This document shows, one piece after another, positions 1-64,000 of a DNA stretch of 64,000 nt. Source of the stretch: Mesorhizobium sp. WSM3860 (GTDB lineage Bacteria; Pseudomonadota; Alphaproteobacteria; Rhizobiales; Rhizobiaceae); NCBI RefSeq assembly GCF_002294995.1, contig NZ_NSGF01000004.1, forward strand, positions 1 to 64,000, given 5' to 3'. Under the pieces are notes generated by a model that ran no database searches, was not told the DNA's origin, and was given only the letters and a program-made list of their open reading frames with translations. The position numbers and the translations under genes are program-made. Position 1 is the stretch's first letter. Every line of letters starts with the position of its first letter.

Positions 1-69
1 ATCCTCGATGGCCTCACCGCAACCGAATGCACCAACTACTTCGAAAACGCCGGATACTGTTCAACCTAA
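1..69 (+). CDS. IS630-family transposase, C-terminal end only (cut by window edge)
   Basis: Frame 1 is open from the first base and ends at a TAA at 67-69, giving 22 residues ending in ECTNYFENAGY-CST. The pattern of Cys, Asn-Tyr-Phe and Ala-Gly-Tyr just before the stop is typical of the extreme C-terminus of IS630-type (DDE, Tc1/mariner-like) transposases. Only the tail is visible, so it cannot be said whether the element is intact. No terminal inverted repeat could be assigned to the 26 bases before the next gene. The family call rests on a short motif and is moderate. Confidence 0.5.
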   Translation: MLDGLTATECTNYFENAGYCST

Positions 70-95
70 AATCATCCAGCTCTAGACGGTGGTCC

Positions 96-563
96 TTACG
101 CCGGATTGGTCGCCAAGGCCGTCAAATCCCTCAGCAGCGTGGAAAGCTCAGGCTCGTCGATCAGCAGGGCCGCGTCTGCTGCCGGCAACCAGGCCCGCTG
201 ACGGTTCGCGGCCTCCCGCCAGTCGGCCATCTCCTCGCTGACCTCGAGCAGGTAGACGATCACATCGACACGCACGAAACGGCTGGCCATTCGCTTCCAG
301 TAGGAGTAGCCGCCGGCAGGCTGCTTCAGCGCCTTGCCCAGCACGCCCGCCTCTTCCTGGGCCTCGATCGCGGCCGCCTTGCGTCCGCTCTTGCCCTTCA
401 TCGGCCAGCCCTTGGGCACAATGAAGCGCTTGGTCGTGCGCGAGGTGACCAACAACACTTCAAGCTGGCCGTCGCCGCGCAGGCGAAAGGGGATGGCCGC
501 CACCTGGCGGATCCGCTCTCCCTTCTTTGCCCTGCGTACTGCTTTCTTCTTGGCTGTTGCCAT
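96..563 (-). CDS. NUDIX hydrolase (diphosphoinositol-polyphosphate-phosphohydrolase-like)
   Basis: This 155-aa protein has a Lys/Arg-rich start, then a NUDIX fold. Phe-Ile-Val-Pro-Lys-Gly-Trp at about 47-53 precedes the NUDIX box and IEAQEEAGV forms its catalytic end, with two of the metal-binding glutamates in EEAGV. The box departs from the consensus G-x5-E-x7-REUxEExGU: the first Glu is Lys and the Arg is Ile. Comparable deviations are known in rhizobial relatives carrying PKGWP followed by a basic stretch, so this may be a family trait. NUDIX enzymes split a nucleoside or inositol diphosphate linked to another group; the substrate here is unknown. It lies next to a transposase end and is monocistronic. 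The basic N-terminus is probably cytosolic. Confidence 0.8.
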   Translation of the reverse strand: MATAKKKAVRRAKKGERIRQVAAIPFRLRGDGQLEVLLVTSRTTKRFIVPKGWPMKGKSGRKAAAIEAQEEAGVLGKALKQPAGGYSYWKRMASRFVRVDVIVYLLEVSEEMADWREAANRQRAWLPAADAALLIDEPELSTLLRDLTALATNPA

Positions 564-719
564 CCCAAAATCCGATGAAAGCGGCTTTCCTGCCCTACGC
601 TATCCGCAACGCTATCCGCACGGCAAAAAACCCCGCTCCTGCAAATCCCAAAACCGCCGCCCATGCAACCCGGCGCTGCCGACAGTAAGTCGGCTAAGTA
701 GACCGAAAAATGAAAAATG

Positions 720-1025
720 TCAGCGGCAGACGCGCGAAATCGTGGTCCCGATCACCTGAGTCTGGCAATTCTGCTTGACGATCGGCACTTCGGGGCGAGC
801 CTTCGGAACGATCTGCCGGTCCAGCTCGCGGTAAAGCTGCTGCTGTTGCTGGAACTGTTGCCGCTGCAGCTGGTTCCGGAGCGCCTGCAGCTCGTTATGC
901 TGGATCAGGGCGTTGCGGTCTGTGGGGATGACGACCTGCGCGGAGGCATAGGAAGCCGCGCCCAAAAGGGCGGCAGTCGACAAAGCCGCGGAAATCAAAG
1001 CCGCCGATAGCCGAGGATGCGACAT
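720..1025 (-). CDS. small exported Gln-rich protein, function unknown
   Basis: The chosen ATG at 1025 follows the purine run GGAAGGAAG; an in-frame ATG 66 bases upstream would put a non-signal peptide in front of the secretion signal and is rejected. The 101-aa product starts with a Sec signal peptide (MSHPRLSAAL... ending Ala-Ser-Ala at about residue 29). A helical Gln-rich segment with repeated Gln/Leu follows, then a C-terminal Cys-Gln-Thr-Gln ... Arg-Val-Cys-Arg pair that could form a disulfide. It is probably periplasmic. Such short coiled-coil exported proteins are common in rhizobia without assigned roles. No operon partner is evident: the next gene downstream, 157 bases away, is the NUDIX gene. 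Confidence 0.7.
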   Translation of the reverse strand: MSHPRLSAALISAALSTAALLGAASYASAQVVIPTDRNALIQHNELQALRNQLQRQQFQQQQQLYRELDRQIVPKARPEVPIVKQNCQTQVIGTTISRVCR

Positions 1026-1155
1026 CGCTTCCTTCCCGCACGAAAAACAGAAACCTTGCCGTAATATAGGGTGTTTGTCCGGATGTACCATGGTTCAAGC
1101 GACCGATCTCGAGGCAATCCTCGAGCGATTGCCGGACGCCGGCCGCTCGGTCCCT

Positions 1156-1848
1156 TCAATCGACCTCGCGCAAACGGTAGCCAACGCCGGTCTCGGTGAT
1201 GATGTAGCGCGGCTGGTCCGGTGTCTTCTCGATCTTCTGCCTCAATTGCCGGACATAGACCCTGAGATATTGCACGTCGGTCGAGTCGTTCCAGATCTGC
1301 TTCATCAGGAACCGATGGGTCAGCACCTTGCCGGCATACTGCACGAGCATGCGCAAGATATCGTATTCCTTGGGCGACAGCTTTACTTCCTTGTCCTCGA
1401 CCTTGACGACGCGCTTCACCAGGTCGACCGAAAGATCGCCGGTTTGGAACACCGGCTTCTCGCCCTGCTGCTGGAATTTGTGGCGCAACGCCACGCGGAT
1501 GCGGGCGACGAGCTCGTTCATGCCGAAGGGTTTCGTCACATAGTCGTCGGCGCCGAGCTCGAGCGCCTGGACGATGCCGGCCTCATCGGTGCGGCTCGAC
1601 AGGATGACGACCGGAATGTCGAGGCCGTCGTTGCGCCATTTGCCGAGCAGTTCGAGGCCGGTCATGCCCGGGAGGCCGAGGTCGAGCAGGATCAGATCAG
1701 GCCGCTGCGCCTGCGTGAGCTCGATCGCTGCCTTGGCGTTCGGTGCCTCCGATACGGCATAGCCCTGGCTGCCGAGGCCGACCCGAAGCAGCTTGCGGAT
1801 CGGCGGCTCGTCGTCGACAACCAGGATGCTGACGTTCTGACTGGTCAT
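1156..1848 (-). CDS. kdpE: KdpE, two-component response regulator of the potassium ATPase operon
   Basis: This 230-aa OmpR/PhoB-type regulator has an N-terminal receiver domain (residues 1-120) with acidic residues in VVDDEPP, phospho-acceptor Asp56 in LLDLGLPGM, and the conserved Lys in VTKPFG. A winged-helix DNA-binding domain follows (about 130-228, ending YIITETGVGYRL). Its ATG overlaps the kdpD stop by four bases (ATGA), so the two are translationally coupled. In the known system, phospho-KdpE switches on kdpFABC at low external potassium or high osmolarity. It is the last gene of the operon. Confidence 0.96.
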   Translation of the reverse strand: MTSQNVSILVVDDEPPIRKLLRVGLGSQGYAVSEAPNAKAAIELTQAQRPDLILLDLGLPGMTGLELLGKWRNDGLDIPVVILSSRTDEAGIVQALELGADDYVTKPFGMNELVARIRVALRHKFQQQGEKPVFQTGDLSVDLVKRVVKVEDKEVKLSPKEYDILRMLVQYAGKVLTHRFLMKQIWNDSTDVQYLRVYVRQLRQKIEKTPDQPRYIITETGVGYRLREVD

Positions 1849-4568
1849 GCGGCGTCGTCCGTTTTGGCGACGGCAAGGTCCGGAATTTCCTGCGGCACCG
1901 GCGTGCGGATGGTGAAGATCGCGCCTGGCCGGTCGGTGCGGTTTGCCGCCGAGATCGTGCCGCCCATGGCCTCGACGAAACCGCGGCTGATCGACAGGCC
2001 GAGACCCGTGCCGGCGCGGACCAGGTCGCGCTTGCGCACCCGGTAGAAGGTGTCGAAGATCCGTTCGAGGTCGTTGGGCGGGATGCCAGGTCCCTCGTCC
2101 ATGATCTGCAGGATGACGGAGCCGTTGTCGACCCAGCCTTGCAGGCGGATGGTCGAGCCGGGCGGGGAATATTTGGCGGCATTGTCGAGGAGGTTGAACA
2201 GCGCCTGCTCGAACAACACAGGATCGAGGCGCAGCATCGGCAGGTCCGGCGGAATGTCGGTGTCGATGCGGTGCTCGCCGGTGATCTTGCGGGCTCGATC
2301 GAGCGCCGAGCCGACGACGTCGCCGACATAATGAAAGGCATAGTTCGGCTCCATCGCGCCGGACTCGATCTTGGTCATGTCGAGCAAATTGGCGATGAAG
2401 CGGTTCAGCCGCTCCGATTCGTCGACCACGGTCGATAGGAGTTCCGCGCGGTCCTCTTCGGGAAGGGCGGCCGCGTATTCCCGCAGCGTGCCGGCGGCAC
2501 CCATGATGGCGGCCAGCGGCGTCTTCAGATCATGCGAGATCGAGGTAAGCAGCGCCGTGCGCAGGCGGTCCGCTTCCGCCGCCAGCCTGGCGCGGTCGAC
2601 ATCGGCGACAAGCTGGATACGCTCGATGGCCACCGCCGCCTGATCGGCAAGCGCGTCGAGAAGACGCTGCTGCTCGGGGGTCAGCAACGGGCCCTGCCTG
2701 TCATTGTCGAGGCCGACGACGCCGACCGCTGTCCGGCCTGTTCGCAAGGGCAGATAGAGCCGCTTCGCGCCGGGCAGCGTATCGGCGCCGCGGCCGGCCG
2801 GCCGGTCGTGCTCCCAGGCCCAGCGGGCCGCGGCGATGTCGGCCTCGGCCAGCGTATCATCCGGCGGATAGCCGGCCTTGACGGTGATCGTGCCGTTTTC
2901 CGGCAGAAGCAGCACCACGCGTAGTTTCAGCATCGAGGCGATCTGGAAGGCGGTGGCCCACAGCACGTCGTCAAGCGTGCCGGCGCCGGCGAGCTTCTTC
3001 GAGAACGAATAGATGTCCTGCGTGGCGCGCGCGCGCGAGCGGGCGGCGACCGCCTGGCGCTGCACGCGCGCCGTCAGATTGCTGGCGATGACAGCGACAA
3101 CGACAAAGACCGCGAAGGCAACGATGCTCTCCGGATCCCTGATCGTGAACGTATAGCGCGGCTCGAGGAAGAAATAGTTGAAGGCAAGCGCGCCCAGGAA
3201 ACAAGCATAGAGCGCCGGCCAGAGTCCGAACGTCACCGCCGATGTCAGCACCGCCAGCAGCAGGACGCTGGCAAGATTGCGGACATCGAGGAACTGATCG
3301 AGAATCGAGCTGACGGCCACCGCGCCGGCGACATAGGCCGTCGAGAACAGATAGGGCCAGATCTGGAAGGGCTTCTGCTCGGGCGCGGCCTTCACCCGTG
3401 CCGACGGCATGTCGGCATCGCGCTCCTTGCCCGAAATGACATGGACGCTGATGTCGCCGGCATTGCGGATCAGGTCATAGGTGAGCGAGCCCTCGATCAG
3501 TTCGCGCCAGCGCGAGCGGGTCGGCCTGCCGATGACGATATGCGTGAAGTTGTTCGCCGTCGCATGGCGCACGATGTCCTGGGCGACGTTCTGGCCCGGG
3601 ATGGTCGCCACTTCGGCGCCGAGCTGTTCGGCAAGGCGCAGGTTTGTCGCCAGCCGGTGCTTGTCCTCTTCGGACATGCCGGCCAGGCGAGGCGTGTCGA
3701 CATGCAGGGCCGTCCACGGCGCCCGCAGGCGATCGGCGAGCCGGCGCGCGTAGCGGATACGGGCGGCCCCGTCCGGACGCGAGTCGACGCAGACAAGGAC
3801 CCGCTCGCCGGCGGCCCACGGTCCCGGAATGGCGTGCGACTGCATATGGCTGAGGAGCTGTTCATCGACGCGCTGCGCGGTGCGTCTCAACGCCAGCTCG
3901 CGAAGCGCCGTCAGATTGCCAGGCGAGAAATAGTTCTCGATGGCGCGCTGTGCGGTTTGAGGGAAATAGACCTTGCCTTCATGCAGCCGCTTGATCAGGT
4001 CGTCCGGTGTAAGGTCGATGACCTCGATGTCGTCGGCCTCGTCGATGATGGAATCCGGAACGGTTTCGCGCACCCTGACGCGAGTGATCTGGGCCACGAC
4101 ATCGTTCAGGCTTTCGACATGCTGGATGTTGAGCGTGCTGTAGACGTCGATGCCCTGCGACAGGATTTCCTGGACATCGAGATAGCGCTTGGGATGACGG
4201 CTGCCGGGCGCGTTGGTGTGGGCGAGCTCGTCGACGAGAACCAGCGCCGGCCGCCGTTTCAGGATGGCGTCGATATCCATCTCGTCGAGGGTGCGGCCCC
4301 TGTATTCGACCTCGCGGCGCGGGATCACCTCATAGCCTTCGACGAGCGCCTGGGTTTCCTTGCGGCCATGCGTTTCAACGACGCCGATGACGACGTCAAT
4401 GCCGTCGGCGCGGCGGGCGCGGCCCGCCAACAGCATCTCGTAGGTCTTGCCGACGCCGGGCGCAGCGCCAAGGAAGATGCGCAGACGGCCGCGGCCCTCC
4501 CGCTCCGCGTGCTCCAGCAGCGCGTCGGGAGAAGGTCTTGTGTCGTGGTTGTTCCTGTCGTCCGGCAT
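1845..4568 (-). CDS. kdpD: KdpD, potassium/turgor sensor histidine kinase
   Basis: The protein is about 907 aa from the ATG at 4568 (a TTG nine bases upstream is a weaker option). Domain order matches the family: an N-terminal KdpD domain with Walker A GAAPGVGKTY, a USP-like domain at about 240-370, four membrane segments (DUF4118) at about 400-505, a GAF-like domain, then HisKA with His679 in SHDLKTPL, and a HATPase domain with NLLDNAAKYSP and the glycine boxes DEGPGIPP and GTGLGLSIS. It senses low potassium and phosphorylates KdpE. It is separated from kdpC by a strong hairpin, which may set its level below that of the transporter subunits. Confidence 0.96.
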   Translation of the reverse strand: MPDDRNNHDTRPSPDALLEHAEREGRGRLRIFLGAAPGVGKTYEMLLAGRARRADGIDVVIGVVETHGRKETQALVEGYEVIPRREVEYRGRTLDEMDIDAILKRRPALVLVDELAHTNAPGSRHPKRYLDVQEILSQGIDVYSTLNIQHVESLNDVVAQITRVRVRETVPDSIIDEADDIEVIDLTPDDLIKRLHEGKVYFPQTAQRAIENYFSPGNLTALRELALRRTAQRVDEQLLSHMQSHAIPGPWAAGERVLVCVDSRPDGAARIRYARRLADRLRAPWTALHVDTPRLAGMSEEDKHRLATNLRLAEQLGAEVATIPGQNVAQDIVRHATANNFTHIVIGRPTRSRWRELIEGSLTYDLIRNAGDISVHVISGKERDADMPSARVKAAPEQKPFQIWPYLFSTAYVAGAVAVSSILDQFLDVRNLASVLLLAVLTSAVTFGLWPALYACFLGALAFNYFFLEPRYTFTIRDPESIVAFAVFVVVAVIASNLTARVQRQAVAARSRARATQDIYSFSKKLAGAGTLDDVLWATAFQIASMLKLRVVLLLPENGTITVKAGYPPDDTLAEADIAAARWAWEHDRPAGRGADTLPGAKRLYLPLRTGRTAVGVVGLDNDRQGPLLTPEQQRLLDALADQAAVAIERIQLVADVDRARLAAEADRLRTALLTSISHDLKTPLAAIMGAAGTLREYAAALPEEDRAELLSTVVDESERLNRFIANLLDMTKIESGAMEPNYAFHYVGDVVGSALDRARKITGEHRIDTDIPPDLPMLRLDPVLFEQALFNLLDNAAKYSPPGSTIRLQGWVDNGSVILQIMDEGPGIPPNDLERIFDTFYRVRKRDLVRAGTGLGLSISRGFVEAMGGTISAANRTDRPGAIFTIRTPVPQEIPDLAVAKTDDAA

Positions 4569-4586
4569 CAAGTCCAATCATGAATT

Positions 4587-4615
4587 GCGCCGGGGATCGT
4601 GTCGATCCCCGGCGC
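4587..4615 (-). promoter_or_regulatory. perfect 12-bp stem-loop between kdpC and kdpD
   Basis: GCGCCGGGGATC, a five-base loop GTGTC, then GATCCCCGGCGC form a perfect 12-bp hairpin in the short spacer between kdpC and kdpD. No T-run follows, so it is not a classic terminator. Its place suggests a partial attenuator or an RNA-stability element separating transporter and sensor genes; that role is inferred. Confidence 0.6.
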
Positions 4616-4624
4616 GGGTGCTGA

Positions 4625-5188
4625 CTATTTCAGGTCGTCCAGCGCGCGATTGAGGGCCAGCACATTGACCACCGGCTCGCCCATGAAGCCCAGCTCGCGA
4701 TCCTCGACACGGCTGTCGACAAGCGATTTCACCTTGGCTTCATCGATGCCCCTGGCCTTGGCAATGCGCGGCACCTGGAAGGAGGCCGCCTCCGGGCTGA
4801 TGTCGGCATCGAGGCCGCTGCCAGACGTGGTGACGAGGTCCATCGGAACCGGCGCGTTCGGGTTTTCGGCCTTCAGCTTGTCGGCGTCGGCCTTGATGCG
4901 GTCGATCAGCTTCGCGTTGGTCGGCCCGAGATTCGAGCCGCCGGAGGAGGCGGCGTTGTAACCGTCGCCGGCTGCCGACGGCCGGCCATGGAAATAGCGC
5001 TCGCTGGCGAAGGCCTGGCCGATCAGTTCGGAGCCGATAATCTTGCCATCCTTTTCGATCAGGCTGCCATTGGCCTGCCTGGGAAACAGCGCCTGCGCGA
5101 TGCCGGTCATGCCGATCGGATAGATGAGGCCGGTCAGCACCGTGAAGAACACGATCATGACGATCGCGGGTCTGAGTTGCTTGAACAT
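4625..5188 (-). CDS. kdpC: KdpC, potassium-transporting ATPase subunit C
   Basis: This 187-aa protein has one N-terminal membrane helix (about 8-32, [20 protein letters not shown]) followed by a periplasmic domain with the family motifs [16 protein letters not shown] and [16 protein letters not shown]. Length and motifs match KdpC, which stabilises the complex and raises potassium affinity. It starts 12 bases after the kdpB stop, so it is clearly part of the operon. Confidence 0.96.
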
Positions 5189-5200
5189 CGGAATGGGTCC

Positions 5201-7297
5201 CTATGCGAGGCCAAGAGCCGTGACGACCAGGTCGATCGCCTTGATGCCGGCGAACGGCACGATGATGCCGCCGAGGCCGTAGACGACAAGATTGCGGGTG
5301 AGCAGCGCGCCGGCGCCGATGGCGCGGTACTTCACGCCCTTCAGCGACAGCGGGATCAGCGCGATGATGATCAGCGCGTTGAAGATGATCGCCGACAGGA
5401 TGGCGCTCTGCGGCGTCGCCAAATGCATGATGTTGAGCGCCTGCAGCGGCCCGGCGGATTGGCCGGGCGCGACGTAGAACACGGCGAACATCGCCGGGAT
5501 GATAGCGAAGTATTTGGCGACGTCGTTGGCGATCGAGAAGGTGGTCAGCGAACCGCGCGTCATCAGCAGCGCCTTGCCGATCTCGACGATCTCGATCAGC
5601 TTGGTCGGGTCGCTGTCAAGGTCGACCATGTTGCCGGCCTCGCGCGCGGCGACCGTGCCGGTGTTCATGGCGACGCCGACATCGGCCTGGGCGAGCGCCG
5701 GCGCATCGTTGGTGCCGTCGCCGCACATCGCGACAAGCTTGCCCTTGGCCTGTTCCTCGCGGATCAGCGACAGCTTGTTTTCAGGCGTCGCCTGGGCGAG
5801 GAAGTCGTCGACGCCGGCTTCGGCCGCGATGGCCGCTGCGGTCAACGGATTGTCGCCGGTGATCATCACCGTGCGGATGCCCATCTTGCGCAGCTCGGCG
5901 AAACGCTCGCGAATGCCGCCCTTGACGATGTCCTTGAGGTGGACGACGCCGAACAGGCGCCCGTCGCGCTCGACCGCCAGCGGCGTGCCGCCGGCTTTGG
6001 CGATCTCGTCGGCAATGGCCTGCAGGTCGCGGATGGTGTCGCTTGTCGGACGCGCGCCATGGCTTGCGACCGTTGTCTGATTGACATGGGCGAGCACGGC
6101 ATCGACCGCGCCCTTGCGCACCGACGAGCCGTCGATGTCGACGCCGCTCATGCGGGTCTGCGCGGTGAAGGGCACGAAGGTCGCGTGCAAGGTCGCCATG
6201 TCACGGGCGCGGATGCCGTATTTCTCCTTGGCGAGCACGACGATTGAGCGACCTTCCGGCGTCTCGTCGGCGAGCGAAGCGAGCTGCGCGGCATCGGCCA
6301 ATTCCTGTTCGGTGATCCCCTTAACTGGTCGAAACTCGGTCGCCTGGCGGTTGCCGAGTGTGATGGTGCCGGTCTTGTCCAAGAGCAACGTGTCGACGTC
6401 GCCGGCAGCCTCGACGGCGCGGCCGGACATGGCAAGCACGTTGAAACGCACCAGGCGATCCATGCCGGCAATGCCGATGGCCGAAAGCAGCGCGCCGATC
6501 GTGGTCGGGATCAGCGTCACGAACAAAGCAACGAGGATCGTCACCGAAATATAGCCGCCGGAATAGGAAGCGAAGCTCGGGATGGTCGCGGTGGCCAGCA
6601 CAAAGATCAGCGTCATGCCGACGAGCAGGATGTTGAGCGCGATCTCGTTCGGCGTCTTCTGGCGCTCCGCACCTTCGACCAGCGAGATCATGCGGTCGAG
6701 GAAGGTCTGGCCGGAGGCGGCGGAAATGCGCACGCGGATCCAGTCGGACAGCACCTGCGTGCCGCCAGTGACGGCCGAGCGATCGCCGCCGGATTCGCGG
6801 ATGACAGGCGCGGATTCGCCGGTGATCGCGGCCTCGTTGACCGAAGCCACGCCTTCGATCACCTCGCCGTCGGAAGGGATGATGTCGCCGGCCTCGACCA
6901 GCACGATGTCGCCGACCTTCAGGCTGGTGCCGGGCACCAGCTTGAACTTGCCGCGATCCCCGCCGTTGATGAGCAGCTTGGCCTGGGTCTCGGTGCGCGC
7001 CTTGCGCAGCGAGTCGGCCTGCGCCTTGCCGCGGCCTTCGGCCACGGCCTCGGCGAAGTTGGCGAACAGCACGGTGAACCACAGCCAGATGATAATCTGC
7101 AGGGTGAAGGCGAGATCGCCGCCACCGGTGATAATATCCTTGACGAACAGAACGGTGGTGAGCGCCGAAACGATGGCGACGACGAACATTACCGGGTTCT
7201 TGATCAGCGTGCGCGGATCAAGCTTGCGGAAGGCGCCGCCGATGGCGGGCATCAGGATGCTGGCATCCAGAATGCTCGCGGATTTGGACTGGCTCAT
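5201..7297 (-). CDS. kdpB: KdpB, P-type ATPase subunit of the potassium pump
   Basis: The ATG at 7297 ([10 protein letters not shown]) was chosen; it sits behind GGAG and overlaps the stop of the preceding small gene by four bases. An open frame extends 29 codons further upstream but lies inside that gene. The 698-aa product has the actuator motif ITGESAP, phosphorylation site Asp307 in [12 protein letters not shown] (the same number as in Escherichia coli), and the hinge [19 protein letters not shown]. Several membrane helices lie at 35-80, 215-290 and 580-695. It hydrolyses ATP to drive potassium through KdpA. Confidence 0.97.
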
Positions 7298-7530
7298 TTC
7301 AAGGCTCCAGTATCGGTGATGTTGGACGGCGCCGGGTGTTCGGTCTTCGGCAGCAGATGCGGAAGGCCGGAGGCCAGCAGCCACAGGACGAACAGCACGG
7401 CTGCCATGCCGAGGAAGGTGGAGAGCGTCGGGAAAGGACGAGGCTTCTCGTCCCCTCCGTCATCGGGCGTTCCGTCACCCGGTTGGTGACGATCGTGCCG
7501 ACGTATGTTGCTGAACCAGGGCATGGTCAT
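7294..7530 (-). CDS. 78-aa single-pass membrane protein encoded between kdpA and kdpB
   Basis: The gene starts one base after the kdpA stop and its TGA overlaps the kdpB ATG (ATGA), so it is co-translated with the pump. The product has a hydrophilic, charged N-terminus (His/Arg, then Asp/Glu-Gly rich, to about 34), one hydrophobic helix (about 37-57, [18 protein letters not shown]) and a short polar tail with several prolines. A second ATG lies two codons in. It is not KdpF, which is present separately upstream. I do not recognise a named family. Tight coupling suggests an accessory or assembly factor of the Kdp complex, but this is inference. Confidence 0.75.
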
Positions 7531-7531
7531 C

Positions 7532-9235
7532 TCAGAAAGCCTGTCCGTGGATCATCGCCAGATGCTCGACGATCGGACCGACCGCGAGCGAGGGGAAGAA
7601 GGTGAGGCCGCCGACGATGACGATCACGCCGACCAAGAGGCCGACGAACAACATGCCGTCGGTCGGGAAGGTGCCGGCGGAGGCGGGCACGGTCTTCTTC
7701 ACGGCCAGCGAGCCGGCTATGGCCAAAGCCGGGATGATGACCAGGAAGCGGCCCATCAGCATGCCGATGGCGATGGTGATGTTGTACCAGGGCGTGTTGC
7801 CTGTGAGGCCGCCGAAGGCCGAGCCGTTGTTCGCAGCCGCCGACGTATAGGCATAGAGCACCTCGGAGAAGCCGTGCGGGCCGCCATTGGCCATCGAGGC
7901 CACGGCACTCGGCAGGACCACGGCAATAGCCGTGAAGATCAGCATCGCCAGCGGCAGGCAGAGGATGGCCAGCATCGCCATCTTGATCTCCTTGGCCTCG
8001 ATCTTTTTGCCGAGATATTCCGGCGTGCGGCCGACCATCAGACCGGCGACGAAGACGGCGACGACGACGAACATCAGGATGCCGTAGAAGCCGGCGCCGA
8101 CGCCGCCGACGATGACCTCGCCGAGCTGCATGTTGATCAGCGGGATCATGCCGCCCAGCGCGGTAAAACTATCATGCATGGCATTCACGGCGCCGCACGA
8201 AGCGGCCGTGGTGATGACCGCGAACAGGGCCGACAACGCAATTCCGAAGCGTGTCTCCTTGCCTTCCATGTTGCCGCCGTCGATGCCGAGCGCATGGACC
8301 AGCGGATTGCCGGCGGCCTCGGCCCAGTAGCAGACAACGACGCCGACGAGGAACAGCACGCCCATCGAGGCAAGGATCGCCCAGCCCTGGCGCTCACTGC
8401 CGACCGTGCGGCCGAAGACGTTGGTGAGGCCGGCGCCGAGCGCGAAGATCGACAGCATCTGGATCAGGTTCGAGATCGCGTCCGGGTTTTCGAAAGGATG
8501 CGCGGCATTGGCGTTGAAGAAGCCGCCGCCATTGGTGCCAAGCATCTTGATGGCGACCTGCGAGGCGACCGGGCCGAGCGCGATCGTCTGCTTGGCGCCT
8601 TCCAGCGTGGTGGCGTCGACATAGGGTCCTAGCGTCTGCGGGATGCCGAGCCACACATAGACGAGCGTCAGCACGATGCAGGCCGGGAGGAGCACGTAAA
8701 GCGTGCAGCGGGTCAGGTCGACCCAGAAATTGCCGATCGATTTGCCCGAGGCGCGTGCAAAGCCGCGGATCAGCGCGATCGCGATGGCAATGCCGGTGGC
8801 GGCCGAAACAAAGTTCTGGACCGTGAGGCCGGCCATCTGCACGAGATAGGACATCGTGCTTTCGCCGCCGTAGTTCTGCCAATTGGTGTTGGTGACGAAG
8901 CTCGCCGCAGTGTTGAAGGCGAGCCCCGGCTCGACCGCCGCCATCCCGGCGGGATTGTAGGGCAGCGCGCCCTGCAGCCGCTGCAGGGCGTAAAGCACCA
9001 GGAAGCCGGCGAGGTTGAAGAGCAGCATGCCGGTGGCGTAGACGGCCCAGTGCTGTTCTTCCTTCTCGCTTGTCCCGGCGAGGCGATAGAGGCCGCGCTC
9101 GATCGGGACGAGCACAGGCGACAGCAACGTACGATCGCCTTTGAAGACGCGGTACATGTAGCCGCCGAGCGGCTTCACGAGCAAAAGCAGGATGCCGCAA
9201 TAGACGAGGATCTGTATCCAGCCGTTGAGTGTCAT
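7532..9235 (-). CDS. kdpA: KdpA, potassium-channel-like subunit
   Basis: The start at 9235 ([13 protein letters not shown]) gives 567 aa, close to the family length; the open frame extends 22 codons upstream without a convincing start. The protein is almost entirely membrane helices. Filter-type sequences characteristic of KdpA are visible, for example [34 protein letters not shown] and [17 protein letters not shown]. KdpA selects potassium and is homologous to the KtrB/TrkH superfamily. It lies 22 bases downstream of kdpF. Confidence 0.97.
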
Positions 9236-9257
9236 GAAGTGACTTTCCGTATGCCTA

Positions 9258-9347
9258 TCAGAAGCGCTCTGGGCGGATGAGGGCGTAGGTGAGGTAGCCA
9301 AGCAGGAACAAGGTCACCGCGCCGCCGATGATGTAGTCGAAAAGCAT
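9258..9347 (-). CDS. kdpF: KdpF, 29-aa membrane peptide of the potassium ATPase
   Basis: The 29-residue peptide [29 protein letters not shown] is a single hydrophobic helix ending in a short basic/aromatic tail (Arg-Pro-Glu-Arg-Phe), the typical KdpF signature. The ATG at 9347 follows an AGGGGG-type ribosome site. KdpF binds lipid-side between KdpA and KdpB and stabilises the complex. It is followed 22 bases later by kdpA. Confidence 0.93.
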
Positions 9348-9364
9348 TTTATGACCCCCTTCGC

Positions 9365-9445
9365 TCAGATTCTGTCGCAGGCTTTGACGTAGGCTAAGGA
9401 CAGCGCGAAGAACAAAATCCCGATCCCGAGAACAACGAGGTCCAT
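9365..9445 (-). CDS. 26-aa membrane peptide upstream of kdpF
   Basis: An ATG at 9445, eight to nine bases after AAGGAA, opens a 26-codon frame encoding MDLVVLGIGILFFALSLAYV followed by KACDRI and a TGA. It is one predicted helix with a Lys-Ala-Cys-Asp-Arg end. It ends 17 bases before kdpF and reads in the same direction. Similar very short peptides ending in a Cys-Asp/Glu-Arg motif occur ahead of kdpF in other proteobacteria, to my knowledge without a proven role. Size makes automated detection unlikely; the ribosome site and hydrophobic pattern support it being translated. Confidence 0.65.
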   Translation of the reverse strand: MDLVVLGIGILFFALSLAYVKACDRI

Positions 9446-9472
9446 TGCAGGCATTCCTTGCTTCCACTTGTG

Positions 9473-9499
9473 TTTGCACCCCGCACGGGCGAGTGCAAA
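9473..9499. promoter_or_regulatory. inverted repeat TTTGCAC-N13-GTGCAAA in the kdp leader
   Basis: A perfect 7-bp inverted repeat with a 13-base spacer that is itself GC-rich lies 28 bases upstream of the first small kdp gene. It could be a leader hairpin or a regulator site. No known consensus was matched. Confidence 0.4.
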
Positions 9500-9609
9500 A
9501 TTTCACACAACCGCCCGTCACCTTGGCGGCGATGGCGATTACAGTGCTTTTCGAGGGGAATATGGACCCGATCGCCATAAAGGTTCGAGACGAGGCGGGG
9601 AGCAAAGAC

Positions 9610-9627
9610 ATAGGAATTTTATAGGAA
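9610..9627 (-). promoter_or_regulatory. candidate KdpE operator: two ATAGGAA copies 11 bp apart
   Basis: On the kdp coding strand this reads TTCCTAT-AAAA-TTCCTAT, two identical 7-mers with starts 11 bases apart. OmpR-family dimers bind such tandem half-sites on one DNA face. It is AT-rich in a GC-rich setting and lies about 165 bases upstream of the first kdp gene. It is the best operator candidate, although the sequence itself is not proven to be a KdpE site. Confidence 0.45.
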
Positions 9628-9683
9628 ATTGGCGCCACGCGGATGGTGGCGGCGGCGACGTGCCAGTCCAAAGACCCCGGAAG

Positions 9684-9890
9684 CTAAATGGCCGGCCGCC
9701 GGTCCTTCCATGGCATCTGCTCTTCCAACTGCGTGGAGAGCGCTAGCACAGTCGCCTCGTCGCCATAGCGGCCGACGAGCTGCATGCCGATCGGCACGCC
9801 GCCGGCGGACTGCCCAAGCGGCAGCGAGATCGCCGGCAGGCCGGAGATGTTGAAGGGAAAGTTGAAGACCGCGTCGCCCCGTTTGGCGTC
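9684..9890 (-). pseudogene. amidase (amidase-signature family), C-terminal remnant
   Basis: About 64 residues at the end of this frame match the C-terminus of amidase-signature enzymes: FNFPFNISGLPAISLPLG, then a Gly-Val-Pro-Ile-Gly-Met-Gln-Leu-Val-Gly stretch and a final helix ending Pro-Trp. The catalytic Ser-cisSer-Lys part is absent. Directly upstream lies a palindromic repeat and then the end of the next gene, so the remaining 400 or so residues have been lost. It is downstream of a Gfo/Idh gene and an ABC transporter and may be the remains of that cluster's amide hydrolase. Confidence 0.75.
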
Positions 9891-9905
9891 GTCCAGCGCC
9901 GGCGC

Positions 9906-9934
9906 CCCCTCTCCCCGTTCTTCACGGGGAAAGG
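9906..9934. repeat. palindromic intergenic repeat
   Basis: The sequence around CTCCCCGT-TCTTC-ACGGGGA forms a stem of at least seven to eight pairs flanked by further C/T- and G/A-rich pairing. Palindromes of this CTCCCCGT type are scattered between genes in Mesorhizobium and relatives. This copy sits exactly at the broken end of the amidase remnant. Confidence 0.55.
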
Positions 9935-9981
9935 GTAAGGGGGGCAGAGCCAACGGTGGCGAGTGGCCTAACCGAGCCCCG

Positions 9982-11073
9982 TCAGGTCAGCTCGACGGTC
10001 CGCTTCTCCGCGATGCTCTGTTCGGCGGCTAGCACGATGCGCAGGCTGTTGACGGCGGCATCCATCTGCTCGGTCAGATCGAGGTCCTCACGGACGGCGC
10101 GCAGGAAGAAGGCCTGCTCGCGGTCGCAAAGCTCCTGATGGCCGGGCTCGTCCTCCATGCTGACGATCTCGTCGGGCTTGGAAAAGTTCTTGTCGCCATC
10201 GACCTGCGCATAATGGATCTTCAGCGCGTCGGTCTTGGTATGGCGGTCGATGTCGGCGGAATCCGAGACCTCCTCGGCTTCCTTGGCGCTGCTTGCCGAC
10301 TGACCGGCGACGATCGAAACAGCGCCCTTCGGGCCGACCACATCCTTCACGAAATAAGCGGTCTCGCTCATCATCGGGCCCCAGCCGGCTTCATACCAGC
10401 CGACCGAGCCATCGTCAAAAGTGACGTGGAGATGGCCATAGTTCTGCTTGTCGGCTTCGGCCCAGAGCTTGGCGCCGATGCCGTGCACGCGCACCGGCTT
10501 GGCGCCGGTCAGCTGGCACATGACGTCGACATAGTGCACGCCGCAATCGACGATCGGGATCAGCGAGTCGATCAGGTTCTTGTGCCAGTGCCAGGCGCTG
10601 CCGCTGCTCTGCTGGTTGAGGTTGAGGCGCATCACCAGCGGCTTGCCGAGCGTCTTGCCGACCTCGATGAACTTGATCCAGGACGGGTGGACGCGCAGGA
10701 TGTAGCCGAGCACCAGCTTCCGGTTCTTCGCCCGCGCTGCGGCCACCACTTTCTCGGCGTCCTGGATGTTGGTGGCGAGAGGCTTTTCCATGAACACGTG
10801 GCAGTTGGCGGCGATGGCCTTCAGCGCGTATTCGGCATGCGTATTGGGCCAACTGTTGATCGAGACCGCGTCCGGCTTGGTCTCCTTCAGCGCCAAGTCG
10901 AAATCCTCATAGCGCGGATAGCCGGCGAGCTCCTTCGGGATCTTTTTGTTGCTCTTGATGGAGCGGCTCATGATGCCGACGATCTCGAAGCCGTCGGAGC
11001 GGTGATAGGCGCTGGCGTGCGAGGCGCCCATATTGCCCAGACCAACCACCAGGATTTTCACTTTGTCGGCCAT
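9982..11073 (-). CDS. Gfo/Idh/MocA-family NAD(P)-dependent dehydrogenase
   Basis: This 363-aa protein has an N-terminal Rossmann fold with VVGLGNMGASHASAY (residues 9-23) and the family motif EKPLATN at about 95-101, where Lys is the usual active-site base. The C-terminal alpha/beta domain carries a His-containing stretch (VDCGVHYVDVMCQLTG). Such enzymes oxidise or reduce sugars, inositols and other hydroxy compounds; the substrate cannot be read from sequence. A GGGGAGG ribosome site precedes the ATG. It follows the ABC substrate-binding gene by 74 bases in the same direction and is likely in its operon. Confidence 0.9.
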   Translation of the reverse strand: MADKVKILVVGLGNMGASHASAYHRSDGFEIVGIMSRSIKSNKKIPKELAGYPRYEDFDLALKETKPDAVSINSWPNTHAEYALKAIAANCHVFMEKPLATNIQDAEKVVAAARAKNRKLVLGYILRVHPSWIKFIEVGKTLGKPLVMRLNLNQQSSGSAWHWHKNLIDSLIPIVDCGVHYVDVMCQLTGAKPVRVHGIGAKLWAEADKQNYGHLHVTFDDGSVGWYEAGWGPMMSETAYFVKDVVGPKGAVSIVAGQSASSAKEAEEVSDSADIDRHTKTDALKIHYAQVDGDKNFSKPDEIVSMEDEPGHQELCDREQAFFLRAVREDLDLTEQMDAAVNSLRIVLAAEQSIAEKRTVELT

Positions 11074-11147
11074 GTCAGCCTCCCCAATGCTTTTTGAACA
11101 GTAGCTCGGGCGGCATCAGGCGCCGCCCGATGGTCAATGCGCCCGGC

Positions 11148-12320
11148 TTACTTGACGGCGGAGTCGAAGAGGTGCGCCTTGATCTCCTCGACGTCGAGCG
11201 CGGCAAAGCCTTCCGACAGTTTCACGCCGTCGGCATCGGCCTTGACCTTCGCCTTGTCGAAATCGTTGGCGGTCGGGATCAGGTCGTTGGTGCAGACGTC
11301 TTCGGCCTTCACCGGCGCGGTGATCTGGCCGATCTTGAGGATCTCGTCGAAAAAGCCCTGCCAGCTCGCCATGTCGTGCGAGCCCCAGCCATTGCGCTTG
11401 TCCATGTCACCGCGGAAGACGTTGATCTGCTGCAGGATAGAGGTGGTGCCGAGCTCGGGGCCGAGGTTCTTGGCCAGGGTCGGAAATTGCTCGAACACGG
11501 CTTCGACGGCCGCGCGCGGGTTCTGGTAGCCGAATTCGAGGCCCATCGCCCAGCCGCGCAGGTATTTTTCCAGGAAGGCCTTCTTGTCGGGATCCTCGAG
11601 GTCGGCGGCGCGCACGACGAAGGTGTTGGCCGGCAGCTTGGAATTCTGCACGCCGAGCCAATATTCGAAGTCGAGTCCCTTGGCGATCCATTCGGCGCGC
11701 AGGCCTTCCCAGGAGAGCGCTGCGTCGCCCTGGCCGCCGGCGAGCGCGGTGCCCCAGGTCGGCCAGCCAGCCTCGACATATTTTACCTTCTTGATGTCGA
11801 CGCCCTGCGCGGCAAGCAGCGGATCGACGATCGCCTGCCAGGCGGCGGAGCCGAGCAGGATGGTCTTGCCCTCAAGGTCTTTCAGGTTTTTGGTGCCCTG
11901 GCCCTTGCGGAAGGCGATGCTGAAGGTGTCGCGCGCGCCCATGTGGAACACCGACTTCAGCTTCATGCCGTTCTGGATGGCGAAGGAGAAGACACCGGGC
12001 GAGGGGAAGCCCATGTCGGCCTGGCCGACATCGACGAACTTGACCGTCGCGGTGCCGTCCGACGGACCCGGCTGCATGTCGGTCGCGAGGTCGCCGAAAT
12101 AGCCGGCCTTCTTGGCAGACCAGTAGGGATAGTCGTCCAGCACCTCGAGCGTGCCGCGCGGCGAGATCCAGGTGAATTTTTCATAAGCCGCCGCCCTGGC
12201 TTTGAGGCCCGATGCGCCGAGCGCGGTGGCTGTCACCACGCCTGCGGCCGTCACCTGCAGGAAGTAGCGGCGGCTGATGCCCGCTCTTGTCGCTGCGCTG
12301 AATAAGCTTTCGTTGGTCAT
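11148..12320 (-). CDS. NitT/TauT-family ABC transporter substrate-binding protein
   Basis: This 390-aa protein has a twin-arginine-like leader (SRRYFLQVTAAG, cleavage after about residue 44) and a periplasmic NMT1/SsuA-like fold. KFTWISPRGTLEVLDDYPYW near the mature start and VDVGQADMGFPSPGVF are typical of the family that binds nitrate, taurine, sulfonates, thiamine precursors or aromatic amides. The final segment has many acidic residues. A GGGGAA-type ribosome site precedes the ATG. The ligand is unknown, though neighbouring deacetylase, RidA and amidase genes make a nitrogen-containing compound plausible. Confidence 0.88.
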   Translation of the reverse strand: MTNESLFSAATRAGISRRYFLQVTAAGVVTATALGASGLKARAAAYEKFTWISPRGTLEVLDDYPYWSAKKAGYFGDLATDMQPGPSDGTATVKFVDVGQADMGFPSPGVFSFAIQNGMKLKSVFHMGARDTFSIAFRKGQGTKNLKDLEGKTILLGSAAWQAIVDPLLAAQGVDIKKVKYVEAGWPTWGTALAGGQGDAALSWEGLRAEWIAKGLDFEYWLGVQNSKLPANTFVVRAADLEDPDKKAFLEKYLRGWAMGLEFGYQNPRAAVEAVFEQFPTLAKNLGPELGTTSILQQINVFRGDMDKRNGWGSHDMASWQGFFDEILKIGQITAPVKAEDVCTNDLIPTANDFDKAKVKADADGVKLSEGFAALDVEEIKAHLFDSAVK

Positions 12321-12398
12321 GGCATTCCCCTTTTGTTGATTGCCCTTTATCGATCGCTTGCCTTTGCCCGCCTCCCGGGCGACCTCATCCGTCCGCGC

Positions 12399-13247
12399 TC
12401 AAGCCTCCCAGCTCGCCCATTTCTTGCCGATCAGGAAGAACAGCACGTAGATCAGGATGCCGAGCGTCGACAGGATCAGCACCACCGCGAAGAATTGCGG
12501 CATCTGGATCATCGACGAGTAGGAGGTAAGCCGGTTGCCGAGGCCGAAGCCGCCGCCGACCATCTCGGCACCTACCGCAGTGAGCAGCCCGAAGATCGCG
12601 CCGATCATCAGCCCGACCAGGATCATCGGCAGCGCCATCGGCGCGCGGATCTTCCAGAAGATCTGCAGGGTGCTGGCCCCATAGGAGCGAGCGAGCGCGA
12701 TCTTGGCGCTGTCGACACGGCGAAAGCCGGTCGCGGCATTGATCATCACCATCGGTCCGGCGGCGAGCGCTACCGCGATAATGCGCGGCGTATAGCCGAA
12801 GCCGAAGCGCAGGATGAGCAGCGGCACCAGTGCCAGCATCGGCGTGGTGACGAGGATGAGGATGTAAGGCGCGACGATCTTCTCGGCGAAGGGAAACTGC
12901 GTGATCACCGCCGCCATCAGCAGCCCGACGACGGCGCCGATGGCAAAGCCGGAGAAGAGCTCGACAAGCGTATAGCCGAGATGCGGCGCGATCAGCGGGA
13001 ATTCGTCGAATAAAGCGTAAACGATCGCACTCGGCGGCGGCATGATGTATTGCGGCACGTGGAAGATGCGCAGCGCCAGTTCGATGCCGCCGATGATCAC
13101 CACCGCGACGACGAGAATCGCCGCCACCTCGGCGCCGGACTTGACGCCCGGGCCGCCGGCGAAGGCGGAGAGGTTGGTGAGGCTGACATCCTGGCCGTCG
13201 CCGGACTTGGCCTTGGAGAATTCCGGAATGGCGTCGCCCCCGCTCAC
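12399..13247 (-). CDS. NitT/TauT-family ABC transporter permease
   Basis: This 282-aa protein starts with a GTG that overlaps the ATPase stop (GTGA). The first 40 residues are cytosolic and are followed by six or so membrane helices (from about 45). The cytoplasmic coupling loop carries the binding-protein-dependent permease EAA motif in degenerate form (ARSYGASTLQIFWKIRAPMALP). It forms the channel of the transporter with the ATPase just upstream and the binding protein 78 bases downstream. Confidence 0.9.
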   Translation of the reverse strand: MSGGDAIPEFSKAKSGDGQDVSLTNLSAFAGGPGVKSGAEVAAILVVAVVIIGGIELALRIFHVPQYIMPPPSAIVYALFDEFPLIAPHLGYTLVELFSGFAIGAVVGLLMAAVITQFPFAEKIVAPYILILVTTPMLALVPLLILRFGFGYTPRIIAVALAAGPMVMINAATGFRRVDSAKIALARSYGASTLQIFWKIRAPMALPMILVGLMIGAIFGLLTAVGAEMVGGGFGLGNRLTSYSSMIQMPQFFAVVLILSTLGILIYVLFFLIGKKWASWEA

Positions 13248-14077
13248 GGTCTGATCCTCACGATTTCAGCGCTCTTGTGTTCCAGCTGCTCCTGCGCCTT
13301 CGGCCGGCGCTCGCCGACAATGTCCATCTTGATGCGGTTGGTGAGGTCGAAGACCTCCTTGGTCGCCATGATCTCCAGCGAGCGCGGGCGCGGGAACGGC
13401 ACGTCGTAGACCTTGGCGACGCGGCCCGGCCGCGCGGTCAGCACCACGACCCGGTCGGAGAGGAAGATCGCTTCCTCGATGCTGTGGGTGATGAAAACGA
13501 TGGTCGTCTTGGTATCGAGCCAGATCTCCTCGACGAGGCGGTTCATCTCCTCGCGGGTGAAGCTGTCGAGCGCACCGAAGGGCTCATCCATCAAGAGCAC
13601 GGAAGGCTTCAGCGCCAGCGCGCGGACGATCGCCGCGCGTTGCTGCATGCCGCCGGAAAGCTCGCGCGGGAACTTGCCGCCGAAGCCGTCGAGTCCCACG
13701 CGATGAAGCAGATGCGCGATCCAGGCGCGATCGGGCTTCTCGCCCTTGATCTCGAAAGGGAAGTTGATGTTGGCGTCGAGATTGCGCCAGGGCAGAAGGT
13801 TCGCTTCCTGGAAGACGATGCCGATCTCGGGACGCGGGCCGGTGACCTCTTTGCCGTCGAGCAGTATCGCGCCGCTGGTCAGACGATGCAGGCCCGACAT
13901 CGACCACAAGAGCGTGGTCTTGCCGCAGCCGGAAGGGCCGACGATGGAGACGATCTCGTTGGCGTGCACGTCGAGGCTGCAGCGGTCCAGGGCGAGAAGA
14001 TCGCCGGAGGCCGTGGTATAAACCTTGCTCGCTGCCTGCACGCCGAGCTTCGGCGTTCTTGCGCTGCCGGTATTCAT
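13244..14077 (-). CDS. NitT/TauT-family ABC transporter ATP-binding protein
   Basis: This 277-aa ATPase has Walker A GPSGCGKTT (about 47-55), Q-loop EANLLPWRNL, signature LSGGMQQRAAI, Walker B VLLMDEPFGALD and switch His in FITHSIEEA. All catalytic motifs are intact. It is the first gene of the transporter operon (ATPase, permease, binding protein, Gfo/Idh, amidase remnant), and its upstream spacer is shared with the divergent RpiR regulator, the likely repressor. Confidence 0.92.
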   Translation of the reverse strand: MNTGSARTPKLGVQAASKVYTTASGDLLALDRCSLDVHANEIVSIVGPSGCGKTTLLWSMSGLHRLTSGAILLDGKEVTGPRPEIGIVFQEANLLPWRNLDANINFPFEIKGEKPDRAWIAHLLHRVGLDGFGGKFPRELSGGMQQRAAIVRALALKPSVLLMDEPFGALDSFTREEMNRLVEEIWLDTKTTIVFITHSIEEAIFLSDRVVVLTARPGRVAKVYDVPFPRPRSLEIMATKEVFDLTNRIKMDIVGERRPKAQEQLEHKSAEIVRIRP

Positions 14078-14138
14078 GCTCCCCTCGGAGACTGCGTGAT
14101 TGGGTTGCCGGAGCCCCCGCTGTCCGCAAAATCAGTCT

Positions 14139-14264
14139 GTAACTATCCTACTTTACTGTCAAGCGGCGGCAAAGATCTGGCGCTCTCAGATTCGGTCAAA
14201 GCTTATCTAAGCGTCTGATTTTTCCCAGCTTTAGATCCGCTTGCAGTGTGTGTTACTTTCCTAC
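14139..14264. promoter_or_regulatory. paired operator-like sites between the ABC operon and rpiR
   Basis: GTAACTATCCTAC (14139-14151) and GTTACTTTCCTAC (14252-14264) are direct copies with 11 of 13 bases identical. The first has GTA/TAC palindromic ends. Both lie in the 273-base divergent spacer, which also holds a short palindrome GCTTATCTAAGC at 14201-14212. One copy lies close to each gene start, the layout expected for an RpiR-type regulator controlling both sides. Function is inferred. Confidence 0.45.
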
Positions 14265-14350
14265 ATACTTCCTTCAGCTCATTGCCTATGGCCAGCGGGC
14301 TGATAATCGCAACAATGGTGGGTCCAGAAACGGCAGAGAAGGACTGGCCA

Positions 14351-15298
14351 ATGACCGAAGCTGACAGCCAGGCGCTGCGGATTTCCGACGAGGATGACGG
14401 CCGGCACGATCATGTCAGGCGCTTCCCGGACATCATTTCGCAGGTGAAGGACAGCTACACGGACTTGCGGCCGGCGGAGCGCCGCGTCGCCGACGTCGTG
14501 CTCGACGACGTCAAATATGCGGTCGATGCATCGAATGCCGCGCTGGCGCAGCGCGCCCAGGTCAGCGAGCCGACGGTCACCCGTTTCTGCCGCGCCATCG
14601 GCTGCGACGGCGTGCGCGACTTCAAGCTGAAGCTGGCGCAGAGCCTTGTCGTCGGCGCGCTTTATCTCAGCACCAAGCCGCAATCCACGAACGGCGACAG
14701 CGGCATGCCGTTCTGGAACGCAGTGTTCGGCGAAGCGCGCCGCGCGCTGCAGGAGGCCGAACGGCAGATCGATCCAGGGCAGTTGCAGAAAGCGGCGGAG
14801 CTGATCGCCAAGGCAAGGCAGGTGACGGTGTTCGGCCTCGGCGGCAGCTCGTCGGCGCTGGCGCAAGAGACGCAGTATCGCCTGTTTCGCTATGGCATCA
14901 CGATCAGCGCGCAATGCGATCCGTATCTGATGCGTATGACGGCTTCGACGCTGAAGCCGGGCGACGTGGTGATCGCGATCTCGGCGACCGGCCGTACCCG
15001 CGAGGTGATCGAGGCGGTGGAACTTGCCAAGCATTATCGCGCCGACGCAATCTGCGTGACGGCGCCGGACACGGAGCTGACGCGGGTCTGCGATGTCCGG
15101 CTGACGATGGCGGTTCCCGAATATCCCGACACGCTGAAGCCGACCGCTTCGCGGTACGCCTTTCTTGCGGCCATCGACCTGCTCGCGGTCGCGTCCGCCT
15201 ACAAGCTGGACGGCCCGGCGCGCGAGACGGTGCGCCGCATCAAGTACAACGCCCAGATCCATCGGACGGGGAAGGAGATGGAGCCGCTCGGCGACTGA
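14351..15298 (+). CDS. MurR/RpiR-family transcriptional regulator
   Basis: The ATG at 14351 follows GAGAAGGA with seven-base spacing and is preferred over three in-frame upstream ATGs. The 315-aa product has an N-terminal RpiR helix-turn-helix domain (about 25-105, with NAALAQRAQVSEPTVTRFCR) and a SIS sugar-phosphate-binding domain (about 135-270, FGLGGSSSALAQE and ISATGRTREVIE). It is divergent from the ABC operon and 52 bases upstream of the monooxygenase, so it probably controls both. Confidence 0.92.
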   Translation: MTEADSQALRISDEDDGRHDHVRRFPDIISQVKDSYTDLRPAERRVADVVLDDVKYAVDASNAALAQRAQVSEPTVTRFCRAIGCDGVRDFKLKLAQSLVVGALYLSTKPQSTNGDSGMPFWNAVFGEARRALQEAERQIDPGQLQKAAELIAKARQVTVFGLGGSSSALAQETQYRLFRYGITISAQCDPYLMRMTASTLKPGDVVIAISATGRTREVIEAVELAKHYRADAICVTAPDTELTRVCDVRLTMAVPEYPDTLKPTASRYAFLAAIDLLAVASAYKLDGPARETVRRIKYNAQIHRTGKEMEPLGD

Positions 15299-15350
15299 GA
15301 AATAGCCGCAACGCGGCTATAATCTGCGTAATTCAGGGGAATGAAGAACA

Positions 15351-17141
15351 ATGCTCGACATCGCACCATCGCAACAGGCGGCAACCTGGCTCGGCACATT
15401 CGGCCGCGCGCTCGAAGCGGGTGACATCGCGGCGGCGACGAACCTTTTCGTGGACGATTGCTACTGGCGCGATCTGCTGACCTTCACATGGAACATCAAA
15501 ACCATGGAGGGCCAAGCGGCGGTCCGCGAGATGCTCAAGGCGACGCTTTCCTCGACGCAACCGTCGCACTGGCGAGTGTCCGGGGAGCCAAGCGTCGACG
15601 ACGGTGTCATCGAGGCCTGGTTCAGCTTCGAGACGGCCGTGGCGCGAGGCGAGGGCATCCTGCGGCTCAAGGATGGCCGCTGCCGGACGCTGTTCACGGC
15701 GATGAGCGCGCTCAAGGGTTTCGAGGAGCAGAAAGGGCCGGCCCGGCCGCTCGGCATCCGCCACAAGGCCGATCCCGAACGCGAAACCTGGGCGGAAGCA
15801 AGAGCGCGCGAGGCGCGTGAGCTCGGCGTGCACGAGCAGCCCTATTGCCTGGTGATCGGGGGCGGCCAGGGCGGCATCATGCTCGGCGCCCGGCTGCGGC
15901 AGCTCGGCGTTCCCACCCTCATCGTCGAGAAGAACGCGCGGGCCGGCGACTCCTGGCGCAACCGCTACCGCTCGCTCGTGCTGCACGACCCGGTCTGGTA
16001 CGACCATCTGCCCTACATTCCGTTCCCGGAAAACTGGCCGGTGTTCACGCCCAAGGACAAGATGGGCGACTGGCTGGAAATGTATGCCCGCGTCATGGAG
16101 CTGAACTACTGGGTCGCCACCAAATGCATCAGCGCGGCCTATGACGAGGCCGAAAAGGTCTGGACGGTGGTGGTCGACCGCGTCGGCCAGCGCATCACGC
16201 TGAAGCCGAAGCACATCGTCTTCGCCACCGGCGCCTACGGGCCGCCGCGGCAGATCGATCTGCCTGGCGCGGACAGCTTCAAGGGCGAGCTTTTGCATTC
16301 CAGCCAGTACTCGGCCGGCGAGAAATTCCGCGGCAAGCGCGTCGCGGTGATCGGCGCGGCGAGCTCGGGCCATGATGTCAGCGTCGATCTCTGGGAAGCC
16401 GGCGCCAAGGTCACCATGGTGCAGCGCTCGCCGACGACCGTGGTGAAGTCCGACACGCTGATGGAGGTCGGCTTCGAGATCTTTTCAGAGAAGGCGCTGG
16501 CGCGGGGTATCACCACCGACAAGGCCGACATGATCGTCGCTTCGACGCCCTTTGCGCTGGTCCCAAAGGGCCAGCGGGCGCTCTATGACGTCATCCGCGA
16601 GCGCGACGCGGATTTCTACCAGCGCCTCAGCGACAGCGGCTTTGCCATCGACTTCGGCGAGGACGAGACCGGACTGCTCATGAAAGCCTATCGCACCGGC
16701 TCCGGCTACTACATCGATGTCGGCGCCTGCGAGCTGATCCTGAACGGCGAGATCGCAGTGAAGAGCGGCGTCGGCATCAGATCGCTGACGCCGACCGGCA
16801 TCCTGTTCGAGGACGGCAGCGAGCTTGCGGTCGACGCGATCGTCTCCTGCACCGGCTACCAGTCGATGAACGAGACGGTGGCAGCGATCGTTTCGCGCGA
16901 GGTCGCCGACAAGGTCGGGCCGTGCTGGGGCCTCGGCTCCGGCGTCAAGGGCGACCCCGGCCCGTGGCAGGGCGAACTGCGCAACATGTGGAAGCCGACG
17001 GCGCAGGAAGCGCTGTGGTTCCACGGCGGCAACCTCGCGCTGTCGCGCTTCTATTCGAAATTGGTGGCGCTGCAGCTCAAGGCGCGGATGGAGGGGATTG
17101 CCACGCCTGTCTATGGCGAGCCGAGCAACGCACAGCGGTGA
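15351..17141 (+). CDS. flavin-dependent monooxygenase with N-terminal NTF2-like domain
   Basis: This 596-aa protein has two parts. Residues 1-145 form an NTF2/SnoaL-like domain (WRDLLTFTWNIKTMEG, LKDGRCRTLFTAM). From about 160 there is a class B flavoprotein monooxygenase: FAD site VIGGGQGGIMLGARL (about 167), the FMO fingerprint FKGELLHSSQY with Phe310 fitting F-x-G-x3-H-x3-Y, NADPH site VAVIGAASSGHDVSVDL (about 325), and VSCTGYQS near the end. Such enzymes oxygenate N- or S-centred substrates or ketones; related fused proteins occur in amine and heterocycle catabolism. It is co-oriented with rpiR. The product is cytosolic; the substrate is unknown. Confidence 0.9.
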   Translation: MLDIAPSQQAATWLGTFGRALEAGDIAAATNLFVDDCYWRDLLTFTWNIKTMEGQAAVREMLKATLSSTQPSHWRVSGEPSVDDGVIEAWFSFETAVARGEGILRLKDGRCRTLFTAMSALKGFEEQKGPARPLGIRHKADPERETWAEARAREARELGVHEQPYCLVIGGGQGGIMLGARLRQLGVPTLIVEKNARAGDSWRNRYRSLVLHDPVWYDHLPYIPFPENWPVFTPKDKMGDWLEMYARVMELNYWVATKCISAAYDEAEKVWTVVVDRVGQRITLKPKHIVFATGAYGPPRQIDLPGADSFKGELLHSSQYSAGEKFRGKRVAVIGAASSGHDVSVDLWEAGAKVTMVQRSPTTVVKSDTLMEVGFEIFSEKALARGITTDKADMIVASTPFALVPKGQRALYDVIRERDADFYQRLSDSGFAIDFGEDETGLLMKAYRTGSGYYIDVGACELILNGEIAVKSGVGIRSLTPTGILFEDGSELAVDAIVSCTGYQSMNETVAAIVSREVADKVGPCWGLGSGVKGDPGPWQGELRNMWKPTAQEALWFHGGNLALSRFYSKLVALQLKARMEGIATPVYGEPSNAQR

Positions 17142-17146
17142 CGTTC

Positions 17147-17388
17147 GATCTCCCCCCTCAAGGCAGGGCAATCGCATATGGAACTGCCGAGTCTTTGCAA
17201 CGGCTTAGTCGTTACGGGCGACTTTTGTAGGCGTTCGATCGCGCTATTCCGGCGGAATCGGATCCAGAACGGACCAGAATCAAACCGCGAACTGCTCGCG
17301 TCGACGATTTTCTTGGTGCCCAGCCAAGTATCTGGAAAACCGAGAAAATAGCCATATGCGATTCCCCTGCCCCTCAAGGGGGGAGATC
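17147..17388. mobile_element. MITE-like element with 35-37 bp terminal inverted repeats
   Basis: The left arm (17147-17181) starts GATCTCCCCCCTCAAGG and ends ATCGCATATGG. The right arm (17352-17388), read on the other strand, starts GATCTCCCCCCTTGAGG and ends AATCGCATATGG, so the two match over about 35 bases with a few indels. The 170-base interior has no convincing gene; a possible 88-codon minus-strand frame across it has no homology I recognise and no ribosome site. The element fills the whole space between two convergent genes and its right end overlaps the stop codon of the metallohydrolase gene. It could be a non-autonomous transposable element or a rhizobial intergenic mosaic repeat. 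Confidence 0.6.
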
Positions 17389-18613
17389 ATCCCCGCCCGA
17401 AGTGCCTGGCCGCAACCTCGACATGCGTATGGTGCGCATGGGCCTCGAAGCGCTCGGTCTCACTGTGGTCGGGCGCCTCGTTCGGCCACCATTTGCCGCC
17501 GATGACGATGCCATTGGAAACCAGCCGCTGGTCCGCGATCAGTGAGGCGCCGACGGCGTCGACGAAGGTGAAGCGGCCGGGCTGCAGCCTCAGCACCGCG
17601 ACATCGCCGATGCCGCCGACTTTAAGCGCGCCGAACTCGGGCCTGGCGATGGCTTCGGCGGGGCGCTGCGTTGCCGCGCGCACGACCTCGACCAGCGGCA
17701 TGCCGAGCGCCATCAGCTTCGACATGCAGACCAAGATGTCGAATGCCGGGCCGTCGACGCAGTAGAGATGCACATCGCTCGAGATGACGTCCGGCGCCAG
17801 TCCCTCCGCCAGCATCGCCTTCGCCACCTCGAAGTCGAAGGAGCCCATGCCGTGGCCGATGTCGAAGATGACGCCGCGCTCGCGCGCCAGCCGCATATCC
17901 GGCCGCACTGCGCCCGAAGCGAAGACCGGCGCGTTGGGGAACGGCCGAAAGCAGTGCGTGAGGATGTCGCCGCGGCGGAGCCTGGGCAGCACTTCCGAGC
18001 GGCCGGGCGGCGGCTCGTCGATATGAGCCATCAGCGGCAGGCCGGCTTGGTCCGCGGCTTCGAGCGCGAGGTCGACCGGCGCGATGCCGCTGGTGCCGCC
18101 GGCATGCTTGCCGGAACGCACTTTCACGCCGACGACGACAGCGGCGTGCTCGCGCACCGCGGCCACCGTCTCGCGCGGCTCGCAGAGCCTGAGATCGCTG
18201 CATTCGCCGACGGATACGGTCTCGGCGAAGCCGAATATGCCGGCAAACGAGATGTTGACGTAAGCGAGGATGCGGACCTTCGAACGCTCGATGACATGGC
18301 GGCGGAAACCGAGAAAATTGCCGGCGCCGGCGCTGCCGGCATCGATGAAGGTGGTGGTGCCGCTCTTGGCGGCGAGACGGTCGGCGTCGACGCCGAGCGA
18401 GGTGCCGCCCCAATAGACGTGGCTGTGCAGGTCGACAAGCCCGGGCGTGACGATGCAGTCCCTGGCGTCGACGACCTCACCGGCGGCCTGGGAATCGATG
18501 GCCACTTCGATCGCGGCGATTCGGCCATCGGCGACGGCGATGTCGCGCGGCGCATCCAACCCGGAAGCCGGGTCGATCACACGGCCGCCCTTGAGCAACA
18601 GATCGAACTGCAT
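17387..18613 (-). CDS. deacetylase/dihydroorotase-like metallohydrolase
   Basis: This amidohydrolase-superfamily enzyme has 408 aa. The metal ligands are visible: DLHSH (HxH, about 61-65), a Lys in GVKVRSGKHAGG that is typically carbamylated, AHIDEPP, ILTHCF and the late Asp in SSDVHLYC. N- and C-terminal beta-sandwich segments flank the barrel (LLLKGGRVIDP; GDVAVLRL). It resembles the EF_0837/AHA_3915-type deacetylases that act on N-acetylated or cyclic amide substrates. GGAGGCG precedes the ATG. RidA lies 29 bases upstream in the same direction, so the two are probably co-transcribed. Confidence 0.88.
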   Translation of the reverse strand: MQFDLLLKGGRVIDPASGLDAPRDIAVADGRIAAIEVAIDSQAAGEVVDARDCIVTPGLVDLHSHVYWGGTSLGVDADRLAAKSGTTTFIDAGSAGAGNFLGFRRHVIERSKVRILAYVNISFAGIFGFAETVSVGECSDLRLCEPRETVAAVREHAAVVVGVKVRSGKHAGGTSGIAPVDLALEAADQAGLPLMAHIDEPPPGRSEVLPRLRRGDILTHCFRPFPNAPVFASGAVRPDMRLARERGVIFDIGHGMGSFDFEVAKAMLAEGLAPDVISSDVHLYCVDGPAFDILVCMSKLMALGMPLVEVVRAATQRPAEAIARPEFGALKVGGIGDVAVLRLQPGRFTFVDAVGASLIADQRLVSNGIVIGGKWWPNEAPDHSETERFEAHAHHTHVEVAARHFGRG

Positions 18614-18642
18614 TCCGCGCCTCCGTTGTTGTCTGGCCGCGA

Positions 18643-19008
18643 TCAGACCGGCCGGTAGGCGACGGCCTCGATCTCGATCTTGATGTCGATCATCAGCCGG
18701 GACTCGACGGTGGTGCGCGCCGGCGGGTCGTTCGGGAAGTGCCTGGCATAGACCGTGTTGAAGGCACCGAAATCGCGGGCGTCCTCGAGCCAGACGGTGG
18801 TCTTCACCACGTCGTCCATGGTGCAGCCGGCTAGCGCCAGCGCAGCCTTGACGTTCTGCAGGACCTGCTCGGCCTGGTCAGTTATGCCGCCCTTGACCAC
18901 CAGGCCGTCGCTGCCCACCGGCACCTGGCCGGAGACATAGACGAAATCGCCGGCGCGGACGGCGGGCGAGAGCGGGACATGCGATTTTCCAAAACACTGC
19001 TTGGGCAA
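18643..19008 (-). CDS. RidA-family enamine/imine deaminase, TTG start
   Basis: The product is a 121-aa RidA/YjgF/UK114 protein with SPAVRAGDFVYVSGQVPV at about 13-30, the active-site Arg in ARTTVES and the end motif IKIEIEAVAYRP. The frame is open to 19116, but the usual N-terminus (xPKQCFGKSHV) begins at a TTG at 19008. That TTG follows CAGGAG with six bases between, so TTG is the chosen start. RidA hydrolyses reactive enamines and imines formed by PLP enzymes or amine oxidation, consistent with nitrogen-compound breakdown next to a deacetylase. Confidence 0.9.
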   Translation of the reverse strand: MPKQCFGKSHVPLSPAVRAGDFVYVSGQVPVGSDGLVVKGGITDQAEQVLQNVKAALALAGCTMDDVVKTTVWLEDARDFGAFNTVYARHFPNDPPARTTVESRLMIDIKIEIEAVAYRPV

Positions 19009-19202
19009 ATGAAACTCCTGTCGTCGAGCGTGAGGACCGTCCTTGCAGCCGTCTACGCTTGTAGAGGCGATCCTCCTAGAGGCGATGTCGGAAAGCAACA
19101 TTTTTTCGAAATTCATGTTGCTTTATTACAAATCCTGAGCATCCTGCACCCCCGAAACCGGGACCGGTGGGTTGCTGATCGAACGCAAGGGGAAGAACCA
19201 GC
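19009..19202. promoter_or_regulatory. divergent spacer between ridA-type gene and NTF2-like gene
   Basis: This 194-base region must hold both promoters. It contains a direct repeat TAGAGGCGAT at 19062-19071 and 19077-19086 (starts 15 bases apart) next to CTACGCTTGTAG, a small inverted repeat. These may be a regulator site; no consensus was matched. Confidence 0.3.
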
Positions 19203-19688
19203 ATGACCTTTGACAGGAATCCGTTTCCGGAAGGCGATGCCGATCGCCATGCGCTGTGGGAAATGCTCGTGCGGCGCGACATCGACGCCTTCCTCGGCCA
19301 GGACTGGTCGTTGGTCGAGGACGACTTCATCGCCGAAAGCTTCTTCGGCATGCATGCGCATTTCCTTGCCAATGCCGACTCCTGGCGGCTGCAGTTTCCC
19401 CGGCTGGAAGTCTATCGCGACGAGTGGCTACGGCAGGCCAAGGAGACCGCGGCGACGAAATTCGCCGAGCCGCTGCGCGAGGCAATTTTCCGCGTCACCA
19501 ACCTGCGCGATATCGACGTCGATGGCGACCGTGCGGTGCTGCACAAGAAGTTCGACGGCTCGATCGCCAAGGCCGACGGCAGCTTCGACCGCCTCAAATG
19601 GCAGACGCTCTACTTCTGCCGCAAGGTCGGCGGGCGCTGGAAAATTGCTGGTTTCGTCGGCTACATGCCGCATCCGCTCGGAAGCTAA
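19203..19688 (+). CDS. NTF2-like (SnoaL-type) protein
   Basis: This 161-aa cytosolic protein shows the alpha+beta cone pattern of NTF2-like proteins: an N-terminal helix bundle (HALWEMLVRRDIDAFLGQDW), then beta strands (DGDRAVLHKKFDG, TLYFCRKVGGRWKIAGFVGY). The ATG follows AAGGGGAAG at good spacing. Similar proteins act as small hydrolases or isomerases or as binding modules; none can be specified here. It is divergent from the RidA gene, and the monooxygenase 2 kb away carries a domain of the same fold. Confidence 0.75.
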   Translation: MTFDRNPFPEGDADRHALWEMLVRRDIDAFLGQDWSLVEDDFIAESFFGMHAHFLANADSWRLQFPRLEVYRDEWLRQAKETAATKFAEPLREAIFRVTNLRDIDVDGDRAVLHKKFDGSIAKADGSFDRLKWQTLYFCRKVGGRWKIAGFVGYMPHPLGS

Positions 19689-19780
19689 TGCATGTCGCCC
19701 ACATGCGTGCGCGGTTCTGGGACAACGATATGCATCAAAACAAGGATTTGCATCGCCGCGCCGTTTCAGCGCAACGCGGT

Positions 19781-20035
19781 TTAGGACAGGCGCGGCAACC
19801 GCTCATCGGCCGAGCGATGATCGAAGACGACGCCCATGGTCTTACCAACGGCGGCCATGACGATCAGTTCGACCAGATGGTCGTCGCTGTCCTCGCAGGT
19901 GGGATCCGATTGGCGGATGGCGTGGAGCATTGCCCGGGTCGAAATGGTGTCGCCGGCGCGAAATTTCGAAAGAGCAGACGAAACAATGTCTTGTACCGTC
20001 AGGTCTATGACGGGCACCTCCGCAGCGACGTTCAT
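19781..20035 (-). CDS. small conserved hypothetical protein
   Basis: The 84-aa product has a strong ribosome site (AGGAGGAGG, five bases before ATG), which supports translation. It is mostly helical with an acidic middle (SDPTCEDSDDHLVELIV) and no signal or membrane segment. Comparable short proteins are found in rhizobia without known function. It stands alone between an NTF2-like gene and the HerA-like ATPase. Confidence 0.7.
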   Translation of the reverse strand: MNVAAEVPVIDLTVQDIVSSALSKFRAGDTISTRAMLHAIRQSDPTCEDSDDHLVELIVMAAVGKTMGVVFDHRSADERLPRLS

Positions 20036-20244
20036 AAGCCTCCTCCTGGCATGAACCCCTCACTAAAGGGATGATACGCCGATCAGGGGATTGCGCCAGT
20101 GAAATGGTGGTCCGACCAGTTCAGCTGGCAATGGCCTGCCGTTAAATGTGGAACACCGCGCCGATGGCCCTGGCCCATGCTCGACGCACCGCGCGCCGGT
20201 TGCTAAGCCCCTCCCGCACAGGGAGCACTATCCGAGTCGAGAAT

Positions 20245-21744
20245 ATGACGGTTGCGATCGAGATGGGCCAGACGTCGGCAGGCGCGCCGGCGGCCCTCGA
20301 CCTTGAGGAGCTGCTGGCGACCCGCCTGCTGGTGCAGGGCAATTCGGGCTCGGGCAAGTCGCATCTGCTGCGCCGGCTGCTGGAGCAGAGCGCGCCCTGG
20401 GTGCAGCAGACCATCATCGATCCCGAAGGCGACTTCGTCTCGCTCGGTGAGCGCTACGGCCATCTGGTGATCGACGCCGAGGATCATACCGAGCGCGGCC
20501 TGCAGGCGGCCGGCGAGCGAGCGCGCATCCACCGCGTGTCGACGGTGCTAAACCTGGAAGGGCTCGACGCCGAGAACCAAATGCGGCGCGCCGCAGCCTT
20601 CCTTGGCGGGCTGTTCGAGGTCGCGCGCGACCATTGGTATCCGATGCTGGTGGTGGTCGACGAGGCGCAGCTCTTCGCGCCGGCTGCTGCCGGCGAGGTG
20701 TCGGATGAGGCGCGAAAACTTTCGCTCGGCGCCATGACCAATCTGATGTGCCGCGGCCGCAAGCGCGGACTCGCCGGCATCATCGCCACGCAACGGCTGG
20801 CGAAGCTCGCCAAGAACGTCGCGGCAGAGGCCTCCAACTTCCTGATGGGCCGCACTTTTCTGGACATCGACATGGCGCGCGCCGCCGACCTGCTCGGCAT
20901 GGAGCGGCGGCAGGCGGAAGCCTTCCGCGAACTCGAGCGCGGGCATTTCATGGCGCTCGGTCCGGCGCTGTCGCGCCGCCCGCTCAGCATGCGCATCGGA
21001 TCGACCGAGACGAGCCCGCGCAACGGCACGCCGCGGCTGATGCCGCTGCCCGAAGCGACGCTCGAAGATGCGCGCGCCATCATCCTCGCGGCACCGCCGC
21101 CGGAGACGGTCCGCCCGCAGCGCCGGCCGTCGCCCGACCTGCTCGATCAGTTGATGGCGGCCAAGGCCGCGCCGCTCGACATCCGCCCCGAGCCGACCGA
21201 GCCGCAGCCGAGCGCCGAGGACCTTGCCGAGCGGCGCGAGCGGATGGACCGTATCCTGCGCGCCATCCTGGCCGAGCCCGATGCCGGATTCCGCGTCATA
21301 GGCGTGCTCTACCAGGAGTTCGTGGTCCGCTGCCGGATCGAAGGACTCGCTTCGGTGGTGCCCGACCTTTCGGAATTCCGACGCATGCTGACACGCGCCC
21401 GCGCCGGCGTTGGCTCCGACATGGCCGAGGACGACGCGTGGCGGGACGTCTCGGTGCGCGCATCGCTTCTGCCGGAGGACATGCAGGGCGTGTTCATGAT
21501 GATCGCGAGGGCGGCGAAGGAAGGCTGGCCTTGCCCTAGCGACGCGGCGATCGCCCGCGCGTATGGCTCGCATTCGCTGCGTCGCGCCCGGCGGCTGCTC
21601 GATTACATCGAGGAGCAGGGGCTCATCGTCTGCCAGATCGACGGTGTTGGCCGCCGCACGGTGACGCTGGTCGAGCTCGCCTGGGCAACGGCCCCGGGCG
21701 ATCCGAATGCCGGAGAAGAAGAGCCGGGCAGTTCGGCTGCATAA
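20245..21744 (+). CDS. HerA/FtsK-like P-loop ATPase (DUF87-type)
   Basis: The ATG at 20245 (MTVAIEMGQ) is taken; a longer frame begins 33 codons earlier without a good ribosome site. The 499-aa product has Walker A QGNSGSGKSHLL (about 34-45), DPEGDF, Walker B LVVVDEAQLF and a later IATQRLAKLAKN with sensor-like residues, as in HerA-type translocases. The C-terminal third is rich in Pro/Glu then turns into a helical, winged-helix-like region (YGSHSLRRARRLLDYIEEQGL). It may move DNA or act as a conflict or repair factor. It is followed, 140 bases on, by the multi-HAMP kinase. Confidence 0.8.
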   Translation: MTVAIEMGQTSAGAPAALDLEELLATRLLVQGNSGSGKSHLLRRLLEQSAPWVQQTIIDPEGDFVSLGERYGHLVIDAEDHTERGLQAAGERARIHRVSTVLNLEGLDAENQMRRAAAFLGGLFEVARDHWYPMLVVVDEAQLFAPAAAGEVSDEARKLSLGAMTNLMCRGRKRGLAGIIATQRLAKLAKNVAAEASNFLMGRTFLDIDMARAADLLGMERRQAEAFRELERGHFMALGPALSRRPLSMRIGSTETSPRNGTPRLMPLPEATLEDARAIILAAPPPETVRPQRRPSPDLLDQLMAAKAAPLDIRPEPTEPQPSAEDLAERRERMDRILRAILAEPDAGFRVIGVLYQEFVVRCRIEGLASVVPDLSEFRRMLTRARAGVGSDMAEDDAWRDVSVRASLLPEDMQGVFMMIARAAKEGWPCPSDAAIARAYGSHSLRRARRLLDYIEEQGLIVCQIDGVGRRTVTLVELAWATAPGDPNAGEEEPGSSAA

Positions 21745-21884
21745 GGAAATCCGGCCGGGCGTCTCTACGGCAAGTCTCGCCACATCTGATTAACCACTGT
21801 TCAAACAGGCACGGAACCAAACAGGCCGCGACGCGTTTTGGCCCTCGGCTTAATATAGCTGTCGGGGCATGCGCGGAGGGGAGT

Positions 21885-24800
21885 GTGGGCGTTTCTCGTT
21901 CGTCAAAGGAACAATTCGATTCTCGTCAGATTCTCAACGCCCTCAAAGCCTTTCGAAACGGTGACTTCTCCGTCCGCATCGAGAATGTCTATGAAGGGTT
22001 GAACGGCGAAATCGCTGACACATTCAATCAGATCGTCGAGTTGAACGACCAGGTGGCGCGGGAATTTGCGCGGCTAAGCAGGGTCGTCGGCAAGGACGGC
22101 CGCATCGGCGAACGCGGCCATGTGAGGAACGCCAAAGGCAGCTGGGAATCGAGTGTCCGCTCGGTCAACGACCTGATCGAGGACATGGTGCAGCCCACGG
22201 CGGAAGTTGCCCGCGTCATCGGCGCGGTCGCCAAGGGCGACCTATCCCAATCCATGATGGTGGAAATCGACGGCAGGCCGCTTCGTGGCGAATTCCTGCG
22301 CATCGGCAAAATCGTCAACACCATGGTTGAGCAGCTCGCCTCCTTCACGTCGGAGGTGACGCGTGTGGCGCGCGAGGTCGGCACCGAAGGCAAGCTGGGC
22401 GGTCAGGCACGCGTCAGGGGGGCGGCGGGCACGTGGAAGGACCTGACCGACAATGTCAACGCGATGGCGACCAACCTGACCAGCCAGGTGCGCAACATTG
22501 CGGAGGTGACCACGGCTGTCGCGTCTGGCGACTTGTCGAAGAAGATCACCGTCGACGTGAAGGGCGAGATCCTCGAACTGAAGAACACCATCAACACGAT
22601 GGTGGACCAGCTCAACTCCTTCGCTTCGGAGGTGACCCGCGTCGCGCGTGAGGTCGGCACCGAGGGCAAACTCGGAGGCCAGGCCCGTGTCGAGGGCGTC
22701 GGCGGTACTTGGAAGGACCTCACCGACAGCGTCAACCTGATGGCCGCCAACCTGACCGGCCAGGTTCGCAACATCGCCGATGTGACGACGGCGGTGGCTT
22801 TGGGCGACCTCTCCAAGAAGATTACAGTCGACGTGAAAGGCGAAATCCTGGAACTGAAATCGACCATCAACACCATGGTCGATCAGCTCAACTCATTTGC
22901 CGGCGAGGTGACGCGCGTGGCGCGCGAGGTCGGCACGGAAGGCAAGCTCGGCGGCCAAGCACAGGTGCGCGGTGTCGCCGGCACCTGGAAGGACCTGACC
23001 GACAACGTCAATTCCATGGCTGCGAATCTTACCGGTCAGGTGCGCAACATCGCCGAAGTGACGACCGCGGTGGCCCTGGGTGACCTCTCGAAGAAGATCA
23101 CAGTCGATGTGAAGGGCGAGATCCTGGAACTCAAGAACACCATCAACACGATGGTGGACCAGCTGAACTCCTTCGCCTCGGAAGTTACACGCGTGGCGCG
23201 CGAAGTCGGCACCGAGGGCAAGCTGGGGGGCCAAGCCGAAGTCCGTGGAGTCGGCGGCACGTGGAAGGACCTGACGGACAACGTCAACCTGATGGCCGCC
23301 AATCTGACCGGGCAGGTGCGCAATATCGCCGATGTGACCACGGCCGTTGCAAGGGGCGACCTTTCGAAAAAGATCACTGTCGATGTGAAGGGCGAAATCC
23401 TCGAACTGAAGAACACCGTCAACACCATGGTGGACCAGCTCAATTCCTTCGCGTCGGAGGTCACCCGCGTGGCGCGCGAAGTGGGCTCGGAAGGCAAGCT
23501 GGGAGGTCAGGCCCACGTCGAGGGCGTCGGCGGCACCTGGAAGGATCTGACCGATAACGTCAACGCGATGGCCGGCAATTTGACCGTGCAATTGCGCGAC
23601 GTCTCCAAGGTCGCGACCGCCATCGCCACCGGCGACCTGACCCAGAAGATCACCGTCGACGCCCTGGGCGAAATCCTGCAGATCAAGGACGTCATCAACA
23701 CGATGGTGGACCAGTTGAACTCCTTCGCCTCGGAGGTGACGCGCGTCGCCCGCGAAGTGGGTTCCGACGGCAAGCTTGGCGGCCAGGCGCAGGTACGCGG
23801 CGTTGCCGGCACCTGGAAGGACCTCACCGACAACGTCAACGCCATGGCCGCCAATCTCACGGGCCAAGTGCGCAACATTGCGGAGGTGACCACGGCCGTC
23901 GCACTCGGCGATCTGTCGAAAAAGATCACGGTCGATGTGCGCGGTGAAATCCTGGAGCTCAAGGACACCATCAACACGATGGTGGACCAATTGAACTCGT
24001 TTGCCTCGGAAGTGACGCGCGTGGCGCGCGAGGTCGGCACCGAAGGCAAGCTCGGCGGTCAGGCCCAGGTGCGCGGCGTCGCCGGCACCTGGAAGGACCT
24101 GACCGACAACGTCAACTCGATGGCCGAGAACCTCACCGGTCAGGTTCGCAACATCGCCGAAGTTACCACAGCGGTGGCGCGAGGCGACCTGTCCAAGAAG
24201 ATCACCGTCGATGTCAAAGGTGAAATCCTGGAGCTGAAGTCGACCATCAACACCATGGTCGACCAGCTCAACTCGTTCGCCGGCGAGGTGACGCGCGTGG
24301 CGCGCGAGGTCGGCACCGAAGGCAAGCTCGGCGGTCAGGCTCGGGTGGAAGGTGTGGCCGGTACCTGGAAGGACTTGACCGACAACGTCAATCTGATGGC
24401 GACCAATCTGACCAACCAGGTGCGCGGCATTGCCGACGTCGTCACCGCCGTTGCCCAGGGCAATCTGAAGCGCAAGCTTGCGGTCGATGCCAAGGGCGAG
24501 ATCGCTTCGCTGGCGGACACGATCAACGGCATGATCGAGACGCTGGCGACCTTCGCGGATCAGGTGACCAACGTGGCTCGCGAGGTCGGCATCGAGGGCA
24601 AGCTCGGCGGCCAGGCCAGGGTGCCGGGCGCCGCCGGCCTATGGCGCGACCTGACCGACAACGTCAATCAGCTGGCGGCGAACCTGACGACCCAGGTCCG
24701 GGCCATCGCCGAAGTGTCGACCGCGGTCACCAAGGGCGACCTCACCCGCTCGATCAGCGTGCAAGCTTCCGGTGAGGTCGCTGCGTTGAAGGACAACATC

Positions 24801-27608
24801 AACGAGATGATCCGCAACCTCAAGGACCAGACCTTGAAGAATGCCGAGCAGGATTGGCTGAAGACCAATCTCGCTCGTTTCTCGCGCATGCTGCAGGGCG
24901 AGCGGGACCTTGCCACGGTGTCGCGGATGATCATTTCCGAGCTCGCGCCGCTGGTGAACGCGCAATACGGCCTGTTCTACGTCACCAATCGCGACGTGGA
25001 AGAATCCTATCTGGAACTGGCCGCGTCCTACGCCGCCGAAGGCAGGGCCACCGTCCGCCAACGAGTCGACTTCCGGGAAGGCCTGATCGGGCAGTGCGCC
25101 GCCGACAAACGGCCAATCATGCTCGATGACGTCCCATCGAGCTTCCTGCGCATCACCTCCGGCCTGGGTGAGGCCCCACCGGCGAGCGCCATCGTCCTGC
25201 CGGCATTGTTCGAGGACGAGGTCAAGGCGGTTATCGAACTCGCTTCGTTCAGCCGGTTCAGCGATACGCACCGCCTTTTCCTGGAGCAGCTCATGGAATC
25301 GGTCGGTATCGTGCTCAACACGATCGCCGCGACCATGCGCACGGAAGGCCTTCTCAAGCAATCGCAGCTCCTGACGTCCGAACTGCAATCGCGCCAGACC
25401 GAGCTCACCAAGAAGCAGGAAGAGCTTCACGCTACCAATGAGGAACTGCAGGAAAAGGCGCAACTGCTCGAGAATGAAAAGAAGCAGGTGGAAAACAAGA
25501 ATCTCGAGATCGAGATGGCCAGGAGGGCGCTGGAGGAGAAGGCCGAGCAACTGGCGCTGACCTCCAAATACAAATCCGAATTCCTGGCGAACATGAGTCA
25601 CGAGCTGAGGACGCCGCTGAATTCGCTGTTGATCCTGTCCAATCTGCTTGCGACCAATCAGCAGGGGAATCTGAACGACAAGCAGATCGAGTTCGCGCGC
25701 ACGATCAACTCGGCAGGTACCGACCTGCTCAGCCTCATCAACGACATACTGGATCTTTCCAAGATCGAGTCCGGCACGGTATCGATCGAAATCAACGACA
25801 TGCCGCTCGCACACCTGCGCCAGCATATGGAGCGGACTTTCAGACAGCTTGCGGCGGACAAAGGGCTCGGCTTCACCATCAAGATCGAGCAGGCGCTGCC
25901 TGACACGATCCGCACGGACGAAAAGCGGCTGCAGCAGATCGTGCTCAATCTGCTGTCAAATGCCTTCAAATTCACTTCCAACGGCGAGGTGATCCTGAAC
26001 ATCCATGGCGAGACAACCGGCCGCAAAAACGGTGCGACGCCGCCCCGGGCGTTGGCGATCGCCGTTACCGATACCGGGATCGGCATTCCGGAAGACAAGC
26101 AAAAGCTCATCTTCGAGGCGTTTCAGCAGGCCGACGGCACGACCAGCCGCAAATATGGCGGCACTGGCCTCGGCCTTTCCATCAGCCGGGAAATCGCCCG
26201 ACTGCTCGGCGGCGAGCTGCGCGTCGAAAGCGAGCCAGGCAAGGGATCGACCTTCACATTGGTCATCCCGTTCGACGGCCCGCGCAGCAGCAGCCTGGCG
26301 GCACCGATCGAACTTTCGCCTGCCGACGTCATCGCGGCGGGCGTCCAGCCAGCAGACACCTCGGGTACCCCAGAACTTACCGACGATCGTGACTCGATCA
26401 ATCCGTCGGACAGGGTGGTGCTTATCGTCGAGGACGACCCGACTTTCGGAGGGCTGCTGCTCGGTCTTGCTCGATCCGCCGGACTGAAGGGGGTGCTTTC
26501 AACGGCCGGCTCCGGCACGCTGGCACTCACCCGCAAGCTCATGCCCGATGCGATCACGCTCGATCTCGGCCTTTCAGACATCGACGGCTGGGTGCTTTTC
26601 GACCTTCTGCGGCATGACCAGAAGACCAGGAACATTCCGATCCATGTCATCTCCGGCGCCGAGGATCTCGACCTGCTGACGCGCAGGGGCGCTGCCAGCG
26701 TTTCGAGCAAGCCGGTTTCGGCCGGTGAGCTCGCCCGCGTTTTCGAGGAAATCCATTCACGGAACCTGAGGGTGCAGCGCAACGTGCTGATCGCCGATCC
26801 CGACCCCGAGCGCCGCCTGGCCCTGGTGGAAGCCATTCGCGATGGCATCACCTCGGTCATCGCGGTCGGCCGTGTCGCCGCCAACGCGGACGAGGCGGGC
26901 GCCGCCGCGTACGATGCGATTGTTTTCGGGTTTGGGCGTTCGGCCAAGGACAACGCCCAGATGCTCGACGAAATTATGTCTCAGTTCAACGACGCCCTAC
27001 CGCGCCTGCTGTTTTTCACGCCGCATCCCGATGCCTTTCTGCAGCAGGTCGCACTGCATCCGGCACTCGGCGATGTCCCACGTGCCGACAATTTCGGCCA
27101 GCTCGGGCTCCTGATCTCGGCGGCACTGCCAAGCGACACGCATAGCGAGCAGATTTTGGCCACCGAGCAGGTCGACAATGCCGATCTCGCCGGCGCCAAG
27201 GTTCTGATCGTCGACGACGACATTCGCAATATCTACTCGTTGACCAGCGTGCTGGAAACCTACGACATTGATGTGCAGCATGCCGAACGGGGCCGGGACG
27301 GCGTCGCTTTACTCGAAGAAACACCCGACGTCGACGTGGCCCTGATCGACATCATGATGCCGGAAATGGACGGCTACGAAACCATGCGTCGGATTCGCGC
27401 CATGCCCGCGATAGCCCATATTCCATTGATCGCGGTTACAGCCAAGGCGATGAAAGGCGACCGTCAGAAATGCCTGGACGCCGGCGCATCCGACTACATC
27501 GCCAAGCCGGTCGACCTCGATCTGCTGCTTGCGTTGCTGCGGGTTTGGATCGGTCGCGCGCGAGCGCGGGCTGAGCCCTTTGCACCGGCATTGATGACCG
27601 CCATCTGA
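21885..27608 (+). CDS. giant multi-HAMP hybrid histidine kinase (group III / Nik1-like)
   Basis: A GTG at 21885 with GGAGG six bases upstream starts a 1907-aa protein with no membrane segment. Residues 1-146 include a diverged HAMP-type unit. Residues 147-974 are nine HAMP units of exactly 92 aa (each with EVG-x-x-GKLGGQA and a W-x-DLTDNVN core). A GAF domain (about 1000-1145) and a coiled coil (1150-1225) follow, then HisKA with His1239 in SHELRTPLN, HATPase ([28 protein letters not shown]), a receiver with Asp1560, a degenerate receiver and a final receiver with Asp1822 ([11 protein letters not shown]). The layout matches fungal osmosensor Nik1 and its bacterial counterparts. A role in osmotic sensing or multi-site phosphorelay is inferred. 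Confidence 0.93.
22323..24806 (+). repeat. nine in-frame tandem repeats of exactly 276 bp inside the kinase gene
   Basis: From the ATG at 22323 to the ATG at 24807 is 2484 bases, nine times 276. Units 1-8 are highly alike at the DNA level (for example CGCGAGGTCGGCACCGAAGG and GTGAAGGGCGAGATCCT recur); the ninth is most diverged. Each unit encodes one HAMP module. Confidence 0.9.
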
Positions 27609-27631
27609 ATGCGCTCCGGCAGGTAAAAAGA

Positions 27632-29701
27632 ATGGCTGCGATCGAGGCAGAAAGTAGCGAACCGGTCGAAGGATTGCGGGCGCGCGTTCTCGCGGTCGAT
27701 GACGACGAACGCAATCTGCTTGCCATCGCGGAGGTGCTTGGCGAAGTCGGCGAGGTCGTCTGCGCCCAGTCCGGTGAGGAGGCACTGCGCTTCCTGCTCA
27801 AGGAAGATTTCGCCGTCATCCTGCTCGACGTGCTCATGCCGAACCTCGACGGCTATGAGACGGCCACGCTGATCCGCCGGCGTGAACGATCGAAAAACAC
27901 GCCGATCATCTTCCTTACCGCGATCAGCAAGGAAGAGGCGCATATGCTGCGCGGCTACGACGTCGGCGCTGTCGACTACCTGTTCAAGCCGTTCGACCCG
28001 GTGATGCTTCGCTCCAAGGTCATGGTCTTTGTCGATCTTCATCAGAAGACGCGCGAGATCGAGCGAAACGCGGCGCGGGAGCAGCGGCTGCTCGAACAGG
28101 CGCTGAAGGCCAAGTCGGACAAACTCGATGCCGAGCGGGCGCTGCGCCATTCGGAAGCAAGGCAGGAGGCTATTCTTGCCTCGCTTCCGATTTGTTTTCA
28201 TGCCCGCTCGGCTGAGGCGCCTTTCGCCGCAAGCTACGTCTCGAAAGGCGTCGAGCGGCTGACGGGGTTCCCGCCGAGCCGTTTCCTGTCGCATCCGGAT
28301 TTCGGGCTCAGCCGGGTTCACCCCGAGGATCGCGAGGAGGTAAGCAGGTCACTGTCGGCGGCAAGCGAGACGGGGTCCTATGGCTGCGAATTTCGCTGGC
28401 GGTGTGCCAATGATGAATATCGCATCTTCTTCGATCGAGGCGTGGTTTCCAAAGATGACGCTCGGCTCGAGTTGCTTGGCACCATGCAGGACATAACAGA
28501 GCAACGCCGCCTGGAGAGCCAGTTGCTGCGGTCGCAGCGGCTCGATGCAATCGGCAAGCTGACCGGCGGACTCGCCCACGACTTCAACAATCTCCTCGCG
28601 GCGATCCTTTCCGGCCTAAGCCTGCTCGAGCGACAACTGACGCTCGACGGCAAAGCTACCAAGATCCTCGACATGACACGCCGCTCCGCCGGGCAAGGCA
28701 GGGATCTCGTCCAGCGCATGCTCGCTTTTTCGCGACGCCAGGACCTGAAGCCCGTGGCAGTACCCTTGTCGAGCCTTGGGGATACGATGAATGGGTTGGT
28801 TGCCCCGGTCCTCGGAGGCCTCGTGCGCTTCAAGTGGCTGGTGAGTGACGACACATGGCCCGTGTATGTGGATGCGGCGCAGCTCGAGCTCGCCTTGATG
28901 AACCTCATCTTCAATGCGCGAGACGCAATGCCTTCGGGAGGCACGGTTCTCGTCCGGACGAGCAACCGCAGCGTCGATCACACGGGCGAGGAACTGACGG
29001 CCGGCGACTATGTGGTGGTCGCTGTCGAGGACACCGGGACCGGAATTGCCGGCGACATCATAAGCAAGGTGGTCGAGCCGTTCTTTACAACCAAGCCGAT
29101 CGGGAAGGGCACGGGGCTGGGGCTCAGCACCGTCTATGGTTTCGCCAAGCAGTCGGGTGGCACCCTCAGAATAGAGAGCGAGTTGGACCGTGGCACCATC
29201 ATAGAACTGTGGCTGCCCCGATCCAATCAGCCGCAGGACGTCACCGGGGCTATCGCTGGTGCCGGCGCAGAGCCTGTCGAGGCTGCCGACGCGGAGCGCG
29301 CTGCGGCGGCTGGCGAACGATCGCTGACTGTTCTGCTCATCGATGACAGCCACTCCTTGAGAGAAATGACGGCCATGTCGCTCAGGCAGTCCGGCTTCGA
29401 GGTCGTAGGGGCCTCCGGCGGAGCCGAAGCGCTCGCCGCCATCGAGAGAGAGCCGGATCGATTCGACGTGATCGTCACCGACTTTGCCATGCCCCTTATC
29501 TCGGGCATAGACGTGATCCGGTTTGCCCGCAATCTGCGTGCCGGCTGGCCGGCCGTCATCATCACCGGCTATGCGGATGCCGAGAAAATCGTGGAGCGCC
29601 CCTCTGATGTCGCGCTTGTCGGCAAGCCGTTCGACGAAAAGGATCTTGTTGTGGCCATACAGGCCGCAGCCCGTGGCAAACAAGTCAACGCTTCGGCATA
29701 G
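27632..29701 (+). CDS. hybrid sensor kinase: receiver-PAS-HisKA-HATPase-receiver
   Basis: This 689-aa protein has no membrane helix. Order: receiver (about 17-135; VDDDER, Asp66 in ILLDVLMPNLDG), coiled coil, PAS (about 175-290, ending LLGTMQDITEQRRLE), HisKA with His316 in LAHDFNNLLA, HATPase (LNLIFNARDAM-type N box, VEDTGTGI, GTGLGLS) and a C-terminal receiver (Asp617 in VTDFAMPL). The HDFNN box marks the HWE-less NtrB-like family. It starts 23 bases after the giant kinase, so the pair is probably co-transcribed and may form one phosphorelay. Confidence 0.92.
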   Translation: MAAIEAESSEPVEGLRARVLAVDDDERNLLAIAEVLGEVGEVVCAQSGEEALRFLLKEDFAVILLDVLMPNLDGYETATLIRRRERSKNTPIIFLTAISKEEAHMLRGYDVGAVDYLFKPFDPVMLRSKVMVFVDLHQKTREIERNAAREQRLLEQALKAKSDKLDAERALRHSEARQEAILASLPICFHARSAEAPFAASYVSKGVERLTGFPPSRFLSHPDFGLSRVHPEDREEVSRSLSAASETGSYGCEFRWRCANDEYRIFFDRGVVSKDDARLELLGTMQDITEQRRLESQLLRSQRLDAIGKLTGGLAHDFNNLLAAILSGLSLLERQLTLDGKATKILDMTRRSAGQGRDLVQRMLAFSRRQDLKPVAVPLSSLGDTMNGLVAPVLGGLVRFKWLVSDDTWPVYVDAAQLELALMNLIFNARDAMPSGGTVLVRTSNRSVDHTGEELTAGDYVVVAVEDTGTGIAGDIISKVVEPFFTTKPIGKGTGLGLSTVYGFAKQSGGTLRIESELDRGTIIELWLPRSNQPQDVTGAIAGAGAEPVEAADAERAAAAGERSLTVLLIDDSHSLREMTAMSLRQSGFEVVGASGGAEALAAIEREPDRFDVIVTDFAMPLISGIDVIRFARNLRAGWPAVIITGYADAEKIVERPSDVALVGKPFDEKDLVVAIQAAARGKQVNASA

Positions 29702-29709
29702 CTCCCCTG

Positions 29710-30696
29710 TTACTTGTCCTCGATGATCCTCAAATAAGCCGCGGTCACGAACAGCACCATGAAGCCGAAGAGGATGCGGCGGCCGCCTTCGGGCATATGC
29801 AGGATGGTGAGCAGCGTCGTCAGCACGGTCAGAATCAGCGCGCCGACAATGGTTCCCATGTAGCCGCCGCGGCCGCCGAAGATCGAGGTGCCGCCGATGA
29901 CGGCGGCAGCCACCGAAGGCAGCACCAGCGGCTCGGCGAGCGACAGCGAGGGCGCCTTGATCAGGCCGATATAGAGCAGGCCGGTGATGCCGGCGAGCAG
30001 GCTGGAGATAACGTAGAGCGCCGTGATCACCTGCCAGTAGCGGACGCCGGAAAGCCGTGCGGCGCGTTCATTGTCGCCGACGGCGTAGAGCAGGCGGCCG
30101 AAGCCTGTACGATTCAAGGTAAAGACGATCAGCACCGCCACCGGCACGAACAGGAAGAGCGCGTTGGGGAAGCCGTAGGTGAGACCGGTGCCCAGCCAGT
30201 TGAGGAAATCCGGGATCTTGGCGCCGGAGGCGATCACGGTGCGCTGGTAGACCTGCAGGAAGCCGGTGCCGATCAGGCTGGTGCCGAGCGTCATGATCAG
30301 CGGATGGACGCGGAACACGCCGACGCCGACGCCGTTGACGAGGCCGATCAGCACCGCCGGCAGCATGGCGAGGATGAAAGCCACCGTCGGATCCTGGTTG
30401 ACGATTTGCGTCGCCATGATGAAGGCGCTCATCGTCGCCACCGTGCCGACCGAGAGGTCGATGCCGCCGGTGAGCATCGTCATGGTCTGGCAGCCGGCGA
30501 GGATCGCCAGCGGGATGGCGAACTTGGCCGTGTTGGCGATCCAGCGCTCGTTGACGATGCCGGGGCGAAGAACCTGCAGGATCAGCACCAGGATGACGAG
30601 CAGGATGATCAGCGGAATGAGCGGCCGGTCCGCCATGAAGCGCTTCAGGCGGCGGCCGAGCGAGACCGGCTGGGGCATGGTCGCGCTGTTCGTCAT
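29710..30696 (-). CDS. ABC sugar transporter permease (RbsC-like), second
   Basis: The ATG at 30696 follows GGAG by seven bases and overlaps the stop of the first permease by four. The 328-aa product has about ten membrane helices and the binding-protein-dependent sugar permease motif around TGGIDLSVGTVATMSAF (about 92) and AAAVIGGTSIFGGRGG (about 260). It is the last gene of the polyol operon and ends 8 bases before the facing kinase stop. Confidence 0.93.
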   Translation of the reverse strand: MTNSATMPQPVSLGRRLKRFMADRPLIPLIILLVILVLILQVLRPGIVNERWIANTAKFAIPLAILAGCQTMTMLTGGIDLSVGTVATMSAFIMATQIVNQDPTVAFILAMLPAVLIGLVNGVGVGVFRVHPLIMTLGTSLIGTGFLQVYQRTVIASGAKIPDFLNWLGTGLTYGFPNALFLFVPVAVLIVFTLNRTGFGRLLYAVGDNERAARLSGVRYWQVITALYVISSLLAGITGLLYIGLIKAPSLSLAEPLVLPSVAAAVIGGTSIFGGRGGYMGTIVGALILTVLTTLLTILHMPEGGRRILFGFMVLFVTAAYLRIIEDK

Positions 30697-31679
30697 GGTG
30701 TTGCTCCTGCCGGGCGGCCTCGGATGGTGATGAAGGCGCCGAACATCACCACGGCGACCATGATCGCGCCCTCGATGATGGCGGTGACGTTGGGATCGAT
30801 GGCCAGAAGCGTCAGATCGGTGCGCACCAGCCTGAGCACGAAGACGGCGATGATCGGCCCGAGCAACCCGCCCTTGCCGCCGCCGAGCGCGACGCCGCCG
30901 AGAACCACCGCCGCGACGCTGGCCAGCAGATAGGGACCGGGGATCGGCGCGCCGATGCCGGTGCTGATGGTGAGCGAGAGGCCGCCAAGCGCCGCGAACA
31001 GGCCGGAGAGCGCGTAGGCGACGATCCTGGTGCGGGCCACCGGCACGCCGCTGCGGAAAGCGGCGAGCTCGTTGCTGCCTATGGCGTAGATGGAGAGGCC
31101 AAGCCGCGAGCGCCGGAGCGGGATCCAGATCACGAAGAGGCAGACAAGCAGCAGCACCAGCGCCTTCGGAACCCAGGCATCGGCCCAATCCGGCAGGCCG
31201 GGGATCGGCATGGTGCCGACGACGGTGGCCTTCAGCCACTCGGCGGCGGCACCGCCGGGCGCGTCAAGCACCAAAAGCGCCGCGCCTTGCAGGACGAACA
31301 GCGTGGCTAAAGTAACCACGATATCCGGCACTCGGGTCACGACGATCAGGAGGCCGTTTAGCGCGCCAAGCACAAGGCCCATGGCCAGCACGAAGGGCAC
31401 GACGAAATACGCATACTCCTCGCTGGCGCCGTTCATCATCGAGGCGGCGGTGACGCTGGTCAGCGCCATCATGGCGGCCACTGACAGGTCGATGCCGCCG
31501 GCGATGACCACCACAGTCTGCGCCGCGACGGCGAAGGCGTAGGGCAGAACCGCCCGCGCCAGCGAGCCGAAGTCGCCGCTGCCGTAGCCCGGCTGGATCA
31601 GCTTGGTGAGGACGAACAGGAATACGAGCAGGGCGAGCAGGCCGGCGACCCAGCCCTGGCGGCGCAGGAAGCGCATCAT
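30693..31679 (-). CDS. ABC sugar transporter permease (RbsC-like), first
   Basis: The start ATGATG at 31679 overlaps the ATPase stop. The 328-aa membrane protein has the motif GGIDLSVAAMMALTSV (about 61) and LGGVALGGGKGG in the C-terminal half. It differs from the second permease in sequence, so the channel is a heterodimer, as in the two-permease sugar and autoinducer systems. Confidence 0.93.
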   Translation of the reverse strand: MMRFLRRQGWVAGLLALLVFLFVLTKLIQPGYGSGDFGSLARAVLPYAFAVAAQTVVVIAGGIDLSVAAMMALTSVTAASMMNGASEEYAYFVVPFVLAMGLVLGALNGLLIVVTRVPDIVVTLATLFVLQGAALLVLDAPGGAAAEWLKATVVGTMPIPGLPDWADAWVPKALVLLLVCLFVIWIPLRRSRLGLSIYAIGSNELAAFRSGVPVARTRIVAYALSGLFAALGGLSLTISTGIGAPIPGPYLLASVAAVVLGGVALGGGKGGLLGPIIAVFVLRLVRTDLTLLAIDPNVTAIIEGAIMVAVVMFGAFITIRGRPAGATP

Positions 31680-33265
31680 GGCGTGGTCTCCGCGTCGGAC
31701 GCCGGCCTGACATCGGCAAGGATGCCGACATCCGCCCTGGCGCCGCGCGGCAGGCCGTAGGCGGCCCGCATCAGAGCCGGCTCGTCGGCGAGCTCGACCG
31801 GGAAGGTGTCGACGACACGGCCGCCGAAGATGACGATGACGCGGTCGCAGACACGCTGCACTTCCTCCAGCTCGGATGTGTAGAAGAGGACCGATTTGCC
31901 GAGGCCGGCGAGCTCGCGCAGCAATTTGTAGATCTCCTGCTTGGTGCCGACATCGATGCCACGCGTCGGGTCGAAGCAGAGGATCGTGCGGGCATCCGCC
32001 GCGATCCAGCGGGCGATCGTCACCTTCTGCTGGTTGCCGCCGGAAAGGCGCTGGACCTCGCCCTGCGCGCGGGTGTCGATCTGCAGCCGGGCGATGGCGC
32101 TTGAAACCACCATATGCTCCCGGCGCACCTTGATCGGTCCCCATTTGCGCAGCGCCGCGCTGAATGGCAGCGCGATGTTCTCGCGCACCGAACGCTGCAT
32201 GGCTAAAGCCTCGGTGCGGTCACCCGGCACATAGGCGAGGCCGGCCTGGATGGCATCGCTTGGATGGAAGAATTTTACCGGCGCGCCGTCGACGGCGATT
32301 GTGCCGCCGGCCGGGCGGATCGAGCCGGCAAGGGCGGCGAAGAGTTCGTCTTGGCCCTGGCCCTCGAGCGCGACAACGCCGGCCACCTCGCCATTAGCGA
32401 GATCGAAGGAGACGTCATGCAGCTTGGCGCCGAGTTGCAGGTTGCGAACGGAGAGCCGAGGTTGGCTGTCCTTCACCATCGGCGCCTCGCTTGCCGTGCG
32501 CGCCGCGGCGACGCTGGTCTTCTCGATACGGGCGCCAAGCATCATCTCGACGATCTTTTCCTCGACGCCGGGCTCGATGTCGACGACGCCGACGGTTGCG
32601 CCGTCGCGCAGCACTGTGGCGCGGTCGCATAACGCGGAGATCTCGACGAAACGGTGCGAGATGAAGATGACCGAGCGGCCGCCGTCGCCCTGGCGGCGAA
32701 CGACTTCCAGCACTTTTTCGGCAAGGTTGGCGGGCAGCGCGGCCGTCATCTCGTCGAGCAGCAGCACGTCGGGCTCGACGGCGAGCGCGCGCGCCAGGTC
32801 GAGCACGCGCAGGACGGCCAGCGGAATGTCGCGCGCGGTCTCGCGTATGTCGAGGTTCGGGATGCCGAGCTCGCGCACCCAGGCGCGGAACGGCTCGACC
32901 GGCGTGCCGGTGAGCCTGAGATTGGAAAGCACATCGAGGTCGGGGATCAGCGCCGGTTCCTGGTAGACCGGCAGCAGGCCGGCGCGACGCGCGGCGGCAG
33001 GAGAGCGGACATCGCGCGCCTCGCCGCGGATCAGGATGCGGCCGGCATCCGCCCGGATCGCACCGGTCAGGATCTTAACAAGCGTCGACTTGCCGGCGCC
33101 GTTGGCGCCCATCAGCGCATGGACTTCGCCCGGCAGCACCGACAATGATGCGTTACGCAGTGCCGACACCGCGCCGTAACTCTTCGCCACGCCCGTGGCG
33201 TCCAGCAATGTATTGTTCGGCAATTCGTTCGTCGTCAAAACCAGCGTTCTCGCATCAAGCGCCAA
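31676..33265 (-). CDS. ABC sugar transporter ATPase, two fused domains (RbsA-like)
   Basis: The 529-aa frame starts with TTG at 33265; no strong ribosome site marks the start, and other TTG or GTG codons within the first 30 are possible. Domain 1 has Walker A GANGAGKST and Walker B VLLLDEMTAAL, but where LSGGQ should stand there is DIPLAVLRVLDLARAL. Domain 2 has LSGGNQQKV, but Walker A is degenerate (LEGQGQDEL) and the Walker B region reads LCFDPTRGID, lacking the Glu of the usual DEPTRG. Domain 1 ATP binding is thus complete while signature and catalytic residues are unevenly split. It is coupled to the permease gene by ATGA overlap. Confidence 0.9.
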   Translation of the reverse strand: MALDARTLVLTTNELPNNTLLDATGVAKSYGAVSALRNASLSVLPGEVHALMGANGAGKSTLVKILTGAIRADAGRILIRGEARDVRSPAAARRAGLLPVYQEPALIPDLDVLSNLRLTGTPVEPFRAWVRELGIPNLDIRETARDIPLAVLRVLDLARALAVEPDVLLLDEMTAALPANLAEKVLEVVRRQGDGGRSVIFISHRFVEISALCDRATVLRDGATVGVVDIEPGVEEKIVEMMLGARIEKTSVAAARTASEAPMVKDSQPRLSVRNLQLGAKLHDVSFDLANGEVAGVVALEGQGQDELFAALAGSIRPAGGTIAVDGAPVKFFHPSDAIQAGLAYVPGDRTEALAMQRSVRENIALPFSAALRKWGPIKVRREHMVVSSAIARLQIDTRAQGEVQRLSGGNQQKVTIARWIAADARTILCFDPTRGIDVGTKQEIYKLLRELAGLGKSVLFYTSELEEVQRVCDRVIVIFGGRVVDTFPVELADEPALMRAAYGLPRGARADVGILADVRPASDAETTP

Positions 33266-33306
33266 GGACGGCAGGTTCGCACCTGCCGCCCCGGCGACCT
33301 TATCTG

Positions 33307-33355
33307 CCGCAGGTTCTTATCGCAAAACCGTAGGATCCTTTTGCGAAATCTGCGG
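33307..33355 (-). promoter_or_regulatory. nested stem-loop between binding-protein and ATPase genes
   Basis: CCGCAG (33307-33312) pairs with CTGCGG (33350-33355), and CGCAAAA (33321-33327) pairs with TTTTGCG (33339-33345). A separate 7-bp hairpin GGCAGGT-TCGC-ACCTGCC lies nearer the ATPase start at 33270-33287. In binding-protein operons such hairpins often keep the upstream message more abundant; that role is inferred here. Confidence 0.5.
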
Positions 33356-33375
33356 AGTTGAATTCGGTCAGGCGA

Positions 33376-34410
33376 CTATTCGCCCGGACCCTTGCAGGCG
33401 ACGATCTGCTCTTTGGTATAGGTGGTCCAGTCCGGGATCGAGATCGAGACCGGCCATTCGGGGCTGAGCGACGGATCGGCGGCCGCCTTCAGCTTGGCCT
33501 TGCCTTCCTCCGTAACATTTTCCCAGAGCTGCGGCTCGACCAGGACGGTCTGCTGCGCCGGCTTCTTGCCGTCGAGGATCTGCAGCGCGAGCGTGACGCC
33601 GGCGCCGCCGATCGAGCCGGGGTTGGTGACGGCAGCGCCGACCAGACCCTTGACCGTGTTCAACTGGCCGACGAAGCCGGCATTGTCGGCGCCGACAACC
33701 GGCACCATCGGCGCCTGCTGCTCGACCAGGGCGTCGACGATGACGTTGTCGATGCCGGAGGTCCAAATGCCGTTGATCGGCGTTCCGGTGGCGAGGAAGG
33801 ACAGGATCTGCTGCTTGGCCTGATCCTGCTGCCAGCCGGTGAAGACTTCCTGCGCGACCTTCACGTCGGGGAATTCGGCCAGCGCCTTCTTGAAGCCCTT
33901 GTCGCGGTCGCTGTCGGCGGAAGCGCCGGCGGCGCCGCGCATGTAGAGCACCTCGCCCTTGCCGCCCATCTGCTGGAACAGCCACTTGGCGCCGAGATAG
34001 GCATATTGTTCCTGGTTGTTCGAGATGATGTAGGCGGACGGCTCGGTCACCGCCTGGTCGACGGCGACGACGACGATACCGGCCTTGGTGGCTTCCTCCA
34101 GACCGGCCTTGATGCCGGCCGGATCGGCCGGGTTGACGACGATGGCGTTTACCTTGGCGCTGATCAGGTTGCGGATGTCCTCGAGCTGGCCGGCGGCATC
34201 GGTGTTGCGGTGGGCGATGTTGAGCTTCGCCACTTCGCCAGAGGCGAGCGCCTGCGCCTTCATGGCGCAGATCATTTCCTCGCGCCAGCCATTGCCCTGC
34301 ACGGTGTTCGAAATGCCGATCGTGTATTTGCCTTTGGCGGACGACACGCCCACCGAGGCCAGCAAGGCAGCGCCAGCAAGCAGCGGGGCCATGGTCAGGT
34401 ATTTCTTCAT
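33376..34410 (-). CDS. periplasmic sugar-binding protein (RbsB-like) of the ABC system
   Basis: The start MKKYLTMAPLL at 34410 follows GGAGGAG; six upstream codons are dropped. The 344-aa product has a Sec signal peptide (cleaved after about residue 25, SVGVSSA) and a periplasmic-binding-protein type I fold: YTIGISNTVQGNGWREEM near the mature start and IVVNPADPAG (about 89). Ligand contacts cannot be assigned by eye. It is the first of four transporter genes and is 66 bases from the isomerase. Confidence 0.92.
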   Translation of the reverse strand: MKKYLTMAPLLAGAALLASVGVSSAKGKYTIGISNTVQGNGWREEMICAMKAQALASGEVAKLNIAHRNTDAAGQLEDIRNLISAKVNAIVVNPADPAGIKAGLEEATKAGIVVVAVDQAVTEPSAYIISNNQEQYAYLGAKWLFQQMGGKGEVLYMRGAAGASADSDRDKGFKKALAEFPDVKVAQEVFTGWQQDQAKQQILSFLATGTPINGIWTSGIDNVIVDALVEQQAPMVPVVGADNAGFVGQLNTVKGLVGAAVTNPGSIGGAGVTLALQILDGKKPAQQTVLVEPQLWENVTEEGKAKLKAAADPSLSPEWPVSISIPDWTTYTKEQIVACKGPGE

Positions 34411-34476
34411 TTCAGTACTCCTCCACATTGATTTCAGTTCCTGAGCTCCGAAGCGATCCCCAAGCCGTTTGCCGCG

Positions 34477-35391
34477 TCATTTGACGAAGGGGCGCAGCAC
34501 GTCGCGGGCCAGCAGAAAACCGCGCTTGACCTTTTCGTCGCTTCCCTCGAACCGGCGGTCCTCATGCTCGATGATCAGCGGCCCGTCATATCCAGCCCGG
34601 TAAAGGCCCGAAAGGATGCTGCTCCAGTTGATGTCGCCAAGCCCCGGCATGCGCGGCACCTGCCAGCCTATGCCAGCGGAAAGGATCCCGCGCTCATACA
34701 AGCCATCATGATCAATCATCAGGTCCTTGGCATGCACATGCAGCATGTGCGGGCCGAACTCGCGGATGAAGCGTTCCTTGTCGATCATTTGCCAGACGAG
34801 ATGCGAGGGGTCGAAGTTCATGCCGACGTCGCCGCCCCAGGCCTCGAGAATCCGGCGCCAGACATAGGGCGAATAGGCGATGTTGTGCCCGCCCGGCCAT
34901 TCGTCATAGCTGAAGATCATCGGGCAGTTCTCGAAGGCAAGCTTGACGCCATGCTCGCGCGCATGGGCGATGATTGCAGGCCAGATTTTCTGCGCTGCCT
35001 CCCAGTTGGCGTCGACAGTCCTTGAAGCATCGCCGCCGCAGAACGTGTTGACGAGCGAGACACCCATGCGGCTTGCGAGCACGATCACCTTCTTCAGGTG
35101 ATCGATCACCGCCTCGCGATGCGCCTGATCGGGATGCAACGGATTGGGATAGAAACCGAGGCCGGAGATCGTCAGGCCCTTGCCGGCGAGCTCGGCGGCA
35201 ATGTCCTTGGCTTGCGCGGGAGAGGTGCCGGCGGCGTCGATATGGCTGGTGCCGGCATAGCGGCGGCTGGCGCCCGAAGTCTTCGGCCAGCAGGCGATCT
35301 CGAGCGCTTCGAAGCCGGCCGAGTTCGCCCAGTCGGCGACATCGCCGAGGGCAGTATCCGGAAATGGTGCCGTGAGCAGTCCAAGCTTCAT
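34477..35391 (-). CDS. sugar phosphate isomerase/epimerase (TIM-barrel, xylose-isomerase-like)
   Basis: This 304-aa TIM-barrel protein of the AP-endonuclease-2 superfamily shows metal ligands in LAFENCPM (Glu), MNFDPSHLVW (Asp-x-x-His), LHVHAKD and IIEHED (Glu). These are the residues that hold the divalent ion in sugar epimerases of the tagatose-3-epimerase and IolE/IolI kind. GGGAGG precedes the ATG. It lies 18 bases from the mannitol-dehydrogenase-family gene. Confidence 0.88.
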   Translation of the reverse strand: MKLGLLTAPFPDTALGDVADWANSAGFEALEIACWPKTSGASRRYAGTSHIDAAGTSPAQAKDIAAELAGKGLTISGLGFYPNPLHPDQAHREAVIDHLKKVIVLASRMGVSLVNTFCGGDASRTVDANWEAAQKIWPAIIAHAREHGVKLAFENCPMIFSYDEWPGGHNIAYSPYVWRRILEAWGGDVGMNFDPSHLVWQMIDKERFIREFGPHMLHVHAKDLMIDHDGLYERGILSAGIGWQVPRMPGLGDINWSSILSGLYRAGYDGPLIIEHEDRRFEGSDEKVKRGFLLARDVLRPFVK

Positions 35392-35409
35392 GATGCCTCC
35401 CGCTTCGTA

Positions 35410-36945
35410 CTATGCAGATCGTGCTGGTCGCTTCAACCGCGCATCTGTTGGGTCAGCGCAGACATGTCTGACAAAGGCCATCGGATCATCTGACAGCAGA
35501 CCATCGAGGCTGGCGGCGACATTTGCACGGAACAGGTCGCTGGGAGCAAGTGACGGATGGAAGATGGCTTCGATAGCAAGGATTGCATTGGCAAGAGCCT
35601 TGCTGTCCGAACCAACGCGGTCGGCGATGGCCGCAATGTTTTCGGCGAAAGGATCGGAGACCTGCCAGGCGCGGCCGAAGCGCGATGATGCCTTGATCAG
35701 ATAGGCCATCCATCCGGCGACCGGAACCGACAGCAGCGCGATGCTTTGGCCCTTCGCCAGGCGATCACTGACCGGGTTGAGCAGGCGCTGGACGATCTTC
35801 TGCGAGCCGTCTGTAGCGATCTGGTGATTGCGGTGGCGGATCGCCGTGTTGGCGAGGCGCGCAAGGCTCTGCTCGACATAGGCGGCCGGCGAAATGCCGG
35901 GAACGGGCATCAGCGTCGGCAGCGTCTCTTCCGTCAGCATGCGGCGGACGAAGATGGCAAGCAACGGGTCGGCAATGGCGTCCGATGTGTGCTCGAAGCC
36001 AGCCAAAACGCCAAGATAGCTGAGCGTCGTCTGGGCGCCGTTCAGCACCCGCATCTTGAGATGCTCGAACGGCGTGACGTCGTTTACGAAAGCGGCGCCG
36101 ACGCGGTCCCAGCGCGGCACCCGGCCGGCGAAGCGGTTCTCGATCACCCATTGCCGAAAGCGCTCGCCGACGACGACGGCGCTGTCGCGATAGCCGAAAC
36201 GCTGCTCGACCGTCTCGATATCGTCCTCTGTCGTTGCCGGAGCGATGCGATCGACCATGGCCGAGGGGAAGGCGACATTGGCGGCGATCCAGTCCGCCAA
36301 GCCGTTGTCGCGCCGCCCGGCGAATGTCCGCACGACATTGCCGAGGATGGTGCCGTTGGCCGGGATGTTGTCGCAGGAAAGCAGCGTCACCGGCCGGCCA
36401 TGCGAGCCCATGCGCAGCTGAAGCGCTCGTGCCAGGATACCGGGCACGCTGCGCGGCGCCCCTGGGTTGGCGAGGTCGTGGACAATGTCGGGATGGTCTA
36501 GGTCGAGCGCGCCGCTCGACGGGATGTGGCAATAGCCCTTTTCGGTCACCGTCATCGTGACCGTCTCGATATCGGGCGAGGCGAGAACCTCGAGCGCGGG
36601 CGCGGCGCTGTGCTGGCTGTCGACCACACGGACGATGCTGCCGATGACGCGGGCCTCGACCTCGTCGTTCTGACGGATGAGCCGCGTATAGAGGCCGTCC
36701 TGCCGGCCGAGCGTCTCGGCAAGCAAGGGAGGCCGGATGTTGATGCCGACCAGTCCCCAGTGGTCGAAATCATGCGCCAGGAGGTCATCGGTGTATTCGG
36801 CCTGGTGGCAGCGGTGGAAAGCGCCGACGCCGATATGGGCAATGCCCGGCTTCAGTGCTGCGCGGTCGTAGGCCGGCCGGTGGACCACCGCGGCCAGGCG
36901 GCCAAGCAGGGCGGGACTGAGACTTTCGGCGTGCGCTGGACTCAC
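35410..36945 (-). CDS. mannitol dehydrogenase-family polyol/hexuronate oxidoreductase
   Basis: A GTG at 36945 overlaps the SDR stop (GTGA) and follows GGAG, giving 511 aa. The N-terminal NAD domain (IGVGAFHRCHQAEY), DNIPANG and the core KMRVLNGAQTTLSYLG identify the polyol-specific long-chain dehydrogenase family (mannitol, arabinitol, fructuronate or tagaturonate enzymes). The catalytic motif normally reads K-x4-N-x2-H; here the His is Gln (NGAQ). Activity may be altered or carried by another residue. Confidence 0.9.
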   Translation of the reverse strand: MSPAHAESLSPALLGRLAAVVHRPAYDRAALKPGIAHIGVGAFHRCHQAEYTDDLLAHDFDHWGLVGINIRPPLLAETLGRQDGLYTRLIRQNDEVEARVIGSIVRVVDSQHSAAPALEVLASPDIETVTMTVTEKGYCHIPSSGALDLDHPDIVHDLANPGAPRSVPGILARALQLRMGSHGRPVTLLSCDNIPANGTILGNVVRTFAGRRDNGLADWIAANVAFPSAMVDRIAPATTEDDIETVEQRFGYRDSAVVVGERFRQWVIENRFAGRVPRWDRVGAAFVNDVTPFEHLKMRVLNGAQTTLSYLGVLAGFEHTSDAIADPLLAIFVRRMLTEETLPTLMPVPGISPAAYVEQSLARLANTAIRHRNHQIATDGSQKIVQRLLNPVSDRLAKGQSIALLSVPVAGWMAYLIKASSRFGRAWQVSDPFAENIAAIADRVGSDSKALANAILAIEAIFHPSLAPSDLFRANVAASLDGLLSDDPMAFVRHVCADPTDARLKRPARSA

Positions 36946-37724
36946 CGGTTCGCTCCGATCACCCATTGCTCCTGGTCGATCAGCGCGCCGGTCATCGGCC
37001 CGGCCGCATCGGAAAGCAGGAAGACGGCGAGGTTCGCTACATCGGTAACGGAGAGTAGCCGGCCGAAGGGCTGCGCGGCATTGGCCGCGTCCAGCCAGCC
37101 CGAACCATGGCCGAGCGTTTCGGCCTGCATGACGCGTTCGGCGGGCGTGTCGGTCCAGCCGACATTGATGCCGTTGACGCGGATGCGATCGAAGCGGTGC
37201 GCGTTGGCGGCGTTCTTGGTCAGCGTCGCCAACGCGCCCTTGGTGGCCGAATAGACAGCAAGGTCCGGCGCGCCGCAATGCGCATTGATCGACAGGATGT
37301 TGACGATGGCGCCGCCTTGTCCGCGCTTTTTCATGTCGGCAATCGCCGCCTGCATGAGGAAGAAGGGCGCGCGGGCATTGACGGCAAACAGCGATGCCCA
37401 ATCGTCGAGGCTGGCATCGACGAATGAGGCGCGGTCGGTCAGAGCCCCTGCATTGACCAGCCCGTCAATGCGGCCGAAGCGCTCGGTGCATTCGGCGGCG
37501 AGCAGGGTCGGAGTCTCCGGGTCACCGAGGTCGGCGGCCACGAAAGCGGCCGGCGCGCCCATCGCCGACAGGCCGGCCGCGACTGCGTCGCCGCGCTGCC
37601 GGTTGCGGCCGGTGATCAGCAGACCTTCGGCGCCGGAACGCGCGGCCGTCTCGGCGATCGCGCGGCCGATGCCTTGCGTCGAACCGGTGATCAACACCAC
37701 CTTGCCGTCGAGCCGAACCTCCAT
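36942..37724 (-). CDS. short-chain dehydrogenase/reductase
   Basis: This classical SDR has 260 aa: TGSTQGIGRAIAE (cofactor, about 14-26), NAG, catalytic Ser in ILSINAHCG and Tyr-x3-Lys in YSATKGAL. Residue 37 is Thr-Gly-Arg (basic), which may favour NADP. The strong ribosome site GGAGGAGG precedes the ATG. It is the first enzyme gene after rpiR in the polyol operon. Confidence 0.92.
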   Translation of the reverse strand: MEVRLDGKVVLITGSTQGIGRAIAETAARSGAEGLLITGRNRQRGDAVAAGLSAMGAPAAFVAADLGDPETPTLLAAECTERFGRIDGLVNAGALTDRASFVDASLDDWASLFAVNARAPFFLMQAAIADMKKRGQGGAIVNILSINAHCGAPDLAVYSATKGALATLTKNAANAHRFDRIRVNGINVGWTDTPAERVMQAETLGHGSGWLDAANAAQPFGRLLSVTDVANLAVFLLSDAAGPMTGALIDQEQWVIGANR

Positions 37725-37742
37725 TCCTCCTCCCGGAATAAG

Positions 37743-37760
37743 GTTTCTATTTTTTCGAAT
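37743..37760. promoter_or_regulatory. AT-rich operator-like site before the SDR gene
   Basis: On the coding strand this reads TTCGAAAAAATAGAAAC, an 11-base run of A/T interrupted by one G in a GC-rich setting. The same elements, TTCGAAAAATT and GAAAAATAGAAA, recur upstream of rpiR and the divergent Gfo/Idh gene. The short inverted repeat GGAAC-TGCC-GTTCC lies beside it. Confidence 0.5.
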
Positions 37761-37795
37761 ATGGAACGGCAGTTCCTTTCAGTCAAATGCGCCGA

Positions 37796-38704
37796 TCAGC
37801 CTGTCCGCCGCGCGACGACGCCGTGGACCAAAGCCATGCCGACGGCGAGCGAAGCGGCGAGCGAGCGGAAGCCTGCGAAGTCCTGTTCCACCACTTCCAG
37901 CCAGGTGTCGGAGAGTTTCACCAGCGGTGAGAAGGTGCTGTCGGTGATGGCAACGATGCGTGCTCCGCGCTCATGCGCGAGGGCGACCAGGTCTGGCGTG
38001 ATCGAGTTGTAAGGGCTGAAGGAAACGGCGAGCACCGCGTCGCGCTGGCTTATGCAGCCGACCTGATCGAGCGCGGTCGAGCCGACATTGTCGACCAACA
38101 CGTTGCGCACGCCCTGTTGCGTCAGCGTCAGCGAAAGATAGGTGGTGACCGGGAAAGCGCGCTTGCTGCCGATCACATAGATCAGCTCGGCTCCCGCCAG
38201 CAGGTCGGCCATCTTCTCGAAGCTGTCGGTATCGAAGCCATTGCCGATGCGGTTGAGCGAAGCCTGCGAGGCGCCGACCATGCCATTGAGGAAATGCAAG
38301 TCGGCGTGGAGTTCGGCTGCTGCCGGTTCCTTGTTGTCGCGCGTGCGTCCTTCCGGCCAGGAGCCTTTCATGTGGTCCTTGAACAGGCCCTGGAAGTCGG
38401 AAAAGCCGGCATAGCCGAAGATCTGCGCGAAGCGTACCAGCGTCGAGGGCTGCACGCCTGCCTGCGCGGCCACCTGGGCGATGGTGCCAAGCGCCACGTC
38501 GCTCGGATGCTGCCATAGGAAGATGGCGACCTGGCGCAGCCGTTTCGGGAAATGCACAGTGCCGGACGACAGCACCGCGCGTAGTTCCTCGTAGGTTCGC
38601 GGTTTGGTGTAGCCAAGTGCTGCCAGCGAACGGCTCCGTTTCCTCACCGCCGTCTCAAGGATCTGCGGAGACGGCTCGCCGGCCGCTTTGCGGCGGGCGC
38701 TCAT
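37796..38704 (-). CDS. MurR/RpiR-family regulator of the polyol operon
   Basis: The start at 38704 (MSARRKAAG) gives 302 aa; no clear ribosome site precedes it, and the frame is open for 30 more codons. It has an N-terminal RpiR DNA-binding domain (about 48-115, with TIAQVAAQAGVQPSTLVRFAQ) and a SIS domain (about 160-285, VIGSKRAFPVTTYL; VSFSPYNSITPDL). It lies first in the minus-strand operon and divergent from Gfo/Idh, with a shared motif on both sides, so it is the probable local regulator. Confidence 0.9.
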   Translation of the reverse strand: MSARRKAAGEPSPQILETAVRKRSRSLAALGYTKPRTYEELRAVLSSGTVHFPKRLRQVAIFLWQHPSDVALGTIAQVAAQAGVQPSTLVRFAQIFGYAGFSDFQGLFKDHMKGSWPEGRTRDNKEPAAAELHADLHFLNGMVGASQASLNRIGNGFDTDSFEKMADLLAGAELIYVIGSKRAFPVTTYLSLTLTQQGVRNVLVDNVGSTALDQVGCISQRDAVLAVSFSPYNSITPDLVALAHERGARIVAITDSTFSPLVKLSDTWLEVVEQDFAGFRSLAASLAVGMALVHGVVARRTG

Positions 38705-38808
38705 GCGAGATACCCAAAGACGGCTTGAAACACCAGAACCCTCCTCCGGATGCGGCCCATCGGCCGGGCCAGGGGAAACGCTATCGCGGCACAAGAGTTT
38801 TACATAAT

Positions 38809-38836
38809 GAAAAATAGAAATATCATTCGAAAAATT
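38809..38836. promoter_or_regulatory. operator-like site between rpiR and the Gfo/Idh gene
   Basis: GAAAAATAGAAA (38809-38820) and TTCGAAAAATT (38826-38836) lie in the divergent spacer. They carry the two elements that occur fused in TTCGAAAAAATAGAAAC before the SDR gene. This supports a common regulator binding site. Confidence 0.5.
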
Positions 38837-38886
38837 GCAGCAGCCGGCACCGACAAGAACCGCACTTCAGGAGGATAATCGCAATC

Positions 38887-40071
38887 ATGGTCTATGCAAC
38901 CGCTGACGGCACCTCGCGCAAACGCCTGACGGTCGGCATGGTCGGAGGCGGCCGCAACGCCTTCATCGGCGCCGTTCATCGGTTGGCCATGCGGCTCGAC
39001 GACCAGATCGCGCTGGTGGCGGGTGCGCTGTCCTCGGATGCCGAAAACGCCGCGGCATCCGCCGCCGAGATCGGCATCGCGCCGGAGCGCAGCTATGCCG
39101 ACTACCATGCCATGGCAAAGGCGGAAGCGGCGCGGTCGGACGGGATCGAGGCGGTGGTCATCGTCACGCCCAACCATCTGCATGCGCCGATCGCCACTGC
39201 TTTCCTGGAGGCCGGCATCGACGTCATCTGCGACAAGCCGCTGTCGACGACGCTTGCCGAGGCTGAGGCGTTGGTGGGGCTGACGAAAGCGACGAAGCGC
39301 CGCTTCCTCGTCACGTTGAACAACACCGGTTACGCCATGGCGCGGCAGGCGCGCGAAATGGTGGCAGCGGGCGAACTCGGCCGCATCGTGTCCGTGCACG
39401 GCGCCTACATCCAGGACTGGCTGACGCAGCCGATCGACGCGCAAGGCCAGAAGCAGGCCGAATGGCGCACCGACCCGGCGCGCGCCGGGCAATCGGCGGT
39501 GCTCGCCGACATCGGCGTGCACGCCTTCAACCTGGCGAGCTTCATCTCCGGCTTCGAGGCTGACGCCTTATCGGCGGACCTTTTCACCGCCGTGCCAGGT
39601 CGTCGCCTGGACGACAACGCGCATGTCCTGGTGCGCTGGACCGGCGGAGCGCGCGGCACCATCCTCGCCAGCCAGACTTCGCCCGGCCACTACAACGATC
39701 TCTCGGTCCGCATCTATGGCGACCGGGCCGGGCTCGAGTGGTCGGGCACGCGGCCGGAGGAACTTCGCTTCTCGCCCTATGGCGAGGAGACCCGCACGCT
39801 GGTGCGCGGCGGCCACGGCTCGACGGCGGAAGCCCGGCGCGTCTCGCGCATGCCGGCGGCGCATCCCGAGGGCTATATCGAGGCCTTCGCCAATTTCTAC
39901 CGCGATGCCGCCGACATCATCCGCGCGCATCGAGCGGGCACTGGCTTTGATGTTGCGCGCGCGGCGCAGGTGCCGGACGTCGTCGACGGCGCTCGTGGTG
40001 TGAAGTTCGTGGCGGCGGCAGTGGAGTCGAACGCGGCAGGAGGAGCCTGGACGCCGGCGCGGTTTGAATAG
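38887..40071 (+). CDS. Gfo/Idh/MocA-family dehydrogenase, divergent from the polyol operon
   Basis: This 394-aa enzyme has a Rossmann motif MVGGGRNAFIGAVHR (about 19-33), CDKPLSTT with the family Lys at about 119, and C-terminal sheet segments ending with a polar tail. An AGGAGG ribosome site precedes the ATG. Members with FIGAVHR are near the inositol/sugar oxidoreductases. It is read away from rpiR and shares its operator region. Confidence 0.92.
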   Translation: MVYATADGTSRKRLTVGMVGGGRNAFIGAVHRLAMRLDDQIALVAGALSSDAENAAASAAEIGIAPERSYADYHAMAKAEAARSDGIEAVVIVTPNHLHAPIATAFLEAGIDVICDKPLSTTLAEAEALVGLTKATKRRFLVTLNNTGYAMARQAREMVAAGELGRIVSVHGAYIQDWLTQPIDAQGQKQAEWRTDPARAGQSAVLADIGVHAFNLASFISGFEADALSADLFTAVPGRRLDDNAHVLVRWTGGARGTILASQTSPGHYNDLSVRIYGDRAGLEWSGTRPEELRFSPYGEETRTLVRGGHGSTAEARRVSRMPAAHPEGYIEAFANFYRDAADIIRAHRAGTGFDVARAAQVPDVVDGARGVKFVAAAVESNAAGGAWTPARFE

Positions 40072-40096
40072 ACGCCGGCTTGGTCCTTTAGATCGT

Positions 40097-40303
40097 TCAA
40101 TCCGCTTTACGATGCGCGGCGGCGCGACGACCGATCGACGTGTCGCCAATCAGTGGTGAAAGCCCGTCGAGCACCAGGGTCCGGAACAGGATGTCGACCT
40201 CAGCGGCCTGCAGTCCAGGCTTTCGCTCGAACCACCAGTTCAGCGCCGTCAGGAAGCCCCTGACTATGAATTGCACGACGACGTCGCGCGGGATGTCTTC
40301 GAG
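40097..40303 (-). pseudogene. TetR-family regulator, C-terminal remnant
   Basis: One minus-strand frame, ending at TGA 40097-40099, encodes about 66 residues that look like a TetR ligand domain end: IPRDVVVQFIVRGFLTALNW, then a Trp-Phe-Glu-Arg-Lys-Pro loop and LFRTLVLDGLSPLIG. A stop codon precedes the fragment, and the DNA-binding half is absent. It overlaps another frame of the proline-rich gene. This is most likely the tail of a lost regulator. Confidence 0.7.
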
Positions 40304-40514
40304 GGTAGGGGGCCCCGCCTATCGGGCGTGAGGGGTTGGCATCGCCGAGCTTAACCGAGTGCTTGGGCGGCACGTCGTTCTCGTCCGGATTGGGAACGGG
40401 TTCCTCATCCGGCAGCCTCTCCGGATCCGGTTCGCGCATCGGCTTCGGGTCGGGAAACGGCGGCGGCGTGGGGACCGGCGTTGGCGTCGGGTCGGGATTG
40501 GGGAGAATGGCCAT
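40200..40514 (-). CDS. proline-rich small protein, probably chimeric at its C-terminus
   Basis: The ATG at 40514 follows GAGGGA. The first 60 or so residues are a Pro-Asp/Glu-rich repeat-like stretch with no domain (MAILPNPDPTPTPVP and similar). From about 62 the sequence becomes Arg-rich and reads across the TetR remnant in another frame, so the original stop was probably lost in the rearrangement. Function unknown; whether it is expressed is unclear. Confidence 0.45.
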   Translation of the reverse strand: MAILPNPDPTPTPVPTPPPFPDPKPMREPDPERLPDEEPVPNPDENDVPPKHSVKLGDANPSRPIGGAPYPRRHPARRRRAIHSQGLPDGAELVVRAKAWTAGR

Positions 40515-40829
40515 AAGGTGGTCCCTCGTTGCGCTGGTGGAGCAGTCCGCGAGATGCGGTTTGGGCAACCGGACATCTGCCCGACCAGAACATGATGGGT
40601 AGGGCCGCCGCATCCGACGTTTCATCGACACCTGATCACCGGCGGCTGACGCATGGCAGAACGGCCACGACCGGGGATGGTTCCACGGCGATCCCGCCGC
40701 GTTTCGACGGCGTCGGACACGAATGGCGATCAAATGATTTCCCGTCGCCCATTTCGCCCTTGCCGACGCCATGCAGCGCCTTAGTTCCGTTGCGGGGCGG
40801 GTGATCATCTGCCGACATAGGAGGCGGCC
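40515..40829. other. 315-base stretch without a supported gene
   Basis: Short frames on both strands lack a ribosome site or recognisable sequence. No hairpin or repeat was noticed. The region lies downstream of a rearranged TetR/proline-rich locus and upstream of a TTG-started gene. Confidence 0.5.
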
Positions 40830-41264
40830 TTGAAGCACCAAACCGTAGACCAACTCAATGCCGTTGCCGACGTTCATGCTGAAGCAGCGGTTCTCATCGC
40901 CAGTCGTGGCCAACGCCTCGAACGCTGGGCGCAACTTCTCGAGCAGGATCCCGGCCGGCGCCTTATGGCGCTTGCGGGCACCGAATACGCTACACCCGAC
41001 GTGCGCGAAAAGATGCGTTCCACCGGATCGCCGATTACTGTCGCCTTCGAAGACCCGATCTTCCGTGCTCAGGGCCTGAAGGACGACACGTACGGCGAAG
41101 CAAAGCGCTTCTTCGAACTCAGCGACTGGCAACTGCACGAGGTCGTCTGCCATTGCCATGTCGGCGCCAATCTGCCGGCACGCTGGGCGGCGTCCCGCGT
41201 TCGCGCGGCCATCTCTCCGGGCTCGGGCATTCTTGCCTGGCTGAGATCGGTGTTCATGCACTGA
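40830..41264 (+). CDS. conserved hypothetical protein, TTG start
   Basis: A perfect AGGAGG lies five bases before the TTG at 40830, the strongest evidence for this 144-aa protein. It is soluble with a helical N-terminus (MKHQTVDQLNAVADVHAEAA) and a conserved-looking centre with a His-Glu-Val-Val-Cys-His-Cys-His cluster (WQLHEVVCHCHVG) that could bind a metal. I do not recognise the family. Confidence 0.65.
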   Translation: MKHQTVDQLNAVADVHAEAAVLIASRGQRLERWAQLLEQDPGRRLMALAGTEYATPDVREKMRSTGSPITVAFEDPIFRAQGLKDDTYGEAKRFFELSDWQLHEVVCHCHVGANLPARWAASRVRAAISPGSGILAWLRSVFMH

Positions 41265-41269
41265 GACGA

Positions 41270-41296
41270 CTGCCGCGGTTCGAAGAACCGCGGCAG
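41270..41296 (+). terminator. 12-bp perfect hairpin after the TTG-started gene
   Basis: CTGCCGCGGTTC, loop GAA, GAACCGCGGCAG form a very stable stem six bases after the stop. Only GTTC follows instead of a T-run, so it is a transcript end or stabiliser rather than a classic terminator. It could serve both strands. Confidence 0.5.
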
Positions 41297-41476
41297 GTTC
41301 AATCCTTATCGGAGACGGAGGGGAGTTGTTTGTTGTCCCCACCCGCCGGTAGCAGAGCGATTCACCGTTTTGCGAGAACGTCGAACCGCTCTATCTTTTT
41401 GTTTTCGCTCATTCGGCTGTTGATGCAATTCCGGGCGAAGTTTGAGCTCTAACGGCTGCCCGCGCCGCACCACCGC

Positions 41477-42667
41477 TTAGCGATCGATCTCTCCGAACAC
41501 GATGTCCAGCGATCCTATGATAGCCGCGACGTCGGCGATCATGTGCCCGCGCGACAGGAAGTCCATCGCCTGGAGGTGTGCGAAAGACGGCGCACGTATC
41601 TTGCAGCGGTACGGAACATTGCTGCCGTCTGAGACGAGATAGACGCCGAATTCGCCTTTGGGCGCTTCCACCGCCGCGTAGACCTCACCCTGCGGCACAT
41701 GATGGCCTTCGGTGTAGAGCTTGAAATGGTGGATCGTCGCCTCCATGGAACGCTTCATGGTGGCGCGCGGCGGCGGCGTGATCTTCTGGTTCGGTACGGC
41801 GACCGGGCCGTGCCCATCGGGCGAGCGCAGCTTCTCCAGACATTGCCTCATGATCCTAACCGACTGCCGCATCTCCTCCATGCGCACGAGGTAGCGGTCG
41901 TAGCAGTCGCCGTGCTTGCCGACCGGAATGTCGAAATCCATTTCGGGATAGCATTCATAAGGTTGCGCCTTGCGCAGATCCCAGGCGGCGCCCGAGCCGC
42001 GCACCATCGGGCCGGAGAAGCCCCACGCCCAAGCATCGTCATGTCCGATCACGCCGATGTCGACATTGCGCTGCTTGAAGATACGGTTTTCGGTCAAGAG
42101 TTCATCGAGATTGCTCAATGTTCTCATGAACGGATCACAGAAATTCCAGATGTCGTCGAGCAACTCTCCCGGCAGATCCTGATGCACGCCGCCGACCCTG
42201 AAATAGTTCGCATGCATGCGCGCGCCCGACGCGCGCTCATAAAAGACCATCAGCTTCTCGCGCTCGGCGAAGCCCCAGAGCGGCGGCGTCAGCGCGCCGA
42301 TATCCATTGCCTGCGTGGTGACGTTGAGCAGGTGCGACAACAGCCTGCCGATTTCACAAAACAGGACGCGGATGAGCTGCCCGCGCCGGGGAACCGATAT
42401 TTCGAGCAGCTTCTCGGCGGCGAGGCAGAAGGCATGCTCCTGGTTCATCGGCGCCACATAGTCGAGCCGGTCGAAATAGGGCAGCGCCTGCAGATAGTTC
42501 TTGTGTTCGATCAGCTTCTCGGTGCCGCGGTGGAGCAGGCCGATATGCGGATCGGCGCGGTCGACGATCTCGCCGTCGAGTTCCAGCACCAGCCTGAGCA
42601 CGCCATGCGCCGAGGGGTGCTGCGGTCCGAAGTTGAGCGTGAAGTTGCGAATTGCGGTTTCGGCCAT
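41477..42667 (-). CDS. nuoD: NADH-quinone oxidoreductase subunit D, isolated copy
   Basis: The 396-aa product starts at [20 protein letters not shown] (ATG 42667, after GAAGAGG) and matches 49-kDa subunit NuoD throughout: [45 protein letters not shown] and the terminal [11 protein letters not shown]. In complex I this subunit lines the quinone site with NuoB. Here no other nuo gene flanks it; the neighbours are a TTG-started gene and a small exported protein. It is probably a second copy, as some rhizobia carry two nuo sets, or a stray duplicate. Confidence 0.93.
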
Positions 42668-42737
42668 GGCGGCCTCTTCGCGGCCTCTGGTTTTGTTTGG
42701 CCGGTGCAGTCGGGTCAACGGCGCGCGGCGGCGCAGA

Positions 42738-43133
42738 TCATGTCGTGGTCTGGATGATCAGCGTCAGCGTGCCGTCGCCATCGATGTTGGCGGCGACGAC
42801 CTGCGAGGAATTCAGCCCGTTCGCATGCAGCACCGATACCGCCTCGGGCGAGGCATCTATCGATTTCTGCAGCTTGGCCAGGTCCTTGGCGGTCGTCCTG
42901 GTGACCACGGCTTCGGCCTGGGCCTTGATCTCCGCGGGCAGGTCCTCCATCGCCACCACCACGACATTGGTAACGCTCTGGCCGGAATTTCCCGGATCGC
43001 GTTGCACCTGGTCGAGCTGAGGCTGTTCAGCCGGCGGCAGAGCCTGGGGCGGTTGCGGATCGGCGCGTTGAGCCGAGACCGGCTGCGCCAAGGCAAAGGT
43101 CGAAAGAGCGAGCATCATCGTCAACGTCCGCAT
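42738..43133 (-). CDS. small exported protein, function unknown
   Basis: The ATG at 43133 follows GGAAGGAAAG. The 131-aa product has a Sec signal peptide ([20 protein letters not shown], cleaved after Ser-Ala), a Pro/Gln-rich linker and a C-terminal alpha/beta portion with Val-rich [20 protein letters not shown]. It is a periplasmic or secreted protein. It sits just downstream of the kinase in the same direction (110 bases), though likely unrelated. Confidence 0.65.
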
Positions 43134-43242
43134 CGTCTTTCCTTCCATGTCTCGAAGTCTGACGACACAACCCCTCCGCCCGGCGATGGTTCCGGCCAAT
43201 AGGGCAATGACGGTGAACGTCGGCGGGAGACGGCTGGATACC

Positions 43243-44850
43243 TCACACAGCCAACACTGACAGCGCAGCAGCCTGCAGGCGTTCGAACGCGGCAAAGCGC
43301 CTGTCATGCCAGGCTGCAAGCGAGAGATTGGGAGAATAGACCTCGCCGACTTCCGACATCGCCGCCATGGCGGCGGGCAGGTCGGGGTGACGGCCCGCGG
43401 CCACGGCGCCGAGCATCGCCGAGCCGAGCAGCACCGGCTCCGGAGAGGTCGGCGCGTAGACCACCTTGCCGGTGGAGTCGGCGATGAGCTGCCGCACGAG
43501 CGGGCTCTGCCCTGCGCCGCCGCTGATGGCGATCGTGTCGATCTTGATGCCGCGGCCATGCATGGCCGCCAGGATCTGGCGGGCGCCGTAGCCGAGGCCG
43601 CAGAGGCCGGCGACATAGAGCGCGACGAGACTGTCGGCCCCGGTCGCCATGTCCAAGCCGGCGATCAGTCCGCGCGCGTCGGGATTGGCCAAGGGGGCAC
43701 GATTGCCTAGAAATTCGGGAACGACATGCAGGCCGCCGACCAGTCTGTCCGCCTTCGCCGCACCGCCATGCCGCTCCGCCTCCTGCGCCAGCCACTGGGC
43801 GAGGTTCTGGCCGCCTCGCGCCGCGATCCGTGCCAACTCGACGGCGGCGGGGTGCATGCCGACCAGGCGATCGATGGCGGCGCCCGCGGCCGACTGGCCG
43901 CCTTCGTTCAGCCACAGCCCGGGCACCATGGCGGAGAAATAGGGCCCCCACACGCCCGGCACGAAAGCCGCCTGCTCGGTCGTCGTCATGGTGCAGGCCG
44001 AGGTGCCGAAGACATAGGCCATGCGCGTGGTCACATCGCCGGCGCCGCCGCGCGCGCCGACCGAGCCGATGCCTCCGGCATGGGCATCGATCATGCCGGA
44101 GGCGACCGGCGTTCCGGGCAAAAGGCCAAGCTCGGCCGCCGCCTCGCTCGTCAAGCCGTTGGAGAGCGCGGTCCCCGGCGCCACGACCTCGGTGCCGATC
44201 CGGGCAAATTTCTCATCCGCGAGCGCGCCGAGCCCGACCTTGCGAAAATAGGCATCATCCCAGCGCGCCTCATGCGCGAGATAGGTCCATTTGCAAGTCA
44301 CCGTGCAGGTCGAGCGCGCCAAGCTGCCGGTTGCCCGCCATGTGAGGAAATCGGCGAGATCCATGAACTGCCATGTCGTGGCGAAGGTCCGTGGCATGTT
44401 CTCGGCGAGCCATAAAAGCTTCGGAGTTTCCATCTCGGGCGAGATTGTGCCGCCGACATAGCGCAGCACGTCCTCGCCGGTGCTGTTGATCCTGCGCGCC
44501 TGCTCGGTGGCGCGGTGGTCCATCCAGACGATGATGTTGCGCTCGGGATCCCCTGACGGGCTGACCGTCAGCGGCTCGCCACCCGGCCCCAGAACGACAA
44601 GCGAGCAGGTGGCGTCGAAGCCGATGCCATGGACCGACTGCGCCGAGATGCGGGCGAGCGACACGGCCTCGCGGACGGTCGCCGCAACGGCGCGCCAGAT
44701 GTCGTTGCTCGATTGCTCGACGATATGGCCTTCGGCATGCCAGACGGCGATGTCGGCCTTAGCGGACGCAAGCATGGCGCCCGCTTCGTCGAAGACGCCC
44801 GCGCGTGCACTGCCGGTGCCGATGTCGATGCCGATGAAATGACTGCTCAT
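43243..44850 (-). CDS. FGGY-family carbohydrate kinase (ribulo/ribitol kinase-like)
   Basis: This 535-aa FGGY kinase shows the N-terminal phosphate motif FIGIDIGTGSARAGVFD, DATCSLVVL, WMDHRA with catalytic Asp in the DAHAGGIGS segment (about 246), and a C-terminal AISGGAGQSP adenosine motif. The pattern fits the D-ribulokinase/ribitol-kinase group. GAAGGA precedes the ATG. Encoded downstream of an AraC regulator and a sugar ABC transporter, it presumably phosphorylates the imported sugar or its keto form. Confidence 0.88.
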   Translation of the reverse strand: MSSHFIGIDIGTGSARAGVFDEAGAMLASAKADIAVWHAEGHIVEQSSNDIWRAVAATVREAVSLARISAQSVHGIGFDATCSLVVLGPGGEPLTVSPSGDPERNIIVWMDHRATEQARRINSTGEDVLRYVGGTISPEMETPKLLWLAENMPRTFATTWQFMDLADFLTWRATGSLARSTCTVTCKWTYLAHEARWDDAYFRKVGLGALADEKFARIGTEVVAPGTALSNGLTSEAAAELGLLPGTPVASGMIDAHAGGIGSVGARGGAGDVTTRMAYVFGTSACTMTTTEQAAFVPGVWGPYFSAMVPGLWLNEGGQSAAGAAIDRLVGMHPAAVELARIAARGGQNLAQWLAQEAERHGGAAKADRLVGGLHVVPEFLGNRAPLANPDARGLIAGLDMATGADSLVALYVAGLCGLGYGARQILAAMHGRGIKIDTIAISGGAGQSPLVRQLIADSTGKVVYAPTSPEPVLLGSAMLGAVAAGRHPDLPAAMAAMSEVGEVYSPNLSLAAWHDRRFAAFERLQAAALSVLAV

Positions 44851-45044
44851 GACTATCCTTCGCCCGATCCGTTCGGTTCCTATAGGTCATTGCTTTGCGA
44901 CAGGATGACAAGGTCGCAGATGGTGATGACACCTTCGTTTCCCTATCGGTGTTGCCGTTCCGGCCAGCGAGGCAGGCAAAGCTTTACATTGCCGGGCACG
45001 CTTGCCCATGCCAACTCGATGCCGCTGCTTGTCGTGCCGGCTGG

Positions 45045-45929
45045 CTAGGCCGCTTTCGCCAGGTTGATGTTGTGCAGTGTCAACCGCCGGAAATGCGAGG
45101 GCGTCATGCCCTTTTCGGCGAGAAACTGCCGGTTGAAGTTGGAAAGGGTGTTGTAGCCGACCTCGAAGCAGATGCTGGTGATCGAAGCCTGCTCGTCGCT
45201 CATCAGCATCTGGCAGGCCAGGTTGATGCGCAGCCGCTTCACATACTGAACCAGCGTCATACCGGTGTGCTGGCGGAAGGAGCGGGAAAAGACGCTGGGC
45301 GACTGGCCGGCGATGGCGGCCAAGTCCGTCTCGCTGAAGGGCTGGGTCAGGTTCTCGCGCAGATAGGCAAGCGCCTTGTTGATGCCGGCCGACATATAGC
45401 CCGACGGATCGGGCAGGTAGCTCGCGCTGGCCAGCATGCGCGCGCCCTCGGCGCGGCTGAGCAGACCCATAATCATCATGAACAGCTCGATGCGGCGCAC
45501 GCCTTGCGAATTCATGATCTCTTCCATCAGCGGGCCAAGCTGCTTGCTGGTCTGGCGGCTGAACAGCACGCCGCGGCGCGAGGCTTCGAGCACCGGCGTC
45601 AGCGCCGCGAGCTCGGGGAAGGTGTTGATGGCGCCGTCGATAAAACCCTCATTGAACTGGATGATGCGGCAGCGCAGCGGCACCGTCGCGTCCTTCGGCA
45701 CATCGCTGACCCAGTTGTGCGGCAGATTGGGGCCGGTCAGCACCAGATTGCCCGGCTCGAATTCGCCGATGAAGTCGCCGACGAAATAGCGGCCGCGGGT
45801 GGCGACGATGAGATGCAGTTCGTATTCCGGATGGAAATGCCAGCGCACCGTGCGGAACGGGTAACCGTGCGACCAGGCAGTGAAAGACTCGCCCGGCCTG
45901 ATCTGCACAACTTCAAGATCGGGTTTCAT
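45045..45929 (-). CDS. AraC-family transcriptional regulator
   Basis: The ATG at 45929 follows GGGAGGAG; a longer frame of 52 codons upstream is not needed. The 294-aa product has an N-terminal cupin-like ligand domain (WHFHPEYELHLIVATRG, GDFIGEF) and two C-terminal helix-turn-helix motifs (ETDLAAIAGQSPSVFSRSF; SICFEVGYNTLSNFNRQF). It lies between the permease and kinase genes and shares a 15-bp upstream motif with the binding-protein gene, so it is the probable activator. Confidence 0.9.
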   Translation of the reverse strand: MKPDLEVVQIRPGESFTAWSHGYPFRTVRWHFHPEYELHLIVATRGRYFVGDFIGEFEPGNLVLTGPNLPHNWVSDVPKDATVPLRCRIIQFNEGFIDGAINTFPELAALTPVLEASRRGVLFSRQTSKQLGPLMEEIMNSQGVRRIELFMMIMGLLSRAEGARMLASASYLPDPSGYMSAGINKALAYLRENLTQPFSETDLAAIAGQSPSVFSRSFRQHTGMTLVQYVKRLRINLACQMLMSDEQASITSICFEVGYNTLSNFNRQFLAEKGMTPSHFRRLTLHNINLAKAA

Positions 45930-46053
45930 CGCTGCTCCTCCCGTATTGAAGCCAAGGCGCGTCCCCTCTACGACGCGCCGTCCGGTTTCGGCCTCATTGT
46001 CAGCCAAGCTAGCGAGCCGGCAAAATCTTCGCCACCATGTTCGCGTCACTCCA

Positions 46054-46068
46054 TTGGTACTTTTTTGA
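46054..46068. promoter_or_regulatory. shared 15-bp motif upstream of the AraC gene
   Basis: On the coding strand this reads TCAAAAAAGTACCAA, 125 bases upstream of the AraC start. It matches the motif before the binding-protein gene at 49942-49956 in 14 of 15 bases and in the same orientation relative to the gene. Operator role is inferred. Confidence 0.5.
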
Positions 46069-46100
46069 CTATTCTGAGCCTCCACGGCCTGAGCGGCGCC

Positions 46101-47072
46101 TCAAACGACGCCGCGTTCCTCGCTCCTTATGCGGAAGGCATCGACGGCGATCGCAAGCAGGATCATCGCGCCGCCGATCATCTGAATGTAATAGGCCGAG
46201 ACGTTGATGAGCTGCAGGCCGGTCTGGATGACGGTGATGAGCAGCGTGCCGCCGAGCATGCCGATGACGCGGCCGCGGCCGCCGAACAGCGAAACGCCGC
46301 CGATGACGGGTGCTGCCACGGCATAGAGCAGCGTCGTGCTGCCGACGGTCACGCTGACGCCGCCGAGATAGGAGGTGTAGAGGAAGCCGGCCATTCCAGC
46401 GAGGAAGCCGGAAGCGGTGAAGGCGCCAAGCCTCGCGCGCTTGACGTTGATGCCCGCGGCATTCGCTGCCCGGCGGTTGCCGCCGGTGGCATAGAGGTTG
46501 CGGCCCCAGGCCGAATAAGCAAGCACGACATGCGCCAGGAGATAGGCGACGAAGAGGGCGATCGGCATTACGGGCCAGCTGCCGATGGTGGCGCTGCCTA
46601 TGTAGCTGTAGCCTTCATCGGTCACCACCATGGTGCGGGCCTGGGTGGCGCCGAGCACCGCGCCTTGCAGAAAAAGCCCCATGGCCAGCGTCGCGATCAG
46701 CGAATTCATGCGCAAATAGGCGACGAAGTAGCCGTTGAGCAGGCCGACGAGCACCCCGGCAGCGATGGTGATGAGCACGGCCAGCGACCAGTGGACGCCG
46801 AACTGCTGCATGGCGTAGGCGCCGACCATGCTCGAGAAGACCAGATTGCCGACCACGGAGAGATCGATCTCCCCGATCAGAAGCGTGAAGGAGACCGCCA
46901 GCACCAGCACGCCCAGCGTGGTCGCCTGCACCAGCACGTTCTGCAGATTGCCTTCCGAAAGGAAGAAGGGATTGAGGAAGCCGGCCAGGATGCTGAACAC
47001 GATGATCAGGATCCAGACCACATTGTCGAGAAGCAATTTCTTGCTGGCCATGCCCGATACTGCCTTTGTCAT
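46101..47072 (-). CDS. ABC sugar transporter permease (single-permease RbsC-like)
   Basis: This 323-aa permease has about nine helices and the family motif LIGEIDLSVVGNLVFSS (about 65) and PVIGGVSLFGGRGR (about 260). Its ATG overlaps the ATPase stop (ATGA). No second permease gene follows, so the channel is probably a homodimer, unlike the two-permease system near 30 kb. Confidence 0.93.
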   Translation of the reverse strand: MTKAVSGMASKKLLLDNVVWILIIVFSILAGFLNPFFLSEGNLQNVLVQATTLGVLVLAVSFTLLIGEIDLSVVGNLVFSSMVGAYAMQQFGVHWSLAVLITIAAGVLVGLLNGYFVAYLRMNSLIATLAMGLFLQGAVLGATQARTMVVTDEGYSYIGSATIGSWPVMPIALFVAYLLAHVVLAYSAWGRNLYATGGNRRAANAAGINVKRARLGAFTASGFLAGMAGFLYTSYLGGVSVTVGSTTLLYAVAAPVIGGVSLFGGRGRVIGMLGGTLLITVIQTGLQLINVSAYYIQMIGGAMILLAIAVDAFRIRSEERGVV

Positions 47073-48589
47073 CGCGCCGTTCTCGCTTCGGCGATCGCAT
47101 CGATGGTGATCTCGGCGCCGTGCAGCATCCGCGCGATCCGACCCTTGGAGAAGATCACCACGCGGTCGACGAGGCGCTGCATCTCTTCCGGGTCCTGCGC
47201 GAGCAGAAGCACGCTGACGCCGTTCGTCGTCGCATCGTCGATCAGGCGGTGGATCTGTTCCTTGGCGGCGACGTCGACGCCGACGGTCGGTTCGTCGAGC
47301 AGAAGCAATCGCGGCTTGCGTTCCAGAAGCCGGCCGAGCAGCACCTTCTGCTGGTTGCCGCCAGACAATTCACCGATCTCCTGGCCGCCGTTGCCCATGA
47401 CGATCTCCATGGCGCCGCGCGCCTCGCGCATGCGGCGGTTCATGCCGGCGCCGCTCACCAGCCAGCCGAGCGATAGCGGCCAATTACCAAGGTTAAGGTT
47501 CTCGGTCACCGACATCGAGCCGACCAGGCCTTCGCCGATGCGGTCGTGGGTGAGATAGGCGATGCCCGAGTCGAGGCTCTGCCCCGGCGAGCCGAGGCGC
47601 ACTTCCCGGCCATCGATCAGGACGGCACCGGCCTTGATGGGCAGCAGTCCGCCCAGCGCCCGCATCAATTCCTGCGGCCCTTCGCCGAGCAGGCCGACGA
47701 GCCCGACGATCTCGCCGCGGCCGATCGCAAGATCGACCGGCCCGCCGCCGGGAAAAGAAAGGCCGCTGATCTCGATGGCCGCGGAATGATCCTCGCGGGC
47801 GCGGTGGAATTCGGCGACATCGGCGCCGGTGATGACGCGCGCCATGGCGTCGGCCGAAAGCTCCGCCGCCTTGCCGCTGGCGGTCACCTTGCCGTCGCGC
47901 AGCACTGTGTATTCCGAACAGAGCTGGCGCACCTCGTCGTTGTGGTGCGAGATGTAGATGAAGGACGTGCCGCGTTTGGTGAGGCTCTCGACCCATTCCA
48001 GCAGATGCAGCCGCTCGGCCGCCGCGAGGCCTGCGGTCGGCTCGTCGAGGATGATCAGCGCGGCTTCGGCCGCGACCGCCTTGATGATGGCGAGCCTTCG
48101 CCTGTCGCTCGCGCCAAGGTCGCCGGCGCGCCGCCTCGGATCGACCGGCATGCCGTGGCTTTCGAGCTGGCGCGCCGCGAGGCGATGAAGTGCTGCCCAG
48201 TTTGTCAGGCCGTAGCGTCTCGGCAGATCGGGCAGCAGAAGGTTCTCGCCGATTGAAAGGTCTTCGAAGATCTCCGAGTGCTGCGACAGAAGGTGGAGCC
48301 CGCGCTTCTTGCGCGCCGTCAGCGGCAAGGCCGACACGTCTTCGCCGTTGAGCAGGATCGAGCCGGTGTCAAGGCGCAACAGGCCGGCGATGATGTTGGA
48401 CAGCGTCGATTTGCCGGCGCCGTTCTTCCCAAGCAGGCCATGGATCGCGCCGCGCGACACGCTCAGCGAGACGCCGTCCAGCACCGCAAGCGGGCCGAAG
48501 CGCTTGAAGATGTTGTCGACGGTTAGAACAGCGTTGGCGCCGTTCTGCGCAAGACTATCGGGCACGATCGTGCCGTCGGCGATGACCAT
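47069..48589 (-). CDS. ABC sugar transporter ATPase, two fused domains (RbsA-like)
   Basis: The ATG at 48589 gives 506 aa; a TTG at 48604 is another possible start, and neither has a clear ribosome site. Domain 1 has Walker A GKNGAGKST and Walker B LIILDEPTAGL, but the signature is degenerate (GDLGASDRRRLAI). Domain 2 has the complete LSGGNQQKVLL and LLLLDEPTVGVDV, while its Walker A is the shortened LLGEGPQELM typical of this family. Domain 1 therefore binds ATP and domain 2 supplies the signature. It is located between the binding-protein and permease genes. Confidence 0.9.
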   Translation of the reverse strand: MVIADGTIVPDSLAQNGANAVLTVDNIFKRFGPLAVLDGVSLSVSRGAIHGLLGKNGAGKSTLSNIIAGLLRLDTGSILLNGEDVSALPLTARKKRGLHLLSQHSEIFEDLSIGENLLLPDLPRRYGLTNWAALHRLAARQLESHGMPVDPRRRAGDLGASDRRRLAIIKAVAAEAALIILDEPTAGLAAAERLHLLEWVESLTKRGTSFIYISHHNDEVRQLCSEYTVLRDGKVTASGKAAELSADAMARVITGADVAEFHRAREDHSAAIEISGLSFPGGGPVDLAIGRGEIVGLVGLLGEGPQELMRALGGLLPIKAGAVLIDGREVRLGSPGQSLDSGIAYLTHDRIGEGLVGSMSVTENLNLGNWPLSLGWLVSGAGMNRRMREARGAMEIVMGNGGQEIGELSGGNQQKVLLGRLLERKPRLLLLDEPTVGVDVAAKEQIHRLIDDATTNGVSVLLLAQDPEEMQRLVDRVVIFSKGRIARMLHGAEITIDAIAEARTAR

Positions 48590-48662
48590 TGGAATAACCG
48601 GCAATCTCGAAATGAGGTGAGAACGCGATGGCGCGTTCTCAACCGTTTCCTCGGCTGCGATC

Positions 48663-49775
48663 TCAGCCGGCGTTCTGCTGCATCTTCCACACCTGGGTCA
48701 CGACATTGGCCCAGTGGCGCGGGTCGTCGGCATTTTCCTTGGTGAGGAAGTAGGGCGGGATGGTGAGCAGCGGGCCGCACGGGCTGTCGGCGATCGTGCC
48801 CTTCTCCCAAAAATACTTCTTGTTTTCGTAAGGTCCGGTCGGAACCGGCTTGCCCTTCAGCGTGTACTCTTCCAGCAGGTCGACGACGATCTCGACATAG
48901 GCGATCGGGTCCTGCGCGATGTCGGCGTCGATCTCACCCGCCTTCACCCATTCCAGCGCATTCGGCGAGGCATCGATGCTGGTCAGGATGATGTGCTTCT
49001 CATGGCCGACCGGGAACAGCCGCTCTTGCGTTTCGAGCGCCTTGCGGGCATCAACGACGAAGATGTCGGTCGGCATGTGGATGGCGTCGAGGTCCGGCCG
49101 CTCGCGCAGCGTCGCCGAGACCACGGCGAGCGCCTGCTCATGCTGGTTGTTCTGCGGCCGCGAGATGATCTCGATGTCGGGATATTTGCTCTTAAGCGTG
49201 TCCTCGAAACCGTCTTTGCGGTCGCGCAGCGCCACGGCGGTCAGCGAGCCGTAATTGTTGAGCACGCTGCCCTTCGGCGAGCCATGTTTCTTGGTGAGCA
49301 ACTCGGCGGTCTTCTCCGCCGCCATGACGCCCGACTGCTTGTTGTCGAAGGTCACCGAAGCGGCTACTTCTCCGCCGGTGAGCACGGTGTCGACCATGCC
49401 GAGCGGCACGCCGAGCGACTTCGCCTTCTTGCTCAGCGGGATAAGAAGCTCCGAATCCAGTGCGTCGGAAATGAGGTAGCGCGGCTTCTGCAAGAGCAGA
49501 CTGTTCCAGTCGTTGACCTGCGCGTTGGCATCGCCATTGGCGTCCTTGCCGACGAATTCCAGGCCGAGGCCTTCGACCTTGCGCTTCAGCGCCTCCTGCA
49601 GCACGACGAAGAAGAAGAAGCCGAGATAGCCGGTCTCCCAGGCCACAACCTTGGAGGCCGCGCCTTGCGCCGCGGCGCGCTCGCCGCCCGCCAGCAACAG
49701 GCCGCCGGCAGTGGCGGCCGCGCCCTGCAAAAGCGTGCGGCGGTTCAATGTTAAGGTCTTGGTCTCGCAAACCAT
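48663..49775 (-). CDS. periplasmic sugar-binding protein of the second ABC system
   Basis: The ATG at 49775 (MVCETKTLTLNRRTLLQ) follows GGGAGCGAG. The 370-aa protein has a twin-arginine-type leader (RRTLLQGAAATAGGLLLA) ahead of a type I periplasmic-binding fold: WETGYLGFFFFVVLQEAL, VDTVLTGGEVAASVTFD, IDASPNALEWVKAGEI. It is the first gene of the operon binding protein-ATPase-permease-AraC-kinase. Confidence 0.88.
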   Translation of the reverse strand: MVCETKTLTLNRRTLLQGAAATAGGLLLAGGERAAAQGAASKVVAWETGYLGFFFFVVLQEALKRKVEGLGLEFVGKDANGDANAQVNDWNSLLLQKPRYLISDALDSELLIPLSKKAKSLGVPLGMVDTVLTGGEVAASVTFDNKQSGVMAAEKTAELLTKKHGSPKGSVLNNYGSLTAVALRDRKDGFEDTLKSKYPDIEIISRPQNNQHEQALAVVSATLRERPDLDAIHMPTDIFVVDARKALETQERLFPVGHEKHIILTSIDASPNALEWVKAGEIDADIAQDPIAYVEIVVDLLEEYTLKGKPVPTGPYENKKYFWEKGTIADSPCGPLLTIPPYFLTKENADDPRHWANVVTQVWKMQQNAG

Positions 49776-50145
49776 GTCTCGCTCCCTGAAATGGTTGGAA
49801 TCCTTGCCGGTGGAGCTTTTCCACCAAGCCCGTCCGGCGGGGCACTCAGCCCCAGACATCTCCCGGAACGTCTCCTCCCCGGGCGATCTGATCAGGCTAG
49901 GCGCCCGCTATCCGGGCAGCCACCACGTTCCGGGGCGGGTGTTAGTACTTTTTTGATTCCGCCAGTAAAAGCCGAGGCCGCGAATACGCCGTCGCCTGCG
50001 TTGCAAAGTGCTGACCTCCGGCGCATTGCATTCGGAGTCAAGAATGTATGTGTCGCCGAAAGCGCAAACCGGTAGCTCGCGTCGCAAGCCGCGGGTATCT
50101 GTGTTGGCGAGGGGGCCGCGCGCCGAAATCGAAGGGATGGAGAGA
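49776..50145. promoter_or_regulatory. 370-base divergent promoter region
   Basis: Between the binding-protein gene (minus) and the GDSL gene (plus). It holds the shared motif at 49942-49956. The open frame of the GDSL gene runs back to a GTG at 50008 but has no supporting ribosome site there. No other hairpin or gene was recognised. Confidence 0.5.
49942..49956. promoter_or_regulatory. shared 15-bp motif upstream of the binding-protein gene
   Basis: On the coding strand TCAAAAAAGTACTAA, 167 bases upstream of the binding-protein ATG. It differs at one base from the copy before the AraC gene. It is the strongest candidate for the AraC binding site. Confidence 0.55.
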
Positions 50146-51327
50146 ATGGAGCACTGGATCGGAACCTGGAGCGCAAGCCCGATGAACGTCTGGCCGGGAG
50201 ACGCCGTGCTCTATGGCTTCCACCGCCAGACGGTACGCCAGGTGGTGCGCGTCAGCACCGGCGGTGAGAGGTTGCGATTGAAGCTGTCCAACGAATATGG
50301 CGCCTCGCCGATTCGGATCGGCGCCGCGACCGTCGCCCTTGCCGCGAAAGACGGTGCGCTCGACGCCGCCAGCATCCGGCACGTGGCCTTCGGCGGCGAG
50401 ACGCAGGGCGATCTGGCGCCGGGCGCGCCACTGCTCAGCGATGTTGTGGACCTGGCGGTTCCCGATCTCGGGCAGATCGCGATCAGCCTCTATTTCCCCG
50501 ATTTCGCGCCGATCGAGACCTATCACTACGAGGCGCAGCAGACGGCCTACATCTCCGAGTTCGGCGATTTCGCCGGCGCAGCCGAACTGCCTGTGCAGCA
50601 GACCTCGACCAGCCGCTATTTCCTCAGCGCCGTTCTGGTCGAGCGCGCGCCGGACAGTGGCTCTCTGGTTTGTCTGGGGGATTCCATCACCGACGGCTTC
50701 GGCTCGACCGTCGACGGCAATGCGCGCTGGCCGGACCGGCTGGCGGAGCGGTTTGCGAAAAGCGGCCGGCTGTCAGGCATCGGTGTCCTTAACCAGGGGA
50801 TCGGCGGCAACCGCTTGCTTGCCAGCCGCGCCCGTGGCGCCAACGCGCTCGCCCGCTTCGACCGCGACGTGCTGGGCTTTCCCAACGTCCGGTGGGTCTC
50901 GGTGCTGGAAGGCATCAACGACATCGGCTGGCCGGAAACCATGCTTGCCGGGCGACCGGAAGCCGTCGCCGTCGAAAGCCTGATCGCGGCTTACCGGCAA
51001 TTGATCGCACGCGCCCGCCTCAACGGCATCAAGGTGCTGCTTGGCACGCTGCCGCCGTTCGGCGGCGCCTTCGAAGGCCAGCCGCTCAGAACCTTCTACT
51101 CTCCGACCAAGGAGCGCGACCGCCAGGCGGTGAACGCCTGGATCAAGACATCGGCCGAAGCCGATGCCGTCGTCGATTTCGAGCGCGCGCTGGCCGATCC
51201 CGCCAACCCGTCGAGGCTGCTGGCCGCCTTCGATTGCGGCGACGGCCTGCATCCGTCCGACGACGGCTATGCCGAGATGGCCAAGCTGTTCGAGGAAGCC
51301 TTCGAAAGCTTGCTTCGCGGCCAATAA
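50146..51327 (+). CDS. SGNH/GDSL hydrolase (carbohydrate esterase-like)
   Basis: The ATG at 50146 (MEHWIGTWSASP) follows GAAGGG nine bases upstream; a further ATG three codons earlier touches the GAAGGG itself and is less likely. The 393-aa protein begins with a beta-sandwich module and then shows the four SGNH blocks: LGDSITDG (Ser), NQGIGGNRL (Gly), GINDIG (Asn) and GDGLHPSDDGY (Asp and His). No signal peptide is visible, so it is probably cytosolic. Such enzymes deacylate sugars or polysaccharide-derived material. It is divergent from the sugar ABC operon. Confidence 0.88.
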   Translation: MEHWIGTWSASPMNVWPGDAVLYGFHRQTVRQVVRVSTGGERLRLKLSNEYGASPIRIGAATVALAAKDGALDAASIRHVAFGGETQGDLAPGAPLLSDVVDLAVPDLGQIAISLYFPDFAPIETYHYEAQQTAYISEFGDFAGAAELPVQQTSTSRYFLSAVLVERAPDSGSLVCLGDSITDGFGSTVDGNARWPDRLAERFAKSGRLSGIGVLNQGIGGNRLLASRARGANALARFDRDVLGFPNVRWVSVLEGINDIGWPETMLAGRPEAVAVESLIAAYRQLIARARLNGIKVLLGTLPPFGGAFEGQPLRTFYSPTKERDRQAVNAWIKTSAEADAVVDFERALADPANPSRLLAAFDCGDGLHPSDDGYAEMAKLFEEAFESLLRGQ

Positions 51328-51329
51328 GA

Positions 51330-52292
51330 CTACCTGCTTTTGCGAGCGGCTGCGGCTGCCCGCGTCGGCGCCTCCTGGATGTTGGCGGCGCCGCCCATGT
51401 CACCATTCTTGGTGCGGCCGGCCCCCGGTCCTGCTCCAATATCGGCGCCGGTCATCGGATCGGAAGCCGGGTCCGAGAGTGTCCGCTCCGCCATGTTGGC
51501 CGCGACTTTCTTGTCCTTGGCATTTAGCTTGACAGTCGCCATCCCGTCGCCGCCGTCGGCAGGCATGACCTCTTCGAGATTGTCGATGCGGTCCCATTCG
51601 CCTCCCGAATTCCAGGGTCCCGTGGAGTCTCCTTCGCCTTGCGAGGTGTTGACGTACATGCTGGCATATTTCTCGATGCCCGGGAGTTTGCCCGTCGGGA
51701 AGTTGTTCTCTATCGCGTACAGCGCTTTCTCGAAGGACTTCTGGTGGGCGACTTCGCGCGTCATCAAAAAACCGAGGGCATCCTTGACGCCGGGATCATC
51801 GGTGATGTTGATCAGTCGCTCGTACACGATCTTGGCACGAGCTTCGGCCGCGATGTTGGAGCGCATATCCACCGTTGGTTCGCCGCGCGAATCGATGTAG
51901 GCGGCGGTCCAAGGCACTCCGGCCGAGTCGCACAATGCGGGTCCGCCGCCAAACAGGATCGACTCTTTGGCGGTCGTGCCGCTGGCGCCAACCATCAAAT
52001 ACAGCTCGGCTTCCTTCATCTGTCCCTCTGCAAGCTGTGCCTTGAGGCCCTTGTTCAGCATTGTGACAATTGACCCGACCACCTCGAGGTGGCTTAGTTC
52101 TTCGGTCGCGATGTCGAGCAGCATGTCTTTCCGGCCGACATCGTCCTCACCCAGCCCTTGGGTGAAATAGCGCATAGCGGCGGCCAGCTCGCCATCGGCT
52201 CCGCCGAATTGCTCCATTATCATGCATGCCAGTTTCGGATTCGGCTCCGACACACGGACGGTGTATTGCAGTCGCTTATTGTGCATGAACAT
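51330..52292 (-). CDS. manganese catalase
   Basis: The ATG at 52292 (MFMHNKRLQYTVRV) follows GGAG at eight bases. The 320-aa protein is a non-haem dimanganese catalase: ligands are visible in EQFGGADGELAAAMRY (Glu), TEELSHLE (Glu and His), EARAKIVYERL (Glu) and REVAHQKSFEKAL (Glu-x2-His). The C-terminal Gly-rich tail (GADIGAGPGAGRT) is less conserved. It removes hydrogen peroxide. The frame stays open upstream to 52625 but with no start signal. It converges on the GDSL gene, two bases apart. Confidence 0.93.
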   Translation of the reverse strand: MFMHNKRLQYTVRVSEPNPKLACMIMEQFGGADGELAAAMRYFTQGLGEDDVGRKDMLLDIATEELSHLEVVGSIVTMLNKGLKAQLAEGQMKEAELYLMVGASGTTAKESILFGGGPALCDSAGVPWTAAYIDSRGEPTVDMRSNIAAEARAKIVYERLINITDDPGVKDALGFLMTREVAHQKSFEKALYAIENNFPTGKLPGIEKYASMYVNTSQGEGDSTGPWNSGGEWDRIDNLEEVMPADGGDGMATVKLNAKDKKVAANMAERTLSDPASDPMTGADIGAGPGAGRTKNGDMGGAANIQEAPTRAAAAARKSR

Positions 52293-52742
52293 GAGGTTTC
52301 TCCAGGGTTGGGGGTCCTCCGAACCGTCCATCACCAGGAATGTTCCCCCGCGCAGCACGATTGCAGTAGGTTGGCCGATCGAGGCTAGATTTCTCCGCGG
52401 AGCAACTTCGCCCCTCGATGTTGGCACCAGATCAGGATTGCGATCGGCCATGGCTTTGCGCCCGAATATCGGCCGTTGCCCGAGCGCGCGGCCAGAAGAA
52501 AACACGGAGCCAACCTCCGAGCAGGACGCCGAGCACTTGGCATATTGGACCTGACAGAAGAGCTCAGCTGTCCAGGAACAAACTGCAAGTCTTTCCTGTT
52601 TGGTGACCGAGCCGATTGCGGTCACGAAAATGGTTGGACATAGAAGACGTAATACTGAGCAGGTTGCGCAGCTACTGAGGCGCCAGTTTTCCAGTGAGAT
52701 GATGAGGCCCGCCGCGCTTTCCTGTCCGGCGAGACATCAGCA
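52293..52742. other. 450-base divergent spacer, no supported gene
   Basis: It must hold promoters for the Mn catalase (minus) and the SDR gene (plus). The catalase frame is open through much of it but lacks a start signal there. Nothing else with a ribosome site or recognisable product was seen, and no clear operator could be defined. Confidence 0.4.
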
Positions 52743-54026
52743 ATGAAGGTTCTCGTGACGGGATCGAACGGTCTCATCGGCACAGCCCTGTGCGCGCGCT
52801 TGGTCACGTCAGGGCACGACGTCGTCCGGGCCTCACGACGCCGATCAAGCCGCCCGGGTGAGGCGGGAACGATCGCCATCGATATGGCGAAGGCGCTCGC
52901 CCCCGAGGACTGGGGCAGTGCTCTTCAAGGCGTTGACGCGGTGGTGAATTGTGCCGGTGTTCTGCAGGACAGCGCCAGCGAACATACGACAGGGGTTCAT
53001 GCATTGGGCGCAGCGGTGTTGTTTCGTGCCTGCCAGCAAGCCGGGGTGCGCCGGGTCATCCACTTTTCCGCTATCGGCGTCGATCGTGAGCAACCCTCCG
53101 CCTTCTCCGCCAGCAAATATGCCGGCGAGGAGGCCTTGATGAAGCTCGACTTGGATTGGGTCGTGCTGAGACCCTCCGTCGTTCTGGGCCGCCCCGTTTT
53201 TGGAGCGAGTGCGCTGTTTCGCGGCCTTGCGGCGCTTCCTGTGCTACCCTCCATGCCCGGCACCGGCCGTCTGCAGGTGGTCCAACTTGAGGACGTGGTC
53301 GAAACGGTAGCGTTTTTCCTCAGCGCTGACAGCCCATCGCGGATCGCTCTCGACCTTGCTGGTCCGGACATCTTCGCCATGGAGGAGGTAGTCGCGCATT
53401 ACCGCAGGTGGCTTGGATGGGAAGAGGCTCGCGTCCTGGCCCTCCCGAGATGGGCGGCGCGTCTACTCTATCGCGCGGGTGACGCCGTCAGTGTGCTGGG
53501 ATGGCGCCCTCCCATGCGCACGAACGCCGCCCTTGAGATCAGCCGGGGAGCAACCGGCGATCCCGGACCCTGGAAGGCGACCACCGGGATCGAGCCGCGG
53601 GGTCTCCCGACAGCACTCGCCGCAAACCCAGCCACGGTGCAGGACAGGTGGTTTGCCGGCCTTTACTTCATCAAACCCGCGATCTTCACGGTACTGCCGT
53701 TCTTCTGGATCATGACCGGAATCATATCCTTGACAACCGGATGGCAGAGCGGCGTCCAACTCCTGATCGGTACCGCGGTGAGCGCGCTGGCGGCGCCTTT
53801 GGTCGTCGCCGGCGCGCTGGCCGATCTGGTCATCGGCATTCTCATCGCGCTACGCAAAACCGCGCGTCTTGGCCTCTGGGGAGCGATCGGCGTATGCGTT
53901 TTTTATGCATTGGCCGGCACGCTGCTGCGGCCCGATCTGTGGAACGAGCCGCTCGGCCCGCTGATGAAGATCCTGCCGATCGTTCTTCTGCACTTCGTCG
54001 CATTGGCGATCCTGGAGGAGCGCTGA
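52743..54026 (+). CDS. SDR (atypical, NDUFA9-like) with C-terminal membrane domain
   Basis: This 427-aa protein has an N-terminal NAD(P)-binding module (VLVTGSNGLIGTALCARL, about 3-20), a Ser and Ser-Lys stretch (FSAIGVD, SASKYAGEEAL) as in atypical SDRs, and NmrA-like later sequence to about 280. The last 130 residues hold four hydrophobic helices (from about 310, PAIFTVLPFFWIMTGII, DLVIGILIAL, IGVCVFYALAG, ILPIVLLHFVALAI), a DoxX-like tail. The next gene overlaps its TGA, so the two membrane proteins likely work together. Confidence 0.85.
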   Translation: MKVLVTGSNGLIGTALCARLVTSGHDVVRASRRRSSRPGEAGTIAIDMAKALAPEDWGSALQGVDAVVNCAGVLQDSASEHTTGVHALGAAVLFRACQQAGVRRVIHFSAIGVDREQPSAFSASKYAGEEALMKLDLDWVVLRPSVVLGRPVFGASALFRGLAALPVLPSMPGTGRLQVVQLEDVVETVAFFLSADSPSRIALDLAGPDIFAMEEVVAHYRRWLGWEEARVLALPRWAARLLYRAGDAVSVLGWRPPMRTNAALEISRGATGDPGPWKATTGIEPRGLPTALAANPATVQDRWFAGLYFIKPAIFTVLPFFWIMTGIISLTTGWQSGVQLLIGTAVSALAAPLVVAGALADLVIGILIALRKTARLGLWGAIGVCVFYALAGTLLRPDLWNEPLGPLMKILPIVLLHFVALAILEER

Positions 54027-54511
54027 TGCTCTACTTCGGTCTCAAATATCTCCATATCGTCGGCGCGGCGGTTCTGCTGGGGACGGGCGCCGGCATCGCC
54101 TTCTTCATGCTGATTGCACACCGGACCGGCAACCCGGCTACCGTGGCCGCTGTCGCGCGCATTGTCGTGATTGCCGATTTCCTGTTCACGGCAACGGCAG
54201 TTGTGGCGCAACCGATCACCGGCGTCTCGCTTGCCTGGCTCGTCGGCTATTCGCTCTGGGAAGGCTGGATCGCGCTGTCGATCCTTCTCTACGTCGTGAC
54301 CGGTCTTTTTTGGCTTCCCGTGGTCTGGATGCAGATGGAGATGCGCGATCTTGCGTTGGCGGCGGCGAAAGCCGGCCAGCCGCTTCCGCCGCGCTATCAC
54401 CGGCTTTTCCAGCTCTGGTTCATCTTCGGCTTCCCGGCCTTCGGCGCGGTCGCCGCCATCTTATGGCTGATGATCGCCCGCCCGGCCATCGAATGGTTCG
54501 GGACCGGCTGA
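54026..54511 (+). CDS. DUF2269-type integral membrane protein
   Basis: The ATG overlaps the stop of the preceding gene (TGATG). The 161-aa protein has four membrane helices with conserved-looking LKYLHIVGAAVLLGTGAG at the start, containing a His that in this family is suspected to bind haem or metal, and a polar loop RYHRLFQLWF near residue 131. Function is not known. It is translationally coupled to the SDR/DoxX-like protein. Confidence 0.85.
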   Translation: MLYFGLKYLHIVGAAVLLGTGAGIAFFMLIAHRTGNPATVAAVARIVVIADFLFTATAVVAQPITGVSLAWLVGYSLWEGWIALSILLYVVTGLFWLPVVWMQMEMRDLALAAAKAGQPLPPRYHRLFQLWFIFGFPAFGAVAAILWLMIARPAIEWFGTG

Positions 54512-54606
54512 TGCCGACGGGCCGAGCGAACTCATCGAGCTACGCGGGGAGGAGAGGCGCTGGCTTTTGATTTCCGGTGTATGGACAAGAACGACCTCCG
54601 AGCAAG

Positions 54607-54912
54607 CTACACCAGCGTGATCGGCATGTAGCGGATAACCACCTTCTCCTGCCGAAACCACCGCTCGAGTGCGATCCGGCGTCCACGCCAGTCCGATAGA
54701 TCGACCTCGTTAGCCATGACTTCGAAGATCACAATCTTATCGGCGTTCGACTCGGCACCCTTTTTCCACAAGCCGTCGGCAGGCGCCTGAAGGTAAGCAG
54801 TAACGCCTTCGAAGCGACTCGCCAGTTCTTCCTTCACGCGGTCGAAATCTTCTTGGGCGAAAGGCTGGCCTCTGTTGTCCGAGCAGGGAAGCAGGATCTG
54901 AACAAGATACAT
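54607..54912 (-). CDS. conserved hypothetical protein
   Basis: This 101-aa soluble protein has beta strands at both ends (MYLVQILLPC, VVIRYMPITLV) and a central helical stretch with an acidic cluster (EVMANEVDLSDW). It looks like a ferredoxin-like small domain, though no family name is certain. It lies 25 bases from the thioredoxin-reductase-like gene in the same direction. Confidence 0.7.
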   Translation of the reverse strand: MYLVQILLPCSDNRGQPFAQEDFDRVKEELASRFEGVTAYLQAPADGLWKKGAESNADKIVIFEVMANEVDLSDWRGRRIALERWFRQEKVVIRYMPITLV

Positions 54913-54936
54913 TGCAATCCACCGGTGAAAACTATT

Positions 54937-55848
54937 CTAGCACTTGGTATCGTCAAGATAGTTATGCATGTCGGTCGCCGCGATCGAGGCGTGGCCGAAT
55001 GCGACCGCAATCTGATTGATCTCGTTGACCACATCGCCAGCGGCATACAAGCCTGGCACGACCGTGCGCTGATGCGCATCCACGACAAGATTTCCAAGCT
55101 CGTCGCATGTCGCCCCGAGATCTATGCCAAGTTGCGACCTTATCGTGCATCCCATCGCTGGATAAACGGTATCGAATGAGCATGCTGTTCCGTTGGAGAG
55201 TTGAATGGTGGCCTGCTCTCCCGAGGGTCGGAGTGAATGAGGGATGCAGGGCTCGAGCTGGATTCCAGCTTCGTGGATCAGTCGGCCGGCATCTGCATCA
55301 ATTTCACTCGAAGCATCGGTGGTCAGTACCGTGACGTCGGCGGTGTAGGTCCGCATGAACAACGCCTTCTTCACGGCCTCTTCCGCTGGGCCCATCACGG
55401 CGACGCGTTTGTCGATCACCTCATAGCCGTCACAGATTGGGCACAGGCGCAAGGTGCCGGCCCTGATCATGTCGTCTGCCGACGGCATTTCTGGAAGTGT
55501 ATCGACAATGCCAGTAGCCAGGAGCGCAACGCGGGAACGAATGGCTGTCGAACCGATCGCAATAAAATCCGTTCCGTCGCGGCCAATCTCCTGGATTGTA
55601 TCGTCCCTAAGATCGGCTCCGCTCTGCAGAGCCTGCTGCCGCAAGCGATTGAGCAAGTCGGCGCCGGCTATGCCGTCGGGAAAGCCGGGACAGTTGCGGG
55701 TAATCGGAATGAGCTTCGCGCGGCTTTGACCGGAATCGACAACGACGACCCGGCGGCGAAAGCGCCCGAGATACGTCGCTGCTGCCAAGCCGGCCGGGCC
55801 GCCACCAATTCGTTCCCCCTGACAGACGCTATCGTCTTTGATCACCAA
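54937..55848 (-). CDS. thioredoxin reductase-like FAD/NAD(P) oxidoreductase
   Basis: A TTG at 55848 starts a 303-aa flavoprotein with [13 protein letters not shown] (about 16), [12 protein letters not shown], a CPIC pair in CPICDGYEV (about 137-140), NAD site [13 protein letters not shown] and FAD end [20 protein letters not shown]. The order fits the TrxB-like family. The first beta strand that normally precedes GGGPAG is unusual: Cys-Gln-Gly-Glu-Arg-Ile in place of a hydrophobic run. Start assignment is uncertain, and either the N-terminus is diverged or a short frame disturbance exists. Confidence 0.82.
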
Positions 55849-56332
55849 AGAACTCCCGGGAGGTCATGCAGAGCTATTGAGAGCGGACCGGCAAACGAAC
55901 CTGTTTGTAGGTGACTAAGATCAAGGGCGTCCGCGACTGCTTCCCGGTTCTCACAAGAATGAGGCCGACACAGATGCCGCTCGTGAGGATGGCCGCCTTT
56001 CCTTCCGAATTGGCAAAAAGGTGGGCAAATTTGGCGTCGATCGCGCGCACCGGTAAGCGCGGGATTTGTTGTTTCGTTGTAGGCGACCATCTGTCCCAAC
56101 CGCGCCCTTGCCTATTGGTTCCGGCGAGCATTCGCGTTGCGCGCCGATCCGATTGTCTCGCCAGACCCTGACCAAGGAACGACATGCGTGCTTCACTGTC
56201 GGCTATACTTCTCCACGAGCAGGATCAGCGTGGAGCGACGCCCCGTTCAGCTGCGTTCTCATCCCGCAGGCCACCGTTCTCTCAACGGCGCGGACCGGAC
56301 GGTGCACAAGTTCGCTTTGGTGGATCAAGGTA

Positions 56333-56379
56333 GCCCGGCCTGCCGGGCGGGGTTGGGGGGCTTGACATACAGGCCGGGC
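56333..56379. repeat. 10-bp inverted repeat with 27-base loop (possible small RNA)
   Basis: GCCCGGCCTG at 56333-56342 pairs perfectly with CAGGCCGGGC at 56370-56379. The loop holds CCGGGCGGGG and CTTGACA. Another perfect hairpin (CCCCGC-GTA-GCGGGG) follows five bases on. Such packing is common in non-coding RNA or REP-type repeats; the strand is not known. Confidence 0.4.
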
Positions 56380-56457
56380 CTTACCCCGCGTAGCGGGGCA
56401 GAGTTCCATTATGCGCCGCGTTCTCGGCGACCGACATTAACATTTTCTAAGGCTTGA

Positions 56458-56496
56458 AAAGCCCGTCGCAGCCAATGAGCGTAAGCGACGGGCTTT
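56458..56496. terminator. bidirectional-looking hairpin AAAGCCCGTCGC/GCGACGGGCTTT
   Basis: A perfect 12-bp stem (56458-56469 with 56485-56496) has a 15-base loop. On the minus strand it ends TTTTCAAG and on the plus strand TTTGTGC, so it looks like a transcription terminator, best placed for a minus-strand transcript. It lies beside the other hairpins at 56.3 kb. Confidence 0.5.
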
Positions 56497-56623
56497 GTGC
56501 TGCCGAGACGGCTACGTCCGAACGGGAAACGACCGCTCCCATAGCAAGTCATGGCCGCGTGATCAGTTCCAATTTTGGACACCTCGTCCGAGGAACGTCA
56601 CGCCACCAGCGACGTTCCGGTCA

Positions 56624-56833
56624 ATGGCAATCGACGATGATATCGAAATGGCCAGGCGGCATGTTCACGAAGGCGAGCGGCATCTTCGCCGTCAGCACGA
56701 ACTGGTTGCCGACCTCAGCGATCAGGGATTGCCGACCGATGACGCCCTGCGATTCCTCCACCTGCTTGAAGACATGGAGGCGATGCATCGGCAGCACTTG
56801 TCGCGGCTGCTGCGCAGAGCCGAAAATGGTTAG
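56624..56833 (+). CDS. 69-aa conserved helical protein
   Basis: The ATG at 56624 (MAIDDDIEMARRHVHEGERH) has a poor ribosome site, but the sequence is a highly regular amphipathic helix with His/Arg/Glu heptads (LRRQHELVADLSDQGLP; LEDMEAMHRQHLSRLL). It resembles short uncharacterised proteins repeatedly found in rhizobia. It could be a small coiled-coil regulator. The open frame continues upstream without support. Confidence 0.6.
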   Translation: MAIDDDIEMARRHVHEGERHLRRQHELVADLSDQGLPTDDALRFLHLLEDMEAMHRQHLSRLLRRAENG

Positions 56834-57062
56834 GAAGACTCCTGCCTTGTCGGTCATTTCTTAGCCAGGAGAGGGGAGGAACGACGCATGGCGCGACCGT
56901 GACCGCCTCTCTGGGGGTCAGGGATATGAGGTCGGCTACGTCGCCAACAAGTTCGAACTCTCGATCCCTCAGGTCCGGAACTGATCGCCAAGCACGGAAA
57001 CGACCGCGAGGCTTTAGAGTGAGCAAGCGCAGGACTGAACGCCCTGCCCCCAAATGCTCCGA

Positions 57063-57542
57063 TTATTGCTTGTCCTTTGGGACAACCTGCACTAGCTGCA
57101 AAAGCCCTAGCACGATGAGCGCCAACACCGTGCCAAGAATTGCGATCTGCCAGAACCCGAGACCCACTGCCAGTCCAATGGCACCGGCCAGCCACATTCC
57201 GGCGCCGGTCGTTAGCCCCTGAACTTCCCCTTTGGAGAAGAATATCAGCCCTGCGGCCAGAAATGCGACGCCGGCAGTTGTGGCTTCAATCAGGCGGATG
57301 GGGTCAATAGCTATCTCCTGGCCATCGAAGACGTGGAGATGGGTGATCTCGACCGCCAGGATCGCGATCAAGGCGGTCGCTAGACAGATTAGGATGTGCG
57401 TCCTCAGCCCCGCCGGCCGGTTACGCCATTCGCGCTCCATACCGACGAGTGAGCCAAGAACCGCAGCCAGCAAAAGCCTGGCTGAAATTACGGAAAATGG
57501 CAGCCAGGTTGGCTGCCCGAAACGTTCAACAAGCTCATCCAT
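57063..57542 (-). CDS. MgtC/SapB-family membrane protein
   Basis: The start at 57542 (MDELVERFGQP) gives 159 aa; the frame extends 46 codons upstream. The family motif GSLVGMEREWRNRPAGLRTHI (about 31-51) lies in the first loop, and LAAGLIFFSKGEVQGLTTGAG follows; five hydrophobic helices are visible. MgtC-like proteins affect magnesium homeostasis, membrane potential or acid survival. No magnesium-sensing leader was recognised here. Confidence 0.88.
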   Translation of the reverse strand: MDELVERFGQPTWLPFSVISARLLLAAVLGSLVGMEREWRNRPAGLRTHILICLATALIAILAVEITHLHVFDGQEIAIDPIRLIEATTAGVAFLAAGLIFFSKGEVQGLTTGAGMWLAGAIGLAVGLGFWQIAILGTVLALIVLGLLQLVQVVPKDKQ

Positions 57543-57684
57543 GAGCGCCAGAACGTATCTAGGGCTGCCCGGTTCCTTCCGCAGGACGCCGGGATGTCCC
57601 CGCAATGCATGTCGCTGGCAAAGGGCCGGAACATTCGAGCTCAGCCCACGTTGGGTTCTGTTCGACTGACAGGGACACACCTAA

Positions 57685-57852
57685 ATGGAACCCAAATCAT
57701 CGCGCGATCTGCCCGGTCCTAAGCCCCGCAAGGACAAGGAACGGGAAAACCAAAAAGCTGCCGCGAAAACGCCCGACAAGACGAACGATTGGGACCGGAA
57801 CCAGGTGCATGGCGAGGGCGAGAGCATTGGGATCAACAAGGACGAACCATAG
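57685..57852 (+). CDS. 55-aa basic, highly charged small protein
   Basis: The ATG at 57685 starts MEPKSSRDLPGPKPRKDKER and then a Lys/Asp/Asn-rich stretch ending in GEGESIGINKDEP. It has no hydrophobic segment. The size falls below usual gene-calling limits, but similar charged small proteins ending in an acidic tail are common in rhizobia. The upstream site is ACACCTAA, so no classical Shine-Dalgarno is seen. Moderate support only. Confidence 0.5.
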   Translation: MEPKSSRDLPGPKPRKDKERENQKAAAKTPDKTNDWDRNQVHGEGESIGINKDEP

Positions 57853-58237
57853 GCCGATCCACCTCGGAGCGGCGCGCAATCTGAGCCCCTCACAATGAGG
57901 CTTGCCGCCATCCGGACCATATCGCGCTGCCGGGAGTGCTACATAGGGCTGGCGACATCGCAAGGCCGAGTGCGGCGATGTAGAGCGCGAGGCCCGTTGC
58001 TCATGCGGCCGGGTTATTCTTTGTGCGGGACAATATACCTGAACCGCCGCCGTCGTGCGCAGCCGTAACTGCCGCATAGCCGTCTGGCAGGGAGCCTGTG
58101 ACAGTCCCACTACCTGGCATCGGCCGATCTTTCTTCCGCTAGGAGAAGTTCAGCAGCCCTTCAACTTTTTAGCGAAATCGCCAGAAGTTATGGCAACTTG
58201 GCTTTTTATGCCGCAGCCAATTGATTTATTAGAGTGC
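57853..58237. other. 385-base region downstream of the 55-aa gene and next to tRNA-Ser
   Basis: No gene with a start signal was found. CTACAT and ATGTAG form a short inverted repeat near 57940-57980. On the tRNA strand this is downstream of the tRNA 3' end, where a processing or termination site is expected, but no clear T-run hairpin could be defined. Confidence 0.35.
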
Positions 58238-58328
58238 TGGCGGAGAGAGCGGGATTCGAACCCGCGTTACGGTTTCCCGTAAACACACTTTCCAGGCGTG
58301 CGCCTTCAACCACTCGGCCACCTCTCCG
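58238..58328 (-). tRNA. tRNA-Ser, anticodon GGA
   Basis: The 91-base gene has acceptor arms CGGAGAG and CTCTCCG, a D arm with GGCCGAGTGGTTGAAGG, an anticodon loop CTGGAAA with GGA (58293-58291 on the plus-strand map), a long serine-type variable arm with TTACGGGAAACCGTAA, and TTCGAATCC in the T arm. CCA is encoded at the end. The long variable arm and GGA anticodon specify serine. Confidence 0.95.
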
Positions 58329-58726
58329 TCTTGCATGTCGCGTCGGCCGGTTTCGCCGCGCGGGTTGGGGAGATGCGTCTCCCTCGGGAAGGCCTGTCGG
58401 CCTAAATTTGGGTGCCTTCAACCGGCAGGCAACCTTTTCCCGGCACCTCTAGCCGTCTAGGCGAACAGGCGCGGGGCTCATCTAGTCGATCCTAAAGCGA
58501 ATGCCAAGTCATTCCCTGCCTTTTGCCGTGGATGACGCGGAAGCGGCCTGGGCTTCCTATGCAGCCGAATGCTGTGCACAGGCCGGCTGCCGCGGTTTCC
58601 CGCGCTTGACTTCGGCCCTGGCCGCCTGTCGACTGTCTGAGGCGTTTGTTTTTGTGCAATTCCGGACGGAAAACCACGACGCAGTTCCCGGAGCTGCTTG
58701 GGCTTTGCGAGGGGCATTGTCCTGAC
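58329..58726. other. 398-base region between tRNA-Ser and a membrane-protein gene
   Basis: It holds the tRNA promoter (minus) and that of the DUF2569-like gene (plus). Open frames on both strands lack ribosome sites. Nothing else was recognised. Confidence 0.4.
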
Positions 58727-59428
58727 ATGGCATCGATCGACCAGCAGCCCGAGGGCCGGCCCGACAGCGGGCTTTCCTTGATCCCGGTGGCGTGGCTGAT
58801 CATCGTCATGGCGCTTTCGGCCTATGGCCTGATCTCGAGCTGGCGGCTGATCGGCGACTTCAACCTGCCAGGAAGCGTGCTCTTCCTGATCTACGGCGGG
58901 CTGACCGGCGGCGTCGTGACCATTCTGTGGGGGCTTTACCTGCTCGGCCTCGCCTTCAACCGGTCGGCGCGTTTCCCGCGTCACTATACGATCTGGCAGG
59001 TCGCCATCATCCTATGGCTCGTCGCGCGCCAGGCCTACACGCTTCTGGTGCCCGACTTCGTCTTCTCGGCCGAAGCGCTGGGCTTCACGGTCGCCGAGAT
59101 CGCGATCGGCCTGCTCTGCATCTACCTCCTGCGGCGGGGCGGCGGCGCCGACACGGTGTATGCCAATCCCGAGACCGAACGCCCGCCGCTCCTGTTCTCG
59201 CTCGTCGCCGCGCTGCTCGGCATCATACTTGGCGGCGCCATCGGCGCCTGCACCGGATTCTTCGCCGGGTCGCTGATCGCCGACGCCACCCGTATGAGCT
59301 GCTTCGAGGGCGCCTGCGGGTTCTTTGCTGTCTTCATCGGCCTGGGCGGCCTGATCATCGGCGCCATTGGCGGCGGGATCTTCGCCGTCTGGCGCGTCAA
59401 CCGGCGCAAACCGGCGCGGAGCGCCTGA
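58727..59428 (+). CDS. integral membrane protein (DUF2569-like)
   Basis: The ATG at 58727 (MASIDQQPEGRPDSGLSLIP) gives 233 aa with about six hydrophobic helices: first at about 16-38 (IPVAWLIIVMALSAYGLISS), others in the Gly-rich C-terminal half (LLGIILGGAIGACTGFFAGS, IGLGGLIIGAIGGGIFAVW). The first 130 residues resemble DUF2569 proteins. A GAGGGG lies 13 bases upstream, longer than ideal. Function unknown. Confidence 0.7.
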   Translation: MASIDQQPEGRPDSGLSLIPVAWLIIVMALSAYGLISSWRLIGDFNLPGSVLFLIYGGLTGGVVTILWGLYLLGLAFNRSARFPRHYTIWQVAIILWLVARQAYTLLVPDFVFSAEALGFTVAEIAIGLLCIYLLRRGGGADTVYANPETERPPLLFSLVAALLGIILGGAIGACTGFFAGSLIADATRMSCFEGACGFFAVFIGLGGLIIGAIGGGIFAVWRVNRRKPARSA

Positions 59429-59519
59429 CTCAAAATCGCGTGTCGCGATTGCGTGGCGGTTGCGCAGTCTCTATGTCGGTTGGCGGGGCAGACGGGAGCT
59501 TTCCCGGGGAGTGCGTTGG

Positions 59520-59840
59520 ATGTTGCGTTTCATCTTTCGGCTGGCGGCTATGGTTGCGTTGTCGATTTCGGTCATCATGGCGGTGATCGACACCACGCGC
59601 TCGGTCGCGGCGTCGGCGCTGGTCATGACGCCGCTCAACGCGAGCTGGCTGGCGGTATCGCCCGACACGCGCGCGGCCTTCGAGAGCTATGTGCGCGCCA
59701 AGGCCAGCCCGCTGGTCTGGGACGGGATCATCGCCTGGGTGCTCGGCCAACCGGGATTTGCCGTGTTTGCGGTATTGGCGTTCCTGCTCTACGCCCTCGG
59801 CTACCGGCGCCGGCGCCACGAATTCGCCCCGACCAACTGA
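59520..59840 (+). CDS. small two-helix membrane protein
   Basis: The ATG at 59520 follows GGGGAG. The 106-aa product has an N-terminal helix (MLRFIFRLAAMVALSISVIM), a polar middle with PLNASWLAVSPDT and a C-terminal helix (GFAVFAVLAFLLYALGYRRR) with a basic end. It is probably an inner-membrane protein of unknown role. It lies 91 bases after the DUF2569-like gene. Confidence 0.7.
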   Translation: MLRFIFRLAAMVALSISVIMAVIDTTRSVAASALVMTPLNASWLAVSPDTRAAFESYVRAKASPLVWDGIIAWVLGQPGFAVFAVLAFLLYALGYRRRRHEFAPTN

Positions 59841-60043
59841 CGCGGACGTTTCGTTCCGCCCGAAACGGTCGGCCTTCACGCTTTTTCCAACAGGTCAAAA
59901 TTCCACGTGAATTTTGTTTCGGGCCGTGCCAGATTGGCCGCGAGCGGGAGGGGCATACACTTCCTGCCTGACGTCGCATGCCTGCCGGAGAACCGGGCAG
60001 GGTATGCGGTGCAACGGAAAATAACCGACAGGGTGTGGATCAC

Positions 60044-61033
60044 ATGAAACGTATCGTTCTCGGCCTCCTGGCCGCAACCGCAATGGTTCTTCCGTCCTTC
60101 GCCGCGGATGTCCAGCCGGCCATCCTCTACGATCTCGGCGGCAAGTTCGACAAATCCTTCAACGAGGCTGCCTATAACGGCGCCGAGAAATTCAAGAAGG
60201 AAACCGGCGTCGCTTATGTCGAATTCGAAGTCTCCAACGCTTCGCAGCGCGAGCAGGCGCTGCGCCGCTTCGCCGAGGACGGCCGCAACCCGATCGTGAT
60301 GGCGGGCTTTGCCTGGGAGGATGCGCTGAAGAAGGTCGCCGCCGAATATACCGACCTCAACTTCGCCATCATCGACGATGCCGTCGACCTGCCCAATGTC
60401 CGCTCGCTGGTGTTCAAGGAGAACGAAGGCTCCTACCTGGTCGGCATCATGGCGGCGATGGCGTCGAAGTCGAAGAAGGTCAGCTTCGTCGGCGGTATGG
60501 ACATCCCGCTGATCCGCAAGTTCGAATGCGGCTATGTCGGCGGGGCCAAGTCGGCCGGCGCCACCGAAGTCATCCAGAACATGACCGGCGACACGCCGGC
60601 CGCCTGGAACGATCCGGCCAAGGGCGGCGAGATCGCCAAGACGCAGATCGACCAGGGTTCCGACGTGGTCTATGCCGCCGCTGGCGGCACCGGCGTTGGC
60701 GTGTTGCAGGCTGCGGCGGATGCTGGCAAGCTCGGCATCGGCGTCGATTCCAACCAGAACGGGCTGCAGCCGGGCAAGGTGCTGACCTCGATGCTGAAGC
60801 GCGTCGACGTTGCCGTGTACAATGCCTTCATGGACGGCAAGAACGGCACCTTCAAGGGCGGCGTCGAAAATCTCGGCCTCAAGGAAGGCGGCGTCGACTA
60901 CGCCATGGACGACAACAACAAGGCTCTGGTCACCGACGAGATGAAGGCCGCGGTAGAAAAGGCCAAGGCCGACATTATCGCCGGCAAGGTCCAGGTGCAC
61001 GACTACACCACCGACAACAATTGCCCGTATTGA
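60044..61033 (+). CDS. BMP-family ABC transporter substrate-binding protein
   Basis: The ATG at 60044 (MKRIVLGLLAATAMVLPSFA) gives 329 aa. A Sec signal peptide ends Ser-Phe-Ala-Ala with no lipobox Cys, so it is a free periplasmic protein rather than the lipoprotein PnrA type. Family traits: ILYDLGGKFDKSFNEAAYNG, SFVGGMDIPLIRKFECGY, AAAGGTGVGVLQAA and IGVDSNQNGLQPGKVLTSM. BMP proteins bind nucleosides or purines. It ends before a terminator; its ATPase and permease genes lie 1.3 kb further on. Confidence 0.93.
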   Translation: MKRIVLGLLAATAMVLPSFAADVQPAILYDLGGKFDKSFNEAAYNGAEKFKKETGVAYVEFEVSNASQREQALRRFAEDGRNPIVMAGFAWEDALKKVAAEYTDLNFAIIDDAVDLPNVRSLVFKENEGSYLVGIMAAMASKSKKVSFVGGMDIPLIRKFECGYVGGAKSAGATEVIQNMTGDTPAAWNDPAKGGEIAKTQIDQGSDVVYAAAGGTGVGVLQAAADAGKLGIGVDSNQNGLQPGKVLTSMLKRVDVAVYNAFMDGKNGTFKGGVENLGLKEGGVDYAMDDNNKALVTDEMKAAVEKAKADIIAGKVQVHDYTTDNNCPY

Positions 61034-61058
61034 TCGACAACTGAACGAGGCTTCTTCG

Positions 61059-61090
61059 ACCGCCGGGCCCTCGCCCGGCGGTTTGGTTTT
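61059..61090 (+). terminator. rho-independent terminator after the BMP gene
   Basis: ACCGCCGGGC, four-base loop CCTC, GCCCGGCGGT form a perfect 10-bp stem followed by TTGGTTTT. It lies 26 bases after the stop. It should end the binding-protein transcript before the acetyltransferase. Confidence 0.85.
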
Positions 61091-61101
61091 GGACAAGCAT
61101 C

Positions 61102-61557
61102 ATGCAACCGACTATCGAAGCCATGACGGAGCGCGATGTCGAGGCGGTCGCCAAGCTGCGCCTGGCCGCCTTCTTTGAGGGTACCGGCCGGACGCTCGCA
61201 GAGGATATTGTGGGACTTCGCGGGCTGATAGCACGCGACGGGTTCGAGGCGGCCGTGGTCGCCAGCCTCGGCGGCTCGCCGATCGGAAGCTGCCTCTTCG
61301 TCCGCAACGAAATCGACCCGGCGCATGAACTGACGCCGTGGCTCGCCGGGCTTGTTGTTGACGAGGGGTATCGAAGGCGAGGCGTTGGCACGGCGCTGGT
61401 CAGGGCCATCGAAGCCCATGCCGCTTCGGCCGGCGTTGACCGGCTCTATCTCTACACGTGGCAGGCGCGCCCGTTCTACGAAGCGCTTGGCTGGACTGCG
61501 GCGGAGGCTTTCGAGCAGGAGGGCGAGCCGATGCTTTTGATGTCGCGCGCACTATAG
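61102..61557 (+). CDS. GNAT-family N-acetyltransferase
   Basis: This 151-aa protein has the GNAT acetyl-CoA loop in GYRRRGVGTALV (about 92-103), with motif A strand WLAGLVVDE before it and FYEALGWT in motif B. Substrate unknown. It starts 12 bases after the terminator run, and its stop overlaps by 6 bases the end of the facing anti-sigma-like gene. Confidence 0.92.
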   Translation: MQPTIEAMTERDVEAVAKLRLAAFFEGTGRTLAEDIVGLRGLIARDGFEAAVVASLGGSPIGSCLFVRNEIDPAHELTPWLAGLVVDEGYRRRGVGTALVRAIEAHAASAGVDRLYLYTWQARPFYEALGWTAAEAFEQEGEPMLLMSRAL

Positions 61558-61959
61558 CGTGCCGGCGAGATAGCCCAGCGCGAAGGCAGCCGTCAGGGCG
61601 AGCGCGATGACCAGGCCGAGCCGGCCGCCAAGGGAATGCGGGCCGACGCCATAAGGCTTGCGCTCGATCTTGTTGATCACGATCGGCTGCTGCTTCGTAT
61701 CGCCCTTATCCAGCCCGGCAAACCGCATCTGCGGCAATTCGCCAAGCCGCCGCTGGACTAGCTGCCAACGCTCGTCCGATGCCGCGTCCGACAGTCCCGC
61801 CGGATCCAGGGCGCGCATGCGCTCGGCAAGCCGCAGCACCGCGTCGCGAAAAGCGGGATCGATCTCAATGTCGCGCTCGGCGCGAGCGCGCTCCCGTTCG
61901 TTCATCAGGCCGAAGACATAGTCGCCGGCCCTTGCGATGCGGTCTCCTTCACCGGCCAT
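61552..61959 (-). CDS. anti-sigma-factor-like membrane protein
   Basis: The ATG at 61959 follows GGAGGAGG. The 135-aa product has an N-terminal segment AGDYVFGLMNERERARAERD and IEIDPAFRDAVLRLAERM like the anti-sigma-K/zinc-less anti-sigma domain (a Tyr-Val-x-Gly-x2 motif), a polar linker, and one C-terminal membrane helix (LVIALALTAAFALGYLAG). In such systems the cytosolic part binds an ECF sigma factor, usually encoded next door. No sigma factor gene is adjacent here. The call is a pattern match. Confidence 0.65.
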   Translation of the reverse strand: MAGEGDRIARAGDYVFGLMNERERARAERDIEIDPAFRDAVLRLAERMRALDPAGLSDAASDERWQLVQRRLGELPQMRFAGLDKGDTKQQPIVINKIERKPYGVGPHSLGGRLGLVIALALTAAFALGYLAGTL

Positions 61960-61997
61960 GACGTCCTCCTCCAACTCGCCCCGCTGACCCCGCAGGC

Positions 61998-62207
61998 TCA
62001 GTAGTGAGGCGGCTTGGTCACCGGCACATCGGGAGCGGTCTGCTCCTCCAGGGCCAGGAACCGGTCTGTAAGGGCGGCAAGCTTGCGCTCCATGCGCTCG
62101 ATCACCTTCCACTGCTCGGCGATCTGGCCGGACAGTTCCTCGATTGTCTTTTCCTGCTCGGCGGCGCGGATTTCCAGCGTCGTCAGCCGATCGTCAGGCA
62201 TGGTCAT
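61998..62207 (-). CDS. slyX: SlyX-family protein
   Basis: The ATG at 62207 (or the second ATG at 62201) starts a 67-69 aa coiled-coil protein: LTTLEIRAAEQEKTIEELSG, QIAEQWKVIERMERKLAAL, and a Pro-rich tail ending KPPHY. This is the SlyX pattern. Its role in bacteria is unclear. It reads in the same direction as the anti-sigma-like gene, 38 bases upstream of it. Confidence 0.85.
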   Translation of the reverse strand: MTMPDDRLTTLEIRAAEQEKTIEELSGQIAEQWKVIERMERKLAALTDRFLALEEQTAPDVPVTKPPHY

Positions 62208-62370
62208 CCATCCCGGTCTCTGTGAATGTGAAGCTCCCGGCCACCTTCGAAATTGACAAGCGCGCGGGGATTTGTCGAGAGTGAATGGCGTTCCGGCCAA
62301 TTGGCACGGGCGGGGCATCATGCTAGGCATTTTGACCAAGCGATAAAAAATAACGAGTGGGACAGGCTGC

Positions 62371-63903
62371 ATGGCGCAAGCCGCAATCGAGCTCATAGGC
62401 ATCAACAAGAGTTTCGGCGCCGTGCGCGCCAACCGCGACATCAACCTGGAAGTCACGCGCGGCACCATCCACGGCATTGTCGGCGAGAACGGCGCAGGCA
62501 AATCGACACTGATGTCGATCCTCTATGGCTTCTACCAGGCCGACAGCGGCGAAATTCGCGTCGGCGGCAAGCCGGTGTCGATCAACACCCCAAACGACGC
62601 GATAGCGCTCGGCATCGGCATGGTGCACCAACATTTCATGCTGGTCGACAATTTCACGGTGCTGGAGAACGTCATCCTCGGGGCCGAGACTGATGCGCTG
62701 TTGAAGAGCAGCATCGCCAAGGCGCGCTCCGAGCTCGAGCGGCTGGAGCGCGAATACGGCCTCGAGGTCGATCCCGACGCCATCATTGAGGAACTGCCGG
62801 TCGGCCTGCAGCAGCGTGTCGAGATCCTCAAGGCGCTCTATCGCGGCGCCGAGATCCTGATCCTCGACGAGCCGACCGGGGTTCTGACGCCAGCCGAGGC
62901 CGACCATCTGTTCCGCATCCTCAAGCAGTTGAAGGAGCAGGGAAAAACGGTGGTGCTTATCACCCACAAGCTGCGCGAGATCATGGCCATCACCGACACT
63001 GTCTCGGTCATGCGCCAGGGCACCATGGTGGCCACCAGGGTGACCAAGGAAACCACGGTCGGTGAATTGGCCGAACTGATGGTCGGCCGGCGCGTGCTCT
63101 TGCGGGTGGAGAAGGGCCAGTCGGAAGCCGGTGCGATAAAGCTCTCGGTCAGGAACCTGACGGTCAAGGATTCACGCGGCGTCACCATGGTCGACGACGT
63201 CTCCTTCGACGTCCACGGCGGCGAGATCGTCGGCATCGCCGGCGTGGCCGGCAACGGCCAGTCGGAGCTGCTCGAGGCGATCTCCGGCATCCGGCATGCC
63301 GTCTCGGGCGAGGTCATGCTCGAAGGCAAGCCAATCGACCTGACCGGCAAGGCCGATCCCGGCGAACTGCGCGACCGCGGTCTCGCCCATGTGCCGGAAG
63401 ACCGCCACCATGTCGGGCTGGTGCTCGCCTTCGAGGAGAACGAGAACTCGATCCTCGGCTATCACGACGACGAGCGCTATCTGAAGGGACCGTTCCTCAA
63501 CGTCGATGCCATCATGGCCGACGCGAAGGACAAGATCGAGAAATACGACATCCGTCCCGGCAATCCGCGGCTGAAGACCGCCAATTTCTCCGGCGGCAAC
63601 CAGCAGAAGATCGTGCTGGCCAGGGAGATGGAGCAGGATCCCGGCGTGCTGATCGTCGGCCAGCCGACGCGCGGCGTCGACGTCGGTGCCATCGAATTCA
63701 TCCACAAGCGGCTGATCGCCATGCGCGATCAGGGCAAGGCGGTGCTGGTCGTGTCGGTCGAACTCGACGAGATTCGCTCGCTGTCCGACCGCATCCTGGT
63801 GATGTTCGCCGGCCGCATCGTCGGCGAACGCGGACCGGAAGCGACGGAAGGCGAGCTTGGCCTCTTGATGGCCGGTGTCGAGCATCAGGAGGCCGCCGAA
63901 TGA
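62371..63903 (+). CDS. ABC transporter ATPase, nucleoside (BMP) type, two domains
   Basis: This 510-aa fused ATPase has domain 1 Walker A GENGAGKST, signature LPVGLQQRVEI and Walker B LILDEPTGVLTP. Domain 2 has the family's shortened Walker A (GVAGNGQSELLEAI) and FSGGNQQKIVLA, while the Walker B region is LIVGQPTRGVDVG with Gly-Gln in place of Asp-Glu, a deviation common in this BMP/YufO group. The following permease overlaps its stop by four bases. It presumably pairs with the BMP binding protein 1.3 kb upstream. Confidence 0.92.
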   Translation: MAQAAIELIGINKSFGAVRANRDINLEVTRGTIHGIVGENGAGKSTLMSILYGFYQADSGEIRVGGKPVSINTPNDAIALGIGMVHQHFMLVDNFTVLENVILGAETDALLKSSIAKARSELERLEREYGLEVDPDAIIEELPVGLQQRVEILKALYRGAEILILDEPTGVLTPAEADHLFRILKQLKEQGKTVVLITHKLREIMAITDTVSVMRQGTMVATRVTKETTVGELAELMVGRRVLLRVEKGQSEAGAIKLSVRNLTVKDSRGVTMVDDVSFDVHGGEIVGIAGVAGNGQSELLEAISGIRHAVSGEVMLEGKPIDLTGKADPGELRDRGLAHVPEDRHHVGLVLAFEENENSILGYHDDERYLKGPFLNVDAIMADAKDKIEKYDIRPGNPRLKTANFSGGNQQKIVLAREMEQDPGVLIVGQPTRGVDVGAIEFIHKRLIAMRDQGKAVLVVSVELDEIRSLSDRILVMFAGRIVGERGPEATEGELGLLMAGVEHQEAAE

Positions 63904-64000
63904 GCACGCCTTACGCCAAGCTCCCGGCCTGGGCCGATTATGGGTTGATTCCGTTGATCAACCTGTCGGTTGCTTTCATCGTCGCGGGCTTCGTCGTCAT
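63900..64000 (+). CDS. ABC transporter permease (BMP system), 5' end only
   Basis: The ATG at 63900 overlaps the ATPase stop (ATGA). About 33 residues are visible (MSTPYAKLPAWADYGLIPLI and a hydrophobic run INLSVAFIVAGFVV), fitting the N-terminus of a permease. The rest lies beyond the window edge. Confidence 0.85.
   Translation, partial: MSTPYAKLPAWADYGLIPLINLSVAFIVAGFVV

Follow-up and report, generated by a model that had tools for sequence, protein, structure and literature searches.

The analysis of a 64,000-nucleotide stretch of Mesorhizobium sp. WSM3860 DNA (hereafter the window) points to an RpiR-controlled gene cluster, which would take up one small organic compound and break it down by a Baeyer-Villiger route; with the reactions predicted from enzyme families, we give this reading a probability of about 0.45. 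The cluster itself is documented by its gene content, its conservation, its active-site residues and an operator-like motif, and the gene set is no chance neighbourhood. The genes named in the preliminary description were all found in their places by domain and profile searches (Table 1). The amidase remnant is real, being 74% identical to residues 388-478 of an intact 478-residue amidase (L036:1874-3310) located between kdpA and the Gfo gene at a same-genus locus, but it sits outside the span to which it had been assigned.

Table 1. Features of the cluster, with positions in the window.
Feature	Position	Strand	Basis
Amidase-signature remnant	9687..9959	-	matches C-terminal 91 of 478 residues
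Gfo/Idh/MocA-family NAD(P) dehydrogenase	9982..11073	-	PF01408, E 6e-29
NitT/TauT (NMT1/THI5-like) substrate-binding protein	11148..12320	-	domain matches
ABC permease	12399..13247	-	domain matches
ABC ATPase, taurine/nitrate type	13244..14077	-	domain matches
Operator-like site TGTAACTATCCTACT	14138..14152	+	1 mismatch to motif
Operator-like site TGTTACTTTCCTACA	14251..14265	+	one of 3 exact genome matches
MurR/RpiR-family regulator (HTH_6 + SIS)	14351..15298	+	profile matches; ATG 14351 is the preferred start
Type II flavin monooxygenase (FMO), SnoaL/NTF2-like N-terminal domain, predicted JsFMO-like Baeyer-Villiger type	15351..17141	+	PDB 8ACS alignment, residues, trees
PRK09237/EF_0837-type amidohydrolase/deacetylase, putative ester or amide hydrolase	17387..18613	-	NF006689; 2ogj, 8je0, 2ics, 8wzy
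RidA-type imine/enamine hydrolase	18643..19008 (longest ORF to 19116)	-	PF01042, E 2.5e-32
Operator-like site TGTTGCTTTCCGACA	19086..19100	-	motif scan
Operator-like site TGTTGCTTTATTACA	19116..19130	+	motif scan
Small NTF2-like protein	19203..19688	+	DUF4440 below cut-off; fold support weak

In the proposed route the NitT/TauT-type ABC importer would take the substrate up, the Gfo/Idh/MocA enzyme would oxidise a hydroxyl group to a ketone, and the type II FMO would insert oxygen beside this ketone to give an ester or lactone; from a methyl ketone the product might be an acetate ester. The hydrolase with the amidohydrolase fold would cleave the ester made by the FMO, or take off an N-acyl group, and RidA would hydrolyse an imine or enamine arising en route. 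Extra steps such as nitrogen handling may be contributed in many relatives by an amidase, or by a PLP enzyme of D-threonine-aldolase-like type together with an SDR; the window strain has lost the amidase, and its PLP homologue is encoded elsewhere in the genome. The nitrogen-handling side of this route has a known counterpart in the ong cluster for oxidised chitin sugars, with its RpiR, deacetylase, PLP deaminase and RidA. RpiR would bind the paired 15-bp sites in the ATPase-RpiR and RidA-NTF2 divergent promoters, and binding of an intermediate to its SIS domain would release both arms. We infer these reactions and their order, as well as the binding and the ligand of RpiR. Pathways built of a dehydrogenase, a Baeyer-Villiger monooxygenase and an esterase degrade cyclohexanol and acetophenone, and the Gfo enzyme, the FMO and the hydrolase can be given the corresponding three roles here; the first and last steps of those pathways are presumably catalysed by families other than the window's, and the cluster departs from them through its dedicated NitT/TauT importer, its control by RpiR, and RidA and an amidase.

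The FMO aligns with JsFMO (PDB 8ACS) across query residues 19-591 (E 4.9e-229), and the alignment includes the N-terminal extension of the type II FMO class, a SnoaL_2 domain of about 160 residues which scores 24.2 bits in Pfam against a cut-off of 27. His-216, Asp-217, Tyr-458 and Arg-571 of JsFMO correspond to His212, Asp213, Tyr453 and Arg566 of the window FMO, all four invariant across nine aligned cluster-type sequences, and the NADPH-type Arg359 is also conserved. The FxGxxxHxxx[YF][KR] motif reads FKGELLHSSQYS in the window, with S instead of K/R at the final position. By the alignment and the active-site residues the protein is a type II FMO close to JsFMO, a Baeyer-Villiger enzyme; Baeyer-Villiger activity with NADPH and NADH, a mark of the class, is predicted for it. 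Since the oxygenase appears to be of Baeyer-Villiger type, it points to a ketone and not to ring hydroxylation. Extended N-termini are likewise found in the type II FMOs FMO-E, -F and -G of R. jostii and PsFMO A-C. JsFMO was discovered through genome mining and assayed on model ketones; according to the accessible part of the JsFMO paper its activity on linear ketones was low, and two of them gave acetate products only. The terms physiological, natural substrate, native substrate, gene cluster and operon are absent from that part of the paper, and the window FMO differs from JsFMO in that its genetic surroundings are conserved and include a candidate operator.

The hydrolase passes NF006689 (444.8 bits, cut-off 371) and keeps the metal-binding residues of the PRK09237/EF_0837-type amidohydrolases (2ogj, 2ics, 8je0, 8wzy), a family for which we take cog3964 to be an older name. 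Residues H63, H65, K164, H197, H220 and D280, presumably the metal ligands (HxH, Lys, His, His, Asp), are invariant in seven sequences; unlike the amidohydrolases of that type, six of the seven aligned cluster hydrolases have a C-terminal tail with HFG. Atu3266, a member of the family, reportedly has esterase activity on acetyl-(R)-mandelate. The Rossmann domain of the Gfo dehydrogenase reaches 101.6 bits in PF01408 (cut-off 24), and the protein carries GLGNMG and EKP (residues 96-98) and is 80-97% identical to proteins of nine relatives. The named Gfo/Idh/MocA equivalogs (inositol dehydrogenase, UDP-GlcNAc 3-dehydrogenase and others) were rejected, the best NCBIfam score being 100 bits against 450. 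The N-terminus of the substrate-binding protein, SRRYFLQV, resembles in our estimation a Tat signal. The RidA ORF scores 105.1 bits in TIGR00004 (cut-off 106.25), passes Pfam PF01042 and has an Arg within PPAR, presumably the functional residue; its start is unsure, and since the minus-strand operator-like site falls within the longest ORF, we prefer one such as TTG 19008. A RidA/RutC-like protein close to a flavin monooxygenase recalls the Rut pyrimidine pathway, which was rejected at 68.8 bits against 169.1 for the RutC model on this ORF; the window monooxygenase is, we assume, a two-Rossmann FMO differing from the RutA type. The small NTF2-like protein is matched by DUF4440 alone (18.9 bits, cut-off 25.2), its predicted structure is poor (pLDDT 54.7), and it is 90-94% identical to those of five relatives.

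The preliminary description depended on these genes being conserved together somewhere, and it was found that the set is conserved in relatives and shares an operator-like motif. Among 247 Rhizobiaceae genomes the cluster-type FMO is present in 26, the cluster-type Gfo in 27 and both in 24 (hypergeometric 7e-28, kinship ignored), three genomes having Gfo without the FMO. In the neighbourhoods of 20 of the 26 cluster-type FMOs (loci L036-L055, about 9 kb on each side) Gfo with all three importer genes was found at 18, an amidohydrolase of the family at 17, RpiR at 16, the NTF2-like gene at 12, RidA at 10 and an amidase at 9. A 100/100 branch separates cluster-type FMOs from the sister-clade ('solo') FMOs in two trees (29+19 and 34+19 rows), and no Gfo, substrate-binding protein, RpiR, amidohydrolase or RidA was detected near 19 solo FMOs at E 1e-5. 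The cluster's parts also turn up in Devosia, Rhodobacteraceae and Geminicoccaceae, in a partly altered order; in a Rhodobacteraceae MAG (L090) the same parts stand in another order. Not all steps of the pathway are universal among relatives, since no RidA was found near the other 10 of these 20 FMOs, while the subgroup L052-L055 has a different amidohydrolase (45-48% identical) on the opposite flank; in one genome (G217) RpiR, FMO, hydrolase, RidA and NTF2 are kept, and importer and Gfo are missing at the locus.

The regulator matches HTH_6 (63.6 bits, cut-off 28.3) and SIS (60.9, cut-off 25); it shares RpiR family membership with RccR and HexR, which govern central carbon metabolism via KDPG, and its identification as HexR was rejected (NCBIfam model 218.5 bits, under the cut-off of 296). 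A 15-bp palindrome, defined as a motif after the sites had been seen, occurs in both divergent promoters, with four sites in the window at one mismatch or less against 0.03 in shuffles. The 6.37-Mb genome holds three exact copies, two of them in this cluster, and the reversed control none. The operator-like site may be common to two regulators, because the third exact copy precedes another operon having its own RpiR. Counting the window, the exact site is present in 29 of 31 ATPase-RpiR gaps and 15 of 16 RidA-NTF2 gaps, and in none of the 15 amidase-Gfo gaps; two exact sites 4.4-6.7 kb apart occur in 30 of 81 same-genus genomes, a minority of these pairs having been checked for their place relative to the cluster. 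A pattern taken from the first promoter only gave four genomic hits against one in the control at one mismatch or less, and 27 against 29 at two or less, so that near-exact sites alone are meaningful. The paired 15-bp palindromes TGTAGT/ACTACA bound by RccR are a proven operator of an RpiR-family regulator, and the TGTWR-N5-YTACA pairs found here have the same build. The shared palindrome resembles this operator, so that both arms are probably under a single RpiR protein.

Of the other explanations, the first would make the substrate an amino-sugar acid or another N-acetyl D-amino-acid-like compound processed as in the ong pathway, where the hydrolase would deacetylate, a PLP enzyme deaminate or split, RidA assist and RpiR repress, with Gfo and FMO acting on the carbon skeleton or a side chain. 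As described in the accessible part of PMC9537276, the ong cluster of Pseudoalteromonas for GlcNAc1A, an oxidised chitin sugar, comprises a MurR/RpiR repressor, a deacetylating D-aminoacylase, a hexosaminidase, a RidA that is essential and a PLP deaminase of fold III with distant kinship to D-threonine aldolases, with TonB-dependent and SSS transport and the use of KdgK. Compared by this description, the window shares the regulator type, a deacetylase-type hydrolase and RidA, and its relatives add a D-threonine-aldolase-like PLP enzyme (9 of 49 compared related loci) and a TIM-barrel protein resembling glycoside hydrolases (13 of 49). In the window genome the next Gfo paralogue (56%) has NagA-like, SIS and sugar-importer genes as neighbours, and the TIM-barrel paralogue (39%) adjoins genes reading as deacylase, RidA and PLP deaminase, all named from translations. 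That the ong cluster, as far as it is described there, works without a Baeyer-Villiger step counts against our preferred model. However, no FMO, Gfo dehydrogenase, NitT/TauT importer or amidase was seen in that description, the window importer is not of sugar type, and neither the fold-III PLP enzyme nor the TIM-barrel protein was seen at the window locus; the 62% identical PLP homologue (C11:1157-2197) lies elsewhere in the genome without the operator motif, and Foldseek query TM-scores are low (0.53-0.60 among the first 13 of the matches listed). We consider this explanation unlikely.

It is somewhat less likely still that N- or S-oxygenation is the task of the FMO, which would oxidise an amine or sulfur compound to a product that breaks down to an imine for RidA, with the hydrolase deacylating. 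The importer type (taurine/nitrate/sulfonate) would be in keeping with a nitrogen or sulfur source, RidA is present, type II FMOs are known to carry out sulfoxidation according to the JsFMO abstract, and the ArsO and trimethylamine monooxygenase models do match the FMO, with scores far under their cut-offs. Against this, the closest solved full-length enzyme is a Baeyer-Villiger FMO whose His, Asp, Tyr and Arg are conserved here, JsFMO converts sulfides poorly in the accessible part of its paper, and a dehydrogenase with a hydrolase suits the ketone route better. That the importer operon, the FMO and the deacetylase-RidA pair are separate functions merely adjoining each other is very improbable: the arms can be lost separately (L038), in one genome (G160) the FMO lies about 37 kb from RpiR and the importer with Gfo on another contig, and the window amidase is dead, but the set recurs in rearranged form across families and the near-exact palindrome is in both divergent promoters and missing from the amidase-Gfo gap.

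The catabolic character first suggested for the region is upheld by conservation and the shared operator-like motif, whereas the proposed substrate class, a heterocycle or N-acylated amine, is not. The amidase is dead in this genome, therefore amide cleavage by it is gone at this locus, which leaves the deacetylase-like hydrolase as an enzyme that could cleave an N-acyl group. As had been presumed, the combination does not seem to be a described pathway: no published description of the gene set was found in the one open-access library searched. A wider and more tentative proposal, which we regard as doubtful, is that of an undescribed alphaproteobacterial catabolic pathway in which a clade of N-extended type II FMOs dedicated to it takes the central place. 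These enzymes would cleave a keto intermediate derived from an N-acylated natural product, which may resemble an amino sugar or a cyclitol; the carbon step would be of Baeyer-Villiger type, the nitrogen step ong-like, and control would lie with an RpiR regulator whose operator is newly defined.

The operator-like motif offers a handle for an inducer search that does not require knowledge of the substrate. N-extended type II FMOs have so far been studied as biocatalysts; if the proposal is true, the class would gain a natural role, and a conserved FMO clade accompanied by an importer, a hydrolase, a regulator and an operator-like motif makes that role a testable question.

All genes that the preliminary description had named are present in the window, and the cluster which they form is real and conserved. 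It is part of contig 34 of a 6.37-Mb genome (G000) and is flanked by kdp genes on one side and by the gene of a HerA-like ATPase on the other, which is adjoined by an ORF of 1907 residues. The genes of the Gfo/Idh/MocA dehydrogenase (Gfo) and the NitT/TauT-type importer diverge from that of the RpiR regulator, which is followed by a flavin monooxygenase (FMO) with a SnoaL/NTF2-like N-domain; beyond it stand the amidohydrolase/deacetylase and RidA, and a small NTF2-like protein is encoded divergently from RidA. The nearest named relative of Gfo belongs to a Mesorhizobium locus (L076, 98% identity). A RidA start at 18978 was ruled out, since the codon there is GTC, and the AlphaFold model of the NTF2-like protein was too poor for use. 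The sole solved relative of the importer's binding protein at E <= 0.001 is a binding protein whose name carries no assigned ligand. The binding protein begins with SRRxFLQV, present also in several relatives' copies, which we take to be a twin-arginine-like signal that would imply Tat export. The gap between the FMO and the amidohydrolase holds a MITE-like element of about 240 bp, its ends inverted over about 35 nt, which covers the last two bases of the amidohydrolase ORF; there are six copies in the genome (78-100% identity).

Location of the features in the window, elsewhere in its genome (contigs C1, C11, C12 and C23) and in related loci
Feature	Location	Strand	Remark
Region with GC-rich repeat-like stretch	window 9684-9990		CCCCTCTCCCC...GGGGAAAGGG; close to the end of the amidase remnant
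Amidase remnant	window 9687-9959		residues 388-478
Gfo		minus
Importer binding protein	window 11148-12320	minus
Importer permease and ATPase		minus
Operator-like sites, ATPase/RpiR gap	window 14138, 14251		starts
RpiR, then FMO		plus
MITE-like element	window 17147-17388
Amidohydrolase/deacetylase and RidA		minus
Operator-like sites, RidA/NTF2 gap	window 19086, 19116		starts
NTF2-like protein		plus
1907-residue ORF	window 21885-27608
C1 operon with operator site	G000:C1:240000-259900 (L170)		site at C1:249479
MITE-like copy	C1:246358-246584		about 60 bp from the RpiR gene end of the C1 operon
Homologue of relatives' PLP enzyme	C11:1157-2197		away from the cluster
One-mismatch operator match	C12:217099		inside a gene
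392-residue-protein paralogue	C23:459216-460382 (L197:9214-10398)
392-residue protein, examples	L055:17560-18738; L096:3401-4594; L090:13655-14842

Among 247 genomes of the Rhizobiaceae sample an FMO match at E <= 1e-50 was found in 85, and an FMO of the cluster type in 26: 24 at 64% identity or above, and two (G066 and G077, 60-61%) beside a cluster-type Gfo. Cluster-type Gfo occurs in 27 genomes among the matches listed, near-whole at 74% or above in 25 and as fragments of 82-84% in G066 and G077. The two proteins are found together in 24 genomes (hypergeometric chance 7e-28, kinship ignored). Among the matches listed, G217 and G049 have the FMO without Gfo, the contig of G049 stopping at the binding-protein gene, and G004, G035 and G131 have Gfo without a cluster-type FMO. 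The 20 cluster-FMO loci compared out of the 26 (L036-L055) contained Gfo with all three importer genes in 18 cases, the family amidohydrolase in 17, RpiR in 16, the NTF2-like protein in 12, RidA in 10 and the amidase in nine, whereas in 19 control loci with a sister-clade FMO (L056-L073 and L075; L064 covers only 11 kb, and L074, a stretch without FMO, was excluded) neither Gfo nor the binding protein, RpiR, the amidohydrolase or RidA was detected at E 1e-5. The gene set occurs together in relatives, and the refuting result named in the preliminary description, genes conserved together in no relative, was not obtained. What the control loci did show were some generic matches to ATPases, permeases, SDRs and M24 peptidases; the solo FMO homologues (about 56-61% identity) were ruled out as carriers of the cluster pathway, the five partner genes just named being found in none of the 19.

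These solo N-extended type II FMOs make up a well separated clade, widespread in the family without the cluster, and the window genome has, besides its own FMO, no FMO match above 34%. Cluster and solo FMOs fell on opposite sides of a 100/100 branch in two trees, of 29 + 19 rows (without L030 and L031) and of 34 + 19 rows (with both, and without L039, which has a stop within its matched stretch), a split that is partly built in since most cluster rows were chosen by identity and some genomes stand twice (L042 = L083, L052 = L084). Four loci found through Gfo (L090, L091, L095 and L097) also took the cluster side; one cluster row is drawn beside the solo rows in the second tree because of the position of the midpoint root.

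Outside the family, the search with the Gfo alignment gave at least 80 loci, many of which carry distant Gfo proteins; among the matches listed, Gfo, importer and FMO stand together in Devosia limi (L086) and in MAGs of a Rhodobacteraceae member (L090), Pseudorhodobacter antarcticus (L091) and a Geminicoccaceae member (L095). L090 has a D-threonine-aldolase-like enzyme, SDR, RidA, FMO, importer, Gfo, amidase, amidohydrolase and RpiR in a different arrangement, and this rearrangement argues for a functional and not merely inherited link. Forty-nine loci were compared (the window, L036-L055, L076-L097, L099, L102, L160-L162 and L164), a partly redundant set chosen mostly for Gfo or FMO, in which rough ORF calls make all counts lower bounds: at least 47 have Gfo, 40 the binding protein, 40 the permease, 38 the ATPase, 38 the FMO, 34 RpiR, 34 the amidohydrolase, 23 RidA, 20 the NTF2-like protein, 18 an SDR, 16 the amidase, 13 an unannotated 392-residue protein and nine the D-threonine-aldolase-like enzyme.

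Catabolism of a so far unnamed compound, the original proposal, is still the best reading, and we found no description of the gene set in the parts of the open-access literature that were searched. The explanation that we favour, at a probability of about 0.45, is an RpiR-controlled cluster for uptake and Baeyer-Villiger-type breakdown. Its weight was lowered by the published ong cluster of Pseudoalteromonas and by the PLP-enzyme and TIM-barrel homologues, which raise that of a substrate of the amino-sugar type handled as in ong, although we consider this improbable. According to the portions of the ong paper available (PMC9537276), that cluster serves an oxidised chitin sugar, GlcNAc1A. Besides a MurR/RpiR repressor and transporters it encodes a D-aminoacylase that acts as a deacetylase, a hexosaminidase, a PLP deaminase of fold III with distant kinship to D-threonine aldolases, and a RidA which is essential in vivo. 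The related clusters resemble it in having RpiR, a deacetylase-type hydrolase, RidA, the D-threonine-aldolase-like enzyme and a TIM-barrel protein, but no counterpart of the FMO and Gfo was found in those portions (PMC9537276). The TIM-barrel protein is the 392-residue one, which has no Pfam match and is found near the cluster in at least 13 of the 49 loci; its model (pLDDT 79.1) is a glycoside-hydrolase-like barrel nearest to Cwp19, PgaB and GH156 enzymes, with query TM-scores of 0.53-0.60 in the first 13 rows. In the window genome its paralogue (39%) adjoins genes reading as deacylase, RidA and PLP deaminase, the next Gfo (56%) has neighbours reading as NagA-like, SIS, kinase and sugar-importer genes, and the best homologue of the relatives' PLP enzyme is 62% identical; the first 12 kb of its contig, C11, hold no operator-like site at up to one mismatch. 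By analogy with ong, these gene contexts point to, and prove nothing about, an N-acylated amino-sugar-like or D-amino-acid-like compound.

As for Baeyer-Villiger-type breakdown, the cluster FMO aligns over nearly its whole length with JsFMO (PDB 8ACS), which the available part of its description presents as a Baeyer-Villiger FMO that takes both NADPH and NADH (PMC10028610). Its His212, Asp213, Tyr453, Arg566 and Arg359 correspond in the alignment to His-216, Asp-217, Tyr-458, Arg-571 and Arg-363 of JsFMO. That the FMO is an N- or S-oxygenase has a slightly lower standing with us than the amino-sugar alternative, and was marked down when the latter was raised. The amidohydrolase scores above the NF006689 cut-off and retains the metal-site residues common to 2ogj, 2ics and 8je0; Atu3266, of the same family, reportedly hydrolyses acetyl-(R)-mandelate, and an esterase adjoining an FMO that makes acetate esters would by this analogy be chemically sensible. 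Gfo remained below the cut-off of every named equivalog model.

As to the amide cleavage suggested earlier, the amidase remnant is real; the window strain has lost the amidase step. The remnant comprises only the last stretch of a 478-aa amidase that is intact in the same-genus locus L036; in L076, likewise, no amidase was seen between Gfo and kdpA. No clear stand-in turned up in the rest of the genome, where the top intact match is only 40% identical over residues 12-404. The closest solved structure to the relatives' intact amidase is that of 6-aminohexanoate-cyclic-dimer hydrolase, a hint of lactam or amide cleavage. A nitrogen heterocycle, also put forward as substrate, is unsupported, and a Rut-type pyrimidine pathway was ruled out, the RutC model being far under its cut-off.

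The RpiR control that forms part of the favoured explanation could be followed through a 15-bp near-palindrome, which recurs in the ATPase/RpiR gap and in the RidA/NTF2 (or RidA/SDR) gap. The operator-like pattern, TGTWRNTWTNYTACA, was written post hoc from sites already known. With up to one mismatch allowed it matches the 64-kb window four times, where 100 shuffles gave 0.03 matches on average, and it has three exact matches in the whole genome (14251, 19116 and C1:249479) against none in the reversed control. It is exact in 29 of the 31 ATPase/RpiR gaps seen among 38 loci and present in all 31 with one mismatch allowed, and exact in 15 of 16 RidA/NTF2 gaps (window included in both sets) and in 7 of 8 RidA/SDR gaps (exception L090), the last two sets sharing five loci; in the amidase/Gfo gap no exact match was found (0/15). 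The 81 same-genus genomes gave 134 exact matches versus 39 in the control, and 30 of them have two sites 4.4-6.7 kb apart, of which only those of the window, L036 and L037 were located at the cluster. With a pattern built on promoter 1 alone, one mismatch gave four genomic matches, site 19086 among them, versus one in the control; at up to two mismatches it was no better than the control (27 versus 29) and this loose motif was abandoned. The one-mismatch match on contig C12 was taken as chance.

Within the part of the RccR study available, this Pseudomonas regulator of the RpiR family binds a pair of 15-bp sites, TGTAGTTTTACTACT and TGTAGTAAAACTACA, that lie 68 bp apart (PMC5489143). The window sites have the same build and are also paired, at spacings of 113 and 30 bp from start to start, and we infer that they are bound by the window's RpiR. 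The site on contig C1, identical in sequence to that at 14251, belongs to a divergent promoter whose operon carries an RpiR of its own (39% identical), an SDR that shares 51-53% identity with those of related clusters and, judging from the translations, an ABC importer of the sugar type and an M81-like peptidase. The cluster is probably one regulon, and the identity of the two operator sequences suggests that the C1 operon may be cross-regulated with it.
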